Source of the DNA: Liolophura sinensis
Lineage: Eukaryota; Mollusca; Polyplacophora; Chitonida; Chitonidae
Reading direction: 5' to 3'
Assembly: GCF_032854445.1 (NCBI RefSeq)
Contig: NC_088307.1
Location: 7,314,001-7,378,000, forward strand
Length of the DNA: 64,000 nt
The notes under the pieces were generated by a model that saw nothing but the letters and a program-made list of their open reading frames with translations, did not search any database and was not told where the DNA came from. The number at the start of each line of letters is the position of its first letter. Position 1 is the stretch's first letter. A program made the position numbers and the translations under genes. This document shows, piece by piece, positions 1 through 64,000 of the stretch.

Positions 1-236
1 AAGTGTGTTTGCTGCGAAATCTGTGAATGTTAGTACCATGCAAATAAAAAGGCACTTACAGTAGTTGGTACTTGTGTATTTTTTTGCCTCTGCAAAATAA
101 TTTTAAGTCCCTTTTTTAAGATATGAATATTGTATGGCAATAATAGTTTTGACATCATCCCTGTCCCACAAAGCGAAATGATCCCTGTCTCTCAGAGTGT
201 CCCCACCAGTTCATAGCAGCACGGACGTGTACCCAC

Positions 237-318
237 CGTATTCTGATGGATGGTCTCTTCTCGCTTAGCTATGGTCATCAGCAGCTCTCTCACCTGGTCT
301 TCAGATTCGCGCAGCTTC
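237..318 (-). CDS. ODF2: ODF2 exon (residues 689-716), last one inside the window
   Basis: This 82-nt exon has acceptor TTGACAG and donor GTGGGT and ends in phase 0. It encodes LLMTIAKREETIHQ, corresponding to vertebrate LQVIAKREEAIHQ. Positions 1-236 hold only intron sequence, so the C-terminal exons are off the left edge. Confidence 0.94.
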
Positions 319-3300
319 CTGTCAAACACAATTTATTTATCTGATTGGCGTTTTAAGCCATACTCAACAATATACCTGGTTACCACCAAATCATACACAG
401 CACAATAAACAATTGTAATAAATACTTTAAATGGCCTCAAAACAAGATCAATAGAACTCTAAGTACCATGTAAAAGGATCAACTTGACCACGGACAAAAT
501 TTTAGGTCAAACACAGCATATGAAAAATATTTGTTTATACAAAGGTGAAATGTAAGAATTTCCTTCCATGTAAAAAGTGATATTATCTCACTCAGTTAGA
601 TATCACTTTTGCTATTACACACTCAGATGACATGATGTCAAAAAAGAAACATTTTGTTCATAATGGTCTAATTCAAGCTCAGTCAGAAGACGTCATAATA
701 CATCAACTTCAACGTTCCTACGTCACGCATCAAGACACAAAGTCATACAAGACGTCATGCTACCTACAAGTCTGTGAGCAAGTCCTGCAGCTAAAATATT
801 CAATCTGTAAACGTTCAAAAGACACAAAATCCTTGTATTATCAAAATATAAATAATAAACAGAATATAGTTGGGACTATCTATGTAACAGCTTCTACATC
901 TGACTTGACTAAGACAGTAAACCTGATCCCTACCGCTCCATAGTCTACAGTTTACTGACAGCTTTGACTATCTATGTAACAGCTTCTACATCTGAATTGA
1001 CTAAGACAGTAAACCTGATTCCTACCGCTCCTCAGTCTACAGTTTACTGACAACTTGGACTATCTATGTAACAGCTTCTAGATCTGACTTGACTGAGACA
1101 GTAAACCTGATCCCTACCTCTCCACAAACTCCAGTTTATTGACAGCTGGGACTATCTATGCATCAGCTTATAGATGTGACTTGACTGAGACAGTAAACCT
1201 GATCCCTACCTCTCCACAGTCTACAGTTTACTGACAGCTGGGACTATCTGTGTAACAGCTTCTAGATCTGACTTGACTGAGATTGTAAAACTCATACCTA
1301 CCTCTCCACAGTCTCTAGTTTACTGACAGCTGGGACTATCTGTGTAACAGCTTCTAGATCTGACTTGACTGAGACTGTAAAACTCATACCTACCTCTCCA
1401 CAGTCTACAGTTTACTGACAGCTGGGACTATCTGTGTAACAGCTTCTAGATCTGACTTGACTGAGACAGTAAACCTGATCCCTACCGCTCCTCAGTCTAC
1501 AGTTTACTGACACCTGGGACTATCTATGCAACAGCTTCTACATCTGACTTGACTGAGACTGTAAAAATGATACCTACCTCTCCACAGTCTAAAGTTTACT
1601 GACAGCTGGGACTATTTATGCAATAGCTTCTAGATCTGACCTGACTGAGACAGTAAACCTGATCCCTACCTCTCCGCCGTCTACAGTTTACTGACAGCTG
1701 GGACTATCTGTGTAACAGCTTCTACATCTGACTTGACAGAGACAGTAAACCTGATCCCTACCTCTCCTCAGTCTACAGTTTACTGACAGCTTGGACTATC
1801 TATGTAACAGCTTCTACATCTGATCTGATTGAGACAGTAAACCTGATCCCTACCTCTCCACAGTCTACAGTTTACTGACAGCTGGGACTATCTATGCATC
1901 AGCTTCTAGATGTGACTGGACTGATACTGTAAACCTGATCCCTACCTCTCCGCCGTCTACAGTTTACTGACAGCTTAGACTATCTATGTAACAGCTTCTA
2001 CATCTGACTTGACTGAGACAGTAAACCTGATCCCTACCTCTCCACAGTCTACATTTTACTGACAGCTGGGACTATCTATGCATCAGCTTATAGATGTGAC
2101 TTGACTGAAACAGTAAACCTAATCCCTACCTCTCCACCGTATACAATTTACTGACAGCTGGGACTATCTGTGTAACAGCTTCTACATCTGAATTGACTGA
2201 GACAGTAAACCTGATCCCTGCCGCTCCACAGTCTACAGTTTACTGACAGCTGGGACTATCTGTGTAACAGCTTCTAGATGCGACTTAACTGAGACAGTAA
2301 ACCTGATCCCTACCTCTCCACAGTCTACAGTTTACTGACAGCTGGGACTATCTATGTAACAGCTTCTAGATGCCACTTAACTGAGACAGTAAACCTGATC
2401 TCTACCTCTCCACAGTCTACAGTTTACTGACAGCTGGGACTATCTATGCATCAGCTTATAGATGCGACTTAACTGAGACAGTAAACCTGATCCCTACCTC
2501 TCCACAGTCTACAGTTTACTGACAGCTGGGACTATCTGTGTAACAGTTCCTAGATGCGACTTAACTCAGACAGTAAACCTGATCCCTACCTCTCCACAGT
2601 CTACAGTTTACTGACAGCTGGGACTATCTATGCATCAGCTTATTGATGTGACTTGACTGAGACAGTAAACCTGATCCCTGCCGCTCCATAGTCTACAGTT
2701 TACTGACAGCTGGGACTATCTGTGTAACAGCTCCTAGATGCGACTTAACTGAGACAGTAAACCTGATCCCTACCTCTCCACAGTCTCCAGTTTACTGGAA
2801 GCAGTCCTCTGCTCTTCCTGAGCAGTGTGAAGTTTGTCTCGTAGCTGCTCTAGCTGATCTCCCTGAACCTCCACCTGTAAAAACACACACATACAAACTT
2901 TAATATAAAAATACCATATGAATGGTTTTCTTCAGAAACAATTTTACTATGTCACCATTGTGTCTTGATCTTTGTAGCATGATGTCTAAAATGGCACAAT
3001 TATACAGACTACAAATCTCTTGCACATGATATTTCTAGCTCACTGTAAGAAGACGTTACTGTTCTATCACATGCTACACTGCACCCGGTCTCATGTGAAC
3101 TAGCTGAGAGAAGTGACAGCTATCTGTTTGACCTGTACATTCGCATCTGTAATCAGTCTGTTTAATATCAATGTAATTCTTTTGACAGTTTAATTTTACG
3201 AGTAAACCTGTTAGGTTTTAGACCAGAAGAAATAGCAATGGTAAGAGTATTAAACTACCCCAATTTGCCAGATGGGAGTGTTTCCTCTTCTGAAAATTTT

Positions 3301-6300
3301 ATTTATTATTTAATTGATTGGTATTTGACACTGCAAGAATTTTCACTTTCACGCTGGTGGTCAGATTCGTGGGTTGAGTAAACCAGCCCAAAATGCATAA
3401 GTTTATTTTATTTATTTGATTGATATTTTATGCCCTATTCAAGAATATTTCACTTATACGACGGCGGCCAGCATTATGGTGGGAGGAAACCCTGAATGTA
3501 TAAGGACAGCACCTTTAGTTACATCTAAACCCACCCTTAACTACCACGACAATGCATGTTGTGGCGATATGAAGTGTGTTTTAACAGTAGAGGGCTATTT
3601 TATCACTTCTGTAAAAATCTTCAACCTTTTCAACCTCTAAAGCACTTTTTTCAGTGGAATTTAAGCATACAATTATTATAAAAGTGATGCTAACATGATC
3701 TGTTGGTGTCACCAAAGATGCAGGCTTCAATAAAGCTGTGCAAATTATTTCTTTACACCCCATCATTCTCTCAAAATGTTTTAAAATATTGGTTGCAGAG
3801 GTGGTTGTAAAAGTTGAAGAATTACATGTAGGATAAGTACACTTCATGAAACTGACTGGTCTCCTAACTTAAAATTGCCGATGAACCAATAAGAACATGA
3901 AAGCTCAATGGTCAACAGCATGACAACCATCTGACTTTTGTCCAATTCTAGAATCGGCACAAGTGAGCGAGTCATCAAATTTCTGGCAAGTCAAGATTCA
4001 TCTATCTGATATCATTACAACCTATTCTCTCCAAAGTTGCTTTCCGTTAAATTCACAATGATCAATGATTTCAAAACAGCCCTCAACTAGTCATAGAAAT
4101 CAGAAGAAAATGGGCAAAATTCAAGGATATTTCCAAATGCAGTTATAAAATGTTTTTGAAAAGTTTCAATTCTTTCATTGGAACTAAATCTTTACAAATG
4201 GTTATGTCAAAATCGCCTGGTTACTGGAAAACATCTGGATTTACCTGAAACTGCATACTGACGATTCACATCTCCACCTGTCCACACTAAACCTACCTTC
4301 ATGACCTTTGTACAGATTCTAACTTTTTACACAGTGATCTCATTTCTCAGGCGACCACTTCTCTCTACTTTTCTGGTTATCATACTTCTTTATCTGAGCC
4401 TTGCCCCTCCCACTGAATTTGGTAGCCTATTTACCAACGTGGTGATCTACCCTCCTGCCCTGTCGTACCTTTGCTGTCAGCTCCGCAATCAGTTTGGTAT
4501 TTTCAGCATTCTTTCTCTCGTACAGGACCATTCTCTCTGAAGACTCGTGTAACTTGATCTCTGTGGACTTAAGCATCTCGGGCAAGGGATCTAACTCCTG
4601 CAGTCTCTGCTGAAGACGTAACTTTACCTGTGGACAGCCAGATTGGCATCATCATCATCACAAGTCATGGCTGTACTGCATGATACTGAATACTAACACA
4701 AGGCCATCTTTAAAAAAACCATTTGTTGAGGGTATCTTATTAAACTTATCAGAAAGGAAATTTTTGCGGGAATTTTTTTTTTTTTTTTCGTGATGAATGA
4801 AAAGGATAGGGATTTATCATGAAATGAATTTTAAGACAAAATTTTTTTAAAAATCAGAAATTCCATGAAAAAAACATTCGCGTAGGGTTGTTTTCTTCGG
4901 AAGGTTGGTCGGATTTATATCCCTAAGGCTCATATTTTTCATAATGGCCCAAGTAGCTCACTTAAATGATGAAGGGGAAGTAGTTTCATATTCATCATGT
5001 TTCATCAGACTTCTATCCTACATTTACCAGTGCAAGCTTCTAAAAAGTTCAGGCTTTTCTACAGTAAACCAAAGATAAATTCATGGAAGTTATGTGTTAA
5101 CTGTAAATCGGACAGAATTTCACTTCACTCGTTACCCCCTTTGTACAGCAGCATGACTGAATAGCTGGGGAAAAATTCTATTGCTCCCTGACTATTTTGC
5201 TCTGTCAATATCAAAGAGCAGCACTAGAGTGTCACAAGTTCAAATGAGAGCCTAGAACAACTACAGCTTTTTTGGCACTCACCTTATCCAAACTTCCATC
5301 AGAAAAGCATCATCAATAAGGGCTTTATTAAACGTACAATGCCGTAAACTTACAACACACATCCGCAAGCCAAGTTCGTATGCAAGAGTCATCTCCCTTA
5401 CCCTTTCCAGTTCGACTTCACCGTCCCTCTGGATCCTATCGTTCTCTTTCTGCGTCTCCTCCAGCCTACACATGGTGTCATCAGCTTCACGACGAGAACG
5501 ATTCATCTAAAAATACAAATGAATGCCGGGTTAATAGTCAGTGTTACCAGGAAGCCAGAAGCTCCATGTCCGGTTAGAAATTTATTGTCTTTATTCTACA
5601 AATATGGTACTGGATTAACATCTTTTTTGAACTCATTATTTTACAATAATATTATGGCATGGTTTTGTCTGTTCATTCATAAATTTTTGAATGTTACCAC
5701 TAAGCCTGGAGAACAGCTGCACTTAAAGTTATAAAATCTGCTCACATTTTGTCTCGATACCTTCCGAGCAAAAGACAATTGAAATAAGTCACTTCACTTA
5801 TTTACTTATTTATGCTCTCTCTCTCTCTTTTTTTCTTGATACATTGGTTTTTCATGTCAGCACTAAATTACAAAAAATGCTTCCCTTACAGAGTTCGAAA
5901 GTGGATGATTCTGTGCTATTTGGTCATCAATACCAAGTCTGATGACACTGTTATGCTATGGCTGGCAAATATGTAGGTTCCAAAACTATTATCTGCACAG
6001 TACTGTACACTGTGTAATTGTTGATTTTTTTTTTGCAAAACACAATTGAGACAACAAACTGATGTAGTTTGGGATGAGAACATTACTGTGATTTCAAGGA
6101 GAGAAAAGACATATACATGTAATTTATACAATTTCTGTAGTTGTATTAAAACTAAATTTTGGGATGCAAAATGACTACAACCTGATTTATGCCCATGCAT
6201 TTTTTACTTTTTTTTAGTTTTTGGAAGAGTCTTAAAGCCGGGAACAGACTAAACAGATTTTTTTGCTTGTACATGCGTATTTTGTGAACTTCTAAAAATC

Positions 6301-9300
6301 TGCCTAGCATCAGCGATCTCACTGTCTGCGTAGTGTGTCTGCTCTGGCAAATTTCAGCAATCAGGATGATCGAGCTGACCAATCAAACAATGGGGAACTG
6401 TGCAGACCTGTGACATTCTGTTTTTTACTAATTCACATGGCATAATCTATTGACGACGATCAACGGAAAAATCTGCCTAGTGTGTCTGCAACTATGCTGC
6501 AAATATCTCCCGGGCAATTAAGTTTGTCCCTACATACGAAAAAATCTGCCTAGTGTGTCCCCGGCTTTATAGAGGGTATTACAGCATCATTTATACACAA
6601 TGTGTACCAACACTACACTCATGATACATGTACATACATACATACATACAGGTATCATTGTTCGCATTACACACATACAGGTATCATTGTTCGCATTACA
6701 CACATGCAGGTATCATTGTTCATATTAAATACCTATATGTATTATTGTTTGTATCACATACACATATCGTATCAGTCACTTTAAAATTTAAATAAAAGAA
6801 GCAAATATTTATCCTGTCTAACATCCATTACTACATGCATATCCACACCCACTGCCAAACAAATACAAAAGTTTCTTATTTACAGATTTAATAGCATGGT
6901 GTTATATTAGTGTTAGTAAGCATGCCTACGGACACGTACACCTTCCCAAGCATGCAGTGACTAACAACAAAGCTACATGAAACATCTTCATCTCATAACC
7001 CATTTTCATGATTCATTTGCATGTACCCCCACCACTGCGAACTGAGACATCCACAATGAATTGTAGCTCCTTATTTAAGGTTCTGAAATTACCGACTTGA
7101 ACGAACAGAATTGTGATCTGCAGAAACTCCATACAAAACGTATACAATTTGAAGAAAAACCTTCACGCACATCAATAATATACTACCACACTGAATTACC
7201 AGCAATCAATCAACTTGGAACTGAGGTTGAGCTCAGAAGAATTCACTCAAATTTACAGAGTTTAACATACATGTACATGTACGTAAACTCAACCCAAAAT
7301 ATAAATGCAGGAGGCAATTTTTATATTGTTTTTTTCTCAGTATTAAATAATGTGTTAACTCAACAATTAGGGTAAGTATTGATTATCAAGAGTGGCTTCA
7401 ATGTCCACTTCAATTGGGCCACTTGATTTTAAGAAAATAAAATCAATCAGTATACAAATAAATAATTTGTGGAGGGGGGTGGGGGAGGGGCATGTTTCAT
7501 GAAAGGTTATTTTAACATAGCATTTTTGATTTGTGCGTCTATATTTTTGTTGAGTGTGCATAATGATGCTAGAGAGAACATCCATTTCTCAACAAGACGG
7601 GACAACCCGCAGCCTGATACAGCATCATCAAAGTATATGTAGTGTTAATAGTAATGAATGCAGACAGTGTTTGAATCTTTCCCAAAACCAGAACAAAAAA
7701 TCGTTAATCATTTTATCTCCATGTACCAAGGGCAGTGTCAACTATTGTGGTTTTACTCCTCTTTTCTCCACCAATAAATCAAGCTATCTTCCAATAAAGT
7801 AAAAGATTCTTGGGAATGTACTAAGCAAATTAATGATCCAATAGTTTTATCTCTACATCTAGGTACAATACATGAAAAACAGTTGACAACTTCTCATTAG
7901 ATTTCTGTAAGAGGGGTCTTATTTCGGTCACAGATGGAGGGTAAGACTGCTGTAGTTTTGTACATGCAATAAGTTACCCAAAATACATACTGGGAACAAA
8001 TCTGAACAACTTCTATTAACAGAGGCTTTCTACCAAAGACAGTTATAATAGACAGAGAGAGTGCAAAACTGAAATAAGGCAAGCTAAGAGAACAAATGCA
8101 CTACAAATACCACAATGGATGATAAAAATGCTGAATTCTACAAAGCATTTTGAAACAAGTCAGTTGCATTCCTACATTGCATTTTTGAATATTACAAGCC
8201 CAAATCACACTACACACCTAAAATCTATTTCTAGACAGGTATTTTAATACTGATTATAAGAATGTCAGAATTGATATTATCCTATTTCAGAAAATTACAT
8301 TGCAGTCTTACCTCTTTCTAAATGTACACTGATCATTTTCAATCGCAGTTTACTGTCACCACAGACAGAACCTTCATCCTTCACATATATCAATACAATC
8401 AGCCTTCAACTATCACATAGCAACATGACCTTGCCCTTTAACCCCTGACCAGCTACAGTTCTAGTAATAAGAGCATGCAGCACAAGGGCTAACTTTGACA
8501 TCTACTAAAAGTCTACAATACAGAACAACATGCAGTCTCACCCTGGATCTGAAACGTGTCAGAAAATCAGGCAAAGGCCGGTCTGGATATTTTAAATTGT
8601 ACTCTAAAAACTGAAAGGAAACATTTAACTATTGTGAGGGAATGAAGTAGTGAGTATAGCAGTTCTGTCCCAAAAGAAACATCAAAAAAAATCAAGGCTG
8701 GAGAATTTCCCACCTGCTTTATGGTTGGAAGAATCTGGAGTACCTGAGATAAACCAGCATCCTTTGGGAAGATAGAGATGAAGATTACATCATACAGTGC
8801 CCAGTTTGACAAAGCACACTTAGCTAAGTAAGGCCTTAACTTCCATGATAACATGTTGTAGAGATACAAAGTACACTTAGCCAAGTAAGACCTTCACTTC
8901 AATGATAACATATGTTGTAGAGATACAAAGCACACTTAGCTTAGCAAGACCTTAACTTCAATGACAACGTACGTCGTAGAGATACAAAGCACACTTTTAG
9001 CTAAGCAAGACCTTAACTTCCATGACATCATACCGGCCCGGATAGCACAGTTGGTAGAGCGTCCGCTTCGGGACCGGTAGATCCAGGATCAATCCTTGGT
9101 CGAGTCACACCTAAGACTTTAAAAGAGGAAGTTGTAACTTCCTTGCTTGGCGTTCAGCATGAAGGGGATAGTGCAACGACTGGTTGACCCGTATCAGTAT
9201 AATGGCTCGGGCGGGGCGACTTACTTGCCTTCGGTAAGTCGTCTCAGTGATGCAGCACTAAATAAAAGAGCGGTGGAAATCCGTCCTGCAACAAGGAGGC

Positions 9301-12300
9301 ACATTACAGGTGCATGCACCCTAATGATTCCTTCGTCGTCATATGACTGAAAAATTGTTGAGTACGACGTTAAACCCCAAGCACTCACTCACTCACTCCA
9401 TGATAACATATGTTGTAGAGATACAAAGCACAATTAGCTAATTAAGACCTTAACTTCCATGATAACACATTTTGTAGAGATACAAAGTACACTTAGCTAA
9501 GTAAGACCTTCACTTCAATGATAACATATGTTGTAGAGATACAAAGCACACTTAGCTAAGTAAGACCTTCACTTCAATGACAAGGTACGTCGTAGAGATA
9601 CAAAGCACACTTAGCTTAGTAAGACCTTAACTTCCATGATAACATATGTTGTAGAGATACAAAGCAAACTTAGCTAAGTAAGACCTTCACTTCAATGATA
9701 ACATATGTTGTAGAGATACAAAGCACACTTAGCTAAGTAAGACCTTAACTTCAATGACAAGGTACGTCGTAGAGATACAAAGCAAACTTAGCTAAGTAAG
9801 ACCTTCACTTCAATGATAACATGTTGTAGAGATACAAAGCACACTTAGCTTAGTAAGACCTTAACTTCAATGATAACATATGTTGTAGACATATAAAGTA
9901 CACTTAGCTAAGTAAGACCTTCACTTCCATGATAACATATGTTGTAGAGATACAAAGCACACTTAGCTAAGTAAGACCTTCACTTCAATGATAACATATG
10001 TTGTAGAGATACAAAGCACACTTAGCTAAGTAAGACCTTCACTTCAATGATAACATATGTTGTAGAGATACAAAGTACACTTAGCTAAGTAAGACCTTAA
10101 CTTCAATGACAAGGTACGTCGTAGAGATACAAAGCAAACTTAGCTAAGTAAGACCTTCACTTCAATGATAACATATGTTGTAGAGATACAAAGCACACTT
10201 AGCTTAGTAAAACCTTAACTTCCATGATAACATATGTTGTAGAGATACAAAGCACACTTAGCTAAGTAAGATCTTAACTTCCATGATAACATATGCTGTA
10301 GAGATACAAAGCACCCTCAGCTAAGGACCATTGTATAACACTAAGAACGCTTTGTGAAACTTGGGCTGATTCCAGAAGTCCCTTAAGCCAAGATTTAAAA
10401 ACATTCAAATTTTGACTTTAAGTCAAATGGTTTTGTGCAGCCCCCTGATAAAAAGACAAATGATCGAAGGCAAAATTCTCCAAACAGCCCCACAATTGTC
10501 AGACCGCTTACTGTCACCTAGAAGAGTGCACGGATTGAACCCGCACCAATCAGTTTTCCTCGATGAGTTCTCACCCATTTTCAGTTTCAGCAATATGACA
10601 TATGGCATGAAGTCCAGGAATAATCACACGACGGAAACAAAGACAGGTATGACAGGTAACATTTCCGTACATTCCCAATCTGTTAATGCTTCATAGGGAG
10701 ATAGTAACTGTGATGAAAAGAAGAGCTGTGCGCAAAAATGACAGCAACATTGTTATATACCACAGACATGGCAAATGCAGTATGCAGACATGGATGCAAT
10801 ATGAAAACAAAAGTGAAAGTGTAAAAGTTGCATAGGCTACACAAAGAAAGATGATTAATGATACATGTACTTCTGACGCTGAAGCCAGTACTGTGGCTGT
10901 CTGGTGGCACAATATGGCTCAGAAAGCTCACAATGTTTACATCTAGAGTAAGTATGTTAAATGAAATTGATACACTCAAGCTAGTGCAGAGTCTTATGGT
11001 ATAATGCAATGTGGTGCAAAAAGTCCACCATATTATCAAGAATAAGCATGCTGAATGATGCTTGTTACACTCAAGCTAGTGCCGTATTTCATGATATAAT
11101 GCAATATGGTCCAAAAAGCCCACCATACTTTTATCTAGTGTAAAGCCATCCAAGACACCAGAATTCCGATATGAAGTGGACATGCACATGACCCAGGGCT
11201 ATATTACCAGACAGGCAGCACCTACCCTCAGTGACTGTAAATTCTTACTCTGATCAAGGAAATGTACTGTCTGTAAACACACAGTTTGTAAAATTATACA
11301 AAAAAAACAAAACAAAACAAAACAAACAAAAACATTTTAACTTTCAGACTGCAAATCTACTGTAATATGTAACCTTTAGAGGGGTCAGGAAGAAAACAAA
11401 TGAAGTACGGATCGTTAAAGGCAAACTGTATGTAAAAATATACCTGCCAAGTATAACAATTATTTATATAATTATTTAATTATTTAAGAAGTCATGGTTC
11501 ACAGGAGCATAAAATAAAATTTTGATGATGAGATAATAAATCCACAACAACAACAACCAACCAAGATGATTTCTACTCCTGTATGAAGTCTGGATGACCT
11601 TTTATACACAAACATACAAGCCATGTGAGCTTAGTGTCAACAAACTAATGTAGGTGTGTCTCTCATCAGAGTGCCATGCCCATACTCGTGACACATCACA
11701 GCACCCGCCCCACCTTACCAATACCCACTCACGACATGCAGCCACACTATGCTGCCGTACACAAAGTCTATCCATTTCACAAGCTGAGATGTTTCAGAGA
11801 GGAATGAATGGGCTTGATTATGGGCTGATGTCCCTTTGGCAATATTGTAGCCATATTGTGGCGAGGACTTACGAGTGGAACAGGAGGTACAACTGAACAG
11901 ATTTCTCACAGATCTGATATGTTCAGATACACTACTTCTCCTACAAAGTACCCACCAAAGAGGTACCAAATAGGGGCCACTTTCACGAAAAAAGTTTCAC
12001 GTAATATTTTTGCAAATGATGTTGTCTAGACTGTAGCTCCATAAGGGCGATGTGATTTATGTGAAAAGTTATGAAAAAATGATTTATGAAGTTTTGTGCA
12101 AAATGGTTATGCTCTGTCTCATTTTTCTAACAATGTCACACCTGTCATTAACTTGATACACCTGAATCATGCTGTCTGTGGCAGGTATATAATGTCAGAG
12201 CTGTCTGGGGCAGGTATATAATGTCACACCTGTCATTAACCTGACATACCTGAATCATGCATTCCCCTACTAAGTTCAAGAACTGTTTGGTGCAGGTATA

Positions 12301-15300
12301 TAAAGTCACACCTGTCATTAACCTGACATACCTGAATCATGCATTCCCCTACTAAGTTCAAGAACTGTTTGGTGCAGGTATATAATGTCACACCTGTCAT
12401 TCACCTGACATACCTGAATCATGCATTCCCCTACTAAGTTCAAGAACTGTTTGGTGCAGGTATATAATGTCACACCTGTCATTCACCTGACATACCTGAA
12501 TCATGCATTCCCCTACTAAGTTCAAGAACTGTCTGGGGCAGGTATATAAAGTCACACCTGTCATTAACCTGACATACCTGAATCATGCATTCCCCTACTA
12601 AGTTCAAGAACTGTTTGGTGCAGGAATATAAAGTCACACCTGTCGTTAACCTGACATACCCGAGTTATGTATTCCACTACTAAGTTTTTGTACTGTAGGA
12701 GACGGGTACACAATGCAATTAATCAGGCATACTTGATTCCTGTACTCCTCTAATGATGGAGACAGGTAAATCTACATGATGTCACACCTGTAATTAACCT
12801 GTTTTACACGAGTCCAGAATTCAAATTCTCCAACTGTTGGAGACTGGTAAATAATGTCATACCTGTAATTCATCTTACGTACCAGAGTTCTGCATTCCTG
12901 TACCAAATTCTTGTGCTGCCTGAGACGGGTATATAATTTCACACCCGTAATTAATCTGACATACCTGACTCCTGTACTCCTCTACCAAATTCTCATACTG
13001 TCTGAGGTTTGCCCTTAGCTGATCTATCTCCTCCTCACTCTGGTTAACTTTACTCTCCAGGCTGGAGACTGTAGACTGTGAACACAATAAAACATCTTTG
13101 TGAATATGAGAAAACATCACTGTGAACACAAGACAACATCACTGTGAACACAAGACAACATCACTGTGAACACAAGACACCATCACTGTGAATATGAGAA
13201 ACACTGTGAACATTTCTCATATTGTGAATGAGAAAACATCAATGTGAACACAAGACAACATCACTGTCAACACAAGACAACATCATTGTGAACACAAGAC
13301 ATCACTGTGAACACAAGACAACATCACTGTCAACACAAGACAACATCACTGTGAACATGAGAAACACTGTGAACATTTCTCATATTGTGAATATGAGAAA
13401 ACATTAATGTGAACACGAGACAACATCACTGTCAACACAAGACAACATCATTGTGAATATGAGAAAACATAACTGTGGACGCGAAAGAACATCCATGTGA
13501 AAACGAGACAACATCATTGTGAACATGATAAAACATCACTGAGAACAAGAGACATCACTGTGAACACGAAAAAACATCCCTGTGAACATGAGAAAACATG
13601 GGATCTTTCAAAGGGCCTTTGGGCCATTGTGAAAGAGTTGACTTTTTTTTCTTACTTTATGGCTTTCTTCAGTTTTACAGTCAATTAGTCTAATGGCATT
13701 TGATTTCTGAATATCTGAATATTTTAAAATACTGGTGGAGGAAAAATGTTCAGGTTCTATTATCATTATTATATGATACTTTTTGTGACAATTGCTGACA
13801 AAAAAAACGGAACAATGAATTCAGATGTGAAGGGTAAAATTATGTGTGGGCCACAATTTTATTTAAATATTTTTTAAATATCATGCCACTTTGCAAACTG
13901 TGGTTCCACAAAGCGATTCTGCACATACGGTTTTGTAAAAACTGGGGCAATGTTTGAACGAGTTATTGCCCAGGATCACAAAGCGATCTTAGACTTAAGT
14001 CAAAATTTCAATCATTAAATTCGTTATGTTCCATTCCATTATTTTAGCTGAAATTTGAAATAACTTACCCTGAATCTACATTGTCTAGCAATGTTTTGAC
14101 GTTGTTCGGAAATGAACAATTTCAAAGTGAATTGAATTAAAGTCTAAGGTGGCTTCGCGATCCCGAGGCCTAAAACTAAAGCATGATGACCCAAATTACT
14201 GTTTACGTGTTCAGCTGTCTCACCCTAAGTCTTTCATTGTCCAGTCTGAGGCCCGTGAGCTCGCTGGTTTTGTCCTGAAGCTGAACTGACAAGTCTTCCG
14301 TTTGTGACTTACTGCTCTCCTCAACTCTGTCCAACATACGCTCCACTTCTGTTATTCTCCTGTAACATCAAATGTACTGAATGGTTCTTCATAGACAACT
14401 AATCCCCACATCATTTATTTATATATCTGATAAGATCAGGGGAAACCCTTGGCCATCCAGAGGTTGCTGACAGAACTTCCCACAAACGGCCAGAGAGGGA
14501 GCTAGGCTTGAGCTCAGCTTGCGCCGTGCTGTCATGCTAACCACCTCGGCCATGGAGGACTCCACCAGCGACATTTGGCAAGACCTACTGTTTACACACA
14601 CCCTGTTGACATATGCAGTAATACACACATTTCAGTGGGAAGGTCTGTCAGCAACCTGTGGATGGTCGTGGGTTCTGCACGGTTTTCTCCCACCATAATG
14701 CTGACCGCTGTCATTTAAGTGACGTATTCTTGAGTATGACGTAAAACACCAATCAAATAAATAAATAAATAATACATGTACATACATTTCAAATACTCGC
14801 CTCACATGTAACAACTTAAAAATAACTGTTTTAACATTGACAGTATTGTGTATAGAGAAAAGATGATTGCTGGTTGGATTTCCTGCTTAATAAAGCCTAT
14901 ATTGAGTCAAAATAACAGTTACTACAACACAAGAGTATACATAAAATATATGTGTTATGACACTGAAAACAATATACATGCATTGAAGAAAAACAACAAA
15001 AAGAAAGCATGGCTGCAGAAGATTTACTGAATCATGCAAGGTCCCTGAAAACAAAAATTTACTGCCATGGAAACAGGGGCTTGATTTGAACTTGCAAGCT
15101 ACAGGACTGTGTAGTTTTGTCTCCAAAATCAAATTACTAATGTACTAAATTGCACTGAAAGTTGCTCTTTCAGATGCAAAAAGGTTGAGGACTAAGATGT
15201 AGTCTAATATCAGATTAATATCAGTACAAACATAAATTATTACGATTTCAGTCTTAGCAGAGAAACCAACAAAACAACACTGTTAAATGTTATAAATGTT

Positions 15301-18300
15301 AAATACAACACTCGTGTTGAGTCCTACAATGGTGTTCTCTGTCATCAGTCTGAAAGTCGATTGTAACGGGCAACATTCTGTCAGTCAATGAGTTTGTTAA
15401 CATTCATCCCATATACGACTACAAAGTATTATGTTTGGTCTTTGGGTTACTTGGTTCTAATTCACTATGAATTATTACAGGGATGTATGTGTAAGTTGAA
15501 TGCCTGTTACTCTAGTTGCTACACACTGTCAATGTTAAATGCACATTTAAGTCCAACAAGGTAGTGCTCGTTGCATATTAAAGTGAGACACTCACTGCTG
15601 GAGCTTTGTGTCCATGCTGATACTTGTCGTTCAGGTTACACACGTCACATACAATGTCACAATCACTACACTCTTCATGCCCAATACTACAAGGTAAGAA
15701 TTCAGCCAGTCAGTCAGTCAGTCAGTCAGTCAGACACTCACGGCTGGAGCTTTGTGTCCATGCTGATACTTGTCGTTCAGGTTACACACGTCACATACAA
15801 TGTCACAATCACTACACTCTTCATGCCCAATACTACAAGGTAAGAATTCAGCCAGTCAGTCAGTCAGTCAGTCAGTCAGACACTCACGGCTGGAGCTTTG
15901 TGTCCATGCTGATACTTGTCATTCAGGTTACACACGTCACATACAATGTCACAATCACTACACTCTTCATGCCCAATACTACAAGGTAAGAATTCAGCCA
16001 GTCAGTCAGTCAGTCAGTCAGTCAGACACTCACGGCTGGAGCTTTGTGTCCATGCTGATACTTGTCGTTCAGGTTACACACGTCACACACAATGTCACAA
16101 TCACTACACTCTTCATGCCCAATACTACAAGGTAAGAATTCAGCCAGTCAGTCAGTCAGTCAGTCAGTCAGACACTCACGGCTGGAGCTTTGTGTCCATG
16201 CTGATACTTGTCGTTCAGGTTACACACGTCACATACAATGTCACAATCACTACACTCTTCATGCCCAATACTACAAGGTAAGAATTCAGCCAGTCAGTCA
16301 GTCAGTCAGTCAGTCAGACACTCACGGCTGGAGCTTTGTGTCCATGCTGATACTTGTCGTTCAGGTTACACACGTCACATACAATGTCACAATCACTACA
16401 CTCTTCATGCCCAATACTACAAGGTAAGAATTCAGCCAGTCAGTCAGTCAGTCAGTCAGTCAGACACTCACGGCTGGAGCTTTGTGTCCATGCTGATACT
16501 TGTCATTCAGGTTACACACGTCACATACAATGTCACAATCACTACACTCTTCATGCCCAATACTACAAGGTAAGAATTCAGCCAGTCAGTCAGTCAGTCA
16601 GACACTCACGGCTGGAGCTTTGTGTCCATGCTGATACTTGTCATTCAGGTTACACACGTCACACACAATGTCACAATCACTACACTCTTCATGCCCAATA
16701 CTACAAGGTAAGAATTCAGCCAGTCAGTCAGTCAGTCAGTCAGTCAGACACTCACGGCTGGAGCTTTGTGTCCATGCTGATACTTGTCGTTCAGGTTACA
16801 CACGTCACATACAATGTCACAATCACTACACTCTTCATGCCCAATACTACAAGGTAAGAATTCAGCCAGTCAGTCAGTCAGTCAGTCAGTCAGACACTCA
16901 CGGCTGGAGCTTTGTGTCCATGCTGATACTTGTCGTTCAGGTTACACACGTCACATACAATGTCACAATCACTACACTCTTCATGCCCAATACTACAAGG
17001 TAAGAATTCAGCCAGTCAGTCAGTCAGTCAGTCAGTCAGACACTCACGGCTGGAGCTTTGTGTCCATGCTGATACTTGTCGTTCAGGTTACACACGTCAC
17101 ATACAATGTCACAATCACTACACTCTTCATGCCCAATACTACAAGGTAAGAATTCAGCCAGTCAGTCAGTCAGTCAGTCAGTCAGACACTCACGGCTGGA
17201 GCTTTGTGTCCATGCTGATACTTGTCATTCAGGTTACACACGTCACATACAATGTCACAATCACTACACTCTTCATGCCCAATACTACAAGGTAAGAATT
17301 CAGCCAGTCAGTCAGTCAGTCAGACACTCACTGCTGGAGCTTTGTGTCCATGCTGATACTTGTCGTTCAGGTTACACACGTCACATACAATGTCACAATC
17401 ACTACACTCTTCATGCCCAATACTACAAGGTAAGAATTCAGCCAGTCAGTCAGTCAGTCAGACACTCACTGCTGGAGCTTTGTGTCCATGCTGATACTTG
17501 TCGTTCAGGTTACACACGTCACACACAATGTCACAATCACTACACTCTTCATGCCCAATACTACAAGGTAAGAATTCAGCCAGTCAGTCAGTCAGTCAGT
17601 CAGTCAGACACTCACGGCTGGAGCTTTGTGTCCATGCTGATACTTGTCGTTCAGGTTACACACGTCACATACAATGTCACAATCACTACACTCTTCATGC
17701 CCAATACTACAAGGTAAGAATTCAGCCAGTCAGTCAGTCAGTCAGACACTCACTGCTGGAGCTTTGTGTCCATGCTGATACTTGTCGTTCAGGTTACACA
17801 CGTCACACACAATGTCACAATCACTACACTCTTCATGCCCAATACTACAAGGTAAGAATTCAGCCAGTCAGTCAGTCAGTCAGTCAGTCAGACACTCACG
17901 GCTGGAGCTTTGTGTCCATGATGATACTTGTCATTCAGGTTACACACGTCACACACAATGTCACAATCACTACACTCTTCATGCCCAATACTACAAGGTA
18001 AGAATTCAGCCAGTCAGTCAGTCAGTCAGACACTCACAGCTGGAGTTTGGTGTTCTCACTGAGCAACTGTGTCTTCTCCTTGTTGTGTTTCTCACACCGC
18101 GCCCGGATCTGCGCCGTTGACGCTTCCAGGTCAGCTAGCTGATTCTCGCGCTCCAACAGCTGCACCTTGATCTGCTCCAAGGCGTCTTCTGTGCGCGACG
18201 CTCGCTGTTTTTGTGCCCTGTCAATGGGAGAAGTAACCCCTGACTGACCAATTCGCTGAGTGACTTAACTCAGTTAATAATCACAAAGTTTGTATATGGA

Positions 18301-21300
18301 TGGAGAAGTAAAAATACTCCAGGATGTTCAGATGCTATTTTAGGACAGCCAGGTTAACAAACAGTACAAAATTAGGTATCAAACTTTACATAACATCACA
18401 ATTTCCAAGGACAGTTATTAAACTTTTCTAAGCAGACAAGAGTGAGTGAGTTTTGTGGGTTTAATGTCGCATTTAAAAAAATTTTCAGTCATAAAGACTA
18501 CAAAGGAGTCCTTGTAGTGTATGTAATGTGCCTCCTTGTTGCAGGACGGATTTCCACCCCTCTTTTATCTAGTGCTGCTTTACTGAGGTGATTTACTGAG
18601 GGCAAGAAAGCTGCCCCGCCCGAGCCATTATACTGATACGGTCAACTAGTCATTGCACTATCCCCTTAATGCCGAACGCCAAGCAGGGAAGTCACAACTT
18701 CCTCTTTTAATGTCTTAGGTGTGACTTGACCCAGGATTAATCCTGGATCTACTGTTCCCGACGCGAATGCTCTACCAACTGTGCTAGTGGGGCCGGTCCT
18801 AGGCAGACATGACAGATATCAAACTTTTCCAGTCAAATATCAAACTTTCAAAGGCCGATATAAAACCTTTCAAGGACCATTTTAAAACTTTACATGGTAA
18901 CCTGATGTCTTAATACTACATGTACCTACAAATCCACAAGAATTGAATTCTGCTCTGACATACATTTATTTGACTGAATACTGTTTTATGATGTACTCAA
19001 GATGACTTATACGACAGTGGCCAGCATAATGGTGGGAGAAAACCGGGCAGAGCCCATGGGGAAACCCCAACCATTCGCAGGTTGCTGGGAGACCTTCCCA
19101 TGTACTGCCAGAGAGGAAGTTACTTACAGTGACCGTATTGGTGGGCGGTTTCGGGTCACTGCGCCATGATGTCATGATAACCCCCTCGGCCACGGAGCTC
19201 TCCCCCGCCCCCAAGGATATGCAACTAAATATGGGACTGGTACTATGTGCTTGAACTAGTAATGTTTTATCAGTGATTTAATCTATGAGCTCTACAATAC
19301 TTCTGATACAATACTAGAGTTGTTAATCGTACAAACTGTACCACTGGGTTAAGGGAGCCACGTAAGCACATATAATTTCTTGCCAAATAACACAGTTACA
19401 TGTGCACTCCTATATGAAGGTACACCAAACACAATATACATACAGAAACTCCACAAGTACTTAGGACAACACATTTACACAGGGACTCGTTTTGGCTGAT
19501 ACAAAATCTAGAAGTACACACACTCTACATGTATAGGTCAGAATGTCAGCAGACACCACACATCCGTGGAAAGAGTTAATCAAACTATCACAAAATTACT
19601 GGTTTTTCACACTTAACCTTTAATTAGAAAGTACAACATATTTCATCACCCTGAGGCCTCACTTAATAATATGAATAATGATAGTTTTCTGTCCACCCAT
19701 GACCTCCAATAAGTGACCACTGAGCTCCCATAAGTGACCACTGAGCTCCCATAAGTGACCTGTGACCTCCACTCAACGACTCTTGACATCCCTGATGTGA
19801 ACCTTGAATTCCCATCAAAGACACTTGACATTCTGTCAGTGACCTCTGATCTCTGAGCCCCTCAATGACATCTAAGCCAGCCTGTGACCCTTGATCTCCC
19901 TTAAAAGACCTCTGACCCCTCTGTTTCCCTGACCTCACCTGGTAGCTTTTTTGAGGGCCTCCTTGTCGCGGTCACCCTTATCCCGGGCTGTGGCTAGCAG
20001 TTCTGTCAGATGCTCACACTCGATTCGAGACTGGGCCAGATCACTCTCCAGGCTCTACAACAACAACAGCAACAACTAAAACACCATATCAACAAAGGAA
20101 ACACAACCCTGACATATATGCAGTAACCAAAATGTAGTTGGACACAGGCCCCCATTACAACTTCCGTTTTTCGAGAGGGACGAATGTAATTTTGTGTATT
20201 TTAGGGTGTAAAGTCTTTTTTAGCTGCCAGCCTGCCACTTTTGGTGTACAGCTGCATCCTTGGTATCAAAATGCTGGAAATTGTCTAAAAGCTTTGGGCA
20301 GGTATGAGTTTTACTGATGAAAGTTTGAAATTCTAGGCGAGAGGACACAAGGAGATAGGTGGTGATGAGGCTGCGAGTGACGTCCCGTTGGTGTTGCTAG
20401 GCATCCCCTCCGAGCTGCCAGCATAGAAACGTCTAGATTTTGACAGTCAGCCTATGTCAATATTTTAATGGCTTCTTTCTCACAGGCTGGGTCAGGCATG
20501 TACCAAAGCTTACTGGCCACAGAATGTTTGGCGCTGAGCTACAGCGCTAAACGTTAACATTGTAGCTTATGGAAAATTAATGGGGGCCTGTGGCCAGATC
20601 CTGTCCACTTGTGCCAAAATATGTGATATGTCACTGTGTGCTCAAATTTCGCAGCAGCCTGATAATATTTGGTGAGTACATCTGCAATGTGGTTTGCATT
20701 GACATGGAACTTGATTGAGCAATTTTAAAGCTTTTTAATTCTATATTTCCCCACATATCTGTTTTGTCTAAAAATCAGCTAAAACACTCTGTGGTAGTAT
20801 AGGTGTATGAGCAGGCTGGAACAAACACAGACAACGTTTCATTGTTCCTGGTTTTTTAAATGTCTCTTTTGGGGCTGAAATAGGATAAATAATGCAAAAT
20901 TTGAGTGCTGTGAGTGAAACTGGAGTACGTGGCTGGTAGATAGGGTGTGTGATTAAGGATGGTCAATAAGGCCGTGCATCACAAATAAGGGCCAAGCTTC
21001 ACATAGGTGGATAAAAACACATCAGCAGATTAATTTACTTGGCTAGAGTAGTAGAGAGGGCCAGTGTGCATTTAATACACAAACCAAGTCAGGTTTCGCC
21101 CATGTGTGCCACCATACACTAGGTAAATGTGCATCAAATCAACCTGCAGTCACAAAACATGAAAAACAGGCATCTCTGCTGCAACACTGGCTACTGCCTT
21201 GGGTATAGGCTTAAAGCTGACAAGGTTAATTTTCCTCTTAAAACTTAAAAATAAACCACTGTAGTTGTCATTGCATGTGTGTATTCATTTCTCTGACAAG

Positions 21301-24300
21301 TTACATGTGCACTCATACATTATGTTCGGCGATGGAACAAAAGTAATCAATTTCCAACATCTAGCATACATGTAAGTGTGATCTGTTGGAATATTGCCCT
21401 TGTGAAAATGAGTCTCTGCCCCAAGCAGTTTTTGTTGTTGTATCTGGCCCATGGTGGCATCCACCTCCCTGGGCAGCTGGGATTTTTTTTTTGTTTCTAG
21501 TGTCCTCACACACAAGTTGAGAAAATAGACAGCTACACCTGGCTTTCACATCCTAGTTCAATACGTTTTGAGCTTTCTTCTTGGTTTCCCTCTTTCAACC
21601 TTGTCTCTCAAACATGGCTTCAGTGAACTTTGCCTGATTTATGCATGTATTGAAATAGGATCTACCTGGGTGAGTGGGGTCTGCTGGCCGTTAGGCCTCC
21701 TCAAAGGCCTGACCAATCGGATGCAGTCCTCCACTCCCTTGGCTGACCTAGAATCCCCATTGGTCCAGTACTACGCCATGTCATAGCCCTCCAGCCCCCC
21801 TCTCCTTCATCCATCCCCCTCGGGGAAACTTCCAAGATTTCTCATATATGTATGTACTGGCAGTTTAAATGTCCATTCCTCATGCCCACCCAGGAACACC
21901 CAATGTGGAACCTGATTACGGATGTAATTTCTCACTGATTATTTGAGGATTTCTGTGTTGGTACAGGTTAAAACGGTTCTTTCAAAGGGTTTTATCATGT
22001 GAATCAGTATGTAAAAGGGATACTAGTCTTTTCTTAAGCCCTATCCATGGAAACTGTGCCTATGAGCATTTCTATATCAATTTGATGTTGATCAAATTGG
22101 ACTTTTCTGGAATTTTGAAAATCTGCTTTGGTATCCCCCTGTATCACTGTAGGTCAAATTTTGCACAAAGTTGCCAAAAAGGCATGTCTTATATTTTGTA
22201 AGTGAATTGTCAAATAAATTACCTATCTTTTGATATATATTTTGACACTTTTGGTCGTTAACTATTTTCTAAGTACTACTGTAAACATGAAAATCTACTT
22301 GAAAATCCATAATTTTCTGAAGGTTTGTTATTGGAAAATGTAAAATACGTGATCATTGGAATTTTTTCATTTTTCTTGCAGATATACAAGCTAGCTTTCC
22401 AAAACATTTGATATGGTTGAGATATTTTGAACGGTATGTGCACTACAGAGCTTTGAACTTCGTGCTTGAGAGCGGACAAACAGACACATTTCCAAGATAA
22501 GGGTACCCCAAGTTAAATTCCTCCTACTCCAAAGTTTTTGCATGTATCAAGCCCTAACTTTGTGTGTGAGGTTGAGAGGTGGTAGGAATTATGTGGTGCA
22601 AAAATTATTGATTTTGAAAAAAGTTGGCTGGTGTGATAGGACACAGAGCCCCATTACAACTTCCGTTTTTCGGGAGGGACGAATGTAGTTCTGTGTATTT
22701 TAGAGTGTAAAGTCTTTTTTTGCTGCCAGCCGTTTGGTGTGCAAACGCTTGGGGCTGAGCTACAGCTCTAAACATTAACAATGTCGTTTATGGAAAATTA
22801 ATGGGGGCCTGTGGCCAGTTCGCTTCAAGATTCCAAAAAACAATCCCAATCACACTGCGTAACTTAAATGTAAGCCTGTCAATATGAATGAATCCTGAAA
22901 AGCCATTATAATTGTGAAGAAAGAAATACATGCACTTATTAAAGTTTTGGTGGTTTAAGCTTTGCTCTGGCCGCAGGCAATTAGGTCAGGAGGTTGTCTG
23001 GTACATGGATACATACTAATATGGTTTACGCCATCCATAAACTGCATTTAACCCCAACTGAATACACAAAGTGAGTGTGTGCTGCTTTTTCTTCAAGCAA
23101 ACAGACCTAGAAATAAACGAATTATTGATATCTAAGACAACTTAGTCATATATTGGCGGGGTGGGGTGGGAGATGGGGGGGGGGATATGAAATCTCACAA
23201 AATTTATTTATTTGGAAGCCTGCATGCTTACACCAGCAGGTCCCAAAGGCCCCCACAACACTTAATACAACCTACCCTAATCTGGACGGCCATACGGTTA
23301 CAGTCGCCCTCTTTTGTCCTCAGCTGCTTCTGTAGGTGTGCCCTTGTGGTCTCCAGAGAGCTCTGTAAGCTGGACAAAGCCATATTCTCCTCCTGACAAT
23401 AAACATGTGCAACTGTTACATAGGCCAGAAGGTGACACCAATTACCTTTTGCCTTCTTTTATTTATTTATTTATTTATATATCTGATTAGTGTTTTCACC
23501 AAACTCAAGAATATTTCACTCATACGATGGCGGCCAGCATTATGGTGGAAGGAAACCAAGCAGAGAAAAGAGAAAATCCATGACCATCTGTAGGTTGCTG
23601 AGAGAGCTTGTACGGCTGGAGAGGAAGCCAGCATGAGCTGGATTTGAACTCACAGTGACTGCATTGATCAGAGGATACTGGGTCATTGCACCTCACTTTG
23701 TGTTTTATGAGTGAGCCGACACAAAAAACCCAAAAGTGGACTACAAATAGAACAGAAAGTCGGCCTTTATATTTTGTCCGATCTTGATGTTTTCAGGGTT
23801 TTCCTGTTTTTCAAAGCTTTCCGATCATGTAAATATGTCTTCAACAGGAAAAAGTTCTGTGATAGTCCTACAAATTAGATGAAAGTCAAGTTTTCTTATT
23901 TTATACCCTTCAACAACACGGAAAAAATTCCATTCTTTTTAAATGCATATTTACGACTTATCAACATATTTGTCTGCCTTACCTTCTGGGCGGCAACCTG
24001 TGCCCTTAGATCGTTGCACAGTCTGTCTTTACTGATAAGTTCTGAGCGAAGGCGCTGAAAACAGACAAGTATAATATGACTATTATCACATTACAAGGTA
24101 ACATGCCATGAGGCAACAAATATAAAAATTCAAAATAATTTCTCCAATATGAACAGTTGGTCGTACCACGATCAGCATGACATAATAACAGGATTCTAGC
24201 TGGACTGTTCAAGAAATTCCTTTTTCGTTTTGGTTCTAATATAACTGTAGGTGGCTTAAATCTTTGATATCCTATCCTCTAACTGACAATGGGCCTACAT

Positions 24301-27300
24301 GTAAGGCAACATGAAATGTTTGCAGGATGTTGGTGTGAATTTGTGCCGGTTCTTTGCCTAAATTTATCACTTTATTTATCTGATCGGTGTTTTATGCTGT
24401 GCTCAAAAATACTTTACTTATATGATGACAGCCAGCATTACGGTGGAAGGAGGGAAACCCATGACCATCCGCAGGTTGCTGACAGACCATTTATCAATTT
24501 TAATAGAGCACCACGATAACCACAACACTGACTACATAACAACATGTCTTTTCCTTTATAACACCTGGAGTTATCATGGCTCAAAAAAAGTAGACAGGAG
24601 CTGGGGTCGGTTTTACTAGTCAAGGGCTTACTTAAAGGTGAATAAAACACTCAAATGAAGTATATATCAGATGAAAGACCAATAAACATTGCCCAGGAAA
24701 ATAGTTTGATTTATTTTTTTCAGAATTTTCTCTCTGGTGACCCAGAAGTAATTTTACATCCATACTTTTTGCTTGAAATAGTTTATTTCACGGCCCATTG
24801 GGCAAATGCCTTCACAGATCTATATGTATGTGTATTTAAAAATATGAAATCTTGCAGTTTTTGTGTAAAGTGGCAAAAACGTGATGTGACGTCACTGGTC
24901 TCAATATGACCAGAAAAGGCAACCATACAAGTTTTACCATAAAGTTTTAAATACATTTTACCGATTTGAAAAAATTCTGAAAAAATAAATCCATCTATTT
25001 TTGTGGACAGTGTTTAATGGTCTTTAGTATGACGTATACTTCACGATAGTGTTTTCTCTGCCTTCAACAAATTGCATTTCATGAAACCTTACGCTGGTTT
25101 AACTCAGCACAAGTCCTAACTCAGTAGGTTGTGTGTGTGAAAGAGCAGCTGAGCTCTGTGGGGATATTAACAATGTATGAGGAACAGGTTGAGTCAATCT
25201 GTGTACTAGTTATCTGACACCTGCTTTAACAGCCTAAAGATATGCACCCAAACACCATGAGCAGACCTAAGGAGGCATCAATTGAACAGCTGACTACATG
25301 ACAGTTGGGCTTCACATGTGTTAGGTTTTTGGTGAATTTTCAGGTGATTTTCACTTTGGCTCTACCTGGCATCTTTCATCCCTAAAAATGACCTGCTGTG
25401 TTGTGCTATTGGGGAACTAGCGGTAGGCAGAGGTATGACACAACAATTACGGTTTTACGGTTTTACTTCAAGACAACTGACAAATCAACATCATTTTTTC
25501 TCAGCTCATCGAGCCCTCCTCTCCTCCTCGTCTGAGGTCATGACATTTCACCCCAACTGACTAATGCCTAAGGGCGAGTCTATTTTACAAACATGTGTGA
25601 TAAAGGTTTCATTCACAAGCTATACACTTTTACTATTGTAAAATAGTAAAATCTTACACACACTACAGGTGGCTAATATGTTGATACCTAAGAAAAGAAT
25701 CAGAAAAGCAATCGTACCAGGAGTATAACAGCTGTCACATTTAGCTCATTAAGCATTCTCAGACTCAAAGTTTTGATTTGCCACATAATCCACGTTCCCC
25801 AATGATTCCAGCCTTAAGAATAATATAACTAACACAAAGATGGCTGTAATTTTGTTGAAAGGGATAATTTCCCTGGCACTCCTTCTGGATATGTAGTTCG
25901 TATTAGTGAAGTCATGTACTCAGACATGACTAAGTTTGATGTCATAGACAAAAGTCTTGGAGCCCGCTTTAGAGCACAGGTGGACATATATAACTCTCAT
26001 AACTTTGTCCAACATGAAGGAAATCACCTGAAAAATGACCAAAACATTAAAAAAGCTTTTAAAAAGTTCAAAAAACTTTTGACAGGCTGACAGATGGGTT
26101 TAAAATCTACATGTTTAGTCCCCTGGATACCAGTACAGGGCTAATGATGAGAACTATATAACCTACAATCAATTAACACAAAGAGTAAATCAATTCTTCC
26201 CATACCAACTTTCCTACAGTTATTAAAGGCTAAGTTCAAGGTACATGTACTTGTACGCATGTACGTGTGGTTGAGATGGTTCACGATACAACCAGTTCTA
26301 ACCTTATATCAGCTCTGCAGTCCCAGGAAGTAGTCTGGCTCTCCTTCCGTGTACCATTAAAATTAATGCACAGCTGATCTGACTATAGATGACCAAACCA
26401 CAGGGCTTTAATGATCAAGTGCATGTAATGGGGCCAGGTACTGGCTGTTAGGAGATAGATCTGTCAGTTCAAGAGACCACATGTACATTGCTGGCATCAG
26501 AGAGAGTATTCCTCCAGCAGATATTAAGCTTGTCAGATCATGCCCTGTGGCTGTGTGAGGTAATCTATTATGCATGGGTTACATGTACTGCTCAGGTGTG
26601 ATTACCTGTACTTGTCGTTAATTACCTGTGTGGTTTAAATAGACAATGGCTGGGAGCTGTCCATGGTAGACACAAGCTGACAGTTGGTAAGACAAGACTG
26701 AAGGTCCTGAGGACTTTGGGGGCAGGGATGAAGGTGTTGGGGTGTGGGGTGGGATGGGGGGGGGGGAGGAGAGAGAGAGTCTTTGTCTTGGTTCCATTTA
26801 ATACAGGGATTGGGAATATCACATCAAAAGAGGGACAGATAATAGGAGTCGATTCTATGCAGCCATTTCTACTTTAAAAAATCAAAATTTCAAAAACTTT
26901 TCACAATCCTAGTTTAAAATATCAACTTCTAGTGCCCCAAAACAAGCTCTAGAATTGTATTTGAAATTTTAACTTAGGTAAGAAATGAATTTTTGGAAAT
27001 GGCCTCAGATCACAGAGCCATTTGAAACACAACAGTCAAAATTTGCAAGACAATCTTAGAGACTATCTTTGGGTCCAAGATATTAAAACTCTGGCCACCT
27101 CATACATGTTAAATATGTCACTTTCCATTACCAAAAACTAGGTATTGTGCAAAAGGTTCTAAAAGTCTGACTTTATTTAACAGGTCACAAATGGCTTCGT
27201 GGAATGAGTCCCAGATAATCTAAAAGAGACTGACTTGCTTGTACAGTAGATTCCTGAATAAGACAGAGGAGTAATGTTCAAAAAACACAACAGTTTATTA

Positions 27301-30300
27301 TGGTACAAGGAACTAACACCTTGATAAATATGGTACTGGGACTGGTATTGAAACGCCTCTCATAAATCATCCATGAAACAAGGCAGTGGTTGTCCATGCA
27401 CACAGTCGTTCTAATGCCAATTCCACAAAGCTATTGCAGATTTCAGTACAAAATTTTAAGTTTTAATAAACCTCATCACAATGCCTAGTTTTTAGTAAGG
27501 GAAATTGAAATGTTAACGCATAGATATCTGTAAAAAGATAAGACTGATGAGGTGGGAAAAACATTGTTTTCTTCAGCTCTTCAGCATTTCTTCAACTATT
27601 TTGCGATATTGCTTGTCAGAAATGGTTTTGTGGGATCGACCCGTATCTTCCTAAGCGGAGAAATTAAGATCAAAAAAAAAACAAAAAACATGGAATCTCC
27701 AGGTTCACTTTATAATGACATACACCGAAGCTTTGGTGAATGAGTATAGAATGGGGTGAAACACTGTTTACATGTAGCAGGGTGGCACTTTGGGCTAATT
27801 TGATCCCTCACCCCTAAGTGCTGTTGTTATCATATTAATGCTCAGACAATGTCAGTGATGTTCTCATCTACTACCCAGATGCATATACATGTACAAGTAC
27901 CATATGACAATAAAATCCTACCATTTCACTATTCAGTTTACAAAAAATTAAAAAGGCATTCAAAGCTACTGTAATAAAAACTGCTGAAGGACACATGAAA
28001 AGGAACTATAAAACAAAGATTATGTTTCTAGACCAAATGAAGAAAATTATGCCTTGGAATTGTTGCTAAAAATGTTTATTTTCAGGGGTATTTTTGTAAC
28101 TGTTAATTACCCCTTTATATTATGCACATTTTCCGTAAACGATTAGAGTTTTGTACTCTAATCTGTACACTAATGCTGCATTTCTCCCTATGGCCAGCTT
28201 AGCTGCCCCTCCGCACCCCTACACCTGCCCTGTTCACCACACCCCTGCCCCCATTCGCCCAGACCTGTTCAGTCTATCCCCAACAGAGTTCTTTTTAAAC
28301 AGGGATCATCGTCGGCGCCAGAGCTGCAAGCTACATGTACATGTATTCCCTGACTGACCAGAAGGGCATTAAGAAAACTTTACTCTGAAGCCATTTTTAC
28401 CTCCCAAAATGAAAGCTGAAAAATTTGTTTGTACCGCTATGTTATTTATTACACGCGACAATCTGCACATTAAGAAATAAAACCAAAGCGTTTCATGTAA
28501 CTTTTAATTTTCTCAGTTTCTAAATGATAGAGACTACATGTTATTTTTTCCCTCTTAAAATATTCACAAAGCAAAATCCACTTTTTTTCATTGCTATTTT
28601 GTTGACAACATTATCTTGTTTGAGTGCAAGAACTTCCACACCAACATACATGACCTCATGGCATTGAATGGATCTGAATGAAGAAACTGAGCAGTACTGT
28701 GTGGAAGATGCTGGGCACTGTGTGTCTCATCTTGTGGGTTAATCAGGAATTTACATGGACCAAATGTACTTGTACACCAGTTCTTTGAGCACTTATTTTG
28801 CTATGTAGTCTAAGTTTACACAGTACAGAGCATCTATGAGCCTTGTAGTACAACTGGTACTTCCATTCTCCAGTACCATGTAGTTCTGAGTCACACAATA
28901 ATGTGCATCTATGAGCCTTATAGTGCTACTGCTACTTCCACTCTCCAGTACCATGTAGTTTTGAGTCACACAATAATGTACATCTATGAGCCTTGTAGTA
29001 CAACTGCTACTTCCACTCTCCAGTACCAAGTAGTTCTGAGTCACACAATAATGTGCATCTATGAGCCTTGTAGTACTCCTGGTACTTCCACTCTCCAGTA
29101 CCATGTAGTTTTGAGTCACACAATAATGTGCATCTATGAGCCTTGTAGTACAACTGCTACTTCCACTCTCCAGTACCATGTAGTTTTGAGTCACACAATA
29201 ATGTGCATCTATGAGCCTTGTAGTACAACTGCTACTTTCACTCTCCAGTACCAAGTAGTTCTGAGTCACACAATAATGTGCATCTATGAGCCTTGTAGTA
29301 CTCCTGGTACTTCCACTCTCCAGTACCATGTAGTTTTGAGTCACACAATAATGTGCATCTATGAGCCTTGTAGTACAACTGCTACTTCCACTCTCCAGTA
29401 CCAAGTAGTTCTGAGTCACACAATAATGTGCATCTATGAGCCTTGTAGTACTCCTGGTACTTCCACTCTCCAGTACCATGTAGTTCTGAGTCACACAATA
29501 ATGTGCATCTATGAGCCTTGTAGTACAACTGCTACTTTCACTCTCCAGTGCCATGTAGTTTTGAGTCACACAATAATGTGCATCTATGAGCCTTGCAGTA
29601 CAACTGCTACTTCCACTCTCCAGTACCATGTAGTTTTGAGTCACACAATAATGTGCATCTATGAGCCTTGTAGTACAACTGGTACTTCCACTGTCCAGTA
29701 CCATGTAGTTCTGAGTCACACAATAATGTGCATCTATGAGCCTTGTGGTACAACTGGTACTTCCACTCTCCCGTACCATGTAGTTTTGAGTCAAACAAAA
29801 ATGTGCATCTATGAGCCTTGTAGTACAACTGCTACTTCCACTCTCCAGTACCATGTAGTTTTGAGTCACACAATAATGTGCAGGAGTCATGCAGTTACCC
29901 TAATTCCTCAGCCTTTCCGCATGAAATAGCATCTGTCAGTGCAATTTAGGCACATTTTTCACTTGATTTTGGAGACAAACCTACATTGGTTGAAGAGTTT
30001 TTAGAGGGTTTTGCAAAAAAATATAATTTTATCAGCATAGACAGAATAAGACCTTCAGAATATGCTTGAAGAAACACTTTGCAATTGTGCAAAGAGGTTG
30101 AAGAATTACAGTACTGCACAGTGCCACAGGGTTTAGAATACTCTCTCTCTACAACACAAAATGTCATTTTTAAGTGGAGCTACCTCCATTTCTTAAATAC
30201 TACTGTTATGTTTGGTGTTGGGGTTAAAAGGTCATTCAGGCAGAATCTGAATTTGTGAGGAAAGTTATGCTGTGTACATTATTTGTCTTCCCCTCACCTC

Positions 30301-33300
30301 AATAGTTTGATCAGAATCTGTGAGTTTCCTCATCAGTACATCTCTCTGTTCACTGAGGCGCACGGCTGCAGACTCCTGCCGATGCTGGTCTCGCAAGAGT
30401 CGCCGCAGTGTGCGATTTGTTGTCTCGAAATCTGTCAGCTTCTCTAGCAACAATTCTCTCTCCTTGTTCAGACGAGTGCTGGTCAATATGGTAGCCGTGG
30501 CAGTGTCCTGAGGTACAACACGAGAAAAAACTTATTTGATCGTTGTTTTATGCCATAGTTATGACTTTTGCCAACATGTAAAAACTGGAGTGCTTTGGGA
30601 AAACCAATATCTTTGTTAAGTTATGGACAATTTATTTATTTATTTGATTGGTGTTTTACACCATACTCAAGAATATTTCACTTACAGGTGGTGCTAGTGT
30701 GAAAGTCTTTTGTTGCACGACACAGTACAAGTTTTGTTCTGAGGTTTTATCTGTGACGTTGCACTGGTGATGCTGCAGTGGAATGTCCAGCATCACTGAA
30801 ATGACGCAATACATCCCACTTCGGATTTCTGTCGGTATCCCATTGCAACAACACAGATTATGACCGGTGCAGAAGTGTGTTTCCTTGAGTGACAGTTTGG
30901 AAACAGCTATTACACACCCAACTCATTTCAACGGCCCAATGCCACAAGTTAAATTTGATTTGAGGCCTTATTTTAGCAAAGCCTGTCCAGAGTATTTTTG
31001 AACCTATCAAAAGGTATTGGGGGTTAGAAGTTTGGGATCCAAAATGCCAAATTTTCACAATTTTCACAATATTTGCATGTATAAAAATAGTGAGAATGAT
31101 AGCTTTGCAAATCAAAAGGAACCAAATCTATTCAGCTAGGTCAGCCCCTCTTTGGGATCAAAAGAGTTACAATATGGAACATACAACAAGGGTTATGCTA
31201 CATGTAATACAATTTTAGCACAATTTAAACGTCTTAGGCTACAAACTACGCAAGATATCACACAAAACTTTCAAACTTTCATGTAATTCACAAAAGAAGT
31301 TGTCTTGGGCGAGTGGGCAGGCGCGCCCCACACTAGCATTGAGCGCTCCATGTCAGGCACAAAATCTTGATGCGCCCAGCACTCCAAATCAAACCAGCTT
31401 TACAACATTCATAATTCATGGAAGGGACAGTATCCTGGGGTCAGTTTCATGAAGGTGTTAAATAGCTAGTTAACCGACACTTTTAACTGCATTTCATATG
31501 TCTATGACATATGTTGTCATGGTAGTTCAGGGCTAACTTAGCTAAGTGAACTTTACGAAACTGAATGCAATTCCACAAAGCCATTAATGACTTAAGTCAA
31601 AATTTGAAATACGATTCTAAAGCATATTTTTAAGGCCTTGTAATTAAAAGTTTGACCACCTCAAAAATGTTAAGGTATGATAAATATGTCAAAATTTCAA
31701 CTTCCAGTACCAAAAAATAAGCACTGTTAAAGACATTTTAAATTTTGGCCCAGAAATGGTTTTGTGGAATTGGCCCCTGGTCACAGATCTCATCCTGGAG
31801 CCCTGATAACAAATACGCTTTATACATGTACCTTCCTGGATGTCATGGGTCATCCTACTTCAATCATCAAAGTTCTTATGTACCTTTGTACATATAATAG
31901 CTCTTTGAATGTTTCACAAAAAGTCCTTTTAGAATTTTGTCTGGAAGGCTTTGACTGGCTGTTTTGTTTTTGTTAGCTTGGCTCAGCCACATGCAGGTTT
32001 TTTTTTTTTTATAACACTTGTTAGTTTTCACTATTATGACTCAGTAACAGTGGAACAGTGGAATACCAAGCCTAATTTTAATGTAATTACCTCTTGTACA
32101 AAAATAATTAACAATTTAAAGAGCATGGTTTGGAATATCTGAGATTTAACTTGTCCCGCTAATCCTATTATGAGATAAATAACTTGCCCAAACCTGTATT
32201 ATGGTAAATAACCTAAACTCCACCCCACCCCACCAAAGGGCTTTTTACAGGCCAATAAAGTATAAAATATCAGTTCTGCTGATAAACTTTACCTTTTTCC
32301 ACGAAGATATCATACTACTTTTCAAACAAACCTCAAAACAACTGTTTAAGATCAATAGGCCTTTTAGAATCTGCCAAAATTTAAAACTATTAAAAATTTA
32401 AAATGGCCAAATTTTAAGTACGTTTTAAAGTGGTGTTAGGCATATGTTTGCAACATTTATCCATCACTCAAAGCCTCTGTTGGGGCCTCCGTGGCTCAGT
32501 TGGTGTAAAACACCAATCAAATAAATAACTAAATAAATCAATAAAGCGTCTGTCATCCCACTACCACATCGGGAGAAGAAATGAGAGACCAAAAAAACTG
32601 GGCTCAGTGGATTTATTTATTTTAAATTGACTACAGTTTTATGATGTTCTCAACAATACCACATTACAGTGGGAGAAAACCAGGCAAAGCCCTGGGGAAA
32701 GCAACAACCATCCACAGCTTGGTGGCAGATCTTCCCATGTACGAAGCGGAGTGGAAGCCAGAATGAGCTGGACTTGAACTCACAGCGACTACATTGGTGA
32801 GAAGCACCCGAGTCATTGTGCTGTGCTGGCAGGCTAACCAGGCCTTGGGATCAGTGGAGGGCTTGTTTCAGCTTGGAAGGACTGACTGATTAAACTTTTC
32901 ACGTATATGACTGCATTAAAGTTTATGGTGAACGAAACCACAGGCCTTCACCAGGTAGCCAGCAAAGTTCCATTACTGTACCTTATACATGTCTGCATGT
33001 ATATTTGTGCCAGACAAGGTTGCCAGTTTCCCAGGAAGAAATATGAGATATTCTGTATTTAATGAAACCAGGACAAGGATGTCCGCAAAACTGGGTTATC
33101 TATCGATTAGAAATCAAGCCAACCTCTTTCTTCCTGAGGAATTCCCTGAGTTCTGCCACCTGCCTGGCAGCAGCCTGTCCGTCCATTTCCACCTCAATCA
33201 GTTTCTTCATAAGCCGCTCTCTCTCATCACTCAAGATGTCACGCTCAGATCTGAAAGTAATCAATGTTCATAAACATCATATAAAAGTCGCAGACGGTAC

Positions 33301-36300
33301 ATTACAATGTATTGTTTTCAGCACATGAATGACAGGTCAGCTTATCTTCACTGGTCGTAAGCTTGATCTAAGTAGAATTTATTTGTGGACCAGGCCCCAT
33401 TTTCACTAAAAGTTGTAAGTTGCAATTCCAATCCTAAAGCTTACAACAGACAACCACATATACATGTATCACATATATGTCCTAAACCTCTCCAACATAA
33501 TATGTACCAAATCTGCTCAATGTCTTCAAACAGTGATACATGTATCACATATATGTCCTAAACCTCTCCAACATGATATGTTCCCAATCTGCTGTATGTT
33601 ATCAATCTGTTAAATGTCTTCAACCAGTGATACATGTATCACATGTACTAACCCTCTCCAATATGATATGTTCCCAATCTACTGTATGTCATCCATCTGC
33701 TAAATGTCTTCAAACAGTGATACATGTATCACATATATGTCCTAAACCTCTCCAACATGATATGTTCCCAATCTGCTGTATGTCATCAATCTGCTACATG
33801 CCTTCAACCACTGATACATGTATCACATATATGTCCTAAACCTCTCCAACACAATATGTACCAAATCTGCTAAATGTCTTCAACCAGTGATACATGTATC
33901 ACATATATGTCCTAAACCTCCCCAACATGATATGTTCCCAATCTGCTAAATGTCTTCAACCAGTGATACATATATCACATATATGTCCTAAACCTCTCCA
34001 ACACAATATGTACCAAATCTGCTAAATGTCTTCAACCTGTGATACATGTATCACATATATGTCCTAAACCTCTCCAACACAATATGTACCAAATCTGCTA
34101 AATGTCTTCAACCTGTGATACATGTATCACATATACGTCCTAAACCTCTCCAACACAATATGTACCAAATCTGCTAAATGTCTTCAACCTGTGATACATG
34201 TATCACATATATGTCCTAAACCTCTCCAACACAATATGTACCAAATCTGCTAAATGTCTTCAACCTGTGATACATGTATCACATATACGTCCTAACCCTC
34301 TCCAACACAATATGTTCCCAATCTGCTAAATGTCTTCAACCAGTGATACATGTATCACATATATGTCCTAAACTTTTCCAATATGATATGTTCCCAATCT
34401 GCTAAATGTCTTCAACCAGTGATAAATGTATCACATATATATCCTAAACCTCTCCAATATGATATGTTCCCAATCTGCTGTATGTTATCCATCTGCTAAA
34501 TGTCTTCAATCAGTGATGCATGTATCACATATATGTCCTAACCCTCTCCAATATGATATGTTCCCAATCTACTGTATGTCATCCATCTGCTAAATGTCTT
34601 CAATCAGTGATGCATGTATCACATATATGTCCTAACCCTCTCCAATATGATATGTTTCCAATCTGCTAAATGTCTTCAACCAGTGATACATGTATCACAT
34701 ATATGTCCTAAACTTTTCCAATATGATATGTTCCCAATCTGCTAAATGTCTTCAACCAATGATACATGTATCACATATATGTCCTAACCCTCTCCAACAT
34801 AATATGTTCCCAATCTCCTAACTGTCTTCAACCAGTGATACATGTATCACATACATGTCCAGCCGTACGTGGGAAGGTCTGTTGGTCTGAAGGTCTGCTG
34901 GTTGTAGGTTCCCCCAAGCTCGTTTTCCTTTCACCATACTGTTGCTTGTCCTTGTATAAGTGAAATATTTGTGAGTACAGCGAAAAACCCCACTCAAATG
35001 AACAAAATAAATAAATACCAGTGCTAGCAGGGCCATTATACACACATGTATGTCCCTAACCTGCCAAAATATGCCTCCAATCACTAAAATATATCCTCAA
35101 CCTAAAAATAAATTAGGTCCCCATTCCATTAAAAATTGGTCATGACAAATGCAGTCGGCAGAAACTACAATTATTTCAGTATTTCAGAAATCATTATTTA
35201 ATAATCAAATGTTTGTTCAGCTTGAGATCCACTGATGGAGCTGTAAATCAATGGACAGGAAAGCAAAACAACTTTCATGTTTGTGATGTCAGTGTGGTTA
35301 CCAGCTACCTCAGACCCTGGAGACCGTGTACATGTACCACGTAGCTGTACATCACAACGAACTATGATGACTAATGAGCCCCAGCCGATGATCAAATCCT
35401 GAAGGTGTGTACAAGGTATTCCTTTATTGTTGTCTGGAAAACGGGCTATGCAAAAATTTAAAATGCTCTACAAGGAACTGGGGGCTGAAATTTGAATATC
35501 TACGAAATACAACTAATAAGCATAATAATGCAAACAGAGTGAATCTTTCTTGTTTATATGAGTTGTATGGGTGAAGGAAACCATAAAACATCACCAAGCC
35601 CTTGGCAAGTAATTGGTGAACCCCAAGAACAATGGGGCTAAGGGAATATGCAGGATTCTCTACAAGTAGCTGTTTGAGTGAGTGAGTGAGTGCTTGCGGT
35701 TTAACATCGTACTTAACAATTTTTCAGTCATATGACGATGAAGGAATTCTTAGAGTGCATGTAATGTGCCTCCTTGTTGCAGGACAGATTTCATCTAGTA
35801 CTGCTTCACTGAGACGCTTTAGCGAAGGCAAGTAAGCCGACCTGCATGAGCCGTTATACTGCTACGGGTCAACCGGTCATTGCACTATCCCCTTCATGCT
35901 TAACGCCAAGCTAGGAAGCTACTTCCCCTTTTAAGGTCTTTGGTGTGACGAGAGCCAGGATTGACCCTGGATCTACCGCTCCTGAAGCAGACCCTCTATC
36001 AAATGTGCTATCGGGGCCAGTAATCCTGAATCTGTGCACACGGTATTCCATTATTGTTGTCTGGAAAACGGGCTATGTAAAAATTTAAAATGCTCTACAA
36101 GGAACTGGGGGCTGAAATTTGAATATCTACGAAATACAACTAATAAGCATAATAATGCAAACAGAGTGAATCTTTCTTGTTTATATGAGTTGTATGGTTG
36201 GACGAAATCATATAAAACCACCAAGCCCTTGGCAAGTAATTGGTGACTCCCAAGAACAATGGATTCCCTACAAGCTGTGTGAGTGAGTGAGTGAGTGCTT

Positions 36301-39136
36301 GGGGTTTAAAGTGGTAAGGCAAGGCAGCAACAAATACCATTTTTAAAGTCTTTAAATGACATGAGCCTGGTTTGATCCCTGGTCTTGCGACTTCTGGTAC
36401 TGGTACTGAAAAGTACTGGTATAAAGCAAGTGACCATCAAGAATTTTCTCTTATTCTCTATTATTCTTACACCCTCCTTGGGAGAAAATTATTAAAAAAA
36501 ATTATAAAAATAAAAAAATTATTCTACCGATAAAACAACAATTTACATTCACATGGCCCTAAGGCTCCAAGAACAATGGAGGCATCGAGGACTGTCCAGC
36601 ATGTAGCTCTCTGATGCTTGGTTAGACGCTACACCTGGTGTGTCCTAGCTCTTCACTTACCTATTGAGGTCGACCTCCTCCTGGAGCTTGTCCATGCTCC
36701 TCCTGAGGATCCGGTTCTCGCGCTCTGTCACATCCAACTCCTCCTGGTAGTCTCGAAGCTCCGTCTCCTGTTCCTCCAGCACACGGCGCGATGTCTCCAA
36801 AAGCTTCTCCTTCCTCTCCAGCTCCTCGCGAGACTTCTTCAGTTGTGCCTATAAGGTCATGGTGAACCAGAGTCAAGACAAGAGCTAGAAGTTAATTATA
36901 TATTTATATGATTGGAGTTTAATGCCGTATTCAAGAATTTTCCACTTATGGTAAACAGCCTAAAATTTTGCAACCCCAAAAATACCATTTTCAGAGAAAA
37001 ATAAACATTACTTCTGGTATTTAAACTTTTTCAATAGAGTATCATTCTATCTTCAAAACAAACCTCAAAACACCTTTACAAGATGAATATAACTCTCAGA
37101 ATCAACCAAAATGGAAACAATTGTAATAAAGGCTGATCACTTAATAATCAGTGTAATAAAAGGAATCATAAGCTTTATGTTATTTAAAAACATACCTCTG
37201 TTGATTAAGTGTAGAATTGTCTATGATACACTACACTGTATATAGTCTGTAGTCATCTTCTATCAGTTATATCTACATTTTATATACAGTATACTGTATA
37301 CACACTTAAATAACTTTTTGTGTGAATGAGTGTGTGCATGTGAGATTCAAGGAGGATTGGTTTGTAATTAACTGATCTTCCTCAAAAAATAAAGTGTTAT
37401 TTGTAATATTATTATTATTATAATTACGTGGGGCATTCTGGTCCAACCTGTTCAACCAAGGTACATATGAACATACTGTTTATGGACAATAATTCACAGG
37501 TAGGTCTTGGCACCTACCTCGTTTTTCAAGGTGCCCACTTCATTCATAAGGTTTTCAATCTTTTTCTCGTAGCTTTTCATCTGTCCGTGGACATTATCTT
37601 CCTCATCCGTGGAGAGATCGCTCATACGGAGTCCTTCCTTCCCCGGGGAGCTGATCTCAAGGCGGTGAGACCCAGCCTGATCACAACACACACAAGCAGA
37701 ACTAGATTATTACTGACACATAACACTACTTACCCTTATTCCTCAACTTTTTTGCATATGAAAGAGCACTTCTCATATGATTTACGAGCCTTTTTGATTT
37801 AATTTCAGAGAAAAAACTACATGGGCTGGGGTTGGTGAACTTCAGGGCTTGACAAAAACATATTATTTTACCACTCAACACAGAGTAATGCCGTCAGAAT
37901 ATGCTTGTATTATGCTTTCCATTCCAAGCAATCAGAGAGGTGAGACACATGTTTCTCAGTGGTTCGGAAGAATGTTAACTCACATTCCAGGACACCTTGG
38001 TGCCCTTGGTGGTTTTCCCCGGGGGAGGCACCCACGGTCCACCCCCAGGGCTGCGGCTGCGTGACTTGGGCTTTGTCTTCAGAGTGCTATGGGCTGGCCG
38101 AGCCTTCCTTATATTGTCCGACTTTGCTACCGCAAACCGAGACTGGGGAAAGAAAATGTGTAATACTCAGAGATAACGTGGTTGAAAATTTCACTTATAT
38201 GATGGTGGCCAGCATTATCGTGGGAGAAAACTAGATAGAGCCAGGGTAAACCCATAACCATCCACAGGATTTTGGCAGACCTTCCCACATAGAGCTGGAG
38301 AGGAAGCCACTGTGAGCTAGACTTGAACTCAAAGCGACCACATTGAGCGATAAGCTCTAGGTCAGATTTTAAGGTGCACACATGTCCATGTATCTTGATG
38401 AGAAAGCAGTTCATATCTTCTTTGCTACTTCTGCTCTATACAACAGAAGGTTCATGACAAAAACTGAAAGAAAATTATTTTTTTTTATTAATCAGATTCT
38501 CGGCACTATAATTTATCCACTTTTTAAAATACAGCTGTAGCAAGATCAAAAAGGCTAATTCAATGTAGTAAAACATGTGGTGTAGTCTTCATGCGGTCTG
38601 TATCACTATTCTGATGCGTGTCTGTCAGCAACTTCACAGAAAAATTTATCCAAGGATATGAATGAAAATTTGTGCATGGATTGGCCATGGAGTTTGTATA
38701 TTTAGCTGTCTCAGTGGGTTGCACTTTCGGGGTGCCTTATAGTTTTCACATTTGAATTACTTTCGGTAATGTTACCTTCACATTATTTAAAAGCTGTAGC
38801 AGATATAAAGACAGAGCTTGTTTTTTTCTAAATGAGTGCTTTCACAATACCTGCCACATTCTGTAAATAAGCATATGGATTCGTGTCATCTTGCAATGAG
38901 AGCCCTTGTTAAGTGAATGGCCTCTGTCAACAATTTGTAGCCGCAGCTAAAAACGTCTACTTCTATCTGTCATTATACTTTTCAACCAAACTGCTAAAGG
39001 GTCTACTCACATCAACTGTTTTAGCTGAAGCCGTTTTCTTGGATTTCTTCAGGTGGACGTGGACAGGTGTGTCATCCTCCACATGGACGTGAACAGGGGA
39101 GGTGGGCCGTAAGCCCTTCTCCACTGTCATTGCCAT
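237..39136 (-). CDS. ODF2: ODF2 / cenexin orthologue, 16 coding exons, 3' end outside window
   Basis: Outer dense fiber protein 2 (cenexin) is a long coiled-coil scaffold. In vertebrates it builds the distal and subdistal appendages of the mother centriole and forms part of the sperm-tail outer dense fibres. Sixteen exons joined in order give 716 codons with no stop, and every junction agrees in phase. Segments recognised against vertebrate ODF2 include PVHVHVEDDTPVHVHLKK near the N-terminus, RMSDLSTDEED, ETTNRTLRRLLRDQH, KGDRDKEALKKA, LDPLPEML, YERKN and IAKREETIHQ, in the same order as in the human protein. From residue about 150 onward the product is almost entirely heptad-rich coiled coil. 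An in-frame TAG lies three codons upstream of the ATG at 39136, which fixes the start. About 100 C-terminal residues are expected beyond position 1. The introns carry large tandem arrays (see repeats). The family match is from memory of ODF2, not a search, but the co-linearity makes it very secure. Confidence 0.96.
319..844. other. ODF2 intron, no other feature
   Basis: AT-rich intron sequence between exon 16 and the 92-bp array. A short open frame at 632-943 runs into the array and has no coding character. Confidence 0.6.
845..2795. repeat. 92-bp tandem array, about 21 units, carrying ODF2 exon-15 splice donor
   Basis: GACTATCT recurs every 92 bp from 874 to 2714 (20 equal steps), so the units have kept constant length. 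Read on the minus strand, each unit contains CAGTAAACTG then GAGACTGTGGAGAG or TAGACTGTGGAGAG, followed by GTAGGGATCAGG. This is the last ~25 nt of the adjacent exon, its donor site and the first intron bases. Most units have CTGTAG where the exon has CTGGAG, a stop in the exon frame. The array therefore appears to be copies of the exon-intron border spread into the intron. Confidence 0.93.
2774..2874 (-). CDS. ODF2: ODF2 exon (residues 656-689)
   Basis: This 101-nt exon has acceptor TTTACAG and donor GTAGGG and ends in phase 2. It encodes VQGDQLEQLRDKLHTAQEEQ, matching HQGDKLEMAREKHQASQKEN. The last 25 nt and the donor are repeated 20-21 times in the neighbouring 92-bp array. Confidence 0.93.
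2875..4468. other. ODF2 intron with one SINE remnant
   Basis: Intron between exons 14 and 15. Apart from the minus-strand SINE end at 3400-3496 I see no feature. Short open frames here lack similarity and splice context. Confidence 0.6.
3400..3496 (-). mobile_element. tRNA-SINE family 1, 3' fragment
   Basis: This contains the family 1 tail: a TTTATTTGATTG stretch, TATTTCACTTATACGACGGC and GGCCAGCATTATGGTGGGAG in minus orientation. The tRNA-like head is missing. Confidence 0.8.
4469..4627 (-). CDS. ODF2: ODF2 exon (residues 603-655)
   Basis: This 159-nt exon lies between TCCACAG and GTACGA, phase 0 to 0. It contains QELDPLPEMLKSTEIKL and the YERKN motif, both diagnostic of ODF2 (vertebrate QLPDILKITEAKL, YERKN). 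Confidence 0.95.
5402..5506 (-). CDS. ODF2: ODF2 exon (residues 568-602)
   Basis: This 105-nt exon lies between TTTTTAG and GTAAGG, phase 0 to 0. It encodes SRREADDTMCRLEETQKEND, corresponding to TRLEADEVAAQLERCDKENK in vertebrates. The preceding intron is about 7.5 kb. Confidence 0.92.
5810..5835. repeat. (CT)n microsatellite
   Basis: Short CT-dinucleotide run in the intron between exons 12 and 13. Confidence 0.8.
6233..6570. mobile_element. MITE-like element with ~30-bp terminal inverted repeats, TA-flanked
   Basis: The left end TAAAGCCGGGAACAGACTAA and the right end (TAGTGTGTCCCCGGCTTTA) are imperfect inverted repeats of about 30 bp that include runs of A/T at the inner side. Both ends are bordered by TA, as expected of a TA target duplication. 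Inside, CTGCCTAGTGTGTCTGC recurs. There is no coding capacity, so this would be a non-autonomous DNA transposon. Confidence 0.7.
6637..6745. repeat. ~36-bp minisatellite, 3-4 units
   Basis: CAGGTATCATTGTTCGCATT recurs with a period near 36 bp, followed by more diverged copies. A preceding CATA run is also present. Confidence 0.8.
6746..8802. other. ODF2 intron, nothing further recognised
   Basis: AT-rich intron sequence. Short open frames on both strands show no family signal. No SINE or array was recognised. Confidence 0.5.
8803..10320. repeat. 59-bp tandem array, ~20 units, split by a SINE
   Basis: GTAGAGATACAAAGCACACT recurs every 59 bp. Two unit types alternate irregularly: one with AACATATGTTGTAGAG, one with AAGGTACGTCGTAGAG. 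A family 2 SINE interrupts the array at about 9031-9398. The nearest ODF2 exon is several kb away, so this array is not tied to a splice site. Confidence 0.93.
9031..9398 (+). mobile_element. tRNA-SINE family 2, full length
   Basis: The head GGATAGCACAGTTGGTAGAG resembles a tRNA A box region, followed by a degenerate B box (GGATCAATCCTTGG). The body includes AACTTCCTTGCTTGGCGTTC, and the tail ends AAACCCCAAGCACTCACTC with (ACTC)n. It is inserted within the 59-bp array. TCCATGA-like sequence on both sides may be the target duplication but could equally come from the repeat. Confidence 0.88.
10321..12129. other. ODF2 intron, low-complexity patches only
   Basis: Intron sequence with an A-rich (AAAAC)n patch near 11,300 and AT-rich stretches. 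CTTTGTGAAACTTGGGCTGA and GACTTTAAGTCAAATGG near 10,350-10,430 resemble the CACAAAGC/GACTTAAGTC MITE family but no clear pair of ends is seen. Confidence 0.5.
12130..12964. repeat. 82-bp tandem array, ~10 units, carrying ODF2 exon-12 donor
   Basis: Five near-identical units are spaced exactly 82 bp apart (AACTGTTTGG or AACTGTCTGG at 12281, 12363, 12445, 12527 and about 12609). More diverged units follow towards the exon. On the minus strand each unit holds a version of the last ~40 nt of exon 12, then CAG|GTATGTCAGG (the exon donor), then ~40 nt of intron. Units become more exon-like and less alike each other nearer the exon, as if the array grew outwards from the border. Confidence 0.92.
12965..13075 (-). 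CDS. ODF2: ODF2 exon (residues 531-567)
   Basis: This 111-nt exon runs phase 0 to 0 and encodes SLESKVNQSEEEIDQLRANL and YENLVEEYRSQ, matching the NYEGMIDNYKSQ region. It has tandem arrays on both sides: a roughly 22-bp array repeats its acceptor and an 82-bp array repeats its last 40 nt and its donor (CAG|GTATGT). Confidence 0.94.
13076..13600. repeat. ~22-bp array repeating ODF2 exon-12 acceptor
   Basis: Units of about 22 bp (ACTGTGAACACAAGACAACA) begin at the acceptor of exon 12. On the minus strand each reads TTGTGTTCACAGT, the same as the real acceptor plus the first exon base. Some units have variants (AATATGAGAAA). There are about 20 copies. Confidence 0.88.
13972..14165. mobile_element. 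MITE-like element, CACAAAGC family
   Basis: The left end GGATCACAAAGCGATCTTAG ACTTAAGTC and the right end (GACTTTAATT... read inward; AAGTCTAAGGTGGCTTCGCG) form imperfect inverted repeats. Similar pairs are seen at 27003-27212, 27417-27641 and 31567-31775. Confidence 0.6.
14224..14359 (-). CDS. ODF2: ODF2 exon (residues 485-530)
   Basis: This 136-nt exon enters in phase 2 and ends in phase 0, with acceptor TTACAG and donor GTGAGA. It encodes a coiled coil ending LDNERLR, matching LENERLK of vertebrate ODF2. Confidence 0.92.
14408..14575 (-). mobile_element. tRNA-SINE family 1, degraded
   Basis: This contains GGGGAAACCCTTGGCCATCC, AGGTTGCTGACAGAACTTCC and a diverged head (CTAACCACCTCGGCCATGGA) in minus orientation. 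Confidence 0.75.
14634..14772 (+). mobile_element. tRNA-SINE family 1, 3' part
   Basis: Plus orientation copy from TGGGAAGGTCTGTCAGCAAC to AAAACACCAATCAAATAAAT. It lies close to an oppositely oriented relative at 14408-14575. Confidence 0.85.
14773..15576. other. ODF2 intron, nothing recognised
   Basis: AT-rich intron with no exon, SINE or repeat that I could identify. Confidence 0.5.
15577..18030. repeat. 146-bp tandem array, 17 units, exon-like cassettes next to ODF2 exon 10
   Basis: Seventeen units repeat every 146 bp; four intervals are 138 bp because of fewer CAGT tetranucleotides. On the minus strand each unit has an acceptor-like TTACCTTGTAG, then 91 nt, then a GTGAGTGTCTG donor identical to the donor of the adjacent exon 10. 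The bases before the donor (AAAGCTCCAGCC) resemble the exon end (AAACTCCAGCT). A (CAGT)n tract separates units. Units are almost identical, with only four variable sites outside the CAGT tract. Confidence 0.95.
18038..18217 (-). CDS. ODF2: ODF2 exon (residues 425-485)
   Basis: This 180-nt exon enters and leaves in phase 2, with acceptor TTGACAG and donor GTGAGTG. It encodes a coiled coil containing EDALEQIKVQLLERENQLAD. The 17-copy 146-bp array starts directly at its donor side, and each unit repeats a variant of the last part of this exon. Confidence 0.93.
18438..18800 (-). mobile_element. tRNA-SINE family 2, near full length
   Basis: Minus orientation: GTGAGTGAGT tail, TTGTTGCAGGACGGATTTCC, CCGCCCGAGCCATTATACTG, and the tRNA-like head ending CCAACTGTGCTAGTGGGGCC. 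It matches the copies at 9031 and 35676. Confidence 0.88.
18962..19205 (-). mobile_element. tRNA-SINE family 1
   Basis: Minus orientation copy with TTATACGACAGTGGCCAGCA, CGGGCAGAGCCCATGGGGAA and CAGGTTGCTGGGAGACCTTC, running into a diverged head near 19200. Confidence 0.85.
19690..19938. repeat. Degenerate ~20-bp array reaching ODF2 exon-9 donor
   Basis: GTGACC/TGACCTC words recur irregularly, with two perfect 20-bp copies of CATAAGTGACCACTGAGCTC near 19710-19750. The last words before the exon (CCCTGACCTCAC) are the exon-9 donor, which reads GTGAGGTCAGG on the minus strand. The array is thus continuous with the donor. Confidence 0.75.
19939..20054 (-). CDS. ODF2: ODF2 exon (residues 387-425)
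   Basis: This 116-nt exon ends in phase 2 with acceptor TTGTAG and donor GTGAGG. It contains KGDRDKEALKKA, nearly identical to vertebrate KGDRDKESLKKA. A degenerate tandem array begins at its donor. Confidence 0.95.
20140..20595. mobile_element. MITE-like element, long copy
   Basis: It begins GGACACAGGCCCCCATTACA and ends TTAATGGGGGCCTGTGGCC, which are 18-bp inverted repeats with one mismatch. A shorter relative sits at 22640-22816. No coding capacity and no certain target duplication were seen. Confidence 0.7.
20596..22639. other. ODF2 intron between two MITE copies
   Basis: Intron sequence between the related elements at 20140 and 22640. Short open frames (for example 21568-21786) lack family signals. 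Nothing else was recognised. Confidence 0.5.
22640..22816. mobile_element. MITE-like element, short copy
   Basis: Same ends as the 20140 copy (ACACAGAGCCCCATTACAAC ... ATGGGGGCCTGTGGCC) and the same subterminal sequence, but about 280 bp of the interior is missing. This looks like an internal deletion derivative. Confidence 0.7.
23276..23392 (-). CDS. ODF2: ODF2 exon (residues 348-386)
   Basis: This 117-nt exon lies between TTGTCAG and GTAGGT, phase 0 to 0. It encodes SLETTRAHLQKQLRTKEGDC, corresponding to SMESMRGHLQAQLRSKEAEN of the vertebrate protein. Confidence 0.92.
23458..23700 (-). mobile_element. tRNA-SINE family 1
   Basis: Minus orientation: (TTTA)n, ACTCAAGAATATTTCACTCA, GATGGCGGCCAGCATTATGG, and the B-box-bearing part near TTTGAACTCACAGTGACTGC. 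Confidence 0.85.
23983..24054 (-). CDS. ODF2: ODF2 short exon (residues 324-347)
   Basis: A 72-nt exon between TTTCAG and GTAAGG, phase 0 to 0. It encodes a 24-residue coiled-coil segment (RLRSELISKDRLCNDLRAQV). It fits the gap between the flanking exons in the vertebrate alignment. The intron upstream of it is over 6 kb. Confidence 0.88.
24364..24500 (-). mobile_element. tRNA-SINE family 1, 3' part
   Basis: Minus orientation: TTTATCTGATCGGTGTTTTA, GACAGCCAGCATTACGGTGG and ATCCGCAGGTTGCTGACAGA; the head is absent. Confidence 0.8.
24501..27002. other. Large ODF2 intron, nothing recognised
   Basis: I looked for coiled-coil coding sequence on the minus strand here and found none. The joined exons on either side align continuously with vertebrate ODF2, so none is required. 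A G-rich patch (GGGATGGGGGGGGGG) lies near 26,755. Confidence 0.5.
27003..27212. mobile_element. MITE-like element, CACAAAGC family, diverged
   Basis: The left CTCAGATCACAGAGCCATTT and right AAATGGCTTCGTGGAATGAG are imperfect inverted ends. A second copy lies about 200 bp further on. Confidence 0.5.
27417..27641. mobile_element. MITE-like element, CACAAAGC family
   Basis: The ends CCAATTCCACAAAGCTATTG and AAATGGTTTTGTGGGATCGA are inverted relatives. The interior is AT-rich and non-coding. Confidence 0.55.
27642..28802. other. ODF2 intron, nothing recognised
   Basis: AT-rich intron sequence leading into the 75-bp array; no feature seen. Confidence 0.5.
28803..29890. repeat. 75-bp tandem array, ~14 units, open on both strands
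   Basis: GTGCATCTATGAGCCTTGTA recurs every 75 bp. Because 75 is a multiple of three and the unit has no stop in one frame per strand, long frames exist on both strands (365 codons minus, 342 codons plus). Neither shows a domain, nor a start or splice context of its own. I read this as an intronic minisatellite, not a gene. Confidence 0.9.
29891..30297. other. ODF2 intron; diverged repeat also near 37,730
   Basis: The segment with CCTAATTCCTCAGCCTTTCC and CAGAATATGCTTG resembles 37,735-37,910 (CTTATTCCTCAACTTTTTTG ... CAGAATATGCTTG), suggesting an old interspersed repeat in two copies. Confidence 0.4.
30298..30507 (-). CDS. ODF2: ODF2 exon (residues 254-323)
   Basis: This 210-nt exon runs phase 0 to 0, with acceptor ACCTCAG and donor GTGAGG. 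It contains KERELLLEKLTDFETTNRTL and LLRDQH, among the most conserved stretches of the family. Confidence 0.96.
30629..30690 (-). mobile_element. tRNA-SINE family 1, short 3' fragment
   Basis: Only TTTATTTGATTGGTGTTTTA CACC and CAAGAATATTTCACTTACAG remain. Confidence 0.75.
31442..31564. mobile_element. MITE-like element, TCAGTTTC ends
   Basis: TCAGTTTCATGAAGGTGTTA at the left and AAGTGAACTTTACGAAACTG at the right form imperfect inverted ends, with an ACATATGTTGT centre. It lies next to another MITE at 31567. Confidence 0.5.
31567..31775. mobile_element. MITE-like element, CACAAAGC family
   Basis: GCAATTCCACAAAGCCATTA and AAATGGTTTTGTGGAATTGG are near-perfect inverted ends, with GACTTAAGTCAAAATTTGAA inside. 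Confidence 0.65.
31776..32482. other. ODF2 intron, nothing recognised
   Basis: AT-rich intron; no exon or repeat identified. Confidence 0.5.
32483..32545 (+). mobile_element. tRNA-SINE family 1 head fused directly to tail
   Basis: GGCCTCCGTGGCTCAGTTGG, the tRNA-like head, is followed at once by TGTAAAACACCAATCAAATA, the 3' tail. About 190 bp of the normal body seen at 45713-45963 is missing. Confidence 0.85.
32606..32850 (-). mobile_element. tRNA-SINE family 1, diverged
   Basis: Minus orientation: TATTTATTTTAAATTGAC, AGTGGGAGAAAACCAGGCAA, GAGCTGGACTTGAACTCACA and a degraded head near 32,840. Confidence 0.8.
33124..33250 (-). CDS. ODF2: ODF2 exon (residues 211-253)
   Basis: This 127-nt exon enters in phase 2 and leaves in phase 0. 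It encodes RLMKKLIEVEMDGQAAARQV, strongly conserved with vertebrate ODF2. The acceptor is TTTCAG. The inferred donor, GAG|GTTGGC, is a poor match to consensus beyond GT, so the exact 3' border is the least certain of the set, although the phase works. Confidence 0.88.
33465..34860. repeat. ~75-bp minisatellite with 12-bp palindrome per unit
   Basis: Units of roughly 74-77 bp, some about 90-94 bp with an extra CTGTATGTTATC-type piece, contain GATACATGTATC, a perfect palindrome, then ACATATATGT, another palindrome. The array has about 17-18 units and ends where a SINE copy begins. Confidence 0.9.
34855..35018 (+). mobile_element. tRNA-SINE family 1, 3' part
   Basis: AGCCGTACGTGGGAAGGTCT to AAATGAACAAAATAAATAAA; it abuts the end of the palindromic minisatellite. 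Confidence 0.75.
35394..35640. repeat. ~220-bp direct repeat, copy 1
   Basis: AATCCTGAA, then GGTATTCCTTTATTGTTGTC through GCCCTTGGCAAGTAATTGG, is nearly identical to 36024-36262. The two copies flank a family 2 SINE. Confidence 0.85.
35676..36022 (-). mobile_element. tRNA-SINE family 2, near full length
   Basis: Minus orientation from GAGTGAGTGAGTGCTTGCGG to GTGCTATCGGGGCCAG. It lies between the two copies of a 220-bp direct repeat. Confidence 0.85.
36024..36262. repeat. ~220-bp direct repeat, copy 2
   Basis: Second copy of 35394-35640. It is followed at 36278 by the same GAGTGAGTGAGTGCTTGGGG end of a family 2 SINE, which then breaks off at about 36312. The duplicated block therefore included the SINE border. 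Confidence 0.85.
36661..36848 (-). CDS. ODF2: ODF2 exon (residues 149-211)
   Basis: This 188-nt exon has acceptor CTTATAG and donor GTAAGTG and ends in phase 2. It encodes a Glu/Leu/Arg-rich coiled coil that includes TERENRILRRSMDKLQEE, matching the TEHENTVLRHNIERMKEE region of the vertebrate protein. Confidence 0.93.
36893..36952 (-). mobile_element. tRNA-SINE family 1, short fragment
   Basis: TTATATGATTGGAGTTTAAT and CAAGAATTTTCCACTTATGG only. Confidence 0.6.
37518..37676 (-). CDS. ODF2: ODF2 exon (residues 96-148)
   Basis: This 159-nt exon runs phase 0 to 0, with acceptor GATCAG and donor GTAGGT. It encodes the highly conserved RMSDLSTDEED block and KKIENLMNEVGTLKNE, the start of the long coiled coil. 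Confidence 0.95.
37984..38142 (-). CDS. ODF2: ODF2 exon (residues 43-95)
   Basis: The acceptor is preceded by a pyrimidine tract (TTTTCTTTCCCCAG) and the donor is GTGAGT. It is 159 nt, phase 0 to 0. It is basic and Ser/Arg-rich, ending in a PWVPPPGKTTKG segment that corresponds to the PWMPPGK stretch of vertebrate ODF2. Confidence 0.93.
38180..38350 (-). mobile_element. tRNA-SINE family 1, diverged
   Basis: Minus orientation: TTTCACTTATATGATGGTGG, CCATCCACAGGATTTTGGCA, GACTTGAACTCAAAGCGACC. Sits in the intron between the first two coding exons. Confidence 0.8.
38351..39010. other. ODF2 intron, nothing recognised
   Basis: AT-rich intron up to the first coding exon. Confidence 0.5.
39011..39136 (-). 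CDS. ODF2: ODF2 exon with start codon (residues 1-42)
   Basis: The exon begins at an acceptor after 39148 (TTGTAG), has 11 nt of 5' UTR, then ATG at 39136. It encodes a conserved histidine/valine-rich N-terminal motif (HVHVEDDTPVHVHLKK). The donor is GTGAGT just below 39011, in phase 0. A stop codon precedes the ATG in frame. Confidence 0.95.
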
Positions 39137-39147
39137 TAGCTAAACTC

Positions 39148-40503
39148 CTACAACAGGAACACTAAACACAAGCCTTGAAATGCATACACCATAGGCCAAT
39201 CCCACACACAGAAATGTTTACATGTATCAATTCAACATAAATAATTTAAATAAATAAAAAACTGTATTGGTTATACTGCCAATCAGAAATTGTGATCATG
39301 TTTTTCTGATAACAAACAGCTACCAAGTTCTAAACTTTGGAAACATGTTTTAAGTGTAAAAAATATATTTATTCAACACTGAAACATTTGTTGGCTATAC
39401 TAAATGGGTGACTGCACTCTCATATTGCCTTCAGATATTCTCAACCTGCGGCTAATGGAGAGCTGTCAAATATTTTTAGATAAATCTACATGAGACCCTA
39501 TTGCCAAGTTATCGGTAGGTATTCCGTGATTGTTCTGAATCACTGCATATAAAATATGTCTCCAAAGCCTTAACTTTGCAGACACTTATGTTCCTTATCT
39601 TTCTGTCTATCAATCCATTTAAAAAACTAATGTAGTCACTGGAGACAAAAATTGTACATGAAATATGTCTCCAAGGCCATACGTTTGCAGAGAGTTAAAT
39701 GTTCCTTATCTTTTTGTTTGTCAATTTATCACGAGCACAGTGTGGATAAGCCACATATACTTAATGGGCCGTGTAGGCTCGAGATTCCTAAACTAAACTG
39801 ATAGCATTGACATATTGGACAAGGGAAGGTAACTGCATCAGGCTTTTACATGGACCGCGATCAGACGCTGGTTTGGAGCCATTCTTGGCCAAATAAAATT
39901 TTGCCACAGCTAACATCAGAGCAATCTCGGACAAAGGCATCGTCAGTGAACTGTTAACATCAGGCAAATATGTTGTCCAAATGAGGGATGGTAAGTGGTA
40001 TTCTTGAATCAGTAATTAAAAGTCATCGTTAGAATGCTGTCTACTAAAACCAAATCATCATTTTTTATCATTCTTTCCCTAAAATGACTCACTTATTCTC
40101 TTCTCCAGAACTATGCAGAAATCTGTTATCTTCACGAACGATTTATTCTGTTCAAATGTCAGCAGATTACAGGCGCCAAATTCAAGACTTGTTTCTACCT
40201 GTCATCATGCCACTGTTGTTTGTGTCGAACAGATCAAATGGTTTCGATTTGACCACCCTATCTGTGGCGTGCAAATTGTACTTGGATTTTAATGCAAGTA
40301 TGAAGCTGCATGATTTCATCAAACCCTTCATCAATAAGCTCCTCTCATTCTTAGTTTATAAACCATATAACGCAGCAATAATTTGACAGCCGTTGATACG
40401 TTCGGGCATGCAAACCTGACATACTTCAAGCCAGCGGACAAACCCATGCAATTGATAACTATTTCTTGGAGATAAATTCACACACGAAATGATAAATACT
40501 TAC
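39148..40503. other. Putative first ODF2 intron
   Basis: Lies between the inferred 5' UTR exon and the start-codon exon. The 100-codon frame on the plus strand at 40084-40386 has no recognisable features. Confidence 0.45.
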
Positions 40504-40620
40504 CACGCTTTGCTAACAATAGCCTGTACTTATTTGCAGCTCTCTATGGCTGTCACAACAGCCTTAAATTGTAAGAAAAGCGTAAGTTTGTGACACAGAT
40601 TAAATCCACCCTTGTATCTT
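40504..40620 (-). other. ODF2: Probable ODF2 5' UTR exon
   Basis: A strong donor (GTG|GTAAGTAT) lies at 40503/40504 on the minus strand, and the coding exon has an acceptor with 11 nt of UTR, so an upstream non-coding exon is expected. The 5' limit given here is a guess because no transcription start can be read from sequence. Confidence 0.4.
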
Positions 40621-40760
40621 GCGGCTCCGTCAAAGAGACGCAAATTACGGACAGATGATTGGTTCATGCTGGGAGCAGACGTTTCGGACCTCACTGACAG
40701 AAGAGCTACGTCACGGGAGATAATGCTGAATGGGCACTGCATTAATGACATTTACACAAG
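40621..40760 (-). promoter_or_regulatory. Candidate ODF2 promoter
   Basis: Just upstream of the putative UTR exon lie an inverted CCAAT box (ATTGG at 40658-40662) and a CRE-like TACGTCAC at 40708-40715. Placement relies on the inferred UTR exon; there is no direct evidence of a start site. Confidence 0.3.
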
Positions 40761-41920
40761 TATCATATACCCTTTATATTTTGCTGTCGATGACATCATC
40801 GTACATACATAACCTCACGCACGGCCCAAGTCTAGGTCAAATTTTTCAGATTACAATTCTACACAGATGTAGCCCTAGTAAAGAAAGTTGACTATGACAA
40901 CTACTTCAAGCTACGGAGGTAGATGTATTTCCACAAATTTGTCTTAAATGAGAAGAAAACTTAAAAACATGCCACTAGTGGCTGAAAAGAGCACATTTTT
41001 TCTATGTGGTGGTGCCTGCTGCATAATTTTGCAATTTTTTCCTCGCCATACACCTAAAGCCTGAAAACGGCAAAGCTGGCATAACTCGCTGAGTCCATTG
41101 CGTCTTCCATCTTTAACACCCTGTAATTTATGCTGGGGGTGTGTTGCCTCTCAGCCAATGAGAGTCGTTAAAACTGCAGGCTTGTTCGTGTAAACTCGGG
41201 ACCTACGTCTAACATCCCGGTTACCCGATCGTCAAGCAGAAAACGAACTGTCGTGCTCACTTCCTTCTGAGAAGAAGAGATCTACCGGAAATGTACGAAC
41301 TGCACTTCGACGGTTTCCGACGGAAATTCTGCTCTTAACACAGAAGACTTCAGGACTAGTTCTTAGGCAAAGTGGAGTTGCCCAAAGCGGATCTTGTCGC
41401 TGACTTTATTTATAATTTATCAGCTTGAAGTACATATTAGAATTTTTTATGGCATGCAGTCCGAGGAAATGCATAGTCTTTTCAATGGTATTTGATTGAC
41501 ATTTACATTTTCTTCTCCTTTAATGACGATCAGAATATAGCTTACCACTTTATCTTGGACGTTGATACAGAGAGAGTGGAAGAAGAGACAAACAGAAAAG
41601 TATAGCTAGTATGGACAAACAGATCTACGAGGTAAAGAGTGCAGATTGTCTCTGTAGCTTGTTATTATTACTACCAGTATATATAAGATATAAGCAAATG
41701 AATGCATATACCTTTATAATACTAGTGTTACGTGGACATTTGTCGATTTATCGCCTCGTCATGTAGACCAACTTTGGTTGTGTGGACGTGTTGTTTTAAT
41801 GCGCCAAAAACCACTTACTACGGCATTTCCACGATTTTATATATAAAAAAAACAACAACAAAAAACAAGGAAGTTCACATTATCTGGGTCAACACAAACG
41901 CAATGTATTTGAAGTAAACA
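40761..41920. other. Intergenic region between ODF2 and the plus-strand promoter-like segment
   Basis: No gene is recognised. Positions 41575-41665 are an inverted, diverged copy of sequence at 46840-46970 and 50395-50520 (ATTATTACTA/CTGCACTCTT words), so a mobile or duplicated fragment is present. Confidence 0.5.
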
Positions 41921-41924
41921 GTGC

Positions 41925-42026
41925 GTCTGGTTGCCACGTGGTAAATTCGCGCCTGACCAGGAAGTAGGCTTTCGCCATTTTCCGCCATGAAAATGGAGCA
42001 CGTACGGGCGGGAGAAGAGAGTTGAG
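41925..42026 (+). promoter_or_regulatory. Promoter-like segment and first exon of a possible plus-strand transcript
   Basis: Within about 70 bp lie GTTGCCACGTGGTAA (close to an RFX X-box, with a CACGTG E-box inside), an ETS-like AGGAAGT, and CGCCATTTTCCGCCATG (YY1-like). A strong donor GAG|GTAAGT follows at 42026/42027. The only ATG frame before the donor is 12 codons. Confidence 0.4.
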
Positions 42027-43027
42027 GTAAGTGCTGTTAATTGTTGTATTGGTTTGGGGGAGATTATTTTCTTTATTTCCTTTCTTTTGTAACTTTGCAA
42101 AATCCCGAAAACTTTTAGGATGGTATATTTAGCCTGAAGTGAAAAAGTACGTTCGGTACAAAGTAGTAGACAATCACGCAAACTAAAGTCACTTGTAATG
42201 CGGCCGTTTTGAAGCCTAAAACGACTGAAATGAAGAATACTAGTAATTGATATTAAAAAAACAAACAAACAAACAAGATTTCTGTGGGAACTATTTCTGT
42301 AGAAACTTAACTCAGGTGTAGACTTCATTGAGATATATAATTCGGAGTATCGATTTTCCATTTCGGTGATCGCTTGACTGTCTGTCTGGTGGTGTTAACA
42401 TTTCCTTTAAATTGCTAATCCTCCTACAGTTCTTGTTTGAATTCAAGGAAGCTTGGATAAAGTTTAGACCACAGCAAGACATAATTTGTAATATCGAGTT
42501 TTCATTTCATTGATTGGTTGTCCTTAATTGACCTTTTAAGTTAGGTAAAATTACATCACGTCTAAATACTGCTAAAAATGATTGAACAAACACACTATCT
42601 GGTGCTTCATGATATCAGGATTACAAATCTGCAAGAATTATTTTCGTGCGTTGTGTAGATTTCAAGTTTTCACTAAGAAACCAACAAACATTTTCACATT
42701 TAACTAACATGGAGCTTTCTGCAACACTCCATCAAAGCCTTTACTATGCTTTGGCTGGCCAGACAGTGTCCTTGCAGGAGCAGTAGATAAAAGGCACAGC
42801 CTGTCCTTACATGTGGCCCAGTCCTGGTATCTGTTTATTTTCTTTTCACTGGCTTTCACCATACTCTGACATTTTTCAAAACACCCCATTGGATGAAATG
42901 GTATGACCATGTCATAAATACTGGACAAAGGTGTCTTGATCATACCACTTTCACCAAAGGGGTGTTGTTAATGCAAGCTTGCATTGTACCTACATGTAGC
43001 AGCCTTCATAGGTTCAAATCCTGTTAG

Positions 43028-43082
43028 TTTTCTCTCTCTGTCTCTCTCTATCTCTCTCTATCTATCTCTCTCTCTCTCTCTA
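43028..43082. repeat. (TC)n/(TCTA) microsatellite
   Basis: TCTCTC-rich run flanked on both sides by GGTTCAAATCC, a tRNA B-box-like word (about 43013 and 43111), probably remnants of SINE heads. Confidence 0.8.
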
Positions 43083-43490
43083 GACTAGTCCTAGCACTCG
43101 CACTCTGAGGTTCAAATCCTGCCTATTTCTTTATCATTTTTACATGAAAATTTTGTTCCCACAATTTTTATTGTTCAACCTGACCTATTTTGGACGCCAT
43201 GTGGCCATGAATAGAATGCCTTGACAGGAGTATGGTGTATGTTATTGATCTGAAATTCCTAATATAGATAGAACCCTTTGGGGATAGTTAGCTGTACAAT
43301 ATTGTTGTCATATCTGGAAAACTGTGGAAATGCCCTGATAACTGAAATTGTCACGTGACCAAAAGTTTTTGAATTTAAATATTCTAACTATGATACCTGA
43401 TGTAGTTTGATATCCTACTCACAAATTTGATCTTATTTATTTTCTGCGATGTATATTTTTGACACAAATTACGATCAAAGTTTGAAAAAG

Positions 43491-43900
43491 TGCACTTTTC
43501 CTCTTATTTGGAGGTGACATGAAAGAAAACCTTTACAGTTGTTATGCTGAAAATTGTGGAGTGCTAAAAAACAGAAGTTCCCCAGTATTTAGAGGCCATG
43601 TGATAGGAAACCATTATAGTTTCCTATAAAGCTGAAAATCACTGAGTGCAGTTTACCATGGGAATGGAAATCATCCTTGCTACACAGTGTTCTTTATGTC
43701 CTTTGTTATGGGCTAAGAGCAAAAGAACGAAGCTGCATTGCTTCCACACTAGTTTTATTGGTAAGCTCATTGTATGTGACACCTGGCAGTCACGGGTTCA
43801 AATCCAGTTCATTCTTTTTCAATCTTTTCCATGTTTTCTCTTTTTTTTACTACCATGAAGTTGTAATTTGACTACTACATACGGTAAATAGGTAATACCA
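43491..43900 (+). repeat. 410-bp segment with inverted copy at 48482-48892
   Basis: TGCACTTTTCCTCTTATTTG through GGTAATACCA is repeated in reverse orientation between the two large direct repeats. It contains a B-box-like CGGGTTCAAATCC near 43795. Short ORFs in it are shared by the inverted copy, but their differences are not confined to silent sites. Confidence 0.9.
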
Positions 43901-44984
43901 TTTTTCTTATCATTTTTAGCTCTACTGGCTGCGTATCTAGATACATTGTTCGTAGTATCAATTTTCCATTTGGATCAGTTCTTAAAATAACCTGTCGGCT
44001 GTTAAATGTCTCTATGCCCAAACTAAAAAAAATGTTAATGTGTTAAATTATCATGCACTTTATATACAACTGATTCACTTTTTTTTTGTGTGTGTGTTTG
44101 TCAGTGTTTACAGTTGTGTTGTGATTTCATTTTATTTATGAAGTAACTGTTTTTTTTCTTGTTTTTTTTTTTTCAGAAATTCCAATATAAAAGGCAGCAG
44201 AGAAAGAAATGGTCAGCAAAAGAGATTCATTGTGTTAAGAGCAAATTCCTAAAAATCAACGCATAACTGAATTTTAAAGCAAATTTCCATTTATCGAGAG
44301 CACAACAGTAAATTTAAAGAGCAGAGTTCAGTATTTTGTTAATCATGCACATAAGTAAGTGGACAAGTCAGCAGAAGTGGATATACATAGGAGGACATTT
44401 CAGTGCTTTGATACATTTTTGTCAATGGACTATCAAAATTGAAAATTAAGAAAGTATTGTACCATTCAGTGTTGTATATACAGGGGGGAGGGGGGTCAAG
44501 GGGTGGGATTATGTCTAATCTGTCACTTTAACCGTATGGGAATGTGATGTTATTCTGCACAATATTTAATCTTATTGTAACTGGAAGTGTTTGTTTTCAA
44601 CTGTATAGAACAAACAACCCTTCTTGCAGAGGTGGTAACATAAAAATATTATTCATTGAATGTTTGTCTTCAATTACTGTAGTTGGTGATCACTGTTCTC
44701 TTGAATATTTTTAATCCCATTTGTGATTTGAAAATAATAACATCTTTAAACTTTTCACATCACAGCACTTTGTTTGAAATAAACTTGAGAGATGTCTGTC
44801 AAATCCGTTAGAACTGTGTTCGGATTTATTAGCTGAAGCATGCACAAAATGAAAGGGAGACCAGAGATACATCCTCTTGCTTCATGCTCTAAAAGTGAAC
44901 TGCTTGTAATGCAATTCAAAAAAGCAGAAGAGTACATCTAGGCATCTTGTCTGTTCCAAGCAGTAAGCTTAAATGGGATAGCAT

Positions 44985-45168
44985 GTCACCAGGTGCTCAT
45001 GCTGGGTTCCTCTCTGGCCATGAGTGGGAAGGTCTGACAGCAGCCTGTCGATGGTCTTGGGTTTCCCCCGGGCTGTACCCGGTTTCCTCCCACCATAATG
45101 CTGGCCGTCTTTGTATAAGTGAAATATTCTTGGGTATGGCGTAAAACATCAATCATATAAATATGTAT
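44985..45168 (+). mobile_element. tRNA-SINE family 1, 3' part
   Basis: GTGCTCATGCTGGGTTCCTC to AAACATCAATCATATAAATA. In unit B only its first bases survive, joined to the other SINE. Confidence 0.85.
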
Positions 45169-45589
45169 ATGTGATATTATGGTTCATTGGTGTCTGTACT
45201 TCGATGGAAACGATCATTCTCCCCACTGTTAACAGTAAAATGTTTGACCACTAGCTGGTTGATGTTATTTTCGAGGCAAACAGCCAAGGCTTTCCCAGTT
45301 AAATCCATTGTGGAATGAGTATGAGCCGGTTTCAAGGCCGGGACCATAATGGGGAGAGGCTACAAGCTGACCACTCGGAGTGAAATGTCACGAACATGAG
45401 ACTTCTCTCTAGTATAACATTTGATGAATTATGCTAGTTCAAAGCTAACCATGGTTTTATACATGTAAATCATTTTCTTTCTACGTGTTTGTCATTCATT
45501 TCCGTCCAGCTGATTGAGTGGAAATGGCCTTGGATTACTCAGTTAGCTTCTTCAACCTGTAAAGTTGACTTTGCCCTTTATTTTTATCC

Positions 45590-46760
45590 ATTTTGGGGAA
45601 AAGTAACCGAAGAAAGGGATAGCCCAAAGCCACAGTAACAAAATTTATGTTGGGAAGAATATGCAAACGTATCATACTTTACTATACATAACCCATATGT
45701 ATTTGGACACCCGGGGCCTCCGTGGCTCAGTTGGTTAGCGCGCTAGCGCAGCGTAATGACCAAGGAGCCTCTCACCAATGCGGTCGCTGTGAGTTCAAGT
45801 CCAGCTCATGCTGGCTTCCTCCGGCCGTAAGTGGGAAGGTCTGCCAGCAACCTGCGGATGGTCTTGGGCTGCGCCCGGTTTTCACCCACCATAATGCTGG
45901 CCGCTGTCGTATAAGTGAAATATTCTTGAATACGGCGTAAAACACCAATCAAATAAATAAATATTTGGACACCCCAGTTTTATGTAGACCTACAGGCCTA
46001 CGTATATAAAGGTATATAGAAGGTTTTGTGGACATCAGGGTTCAAGGGTCAATGATCAAGCCCACATAACGCAAAGTCCGCATACATATTAAAAATCTAA
46101 CTGCTTTAAATTAGCCCTGATAAAAAGTTGACTTGGTCCTGTATTTTTTATCATTAATGGGGAAAAGTTAACGAAGGAAGGGATAGCGCAAAGCCACAGT
46201 AACGAAATTTACGTTGGGAAGAGTAGGCAAACGTATGCTAGTAGCTCATAACGTATGCTAGTAGCTCATAACATACTGTACTGTAAATATTTACTGCATA
46301 TGTGGACCCATACTTATGTGGACACCTCAGTTTTATGTGGACTTACAGGCCTGCGTATGTAAACATACACAGAGTTGTGTGGACATCAGGGCTCAAGGGT
46401 CAAGTCCACATAATGCAAAGTTCACATGCATAATGAAAATCTAACTGCTTTGAATTAGTCCTGATGTAAAGTTGACTTTGCCCTGTATTTTCAACATCAT
46501 TAGGGAGAAGTAACCCAAGGAAGGGATAGCGTAAAGCCACAGGTATGAAATTTATGTTAGAAAGAATATGCAAACGTATGCTACTAGCTCATAACATACT
46601 TTGCTGTACATAACCCATACATATGTGGACTCCTCAATTTTATGTGGACCTACAGGCCTACGTATGTAAACGTATATAGAGGGTTGTGTGGACGTCAGGG
46701 TTCAATGGTCAAGGGTCAAGCCCACATAACGATAAGTCCACATGGATATTAAAAATCTAA
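45590..46760. repeat. Diverged tandem repeat, ~300-360 bp, about three units (unit A)
   Basis: GGATAGCGCAAAGCCACAGT, GTGTGGACATCAGGG-type and TTTTATGTGGACCTACAGGC words recur at about 45,600, 46,160 and 46,510. The same array is found in unit B. Confidence 0.8.
45713..45963 (+). mobile_element. tRNA-SINE family 1, full length (reference copy)
   Basis: GGGGCCTCCGTGGCTCAGTTGG is the tRNA-like A-box head and GTGAGTTCAAGTCC the B box. The body runs through GGAAGGTCTGCCAGCAACCT and GCCGCTGTCGTATAAGTGAA to AAAACACCAATCAAATAAAT. This is the best full-length copy in the window. Confidence 0.92.
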
Positions 46761-46839
46761 CTGCTTTAAATTAGCGCTAATGTAAAGAATATATAGACAG
46801 TGTTAAGCGATATATATATACATAATGTAGCAGTATGTA

Positions 46840-47135
46840 GTAGTGTAGTAATAATAACAAGCTACTTTCAATCTGCACTCTTTAGCTTGTAGAACTGTTT
46901 GTTCATACTAGCCTACGTCTTTGCCTCATGCTTGTCTGTCTGTCTGTCTGTCTGTCTATCTCTACTTCCATATATACGACCGGAGAGGAATCCAGCATGA
47001 GTTGGGCCTTGAACTGACAACGACCACTGTGGTAAGACTGCAGCTTTAAGTCACAATTGCTGCGCGGTGGTTTTCCCTGGACAGGGTGTGGCTTCCTCCT
47101 CCCAATTATAAATCTTGCATCTAACACCAATCAAA
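46840..47135. repeat. Repeat fragment plus SINE remnant (unit A)
   Basis: The AATAATAACAAGCTAC to ACTAGCCTACG part is shared with 50395-50520 and, inverted, with 41575-41665. It is followed by (GTCT)n and a degraded SINE whose head-side sequence is in minus orientation but whose CTAACACCAATCAAATATAT tail reads plus, an odd hybrid. Confidence 0.65.
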
Positions 47136-48481
47136 TATATCAATATAGTGTAGCGATGAAGCCTCGCTGAAGCTTTACTGATGTATGCATACGTGAATCA
47201 ATCGCTGATCAACCAAGTACCCGATGTGTGCGGCAACAACCATAGCAAGTACCTAGCGTAGGCTATTCACCAGACTAAGATAAGAGCGTATGAATGAGGT
47301 AGTGAGAGAACAACTCAACACAGTAATCTTCATTTGAAACATAGCAAACAATATTTTATTCAAGAAGATGACATATGATCTGTGTGTTTGTGCAGGTGTT
47401 TTAAATTTCTCTCATTCCGAAATTATTAACTCTCTGTGCTTTCCTTTTGTATGCAAGCCAGTAAATTCAGTACCCAATGATTTCTTGGGGTAGGCGAGAG
47501 CAAGTGGCGCGAATCATAGATTAGTGGATTCAGCTGCTACCCAAGCTTTCTTGGGATTAACCAGTGACACAGCAAAAGGGGGACTGGGTATCTTGGATGT
47601 TTACAGCATTATAATGACCCAGTCTTTTCTGGAGGGGTGACCATCAACATCAACGAAATATACACACTGTGTGACTTGCACCAGTACTCGATGACTTCGC
47701 AGGGTGGCCGTTGTACCCGATGATTTTCATGAGGTAACCCCATGACTTTACAGACCAGTGCAAGTAAAGGCAGTATTAGTAATTTCCTCATTAACTTGGT
47801 ATATTCCAGACATCAGGGTTGAGGTATTCATGAATGCCTTGAAACTGTTATAAAAGAATGGCCCCAATGAAGTCTGTATGTTTCAGTAGTAACCCCATGA
47901 TTTCATAGGAGCACTAGGGACCCCTGTTTACAGAGGGTTACAACTGACATGCAGAGAAAATAGGACGTTTAGTCTTATAATTCCAAATTAAAACAGATTG
48001 TAAGATAATAACAAAGGCTCCATTATACCTCAGGTGGATATATTCCAATCCGTCATCAGGTCAGTGATAAATCAAGGTGTGGACTCAGCCAATATTTTGG
48101 AGCAAGTCCCTGCGTTGGTTTGGTTTAAATACTGGTTTTAGGGTCACTTTCCTGGCGGATATCGTGGGCCATCAAATCAGTGTTTTATTTTATTTTTTTA
48201 ACACATGAATATTTTGGAAAGATAATGGCTGTGCGTTGGTATGCTATTTACATATGTACATGAGTCAGTTAGTGGGATTAAACCTTTTTGTGGTAGCATG
48301 TGTATAGCTTATTGTATAAGTTCAAATGCTGCCATGTTCATTTAACAGAAAGGGGATAAATAGTAAGCTATTTACAGAGATTAACGTTATCTTTACATTA
48401 GAAGTACATAGATCTACATTAAAGAATTACATTGTGTTGCCTATGAAGAAATTTAGACAGAGTGACAAATGATGACAAATC

Positions 48482-48892
48482 TGGTATTACCTATTTACCG
48501 TATGTAGTAGTCAAATAACAACTTCATGGTAGTAAAAAAAATGAGAAAACATGGAAAAGATTGAAAAAGAATGAACTGGATTTGAACCCGTGACTGCCAG
48601 GTGTCACATACAATGGGCTTACCAACAAAACTAGTGTGGAAGCAATGCAGCTTCGTTCTTTTGCTCTTAGCCCATAACAAAGGACATAAAGAACACTGTG
48701 TAGCAAGGATGATTTCCATTCCCATGGTAAACTGCACTCAGCAATTTTCAGCTTTATAGGAAACTATAATGGTTTCCTATCACATGGCCTCTAAATACTG
48801 GGGAACTTCTGTTTTTTAGCACTCCACAATTTTCAGCATAACAACTGTAAAGGTTTTCTTTCATGTCACCTCCAAATAAGAGGAAAAGTGCA
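48482..48892 (-). repeat. Inverted copy of 43491-43900
   Basis: Reverse complement of the segment at 43491-43900, lying exactly between units A and B. Its right border (AGTGCA) touches the first base of unit B. Confidence 0.92.
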
Positions 48893-51800
48893 AACAACCC
48901 TTCTTGCAGAGGTGGTAACATAAAAATATTATTCATTGAATGTTTGTCTTCAATTACTGTAGTTGGTGATCACTGTTCTCTTGAATATTTTTAATCCCAT
49001 TTGTGATTTGAAAATCATGACATCTTTAAACTTTTCACATCACAGTGCTTTGTTTGAAATAAACTGGAAAGATGTCTGTCAAATCCGTTAGAACTGTGTT
49101 TGGATTTATTAGCTGAAGCATGCACAAAATGAAAGGGAGACCAGAGATACATCCTCTTGCTTCATGCTCTGAAAGTGAATTGCTTGTAATGAAATTCAAA
49201 AAAGCAGAAGAGTACATCTAGGCATCTTGTCTGTTCCAAGCAGTAAGCTTAAATGGTATAGCATGTCACCAGGTGCTCATGCTGGGTTCCTCTCTGACAT
49301 GAGTGGAACCGCAGCGTAATGACCCAGGAGCCTCCCACCAATGCGGTCGCTGTGAGTTCAAGTCCAGCTCATGCTGGCTTCCTCCGGCCGTAAGTGGGAA
49401 GGTCTGCCAGCAACCTGCGGATGGTCGTGGGTTTCCCCCGGGCTGTACCCGGTTTTCACCAACAATAATGCTGGCCGCCGTCGTATAAGTGAAATATTCT
49501 TGAGTAAGGCGTAAAACACCAATCAAATAAATAAATATTTGGACACCCCAGTTTTATGTAGACCTACAGGCCTACGTATACAAACGTATATAGAAGGTTT
49601 TGTGGACATCAGGGTTCAAGGGTCAATGATCAAACCCACATAACGCAAAGTCCGCATACACATTAAAAATCTGCTTTAAATTAGCCCTGATAAAAAGTTG
49701 ACTTGGTCCTGTATTTTTTATCATTATTGGGGAAAAGTTAACGAAGGAAGGGATAGCGCAAAGCCACAGTAACGAAATTTACGTTGGGAAGAGTAGGCAA
49801 ACGTATGCTAGTAGCTCATAACGTATGCTAGTAGCTCATAACATACTTTAGTGTAAATATTTACTGCACATGTAGACCCATACTTATGTGGACACCTCAG
49901 TTTTATGTGGACTTACAGGCCTACGTATGTAAACATACATAGAGTTGTGTGGACATCAGGGCTCAAGGGTCAACTCCACATAATGCAAAGTTCACATACA
50001 TAATAAAAATCTAACTGCTTTGAATTAGTCCTGATATAAAGTTGACTTTTCACTGTATTTTCAACATCATTAGGGAGAAGTAACCCAAGGAAGGGATAGC
50101 GTAAAGCCACAGGTATGAAATTTATGTTAGAAAGAATATGAAAACGTATGCTAGTAGCTCATAACATACTTTGCTGTACATAACCCATACATATGTGGAC
50201 TCCTCAGTTTTATGTGGACCTACAGGCCTACGTATGTAAACGTATATAGAGGGTTGTGTGGACGTCAGGGTTCAAGGGTCAAGCCCACATAACGATAAGT
50301 CCACATGCATATTAAAAATCTAACTGCTTTAAATTAGCGCTAATGTAAAGAATATATAGACAGTGTTAAGCGATATATATATACATAATGTAGCAGTATG
50401 TAGTAGTGTAGTAATAATAACAAGCTACTTTCAATCTGCACTCTTTAGCTTGCAGAACTGTTTGTTCATACTAGCCTACGTCTTTGCCTCGTGCTTTTCT
50501 GTCTGTCTCTACTTCCATATATACGACTGGAGAGGAATCTAGCATGTGTTGGACCTGAACTGACAACGACCACTGTGGTAAGACTGCAGCTTTAAGTCAC
50601 AATTGCTGCGCGGTGGTTTTCCCTGGACAGGGTGTGGCTTCCTCCTCCCAATTATAAATCTTGCATCTAACACCAATCTAATATATCAATATAGTGTAGC
50701 GATGAAGCCTCGCTGAAGCTTTACTAAAGTATGCATACGTGAATCAATCGCTGATCAACCAAGTACCCGATGTGTGCGGCAACAACCATAGCAAGTACCT
50801 AGCGTAGGCAATTCACCAGCCTGAGATAAGAGCGTAAGAATGAGGTAGTGAGAGAACAACTCAACACAGTAATCTTCATTTGAAACATAGCAAACAATAT
50901 TTTATTCAAGAAGATGACATATGATCTGTGTGTTTGTGCAGGTGTTTTAAAATTCTCTCATTTCGAAATTATTAACTCTCTGTGCTTTCCTTTTGTATGC
51001 AAGCCAGTAAATTCAGTACCCAATGATTTCTTGGGGTAGGCGAGAGCAAGTGGCGCGAATCATAGATTAGTGGATTCAGCTGCTACCCAAGCTTTCTTGG
51101 GATTAACCAGTGACACAGCAAAAGGGGGACTGGGTATCTTGGATGTTTACAGCATTATAATGACCCAGTCTTTTCTGGAGGGGTGGCCATCAACATCAAC
51201 GAAATATACACACTGTGTGACTTGCACCAGTACTCGATGACTTCGCAGGGTGGCCGTTGTACCCGATGATTTCATGAGGTAACCCCATGACTTTACAGGC
51301 CAGTGCAAGTAAAGGCAGTATTAGTAATTTCCTCATTGACTTGGTATATTCCAGACATCAGGGTTGAGGTATTCATGAATGCCTTGAAACTGTTATAAGA
51401 GAATGGCCCCAATGAAGTCTGTATGTTTCAGTAGTAACCCCATGATTTCATAGGAGCACTAGGGACCCCTGTTTACAGAGGGTTACAACTGACATGCAGA
51501 GAAAATAGGACGTTTAGTCTTATAATTCCAAATTAAAACAGATTGTAAGATAATAACAAAGGCTCCATTATACCTCAGGTGGATATATTCCAATCCGTCA
51601 TCAGGTCAGTGATAAATCAAGGTGTGGACTCAATATTTTGGAGCAAGTCCCTGCGTTGGTTTGGTTTAAATACTGGTTTTAGGGTCACTTTCCTGGCGGA
51701 TATCGTGGCCCATCAAATCAGTCTTTTTTTTGTTTTTTTTTTAACACATGAATATTTTGGATAGATAATGGCAGTGCGTTGGTATGCTATTTACATATGT

Positions 51801-52008
51801 ACATGAGTCAGTTAGTGGGATTAAACCTTTTTGTGGTAGCATGTGTATAGCTTATTTTATAAGTTCAAATGCTGCCATGGTCATTTAACAGAAAGGGGAT
51901 AGGTAATAGTAAGCTATTTACAGAGATTAACGTTATCTTTACATTAGAAGTACATAGATCTAAATTAAAGAATTACATTGTGTTGCCTATGAAGAAATTT
52001 AGACAGAG
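48891..52008 (+). repeat. Segmental duplication, unit B (~3.1 kb)
   Basis: Direct copy of 44611-48462. It lacks about 0.7 kb between the two SINE positions and has small indels elsewhere. It ends at AGACAGAG, after which the sequence differs from that following unit A. Confidence 0.93.
49312..49540 (+). mobile_element. tRNA-SINE family 1 in unit B, head lost
   Basis: CGCAGCGTAATGACCCAGGA to CACCAATCAAATAAATAAAT. The left part is fused to ACATGAGTGGAAC from the first SINE of unit A. Confidence 0.88.
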
Positions 52009-52404
52009 AGAAAACAACGGTAGTGCTTTTATTTATTGGTTAACAGTTTTGTTCTCTTGCTTCCTCCTCTGTGACGTGGAGTTCAGGAGCTCCCGCCACT
52101 TATACTGGACGCCGTCCAGGAAAAACCAGCGTACTGAAAACCCGTGCCTGTAACAGGTGCGACAAGTATAATTGAGGAGCAAGGATGTCAGGCCTCATCC
52201 ACTTAGTTGAAGTCCTATTGATAGTCCTATTGTTTTGATGGTCTTTCATGTTTGTGGTCTTCGTTTCCTTGGTGTTAATTTTCTTTGGTCCCATGGGTCT
52301 TCTTATTGTTTTCCCTGTCTTCTTCTTTACTTGATTTCCTTTTCTATTTCCAATTTTTATTCGTGGCCTCCCATGGCGGCGCAGACAGTACGTTTCATAG
52401 ACCG

Positions 52405-52923
52405 TTAGAACAGTTCCTGGCCCAGAGTGTTTAGGTGCACTCTGTCGTTGGTTAAAATTTGTTTTTGTGGTCGGATCAGTCCCCTGTGTCTCCAAAGGGT
52501 GGTCAATTAGTTGTTTGTCAGCTTCTTGTTAATTACATGGATTTTTGTATTATAAATGTGGACCGAAATTCGCCGAGATACCTGACGGTAAAGAAGCCGG
52601 CTGATGTAGATCCTTGGAATTTGGAATTTCGATTTAAGTTCACCAACGTTGTCTAAAATATCAGCGCAAATTGCTGCGGCTGATTTATGAGAGTCCGCAT
52701 CGTTTCCCCCAATGTGGAGGATAACTAGGTCAGGTTTTGTCTCCTGAAGGAGACTTTCCAATCTTCCAGAGTATCTAAGTGTCCCAACTCTAGCTCCCCC
52801 AATGCCAAAGAACCGAATGTCCTGGCCTGTTCCGAAGTCGATTCTAGAGTTTGGGATCGAATTTCGAAGGACACTATTTTCCAGCCTATGAACGTACCTG
52901 CTGCCGATAATTAAGATTTTCAT
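52405..52923 (-). pseudogene. SGNH/GDSL-hydrolase-like ORF, broken
   Basis: The frame opens with MKILIIGSRYVHRLEN and continues for 138 codons; an in-frame TAA lies at 52507-52509, after which the same frame continues 33 codons to TAA at 52405. It resembles SGNH hydrolases: FFGIGGARVG, the block III motif IGGND, and after the stop WRHRGL and NDRVHLN, the D-x-x-H catalytic motif. In the block I position the usual nucleophile serine seems shifted or replaced (GSRY in place of G-x-S-Y). Intact relatives are common in marine invertebrate genomes and, as I recall, often accompany mobile elements; whether this one did is inference. Confidence 0.6.
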
Positions 52924-53089
52924 CCTTGTTTTTTTGTTTCTGTGAAAACAAATAGAGAAAACAAATATACAAGATAGCTGCATTTTGGATTAGCGAAGGG
53001 GTTTTGTTTATGAGATAGTGTATATCTTAAGGAAAAAGATATTTGATCAAACAGATACTTTGGAGCAAATACGTGGTAACGCTACCAAT

Positions 53090-55504
53090 CAAATATCATA
53101 CGAGGGTCTTGTTTTGTTTCTTATATTTGCAGCGCATTCAATGTTCCACTAGGGAACAGGATTTGCAGGCCTTTTATGCTGGGAGGAAATAGGGATGTGT
53201 TGTTCTGCAATCCTGTGTATATTATCAGTAAGACTTTGGTTGAATAGGTCTATATCGGAGAGGCAGTCATCAACAATGAATATATTTTGGCAATCTTTTT
53301 TTAAAATTTTCCCCCAATGCGGTCGCTGTGAGTTCAAGTCCAGCTCATGCTGGCTTCCTCTCCGGCCGTAAGTGGGAAGGTCTGTCACCAACCTGCGGAT
53401 GGTCGTGGGTTTCCCCCGGGCTCTGCCCGGTTTCCTTATACCATAATGCTGACCGCCGTCGTATAAGTGAAATATTCTTGAGTACGGCGTAAAACACCAA
53501 TCAAATAAATAAACAAATAAAATAAAATTTTCCCAGTTTGCTTTGTGGAACAGAAATTTGGGGTTGTTGAGATTTACTTCAGATTGAGGTGACATACCAA
53601 GTTCTGTCATGACAGCGAAGTGGTCACTCCCGAGTGTATCTGGTATAACATTCCAGCTTGCTTTAGGTGCGAGATCGGGTGTGGTAATAGTGAGATCTAT
53701 TGCTGAAGTGTTGCCTGTGACGAAGTCTATTCTTGTTCCCTCGCCCGTCGTTTAGGTAGAGTAGGTTGTGTTCTTCTAACCATGCTTGTACTGTGTTACC
53801 ACGATCGTCACTATGTTTGCACTTTGCATCCCATAAAGGGTTATGGCTATTGAAATTGCCGCAGATAATTGCACTTGGGCTGAACATGGAAATAATATTG
53901 TCGAGTTCTGTTTTGGATATTTTCCTCATACTTCCGGGAGGGTATATGTTTATAATGTGGATTGGTTTGTTTTCGTGGTATATTTGAATAGCTTGCCATT
54001 CAAGTAAGTCATTTACGTTATTCGAGCTCATATACAGGCGTATGATGTTTTCCTTGACAAGGATAAGATTTCCACCCAGTCGGTCTTGTAACCTATCACA
54101 TCGGTTATGTTTTATAGCCAGGGATATTGAATTTGTTTGTTGGGGTTATTTCCTGGTTTGAGGAAGGTTTACTGAATACAAATAACCCCTGGGTTAGTTT
54201 CAGAGGTAAGTACTTTAAGGTTGTCTCCGTTTTTTTTGTTTTTTTTTTTGTTTATTTTTTTAATGCCACGGGCATTCCATTGTAGGATTTTGAAGTGATT
54301 TTGATTGAATTTATTGATCGAAATTTGGAGCCATACGGTTGATCATTGTTGGGGCTGTAATTATATCGACGTATTTAGTCGTTCTGATAATTTGGTTGGA
54401 ATAGATGCCTTCTGGGCAAACTTTGGGTTCATTTCCCATTCAATTATTTCTTTTGGGTGTGAATTTCCAATTTAGAAAGTCATGTGCGATATTGGATATT
54501 ATGTCAGTTTTGGTTCTATTGGTTGATTGTGAACGGAGTTGGTCACTATATTTATAAAACCAGAATATTCCAGTTTACTCATGATAATTTGGTCGGTTTG
54601 TCCGGTTCGGTTTCTTGTGCATGATTTTCTAGTTCACTATGCGATGCCTTTGTGTCCTTAGAATTAAAGCTTGGTAGCACGCTTTCTTTGGTGAGTTTTT
54701 GTCTGCCTGGCTTGTTTGACAGCTTCGGCGTAGCTTACTTCTTTATCTGCCTTTATAAACTCGATTGTTTTGGCTCTTGTGTATGCGCTGCACCCTTTAT
54801 ATCCTGCTGAGTGGTTTTGTTTACAGGTGGTTTTTGTTTCCCGTACAATTTTGATATTCGTGTTTTTCTGAACATTTAGGACAAACTATGTCGGATTTAA
54901 AAAAACTTTCTTTGTGTGACCAAATTTTTGTCTCTGGTAGTAACGTCTAGGCGCTTCATAGAAAGGGCTTCACAATAATGTTGTGCAGTGACAGCTGAAC
55001 TGTTTCTGGTAATTTTAATCCTTTAATGACAAGCATTACACTTGTTGTTAGTGTATTTCCCTTGTTGTTAGTGTATTTCCCTTACTAAGACGTTTTGCAT
55101 ACAGGATATTTTGATTTTTGAGGTTATTCATCAGCTCTTCCATTTTGGTATTTAGGTCAATGCCATATATTACACCTTTACATTGTGTTCTACGAGGTGT
55201 ATATGGTTTAATATTTACTGGTTTGTCTACTAGAAGGTCAACCTGTAGAAGTTTCTGGAACTGCGTTTCGGATCTGCAACGGATTTTAATGTCACTGCCA
55301 GGTAGTTCCGTAACGGCTGTGGACATGCCCAGCTTTCTTTTTCAGGTCTTGGGCCAGTTTCTGTTTAGGGAATTGGGTAGCCCATATATTCACTAAACTG
55401 TGAATAATTGCTATAGAGCTAGCAATGTTTGTTGGAGGGGTTTGGGCGAAACGCTTCGGTGACCTGTTCAGTTCAGGGATATCAGTCGCCTTGCGTTTGG
55501 CCAT
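53090..55504 (-). mobile_element. Jockey/CR1-like non-LTR retrotransposon remnant (ORF1 + endonuclease)
   Basis: ORF1 starts at 55504 (MAKRKATDIPELNRSPKRF). A frameshift near 55,320 moves it to the frame of TELPGSDIKIRC. Further on, zinc-knuckle sequence CPKCSEKHEYQNC and NHSAGYKGCSAY are visible near 54,730-54,895. The AP-type endonuclease begins ILQWNARGIKKIN near 54,265-54,295, and continues with CGNFNSHNPLWDAKC near 53,840. It then has an interrupted end with PVP, a stop, then WNIECAANIRN at about 53,100-53,160. The reverse transcriptase expected next is absent. Several frameshifts and stops show it is dead. A SINE splits it at 53314-53523. Confidence 0.8.
53314..53523 (+). mobile_element. 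tRNA-SINE family 1 nested in the retrotransposon, with target duplication
   Basis: CCAATGCGGTCGCTGTGAGT to CAATCAAATAAATAAACAAA. It is flanked by AAAATTTTCCC at 53303-53313 and 53524-53534, an 11-bp target-site duplication. The tRNA-like A-box head is missing, i.e. 5' truncated. Confidence 0.93.
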
Positions 55505-57620
55505 GTTAGATGAGGGGGGGGGGGGGATATGTCGAAAGTTTGATAGGTTGAAGCTTCTTAAACTGAAAAAGGAAAGGAGTAATGAAACGATTGTACTTAG
55601 CTGTTTTGCTTCTTTCTTTCTTCTTATGGGAGTGTAAGGGTTTAGGTTTCTTGTTCCCCTTTCTTCTTTTGTTGCCTGTCTTTCCTTAGTTGCCTGTAGG
55701 AAGCTCAGTATAGTTCAGTCCCTGGGGTTACCTGAATTTCCCGCCTTTAATATAATATATATAATAAATAATAATAAAAGCAGTTTCCTACTATATATCT
55801 TTGTGGTCTATAACATGTATAGATCTTCAAATGAAACAAACCAATTTATTAGAAAGTTACAGTAATATAAACATGGCCGATTCATGTAGCATGCACACAT
55901 GACATGGCACCTTCTACCAGTTCATGGTGAGAAATATACAGAGACTGTGTCCAACAACAAGTTAAAACTGATAGGTAACAAGTTATCCTTACTTGGTATT
56001 TCAATTTTAGCTGTGTAATTAAAGTCGCAAAATAGTAATAATCCACTTAGCAATGTTTCACTACAACAACAACCACATCATACTGGTATTTACATTGCTC
56101 ATGTGTTTGATATTTTATGCATCCACTATTAACTATTGAATCCCAGAAATATCAGCATGTTTACTACATGTATTAAGCAACATATGAACACGAAGACAGT
56201 TATGTCAGAGAAAGACATATTTTTGTCTGAATAGTGAAGTATTATATTTTTTCTTAGAATTTTCAATAATCTTCATATACTATACTATCAGACTAAGCGC
56301 AAGACCAAGTAATATAACGGGTAGCGGTATATCAATTGTCCGTGCCCTACTTGGTTTTTCGTGTGTGCACTTATGGTCTCAGCACATTAGGCAAGGGTCA
56401 TGAAATCAACCCAGGCGTCACAAGTTACACGACTAGATTATCATAAAACTGACAAAAAAAAGTTAAAAATAAATAAATAAATAAAATAAATTCAGTGCCC
56501 CGAGCTTAGGAGTCGTGATTCTACAATGGGGGCCTGAATTTAAAAATTGTGGTCCCCACTTTAATATGTCCGTCAAAAATGAGCGATTTTAGCGAAATAT
56601 TTTTCAAAATGCATGGAAGCCTCTTGTTCTTGCTTTTGTATCGTATTGCATTTGCCATTTTCAAACATCACCGTAAAATAAATTGTGTTGTAATGTTTAT
56701 CATATTACATAGATTTTGAAAGTATTACAATGACTTGTCCACCTGTTTACCTTCCTTTATTGCAGAACATAATAAATAAGTAAACATGACAGGGCTAGCC
56801 TAATTATATTGTACCCAGCATGACATAACCTGTACATGCGTTCACGTCGGCAACACAGCAGGTGTGACAGACAACGGCAACTCAAGTATGCCATATCCAG
56901 ATTGGTTGCTCTTGAATACACGTGTTTTCGCCACTCCAACAATTCTTGTGTCGCTCTGTTAAGTTATATACTTACCTTGTGACGCTACTTTTTTCAGTTT
57001 GTAAAACTTGAAATGTTTTCATGTTAAAACTTAAATCATCATGTTCAAAGACTGTTAAATATTGACAAGGCTTTTTAATTGAACTAATGTTACTTTGTAA
57101 CAGACGGGCTGATATCGGATAAATGTAGCCAATATGATATTGGTTGTTATAGATGTGTGGGTAGATATCCAAATTTGTTGCTCTTGAATAAATGTATATC
57201 CCAATTCCAACCACTCCTGTGTTGTTCAGTTTCAGAGAAGACATCAAGGCCGTTAAGTACATGTAATGTTTTTATATTATAGTGAAGTACATCCTTTTCC
57301 ATAACCGCAAATATCAGCTACTTGGTATTTGGATATAACCTTGATGTATTCCAGTGTATTTGGGGCTGGTGCTTCGAATCTGCTGTTTAACTTTTTTGTC
57401 TGAGTAACTTTCTGAGATATAGTCAGAACACTTCATTTTTTGCATCATCATTTCGACCAAATTATTTTTAGCCTAATAAATAATCTTTTCTAGAGGTGTG
57501 ATCTCCGATCAACAATTGTTTTGCTAGAAATGTTTATAAATGACATCACCGTATTTGAAAAATTTATCATTTTTAAAGCCGATGGACAACTATAACTATA
57601 TATTGACCCAGAAGACTCTC
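55505..57620. other. Intergenic, no gene recognised
   Basis: AT-rich sequence. GTTGCTCTTGAATA and neighbouring words at 56,905-56,950 recur at 57,175-57,225, a short diverged direct repeat. A G run lies at 55,515. Confidence 0.5.
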
Positions 57621-57627
57621 AAGAATG

Positions 57628-57830
57628 CTGTCACTGTGAGTTCAAGTCCAGCTCATGCGGGCTTCCTCTCCAGCCGTACGTGGGAAGGTCTTTCAGCAGC
57701 CTGTGGATGGTCGTGGGTTTCCCTTGGGCTCTGCCCGGTTTCCTTATACCATGATGCTGGCCGCCGTCGTATAAGTGAAATATTCTTGGACACGGCGTAA
57801 AACACCATTCAAATAAACAAATAAACTATA
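57628..57830 (+). mobile_element. tRNA-SINE family 1, 5' truncated
   Basis: GCTGTCACTGTGAGTTCAAG to AAACACCATTCAAATAAACA. It resembles the copy nested in the retrotransposon. No clear target duplication. Confidence 0.88.
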
Positions 57831-58469
57831 TGTTGTTTCGAAAGATTATTCCAGAGTGAGGAAGTATCAAGTACCAAATGCTTTAAAAATGACAATAAAT
57901 TAACACTTTGACAGCGAGTTGATATGCCGTGACAGGGAAGGTCAAAGACGGTGCGCATGCATGCGTAGTGCACGTAAACAATAGCTTCACACGTTGAATG
58001 TCGTTGTTGTGATAGTAGTGAGCAGGACACAAAAGGTAGATATCACGGAATTACCACTCGTATACACCACCGAATGGGATAAAACTTGCCCTTATAATTC
58101 ACTTTACATTTGTCCATGAAATGTGATTTTGCCACTTATTTTCGTTCCCCGGCTTGATAATCGGAAGGCTCTGTTAACTGCAATACAGGGGTTTTACTAT
58201 AGACATCTTCTCGGTCGTGAACTAGACCTTATCTCATTTGAAAGTTCACAACAGATTTCTTGGCTACTTCTTAGTGGTGTAGTGGTGGTAGTGGGGTGTG
58301 GAGAATGACTTTTTGGACGTTCAACAAAGCTTTGCTGTGACCGACTGTGAACTGTTTAAGGTGGCAGTGATCCAGCGGATGACCGACATCATGGGTCTAC
58401 TCGCAGACTAACCGGTATTTTAGAGGTCAACTGAGTGTATGTGCGGTCAACTAAAACTTCACCTTTGCG
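57831..58469. other. Intergenic upstream of the ATP-grasp gene
   Basis: It contains CGCATGCATGCG, a 12-bp palindrome near 57,954-57,965, in a short CpG-containing stretch. No coding sequence recognised. Confidence 0.45.
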
Positions 58470-58617
58470 AGAGCCATATATACAGGTATAAAGTTCGTCA
58501 TCGGTCTACCACACGTTCAGTAGCAGAGATACGTGACCAGAAGTGGAAACTCCACGGAGAGTACATGACTTCCGAAGTATAACTTCGGAAGTCCGCATCT
58601 TCTCTCGTCTGCATTGG
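58470..58617 (+). promoter_or_regulatory. Possible 5' UTR exon of the ATP-grasp gene with perfect hairpin
   Basis: A donor-like TTGG|GTAGGC at 58617/58618 and an acceptor-like pyrimidine-rich stretch ending TCTAAAG at 58989 suggest an intron before the coding exon. The segment holds a perfect inverted repeat: GACTTCCGAAGT (58567-58578), a 3-nt loop, ACTTCGGAAGTC (58582-58593). The 5' limit is arbitrary. Confidence 0.35.
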
Positions 58618-58714
58618 GTAGGCAACATTTATTACTACACTTTTATTATACCAACACTATACTCATCAAAATATGTACAAAAATGCACGTCCACAATGGC
58701 GTGTAAGTGTGTGT

Positions 58715-58870
58715 AAGACACGTTGTGGATGTATTACACAAATCACACAATTTGTATACTGTTGATGTACACAAATTACAGTTTGCCTACTGCTGGCGTA
58801 GACAAATTATATAATTTATGTGCAGATGATGTACACAAGTTACACAATTTGAGTATTTTTGAGTAATTTG
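58715..58870. repeat. Degenerate ~40-bp repeat
   Basis: GATGTACACAAATTACA, GATGTACACAAGTTACACAA and related words recur four times upstream of the ATP-grasp coding sequence. Confidence 0.6.
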
Positions 58871-59004
58871 AGTACTAGTATTATAGCGAGTATAATGTAG
58901 CATGGAAAGCAATTTAATCGTAACTATATGGTTATACAACGTTATACACTTCATCTGTGTTGTATATTTCTACATTTTTGTGTCTAAAGAGGCTCCACCC
59001 AAAG

Positions 59005-59904
59005 ATGAAGATTGCCTTCGCGACTTACTCCAAGTCTCCGGATATCAACTATGGTCCCAATGTCCGTGACGACCTGCTGGCGTCAGCTCTCAGGCGTCAG
59101 GGTATAGCGGTGGACGGCGCACCGTGGGACGACTCGACCGTTGACTGGAGCAAGTTCGATGGCGTGGTGCTACGCACTACCTGGAATTACCATTTGCGAT
59201 TGCATGATTTCATTAAGTGGATGAATGCACTGAAGTTGTTGGGCGTGAAAGTTTTCAACGCACCTGAAGTCGTAGCTTGGAACTGTAGCAAGAAGTACCT
59301 GTTGGAGTTACAGCAGAAGGGTGTTGCGATTCCTGCCACTCGTTTAGTTTCCCGTCGTACCGAACCTGTTCCACGGTTCAGCGATATTATGAAAAGATTC
59401 TCGGTCGACGCGTCTCGCTCCGTGGTTATCAAACCGTGCGTTTCTCTCTGTGCTTACGAAACGCATCTTGTTCCTTTCAAAGATGCTGATAAGTTTCAAG
59501 CGAAATTTGAGCAGATGGTTAGAGAAAGGGATGTTCTGCTGCAAGAGTTTGTGCCCGAAATAAAAACATCTGGCGAATGGGGACTTGTGTACTTAAACAA
59601 AGTGTATTCTCATGCTGTTCTAAAGCTAGCCAAAACGGGTGATTTCAGAGTCCAGCACTTTCACGGTGGGACTGTAAGACATGGAACACCATCACGCGCA
59701 GTCCGTGATTTTTGTGACAATGTCATGTCCAGGCTGCCAGACGACCTCTTGTACGCGCGCGTTGACGTCATACAGAGAGACGACGGGACCGTCCTCCTCA
59801 TGGAGGTGGAGCTGATAGAACCCACTTTGTTCTTTGATGCGGATTCAAGCGGGCATAGCGCAACCGTTTTGGCAGATGAGATAGCACACAGACTATATCA
59901 ATAG
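59005..59904 (+). CDS. ATP-grasp ligase-like protein, bacterial type, intronless coding region
   Basis: The reading frame is 299 codons with no interruption. ATP-grasp enzymes join a carboxylate to an amine or similar nucleophile using ATP through an acyl-phosphate. The N-terminal third has FDGVVLRTTWNYHLRLHDF, a pre-ATP-grasp motif. Phosphate/ATP-binding sequence VVIKPCVSLCAYETH lies at residues 140-154. LLQEFVPEIKTSGEWGL (178-194) carries the adenine-side region. HFHGGTVR (218-225) and ARVDVI (251-256) follow, then LLMEVELIEPTLFF (264-277) with the metal-binding acidic residues. This layout resembles RimK/glutathione-synthetase-like proteins and the DcsG D-cycloserine ligase group in bacteria; substrate unknown. 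I start at 59005 because homology-like sequence begins there; an in-frame ATG at 58957 would add 16 residues. Base composition is clearly more GC-rich than the flanks. No transposase or bacterial neighbour is present, so it is probably a resident gene of transferred origin. Confidence 0.88.
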   Translation: MKIAFATYSKSPDINYGPNVRDDLLASALRRQGIAVDGAPWDDSTVDWSKFDGVVLRTTWNYHLRLHDFIKWMNALKLLGVKVFNAPEVVAWNCSKKYLLELQQKGVAIPATRLVSRRTEPVPRFSDIMKRFSVDASRSVVIKPCVSLCAYETHLVPFKDADKFQAKFEQMVRERDVLLQEFVPEIKTSGEWGLVYLNKVYSHAVLKLAKTGDFRVQHFHGGTVRHGTPSRAVRDFCDNVMSRLPDDLLYARVDVIQRDDGTVLLMEVELIEPTLFFDADSSGHSATVLADEIAHRLYQ

Positions 59905-60964
59905 ACATCTGTCAGCGGTCAGTGGGTTCGTCTTTTCGAAATTGGTGATCATCCCCTCACATCTTCATAGTTTTGTTATGTATATCAATAGACTTGGTAT
60001 ACCCAATCCGGGAATAATATGGATTATGGTATATTAAGTTATAAGAAAAACAATATATATAAAAAAAAATAGTGTATTTAGATCTGTGGTACTGGTGTTA
60101 GTGTGAACACAGAGCTCACGAAACATAGATGTATGTACTAAGCATAATATTAACAGAGGAAATCATCAAGTAAAACGAAAGTTTCCAGGCGATTACTTCA
60201 AACCTGGCCTTGGATAGAGAGGATGTATGTTTCCCCAGTGTTGCTTTTTGCGGGGTCTTGGTGTAGCCTATTTATATCTTGTCCAGGTACGTGGCAATGT
60301 CGGACAGCAACCTACGGATGGTCGTTGGTTTCCCCCGGGCTCTACCAGTCCTAAACCACTGGCCAGGTATACTTCACAAGACCCGCAGGTAGCTAGGGCC
60401 TCCGTGACCGAGGTGGCTAGCTACGACACCATTCAAGCGTTAATTAAACGGAGAATGAGTCACAGACCAGAAGTAATAATGGTATGCGTGTGGGTAAAAA
60501 TGAAGTCATCCGTAATAAGGGAGTCCTGTTTTGCGCGCAGGCGTACTATTATCTTAGGGCTAAATGTTTCCTTTTCTTTATCTTTTAAACTGGCTAAAGT
60601 ATGCACAACATGGTTCTAACGGAGACCGGAAACAATTTGTGTGCTTTACGTCTTTAATTATATCGTAAATTGAACAGGTTAGGCCTACTATACATGCAGC
60701 TCAGCAAGTAAAAACTGATTGTGACAGTTGCCAAACGGCATTTGCCAGTTTGATTCAGTTAGGGTTTTATTCTAGGTTAATATAATACATTGGTGTTAAT
60801 TGCAATTAGACGTCATGGTGTAGAATTACTGAAGACAGTGAAAGCCGTGTAGAAGATAAATTACTGCGTTGCGCTGAATAAAGCCTATCTATATGACCAG
60901 TAACATTATCAACCTAACTTTTTATGTGTGAGTGCATGGATTGAAGAAATTTTGTTGTAGATTC
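59905..60964. other. Downstream intergenic, SINE scraps
   Basis: Between 60285 and 60430 are family 1 SINE pieces in disorder: CAGCAACCTACGGATGGTCG (body) precedes GGGCCTCCGTGACCGAGGTG (head). An AATAAA occurs at about 60,877. The 130-codon frame at 60227-60619 is mostly SINE-derived and not a gene. Confidence 0.5.
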
Positions 60965-61400
60965 TCATTCCTTCATGCCGTCGTTCCATCACTTCATGCC
61001 GTCTTGTTGTCGTTTCATGCCGTCTTGTTGTCGTTTCGTGCCGTCTTGTTGTCGTTTCGTGCCGTCGTTCCATCACTTCATGCCGTCTTGTTGTCGTTTC
61101 GTGCCGTCGTTCCATCACTTCGTGCCATCTTGCTATCACTTCGTGCCATGGTCCCATTGTTTCTTGCCATCTTACTATCGCTTCGTGCCATGAACCCATT
61201 GCTTCATGCCAACTTACTATCGCTTCGTGCCGTGATCCCATTGCTTCATGCCATCTTATTATCGCTTCGTACCATTGCTTCGTGCCATCCTGCTATCGCT
61301 TCATGCGATGGTTCCATTGCTGTCGCTTTGTGCCCTCGTCCCGTGTCATCGTATCATCCTCCCATCGCTTCTTGTCTTCGTCCAATATCACTTCGTTTCA
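60965..61400. repeat. ~21-bp minisatellite
   Basis: TTCATGCCGTCTTGTTGTCG-type units of 18-21 bp are repeated about 20 times, becoming more diverged to the right. It opens long frames on both strands (RRHETTT-type repeats minus; SFRAVLL-type plus), which I treat as artefacts of the repeat. Confidence 0.9.
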
Positions 61401-61427
61401 TGATACTGTTTCATGGAAAATGTCGTG

Positions 61428-61548
61428 CTTTTCCCCCGGGGCTATGCCCGGTTTCCTCCCACCATAATGCTTGTCGCCGATGTATAAGTGAAATATTCTT
61501 GAGTATGGCGTAAAACCCGAATCAAATGAAAAAATAAATTCAGGCATG
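61428..61548 (+). mobile_element. tRNA-SINE family 1, 3' part
   Basis: TTTTCCCCCGGGGCTATGCC to AAAACCCGAATCAAATGAAA; sits at the end of the minisatellite. Confidence 0.82.
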
Positions 61549-61849
61549 ATTATAAGCACATGCTGTGCTAGAATTGTCACTAATCAAATTATGAGGATAC
61601 GTCAGAGGTGTCAACCCAAACTGGATAAATTGCTCCTTACTGTCCAGCTTGGGGTTTGTGTTAACACGTGAGATGTAATACACGGGCCGTGATGACGTTA
61701 ATTTTCACCATTTCAGCATATCTCAAGTCAATGTTCTAGAACCGAAGCGACCTGTCATGCGTGGCTGCTCTACTTAATTTGAATAACTGTTCTACTTAAT
61801 TTTGACAGCCTGCGCTTGCTAAACCGCTGACTAGGCCCTTCTGGATGTA

Positions 61850-62072
61850 TTTATCTATTTATTTATTTCTTTCTTTTATTGGTGTTTTACGCCGTACTCC
61901 AGAATATTTCATTTATCCGACGGCGGTCAGCATTATGGTGGGAGGAAACCGGGTAGAGCCCGGGGGAAACCCACGACCATCTGCAGGTTGCTGACAGACC
62001 TTCCCATTTATGGCCGGAGACGAAGACAGCATGAGCTGGAGCTAGACTTGAACTCACAGCGACCGTATTGGT
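61850..62072 (-). mobile_element. tRNA-SINE family 1 with 15-bp target duplication
   Basis: Minus orientation from the (TTTA)n tail through TTTTACGCCGTACTCCAGAA and GGTCAGCATTATGGTGGGAG to TTGAACTCACAGCGACCGTA. GCCCTTCTGGATGTA occurs at 61835-61849 and 62073-62087, an exact target-site duplication, so the insertion is fairly recent. The A-box head is absent. Confidence 0.94.
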
Positions 62073-62439
62073 GCCCTTCTGGATGTAACAGCCAGCCTTA
62101 CTTTACATGTGTGGAATTAAATTAAACCTGTTGGCTTTGATATGAGTCGTTTTGTATGATACGATGCCCTTTTGTCTAAATTGAAATGTAAATAGATCAC
62201 CGATTACTTTTTCTAAGATTGAAACGTCTGAGTATTTGCCAAGAGAAAGAAAAGCTGCCGCAGAGGTAGCGTGCTCTGGCCATGCTTCATACTCAGATGA
62301 ACAGAAAGGAGGCTGTGAGAATGTACTCGTAGCATCATGCGGAATTCAAGGATCAGTTCGTTAACCAACCGGTATTGTGTCATTAAGTGAAATTCTAGGA
62401 AATTTTTCTTTACCGAAAAAAGCATTACAGCTCCGGGTG

Positions 62440-63030
62440 AAATGCAAGGAATTGTTGCTGGACCGACAGACGTTGTATCACTATAGCACAAGGTGAAACG
62501 CAAGGAATTGCTGGCTGACTGACAGGTGTGTCATTAGAGTACAAGGTAAAATTCAACGAATTGCTGGCTGACCGACAGGCGTGTCATTAGAGTACAAGGT
62601 AAAATTCAACGTATTGCTGACTGACCGACAGACGTGTCATCAGAGTACAAGGTAAAATTCAACGAATTGCTGGCTGACCGAAAGACGTTGTATCATTAAA
62701 GCTCCGGGTCAAATTCAAGCTATCTGACCAGTAACTCTCTCTACTGCGAGTCTTTTATATCTATACTTCGTTAACAGACAGGCGTATCATTCAGTGAAAT
62801 TCAAGAAATTCTTTCTTTACCAAAGCACATTGTTTTAGAGCACACGGTGAAATGGAAGGAATTTTTGCTTGATCGACAAACGTGTCATTAGACACCCGGG
62901 TCAAATTCACGGAATGTACTGAATGACCGACATAGTTTGTATCATTCGAGTACAATGTGAAATTAAAGGTATTGTCCGTTGACTGACAGATGTTGTATTA
63001 TTAGAGCACATGGTGAAATTCAAGGAATTA
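62440..63030. repeat. Degenerate ~60-bp tandem repeat, ~9-10 units
   Basis: AATTCAACGAATTGCTGGCT, GACCGACAGACGT and GTATCATTAGAGTACAAGGT-type words recur about every 60 bp with increasing divergence to the right. No open reading frame. Confidence 0.85.
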
Positions 63031-63965
63031 TCAAATACTTTACCGATCGATAGATCATTAAACTGGCTGGAGGACTGATTGTCGTATCTAAAAAAAATTT
63101 TTCGACAGGAGTCGTGTTGAAACTTATGAACGTAACTGTTGGAAGACCGATTTATATATTCTGGTCAAGTGTCGGAATATGAACAGTGTTCACTCAATTT
63201 CCCGGCAGAATTTCTTTTACTTCTGACAGAATTTCGCTAACCGCCTACCTCAGCAGGGTTAAGAGGATTGTCCCCATTTCCCTTGTTTTTGCTAAGCTGT
63301 TACTAATACCCGGATTAACGGAAGGTGTGGAACCGTAGGCGTTAGCGGAATACGCCCTCTTTTTACCTTATTGCCCTTAAGGCATGTTGCTATAGGGGTT
63401 TCATGTTGCTACTGTTTAAACATGAAGTTAGAATAAAAACCTGACTGAAAAAACTGATAAGGGGCCTTTACTTCACCTGTTACTTGTGACTATCACACTA
63501 TCATCACTTCGAAAAGAATATTTCGAAACCCACAGGTGTTGTCGTACACACTGTCAAGATGCGCACGACATCTTCATTTTTATCCAAATGTTTGTTTTAA
63601 TTCCTATTTCCACTGATGCGGGACTTATTTCTTTCATGTTTTACCATTCTGATATGACATGCATTTCTGTGTAATCAACTCTTCTTGTGCAAGTGAGACA
63701 TTTCTGAAGTGTTGTGTGAAGTATGCCCTGTTGACAAGGGATCAGAAACCATATTATCAAAACACCTGAAGACTTTTCCTAAGAATTCAACAGAGCTACA
63801 ATTAAAATGTTTCACTCTAGGAAGTTAAACATTTGTGCACCGATTTCTTTACATCAGAATAATGTATCAACCACAATTTGAGTTCTTTCATGTTCTGAAT
63901 TTGGCTTTTTAAGCACTTGCAATTCAAGACTCACACCTAAAGTGGCCTATTAATTAATACTATAT
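63031..63965. other. Intergenic, nothing recognised
   Basis: No gene, SINE or array identified. Confidence 0.5.
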
Positions 63966-63996
<31 letters not shown>

Positions 63997-63997
63997 C
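63966..63997. repeat. (TA)n microsatellite
   Basis: About 14 TA dinucleotides at the right edge. Confidence 0.95.
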
Positions 63998-64000
63998 CCA

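Follow-up and report, generated by a model that had tools for sequence, protein, structure and literature searches.

So-called mirage minisatellites have been described in amphioxus in Adh3, in the globins BflGb6 and BflGb9, in troponin C and in PGBD5, and the excerpted parts of these reports give units of 10-160 bp, placed on the donor or the acceptor side of an intron, with AG or GT kept in many, though not all, copies (PMC3087553, PMC3902484). According to the same excerpts, the copy number varies between haplotypes, splicing was reported to be undisturbed, and the arrays were proposed as a source of new introns (PMC3087553, PMC3902484). A model of intron gain in which sequence bearing splice signals is duplicated in tandem is cited in the excerpt of PMC3087553 (Rogers; Zhuo, 2007; Gao and Lynch, 2009). 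The chiton copies reported here have the duplicated splice signals in common with it, but lie within existing introns and show no new intron. In earthworm metallothionein genes (annelid), large intronic tandem arrays are known, and the part of the report that was consulted does not describe border copies (PMC12783039). The chiton arrays share the anatomy of the amphioxus mirages but come from a different phylum, and their count covers several gene families and is set against chance, whereas those of amphioxus were described gene by gene. A minisatellite of human IFI6 is said to have a very short unit, some copies of which are reportedly used in mRNA. Judging from the title of its report (6-16, G1P3; Nucleic Acids Res 1995), it multiplies a splice donor, as the chiton arrays do. 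Among the titles and abstract beginnings of open-licence papers, we found no mirages in a mollusc, and likewise no chiton minisatellites. The kind of array is already known from amphioxus; its occurrence in a mollusc, its frequency, its excess in two gene sets and a negative selection test are new.

The window, that is, the whole stretch of 64,000 bases that was analysed (C13:7314001-7378000), belongs to an assembly published, in the part of the report consulted, as Liolophura japonica (PMC11068029), a name since corrected to L. sinensis (PMC12441733); the genome searched comprised 609,464,459 bases in 632 contigs. The array-bearing gene lies on the minus strand and its nine called exons join in phase, with exons 11, 13 and 16 represented by a phase-compatible candidate rather than by the best-scoring one. 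Exon numbers are those of an initial annotation made from the sequence alone, from which the name ODF2 for this gene also comes. The product is a long coiled coil. In PDB searches it had no match at E 0.01, the four at E 0.07-0.13 were proteins other than ODF2, and a Pfam scan of a 255-residue part gave six hits, all under the curated cut-off. The exons used here are as follows:

23392-23276, 20054-19939, 18217-18038, 14359-14224, 13075-12965, 5506-5402, 4627-4469, 2874-2774 and 318-237, minus strand: the nine called exons of the in-phase model
2774..2874, minus strand: exon 15, phase 0 to 2
12965..13075, minus strand: exon 12, phase 0 to 0, with arrays on both flanks
18038..18217, minus strand: exon 10 of the model

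The arrays beside these exons, and two sets used for comparison, are:

871..2797, minus strand: 92-bp array of 20.9 copies at the exon-15 donor
12130..13006, minus strand: 82-bp array at the exon-12 donor
15582..18036, minus strand: 146-bp array of 17 copies at the exon-10 donor
13075..13599, minus strand: 22-bp array of 25 copies abutting the exon-12 acceptor
19690..19938, minus strand: degenerate 21-bp repeat near the exon-9 donor
8809..10325, minus strand: 59-bp arrays in intron 12, for comparison, not border-derived
28830..29882, minus strand: 75-bp array, for comparison, not border-derived

For each array, the 24 bases centred on the border were slid along the adjoining array with the true border excluded, and the best match was compared with those of borders of other genes (133 donors, 130 acceptors). 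The exon-15 donor array matched its border at 24/24 (p 0.008, the lowest value this pool allows), the exon-10 donor array at 21/24 and the exon-12 donor array at 20/24. The exon-15 unit consists of about 24 bp of the exon end, the donor (GAGAG|GTAGGG) and intron sequence; 42 exon bases lie inside the exon-12 donor array, whose exon-side unit contains 42 bp of the exon end and the donor (CAG|GTATG); and the exon-10 array repeats units of about 15 exon bases followed by GTGAGTGTCTGACTG. GT was kept in 18 of the 20 extra border copies at exon 15, in all 10 at exon 12 (9 copies under the border-test count) and in all 17 at exon 10, or 45 of 47 together. Genome searches with the 92-bp unit, the 82-bp unit and the peptide of the 146-bp unit listed 21, 3 and 17 matches, respectively, numbers that are lower bounds; all of those listed are local. 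A protein-coding role of the 146-bp unit was considered and rejected: its open frame has no Pfam match, none of the 17 matches listed lies beyond the array, and the 17 open frames count as one observation because the copies are near-identical. At exons 10 and 15, reading on to a later copy runs at once into a stop; at exon 12, with its 82-bp unit, it shifts the frame.

Measured against the amphioxus mirages, window units of 92, 82, 146 and 22 bp fall within the range of about 10-160 bp; the exon-15, -12 and -10 donor arrays have units that span the exon-intron border, and many but not all of their copies keep the splice dinucleotide. Of the exon and intron parts of a mirage unit, the exon-12 acceptor array has the intron side only, and the exon-9 array does not qualify. 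The initial annotation had described five arrays of this gene as built on exon borders, and the three donor arrays bear this out. The exon-9 repeat, for which TRF reports 3.4 copies at 19700-19771, does not carry its border (13/24, p 0.47). The exon-12 acceptor array ends on the first exon base and repeats the acceptor-like ttgtgttcacag, with 14 of its 19 AG sites scoring at least 6 bits, but the exon sequence itself is not repeated (15/24, p 0.13), so that this claim holds for position and for acceptor-like repeats only. The initial annotation put the extra donor-like sites at about 50; 45 border-homologous GT sites were counted here. As for the 35-40 extra acceptor-like sites also proposed, there is signal within the exon-12 acceptor array and none outside it: sense and antisense strands gave 24 vs 20 sites in the exon-15 array and 9 vs 9 in the exon-12 donor array. 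The arrays near 8803 and 28803, set apart from the start as not border-built, indeed fail the border test (at most 15/24), with donor 14/24 (p 0.42) and acceptor 15/24 (p 0.11) at 8809..10325, and 13/24 and 12/24 at 28830..29882. Of the nine window arrays, three count as border-carrying by homology where chance predicts 0.44 (P 0.004), and four against 0.64 when contact is included, values that are optimistic because the window is the discovery locus. The array at 33510-34860, whose upstream exon was not called, is for that reason absent from the nine.

The control sample consisted of 52 regions (275,608 bases) of myosin, dynein, ABC transporter and kinesin genes, found by domain searches of the genome and picked by their exon matches before the arrays in them were seen. 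The ABC transporter regions were 13 places with neighbouring exon matches, the kinesin sample comprised five genes only, those with longer introns, and some neighbouring regions are parts of one gene. To place the exon borders, we used profile matches, reading phase and a splice-site matrix derived from the same genes; some borders beside arrays (L027, L037, L038 and L046) were set by reading after the arrays had been seen. The 24-base homology test and its cut-off of 17 were likewise fixed once the arrays of both sets had been seen, and only the choice of regions was blind. A first pass covered 64 complete introns after removal of 23 border or intron calls with weak scores; further myosin exons, found with a local profile, were then added. 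Profile rows with E >1.5 were omitted, and one such exon end in L036 was still used as a stretch edge. Arrays with a period <10 or a score <60 were excluded, and where TRF gave several periods a short one was used, which lowers the expectation. In L029, L035, L049, L051 and L058, arrays with the same unit were merged. Two arrays were discarded, one lying inside an exon (L016) and the other ahead of the first exon that was mapped (L022), and three alternative exons (L026) and three array copies of exons (L040, L038) were omitted from the exon chains. The chance model assumes uniform seeds and present intron lengths with the arrays collapsed, and in these four gene families unmapped exons may conceal further border arrays among those counted as other.

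In the sampled genes, border arrays are common and more frequent than the simple chance model predicts. The homology criterion finds the border in 17 of 76 arrays where 5.5 would be expected (P ~1e-5), namely in 12 of 56 in the first set (myosin, dynein; 4.2 expected, P 0.0003) and in 5 of 20 in the second (ABC transporter, kinesin; 1.35 expected, P 0.0055). Agreement with the array's own border is 17-24 of 24 bases in these arrays and at most 16 in all others. Adding contact gave 19 against 10.1 (P 0.0015), and the second set alone was not significant by contact (5 vs 2.4, P 0.066). With the best-scoring, longer periods the expectation rose to 6.6 for the 76 arrays (P 4e-5) and to 5.2 for the 12 of the first set (P 0.002). 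A cut-off of 19 left 16 of 76 and the p value alone gave 20 of 76; the joint excess survives other cut-offs and the longer periods (P 2.4e-4 or lower). By contact or homology, 17 of the 52 regions hold at least one border array, and listed arrays with a period of at least 20 make up 17% of the control-region bases. The feature is not particular to the window gene. The proposal that some process favours borders (or that a filter retains arrays there) finds support in this excess over uniform placement in four other gene families, where overlap is above the chance level named beforehand as the result that would speak against it.

Probably, the border arrays are mirage-type minisatellites that arose by random tandem duplications across a border and expanded neutrally, their extra sites being silent. 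A random tandem duplication of some 25-150 bp would happen to span an exon border; the exon would retain its own border copy while the duplicate fell in the intron, where slippage or unequal exchange may have expanded it, often to at least 10 copies. The extra splice signals would be silent by-products, the exon-adjacent donor being transcribed first and having the exon behind it. Random duplication with neutral expansion fits because the fraction of the unit taken up by exon agrees with uniform, random breakpoints (17 border-contact arrays, mean 0.54, KS p 0.24), unit lengths follow no triplet frame, donor positions are not extra-conserved and arrays show no consistent gradient. Unit length is a multiple of 3 in only 3 of 22 arrays, and therefore no coding constraint is indicated. 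Pure random placement, in turn, does not yield the observed numbers. Introns are short (median 597 bp, n=97), and because of this random duplications are expected to hit a border in as many as 5.5-10 of the 76 arrays, which invites the explanation that geometry alone, with introns still shorter when the arrays arose, produced the excess. Introns at 0.3 of their present length would bring the loose expectation to 20.5 against 19 observed, and in the smaller first pass only 6 of 17 arrays were border arrays where 3.1 were expected (P 0.056), to which single borders added 2 of 35; at 0.2 of present length, though, the strict expectation is still 13.7 against 17. The comparison of overlapping with adjacent arrays, which is independent of intron length, makes this explanation unlikely: among arrays no more than one unit length from a border, 16 overlap it and 4 lie just inside where 1 to 1 is expected (P 0.006), with 16 to 9 at a margin of 1.5 units (P 0.013) and 16 to 11 at 2 units (P 0.005). 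The same bias, together with the excess also found by homology in the second set alone, would suit a mutational hotspot at the border, above all at the 5' splice site, where pausing, RNA-DNA hybrids, repair or a similar process linked to transcription or splicing would start tandem duplications. The other 44 arrays (period of at least 20, two mapped borders) agree with this: their placement is consistent with a uniform one (KS p 0.32), and they are not clustered near exons (6 within 60 bp vs 6.5 expected). Donors also outnumber acceptors, marginally, by 13 to 4 among border arrays (P 0.049) and by 17 to 6 once the window and the contact cases are added (P 0.035), an excess not foreseen under plain neutrality unless selection acts against acceptor copies. 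Nevertheless, breakpoints are not focused on the border, the second set is non-significant by contact, and the marginal donor bias could reflect purifying selection against acceptor copies, so that a hotspot of this kind is possible but rather doubtful. Under random duplication with neutral expansion, duplicated acceptors, being the first met by the splicing machinery, would perhaps be more harmful than donors, and our guess for the two- to three-fold excess itself is that exon-bearing DNA may duplicate more readily while purely exonic duplications are purged. The GC preference of the arrays is weak (p 0.048) and, by arithmetic from the tercile counts, accounts for about 1.2-fold only. We advance only tentatively the wider proposal that minisatellites in this genome arise preferentially at exon-intron borders, chiefly at 5' splice sites, by a mutational process dependent on the exon, on splicing or on transcription, and that mirages are convergent and genome-wide in chitons and amphioxus.

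The initial annotation had also entertained selection for decoy sites that hold or slow splicing. Selection of this kind, or for U1 binding, with the arrays slowing, holding or protecting splicing or transcription, could draw on the 205 of 227 donor copies that keep GT in arrays with at least three copies (82 of 112 acceptor copies keep their dinucleotide) and on the many arrays whose median copy scores like the true site. Yet in an unbiased, unit-wide wraparound alignment of 14 arrays, the donor positions were conserved no more than other unit positions (mean rank 0.45, z -0.65; the 25-bp array of L032 was poorly placed, 12/24), and 36 arrays away from borders were not enriched in sense-strand donors (2 vs 1 at ≥8 bits; for acceptors at ≥7 bits 4 vs 1, numbers too small for a verdict), which makes such selection very improbable. 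A first count had put divergence at positions -3..+6 at about half; this was lost in the wraparound alignment, and it may have been an artefact because copies had been chosen by border similarity. Tandem arrays are prone to misassembly; the HiFi reads behind the assembly, however, have a mean of 8,347 bp according to the part of the report consulted (PMC11068029), the window arrays are <2.5 kb, and copies in the three confirmed arrays differ from the consensus by 2-15%, so that an assembly artefact is extremely unlikely.

Since about one fifth of the sampled intronic minisatellites carry a border, mirages become countable, and once countable they make mutation bias, splice-signal selection and intron gain by duplication testable numerically. 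They are also a warning for gene predictors, as dozens of convincing false donors adjoin true ones. Continual re-seeding from the exon was considered and rejected, as 16 arrays have no consistent similarity gradient along their length (mean rho -0.03); in the 25-bp array of L032, similarity to the exon falls strongly away from it (rho -0.71). Individual control arrays range from a myosin array of 95 bp x 3.1 that repeats the acceptor and exon start (L040) and one at a donor with 12.7 copies of 82 bp (L030) to an ABC transporter array with 36 border copies (L047), and up to about 50 copies occur in one array (L035).

In the 146-bp array on the exon-10 donor of the window gene (15582-18036, minus strand, 17 copies), a (CTGA)n stretch lies directly 3' of the donor in every unit. 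Each unit also holds an open frame of 41 codons (43 in one copy), for which no relatives were found in Pfam.

Among the ABC-transporter control regions of the same genome, the exon end TTCAG|GT is common to the paralogues L042, L045, L046, L051 and L052; this border is present as a repeat in the intron of L051, and no array was listed at this exon end in L042, L045 and L052. A 5.2-kb array (108 bp x 48) was located within an ABC-transporter intron of region L048 (1472-6660, coding orientation), and it is not derived from an exon-intron border.

Other repeats were recorded in the window as follows.

46230-46272, perfect array, 20-bp unit AACGTATGCTAGTAGCTCAT, 2.2 copies
49800-49842, perfect array, 20-bp unit AACGTATGCTAGTAGCTCAT, 2.2 copies
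55041-55083, short perfect repeat, unit differing from AACGTATGCTAGTAGCTCAT
60972-61302, 42-bp minisatellite outside mapped exons
62436-62688, 53-bp minisatellite outside mapped exons

The first two arrays, which share their unit at a spacing of 3.6 kb, are perhaps the ends of mobile elements.

Adjacent look-alike exons were observed in one myosin gene, at 3061 and 3511 and at 5195, 5691 and 6291 of control region L026, and at 4814 and 5714 of L027, in an arrangement resembling sets of alternative exons.
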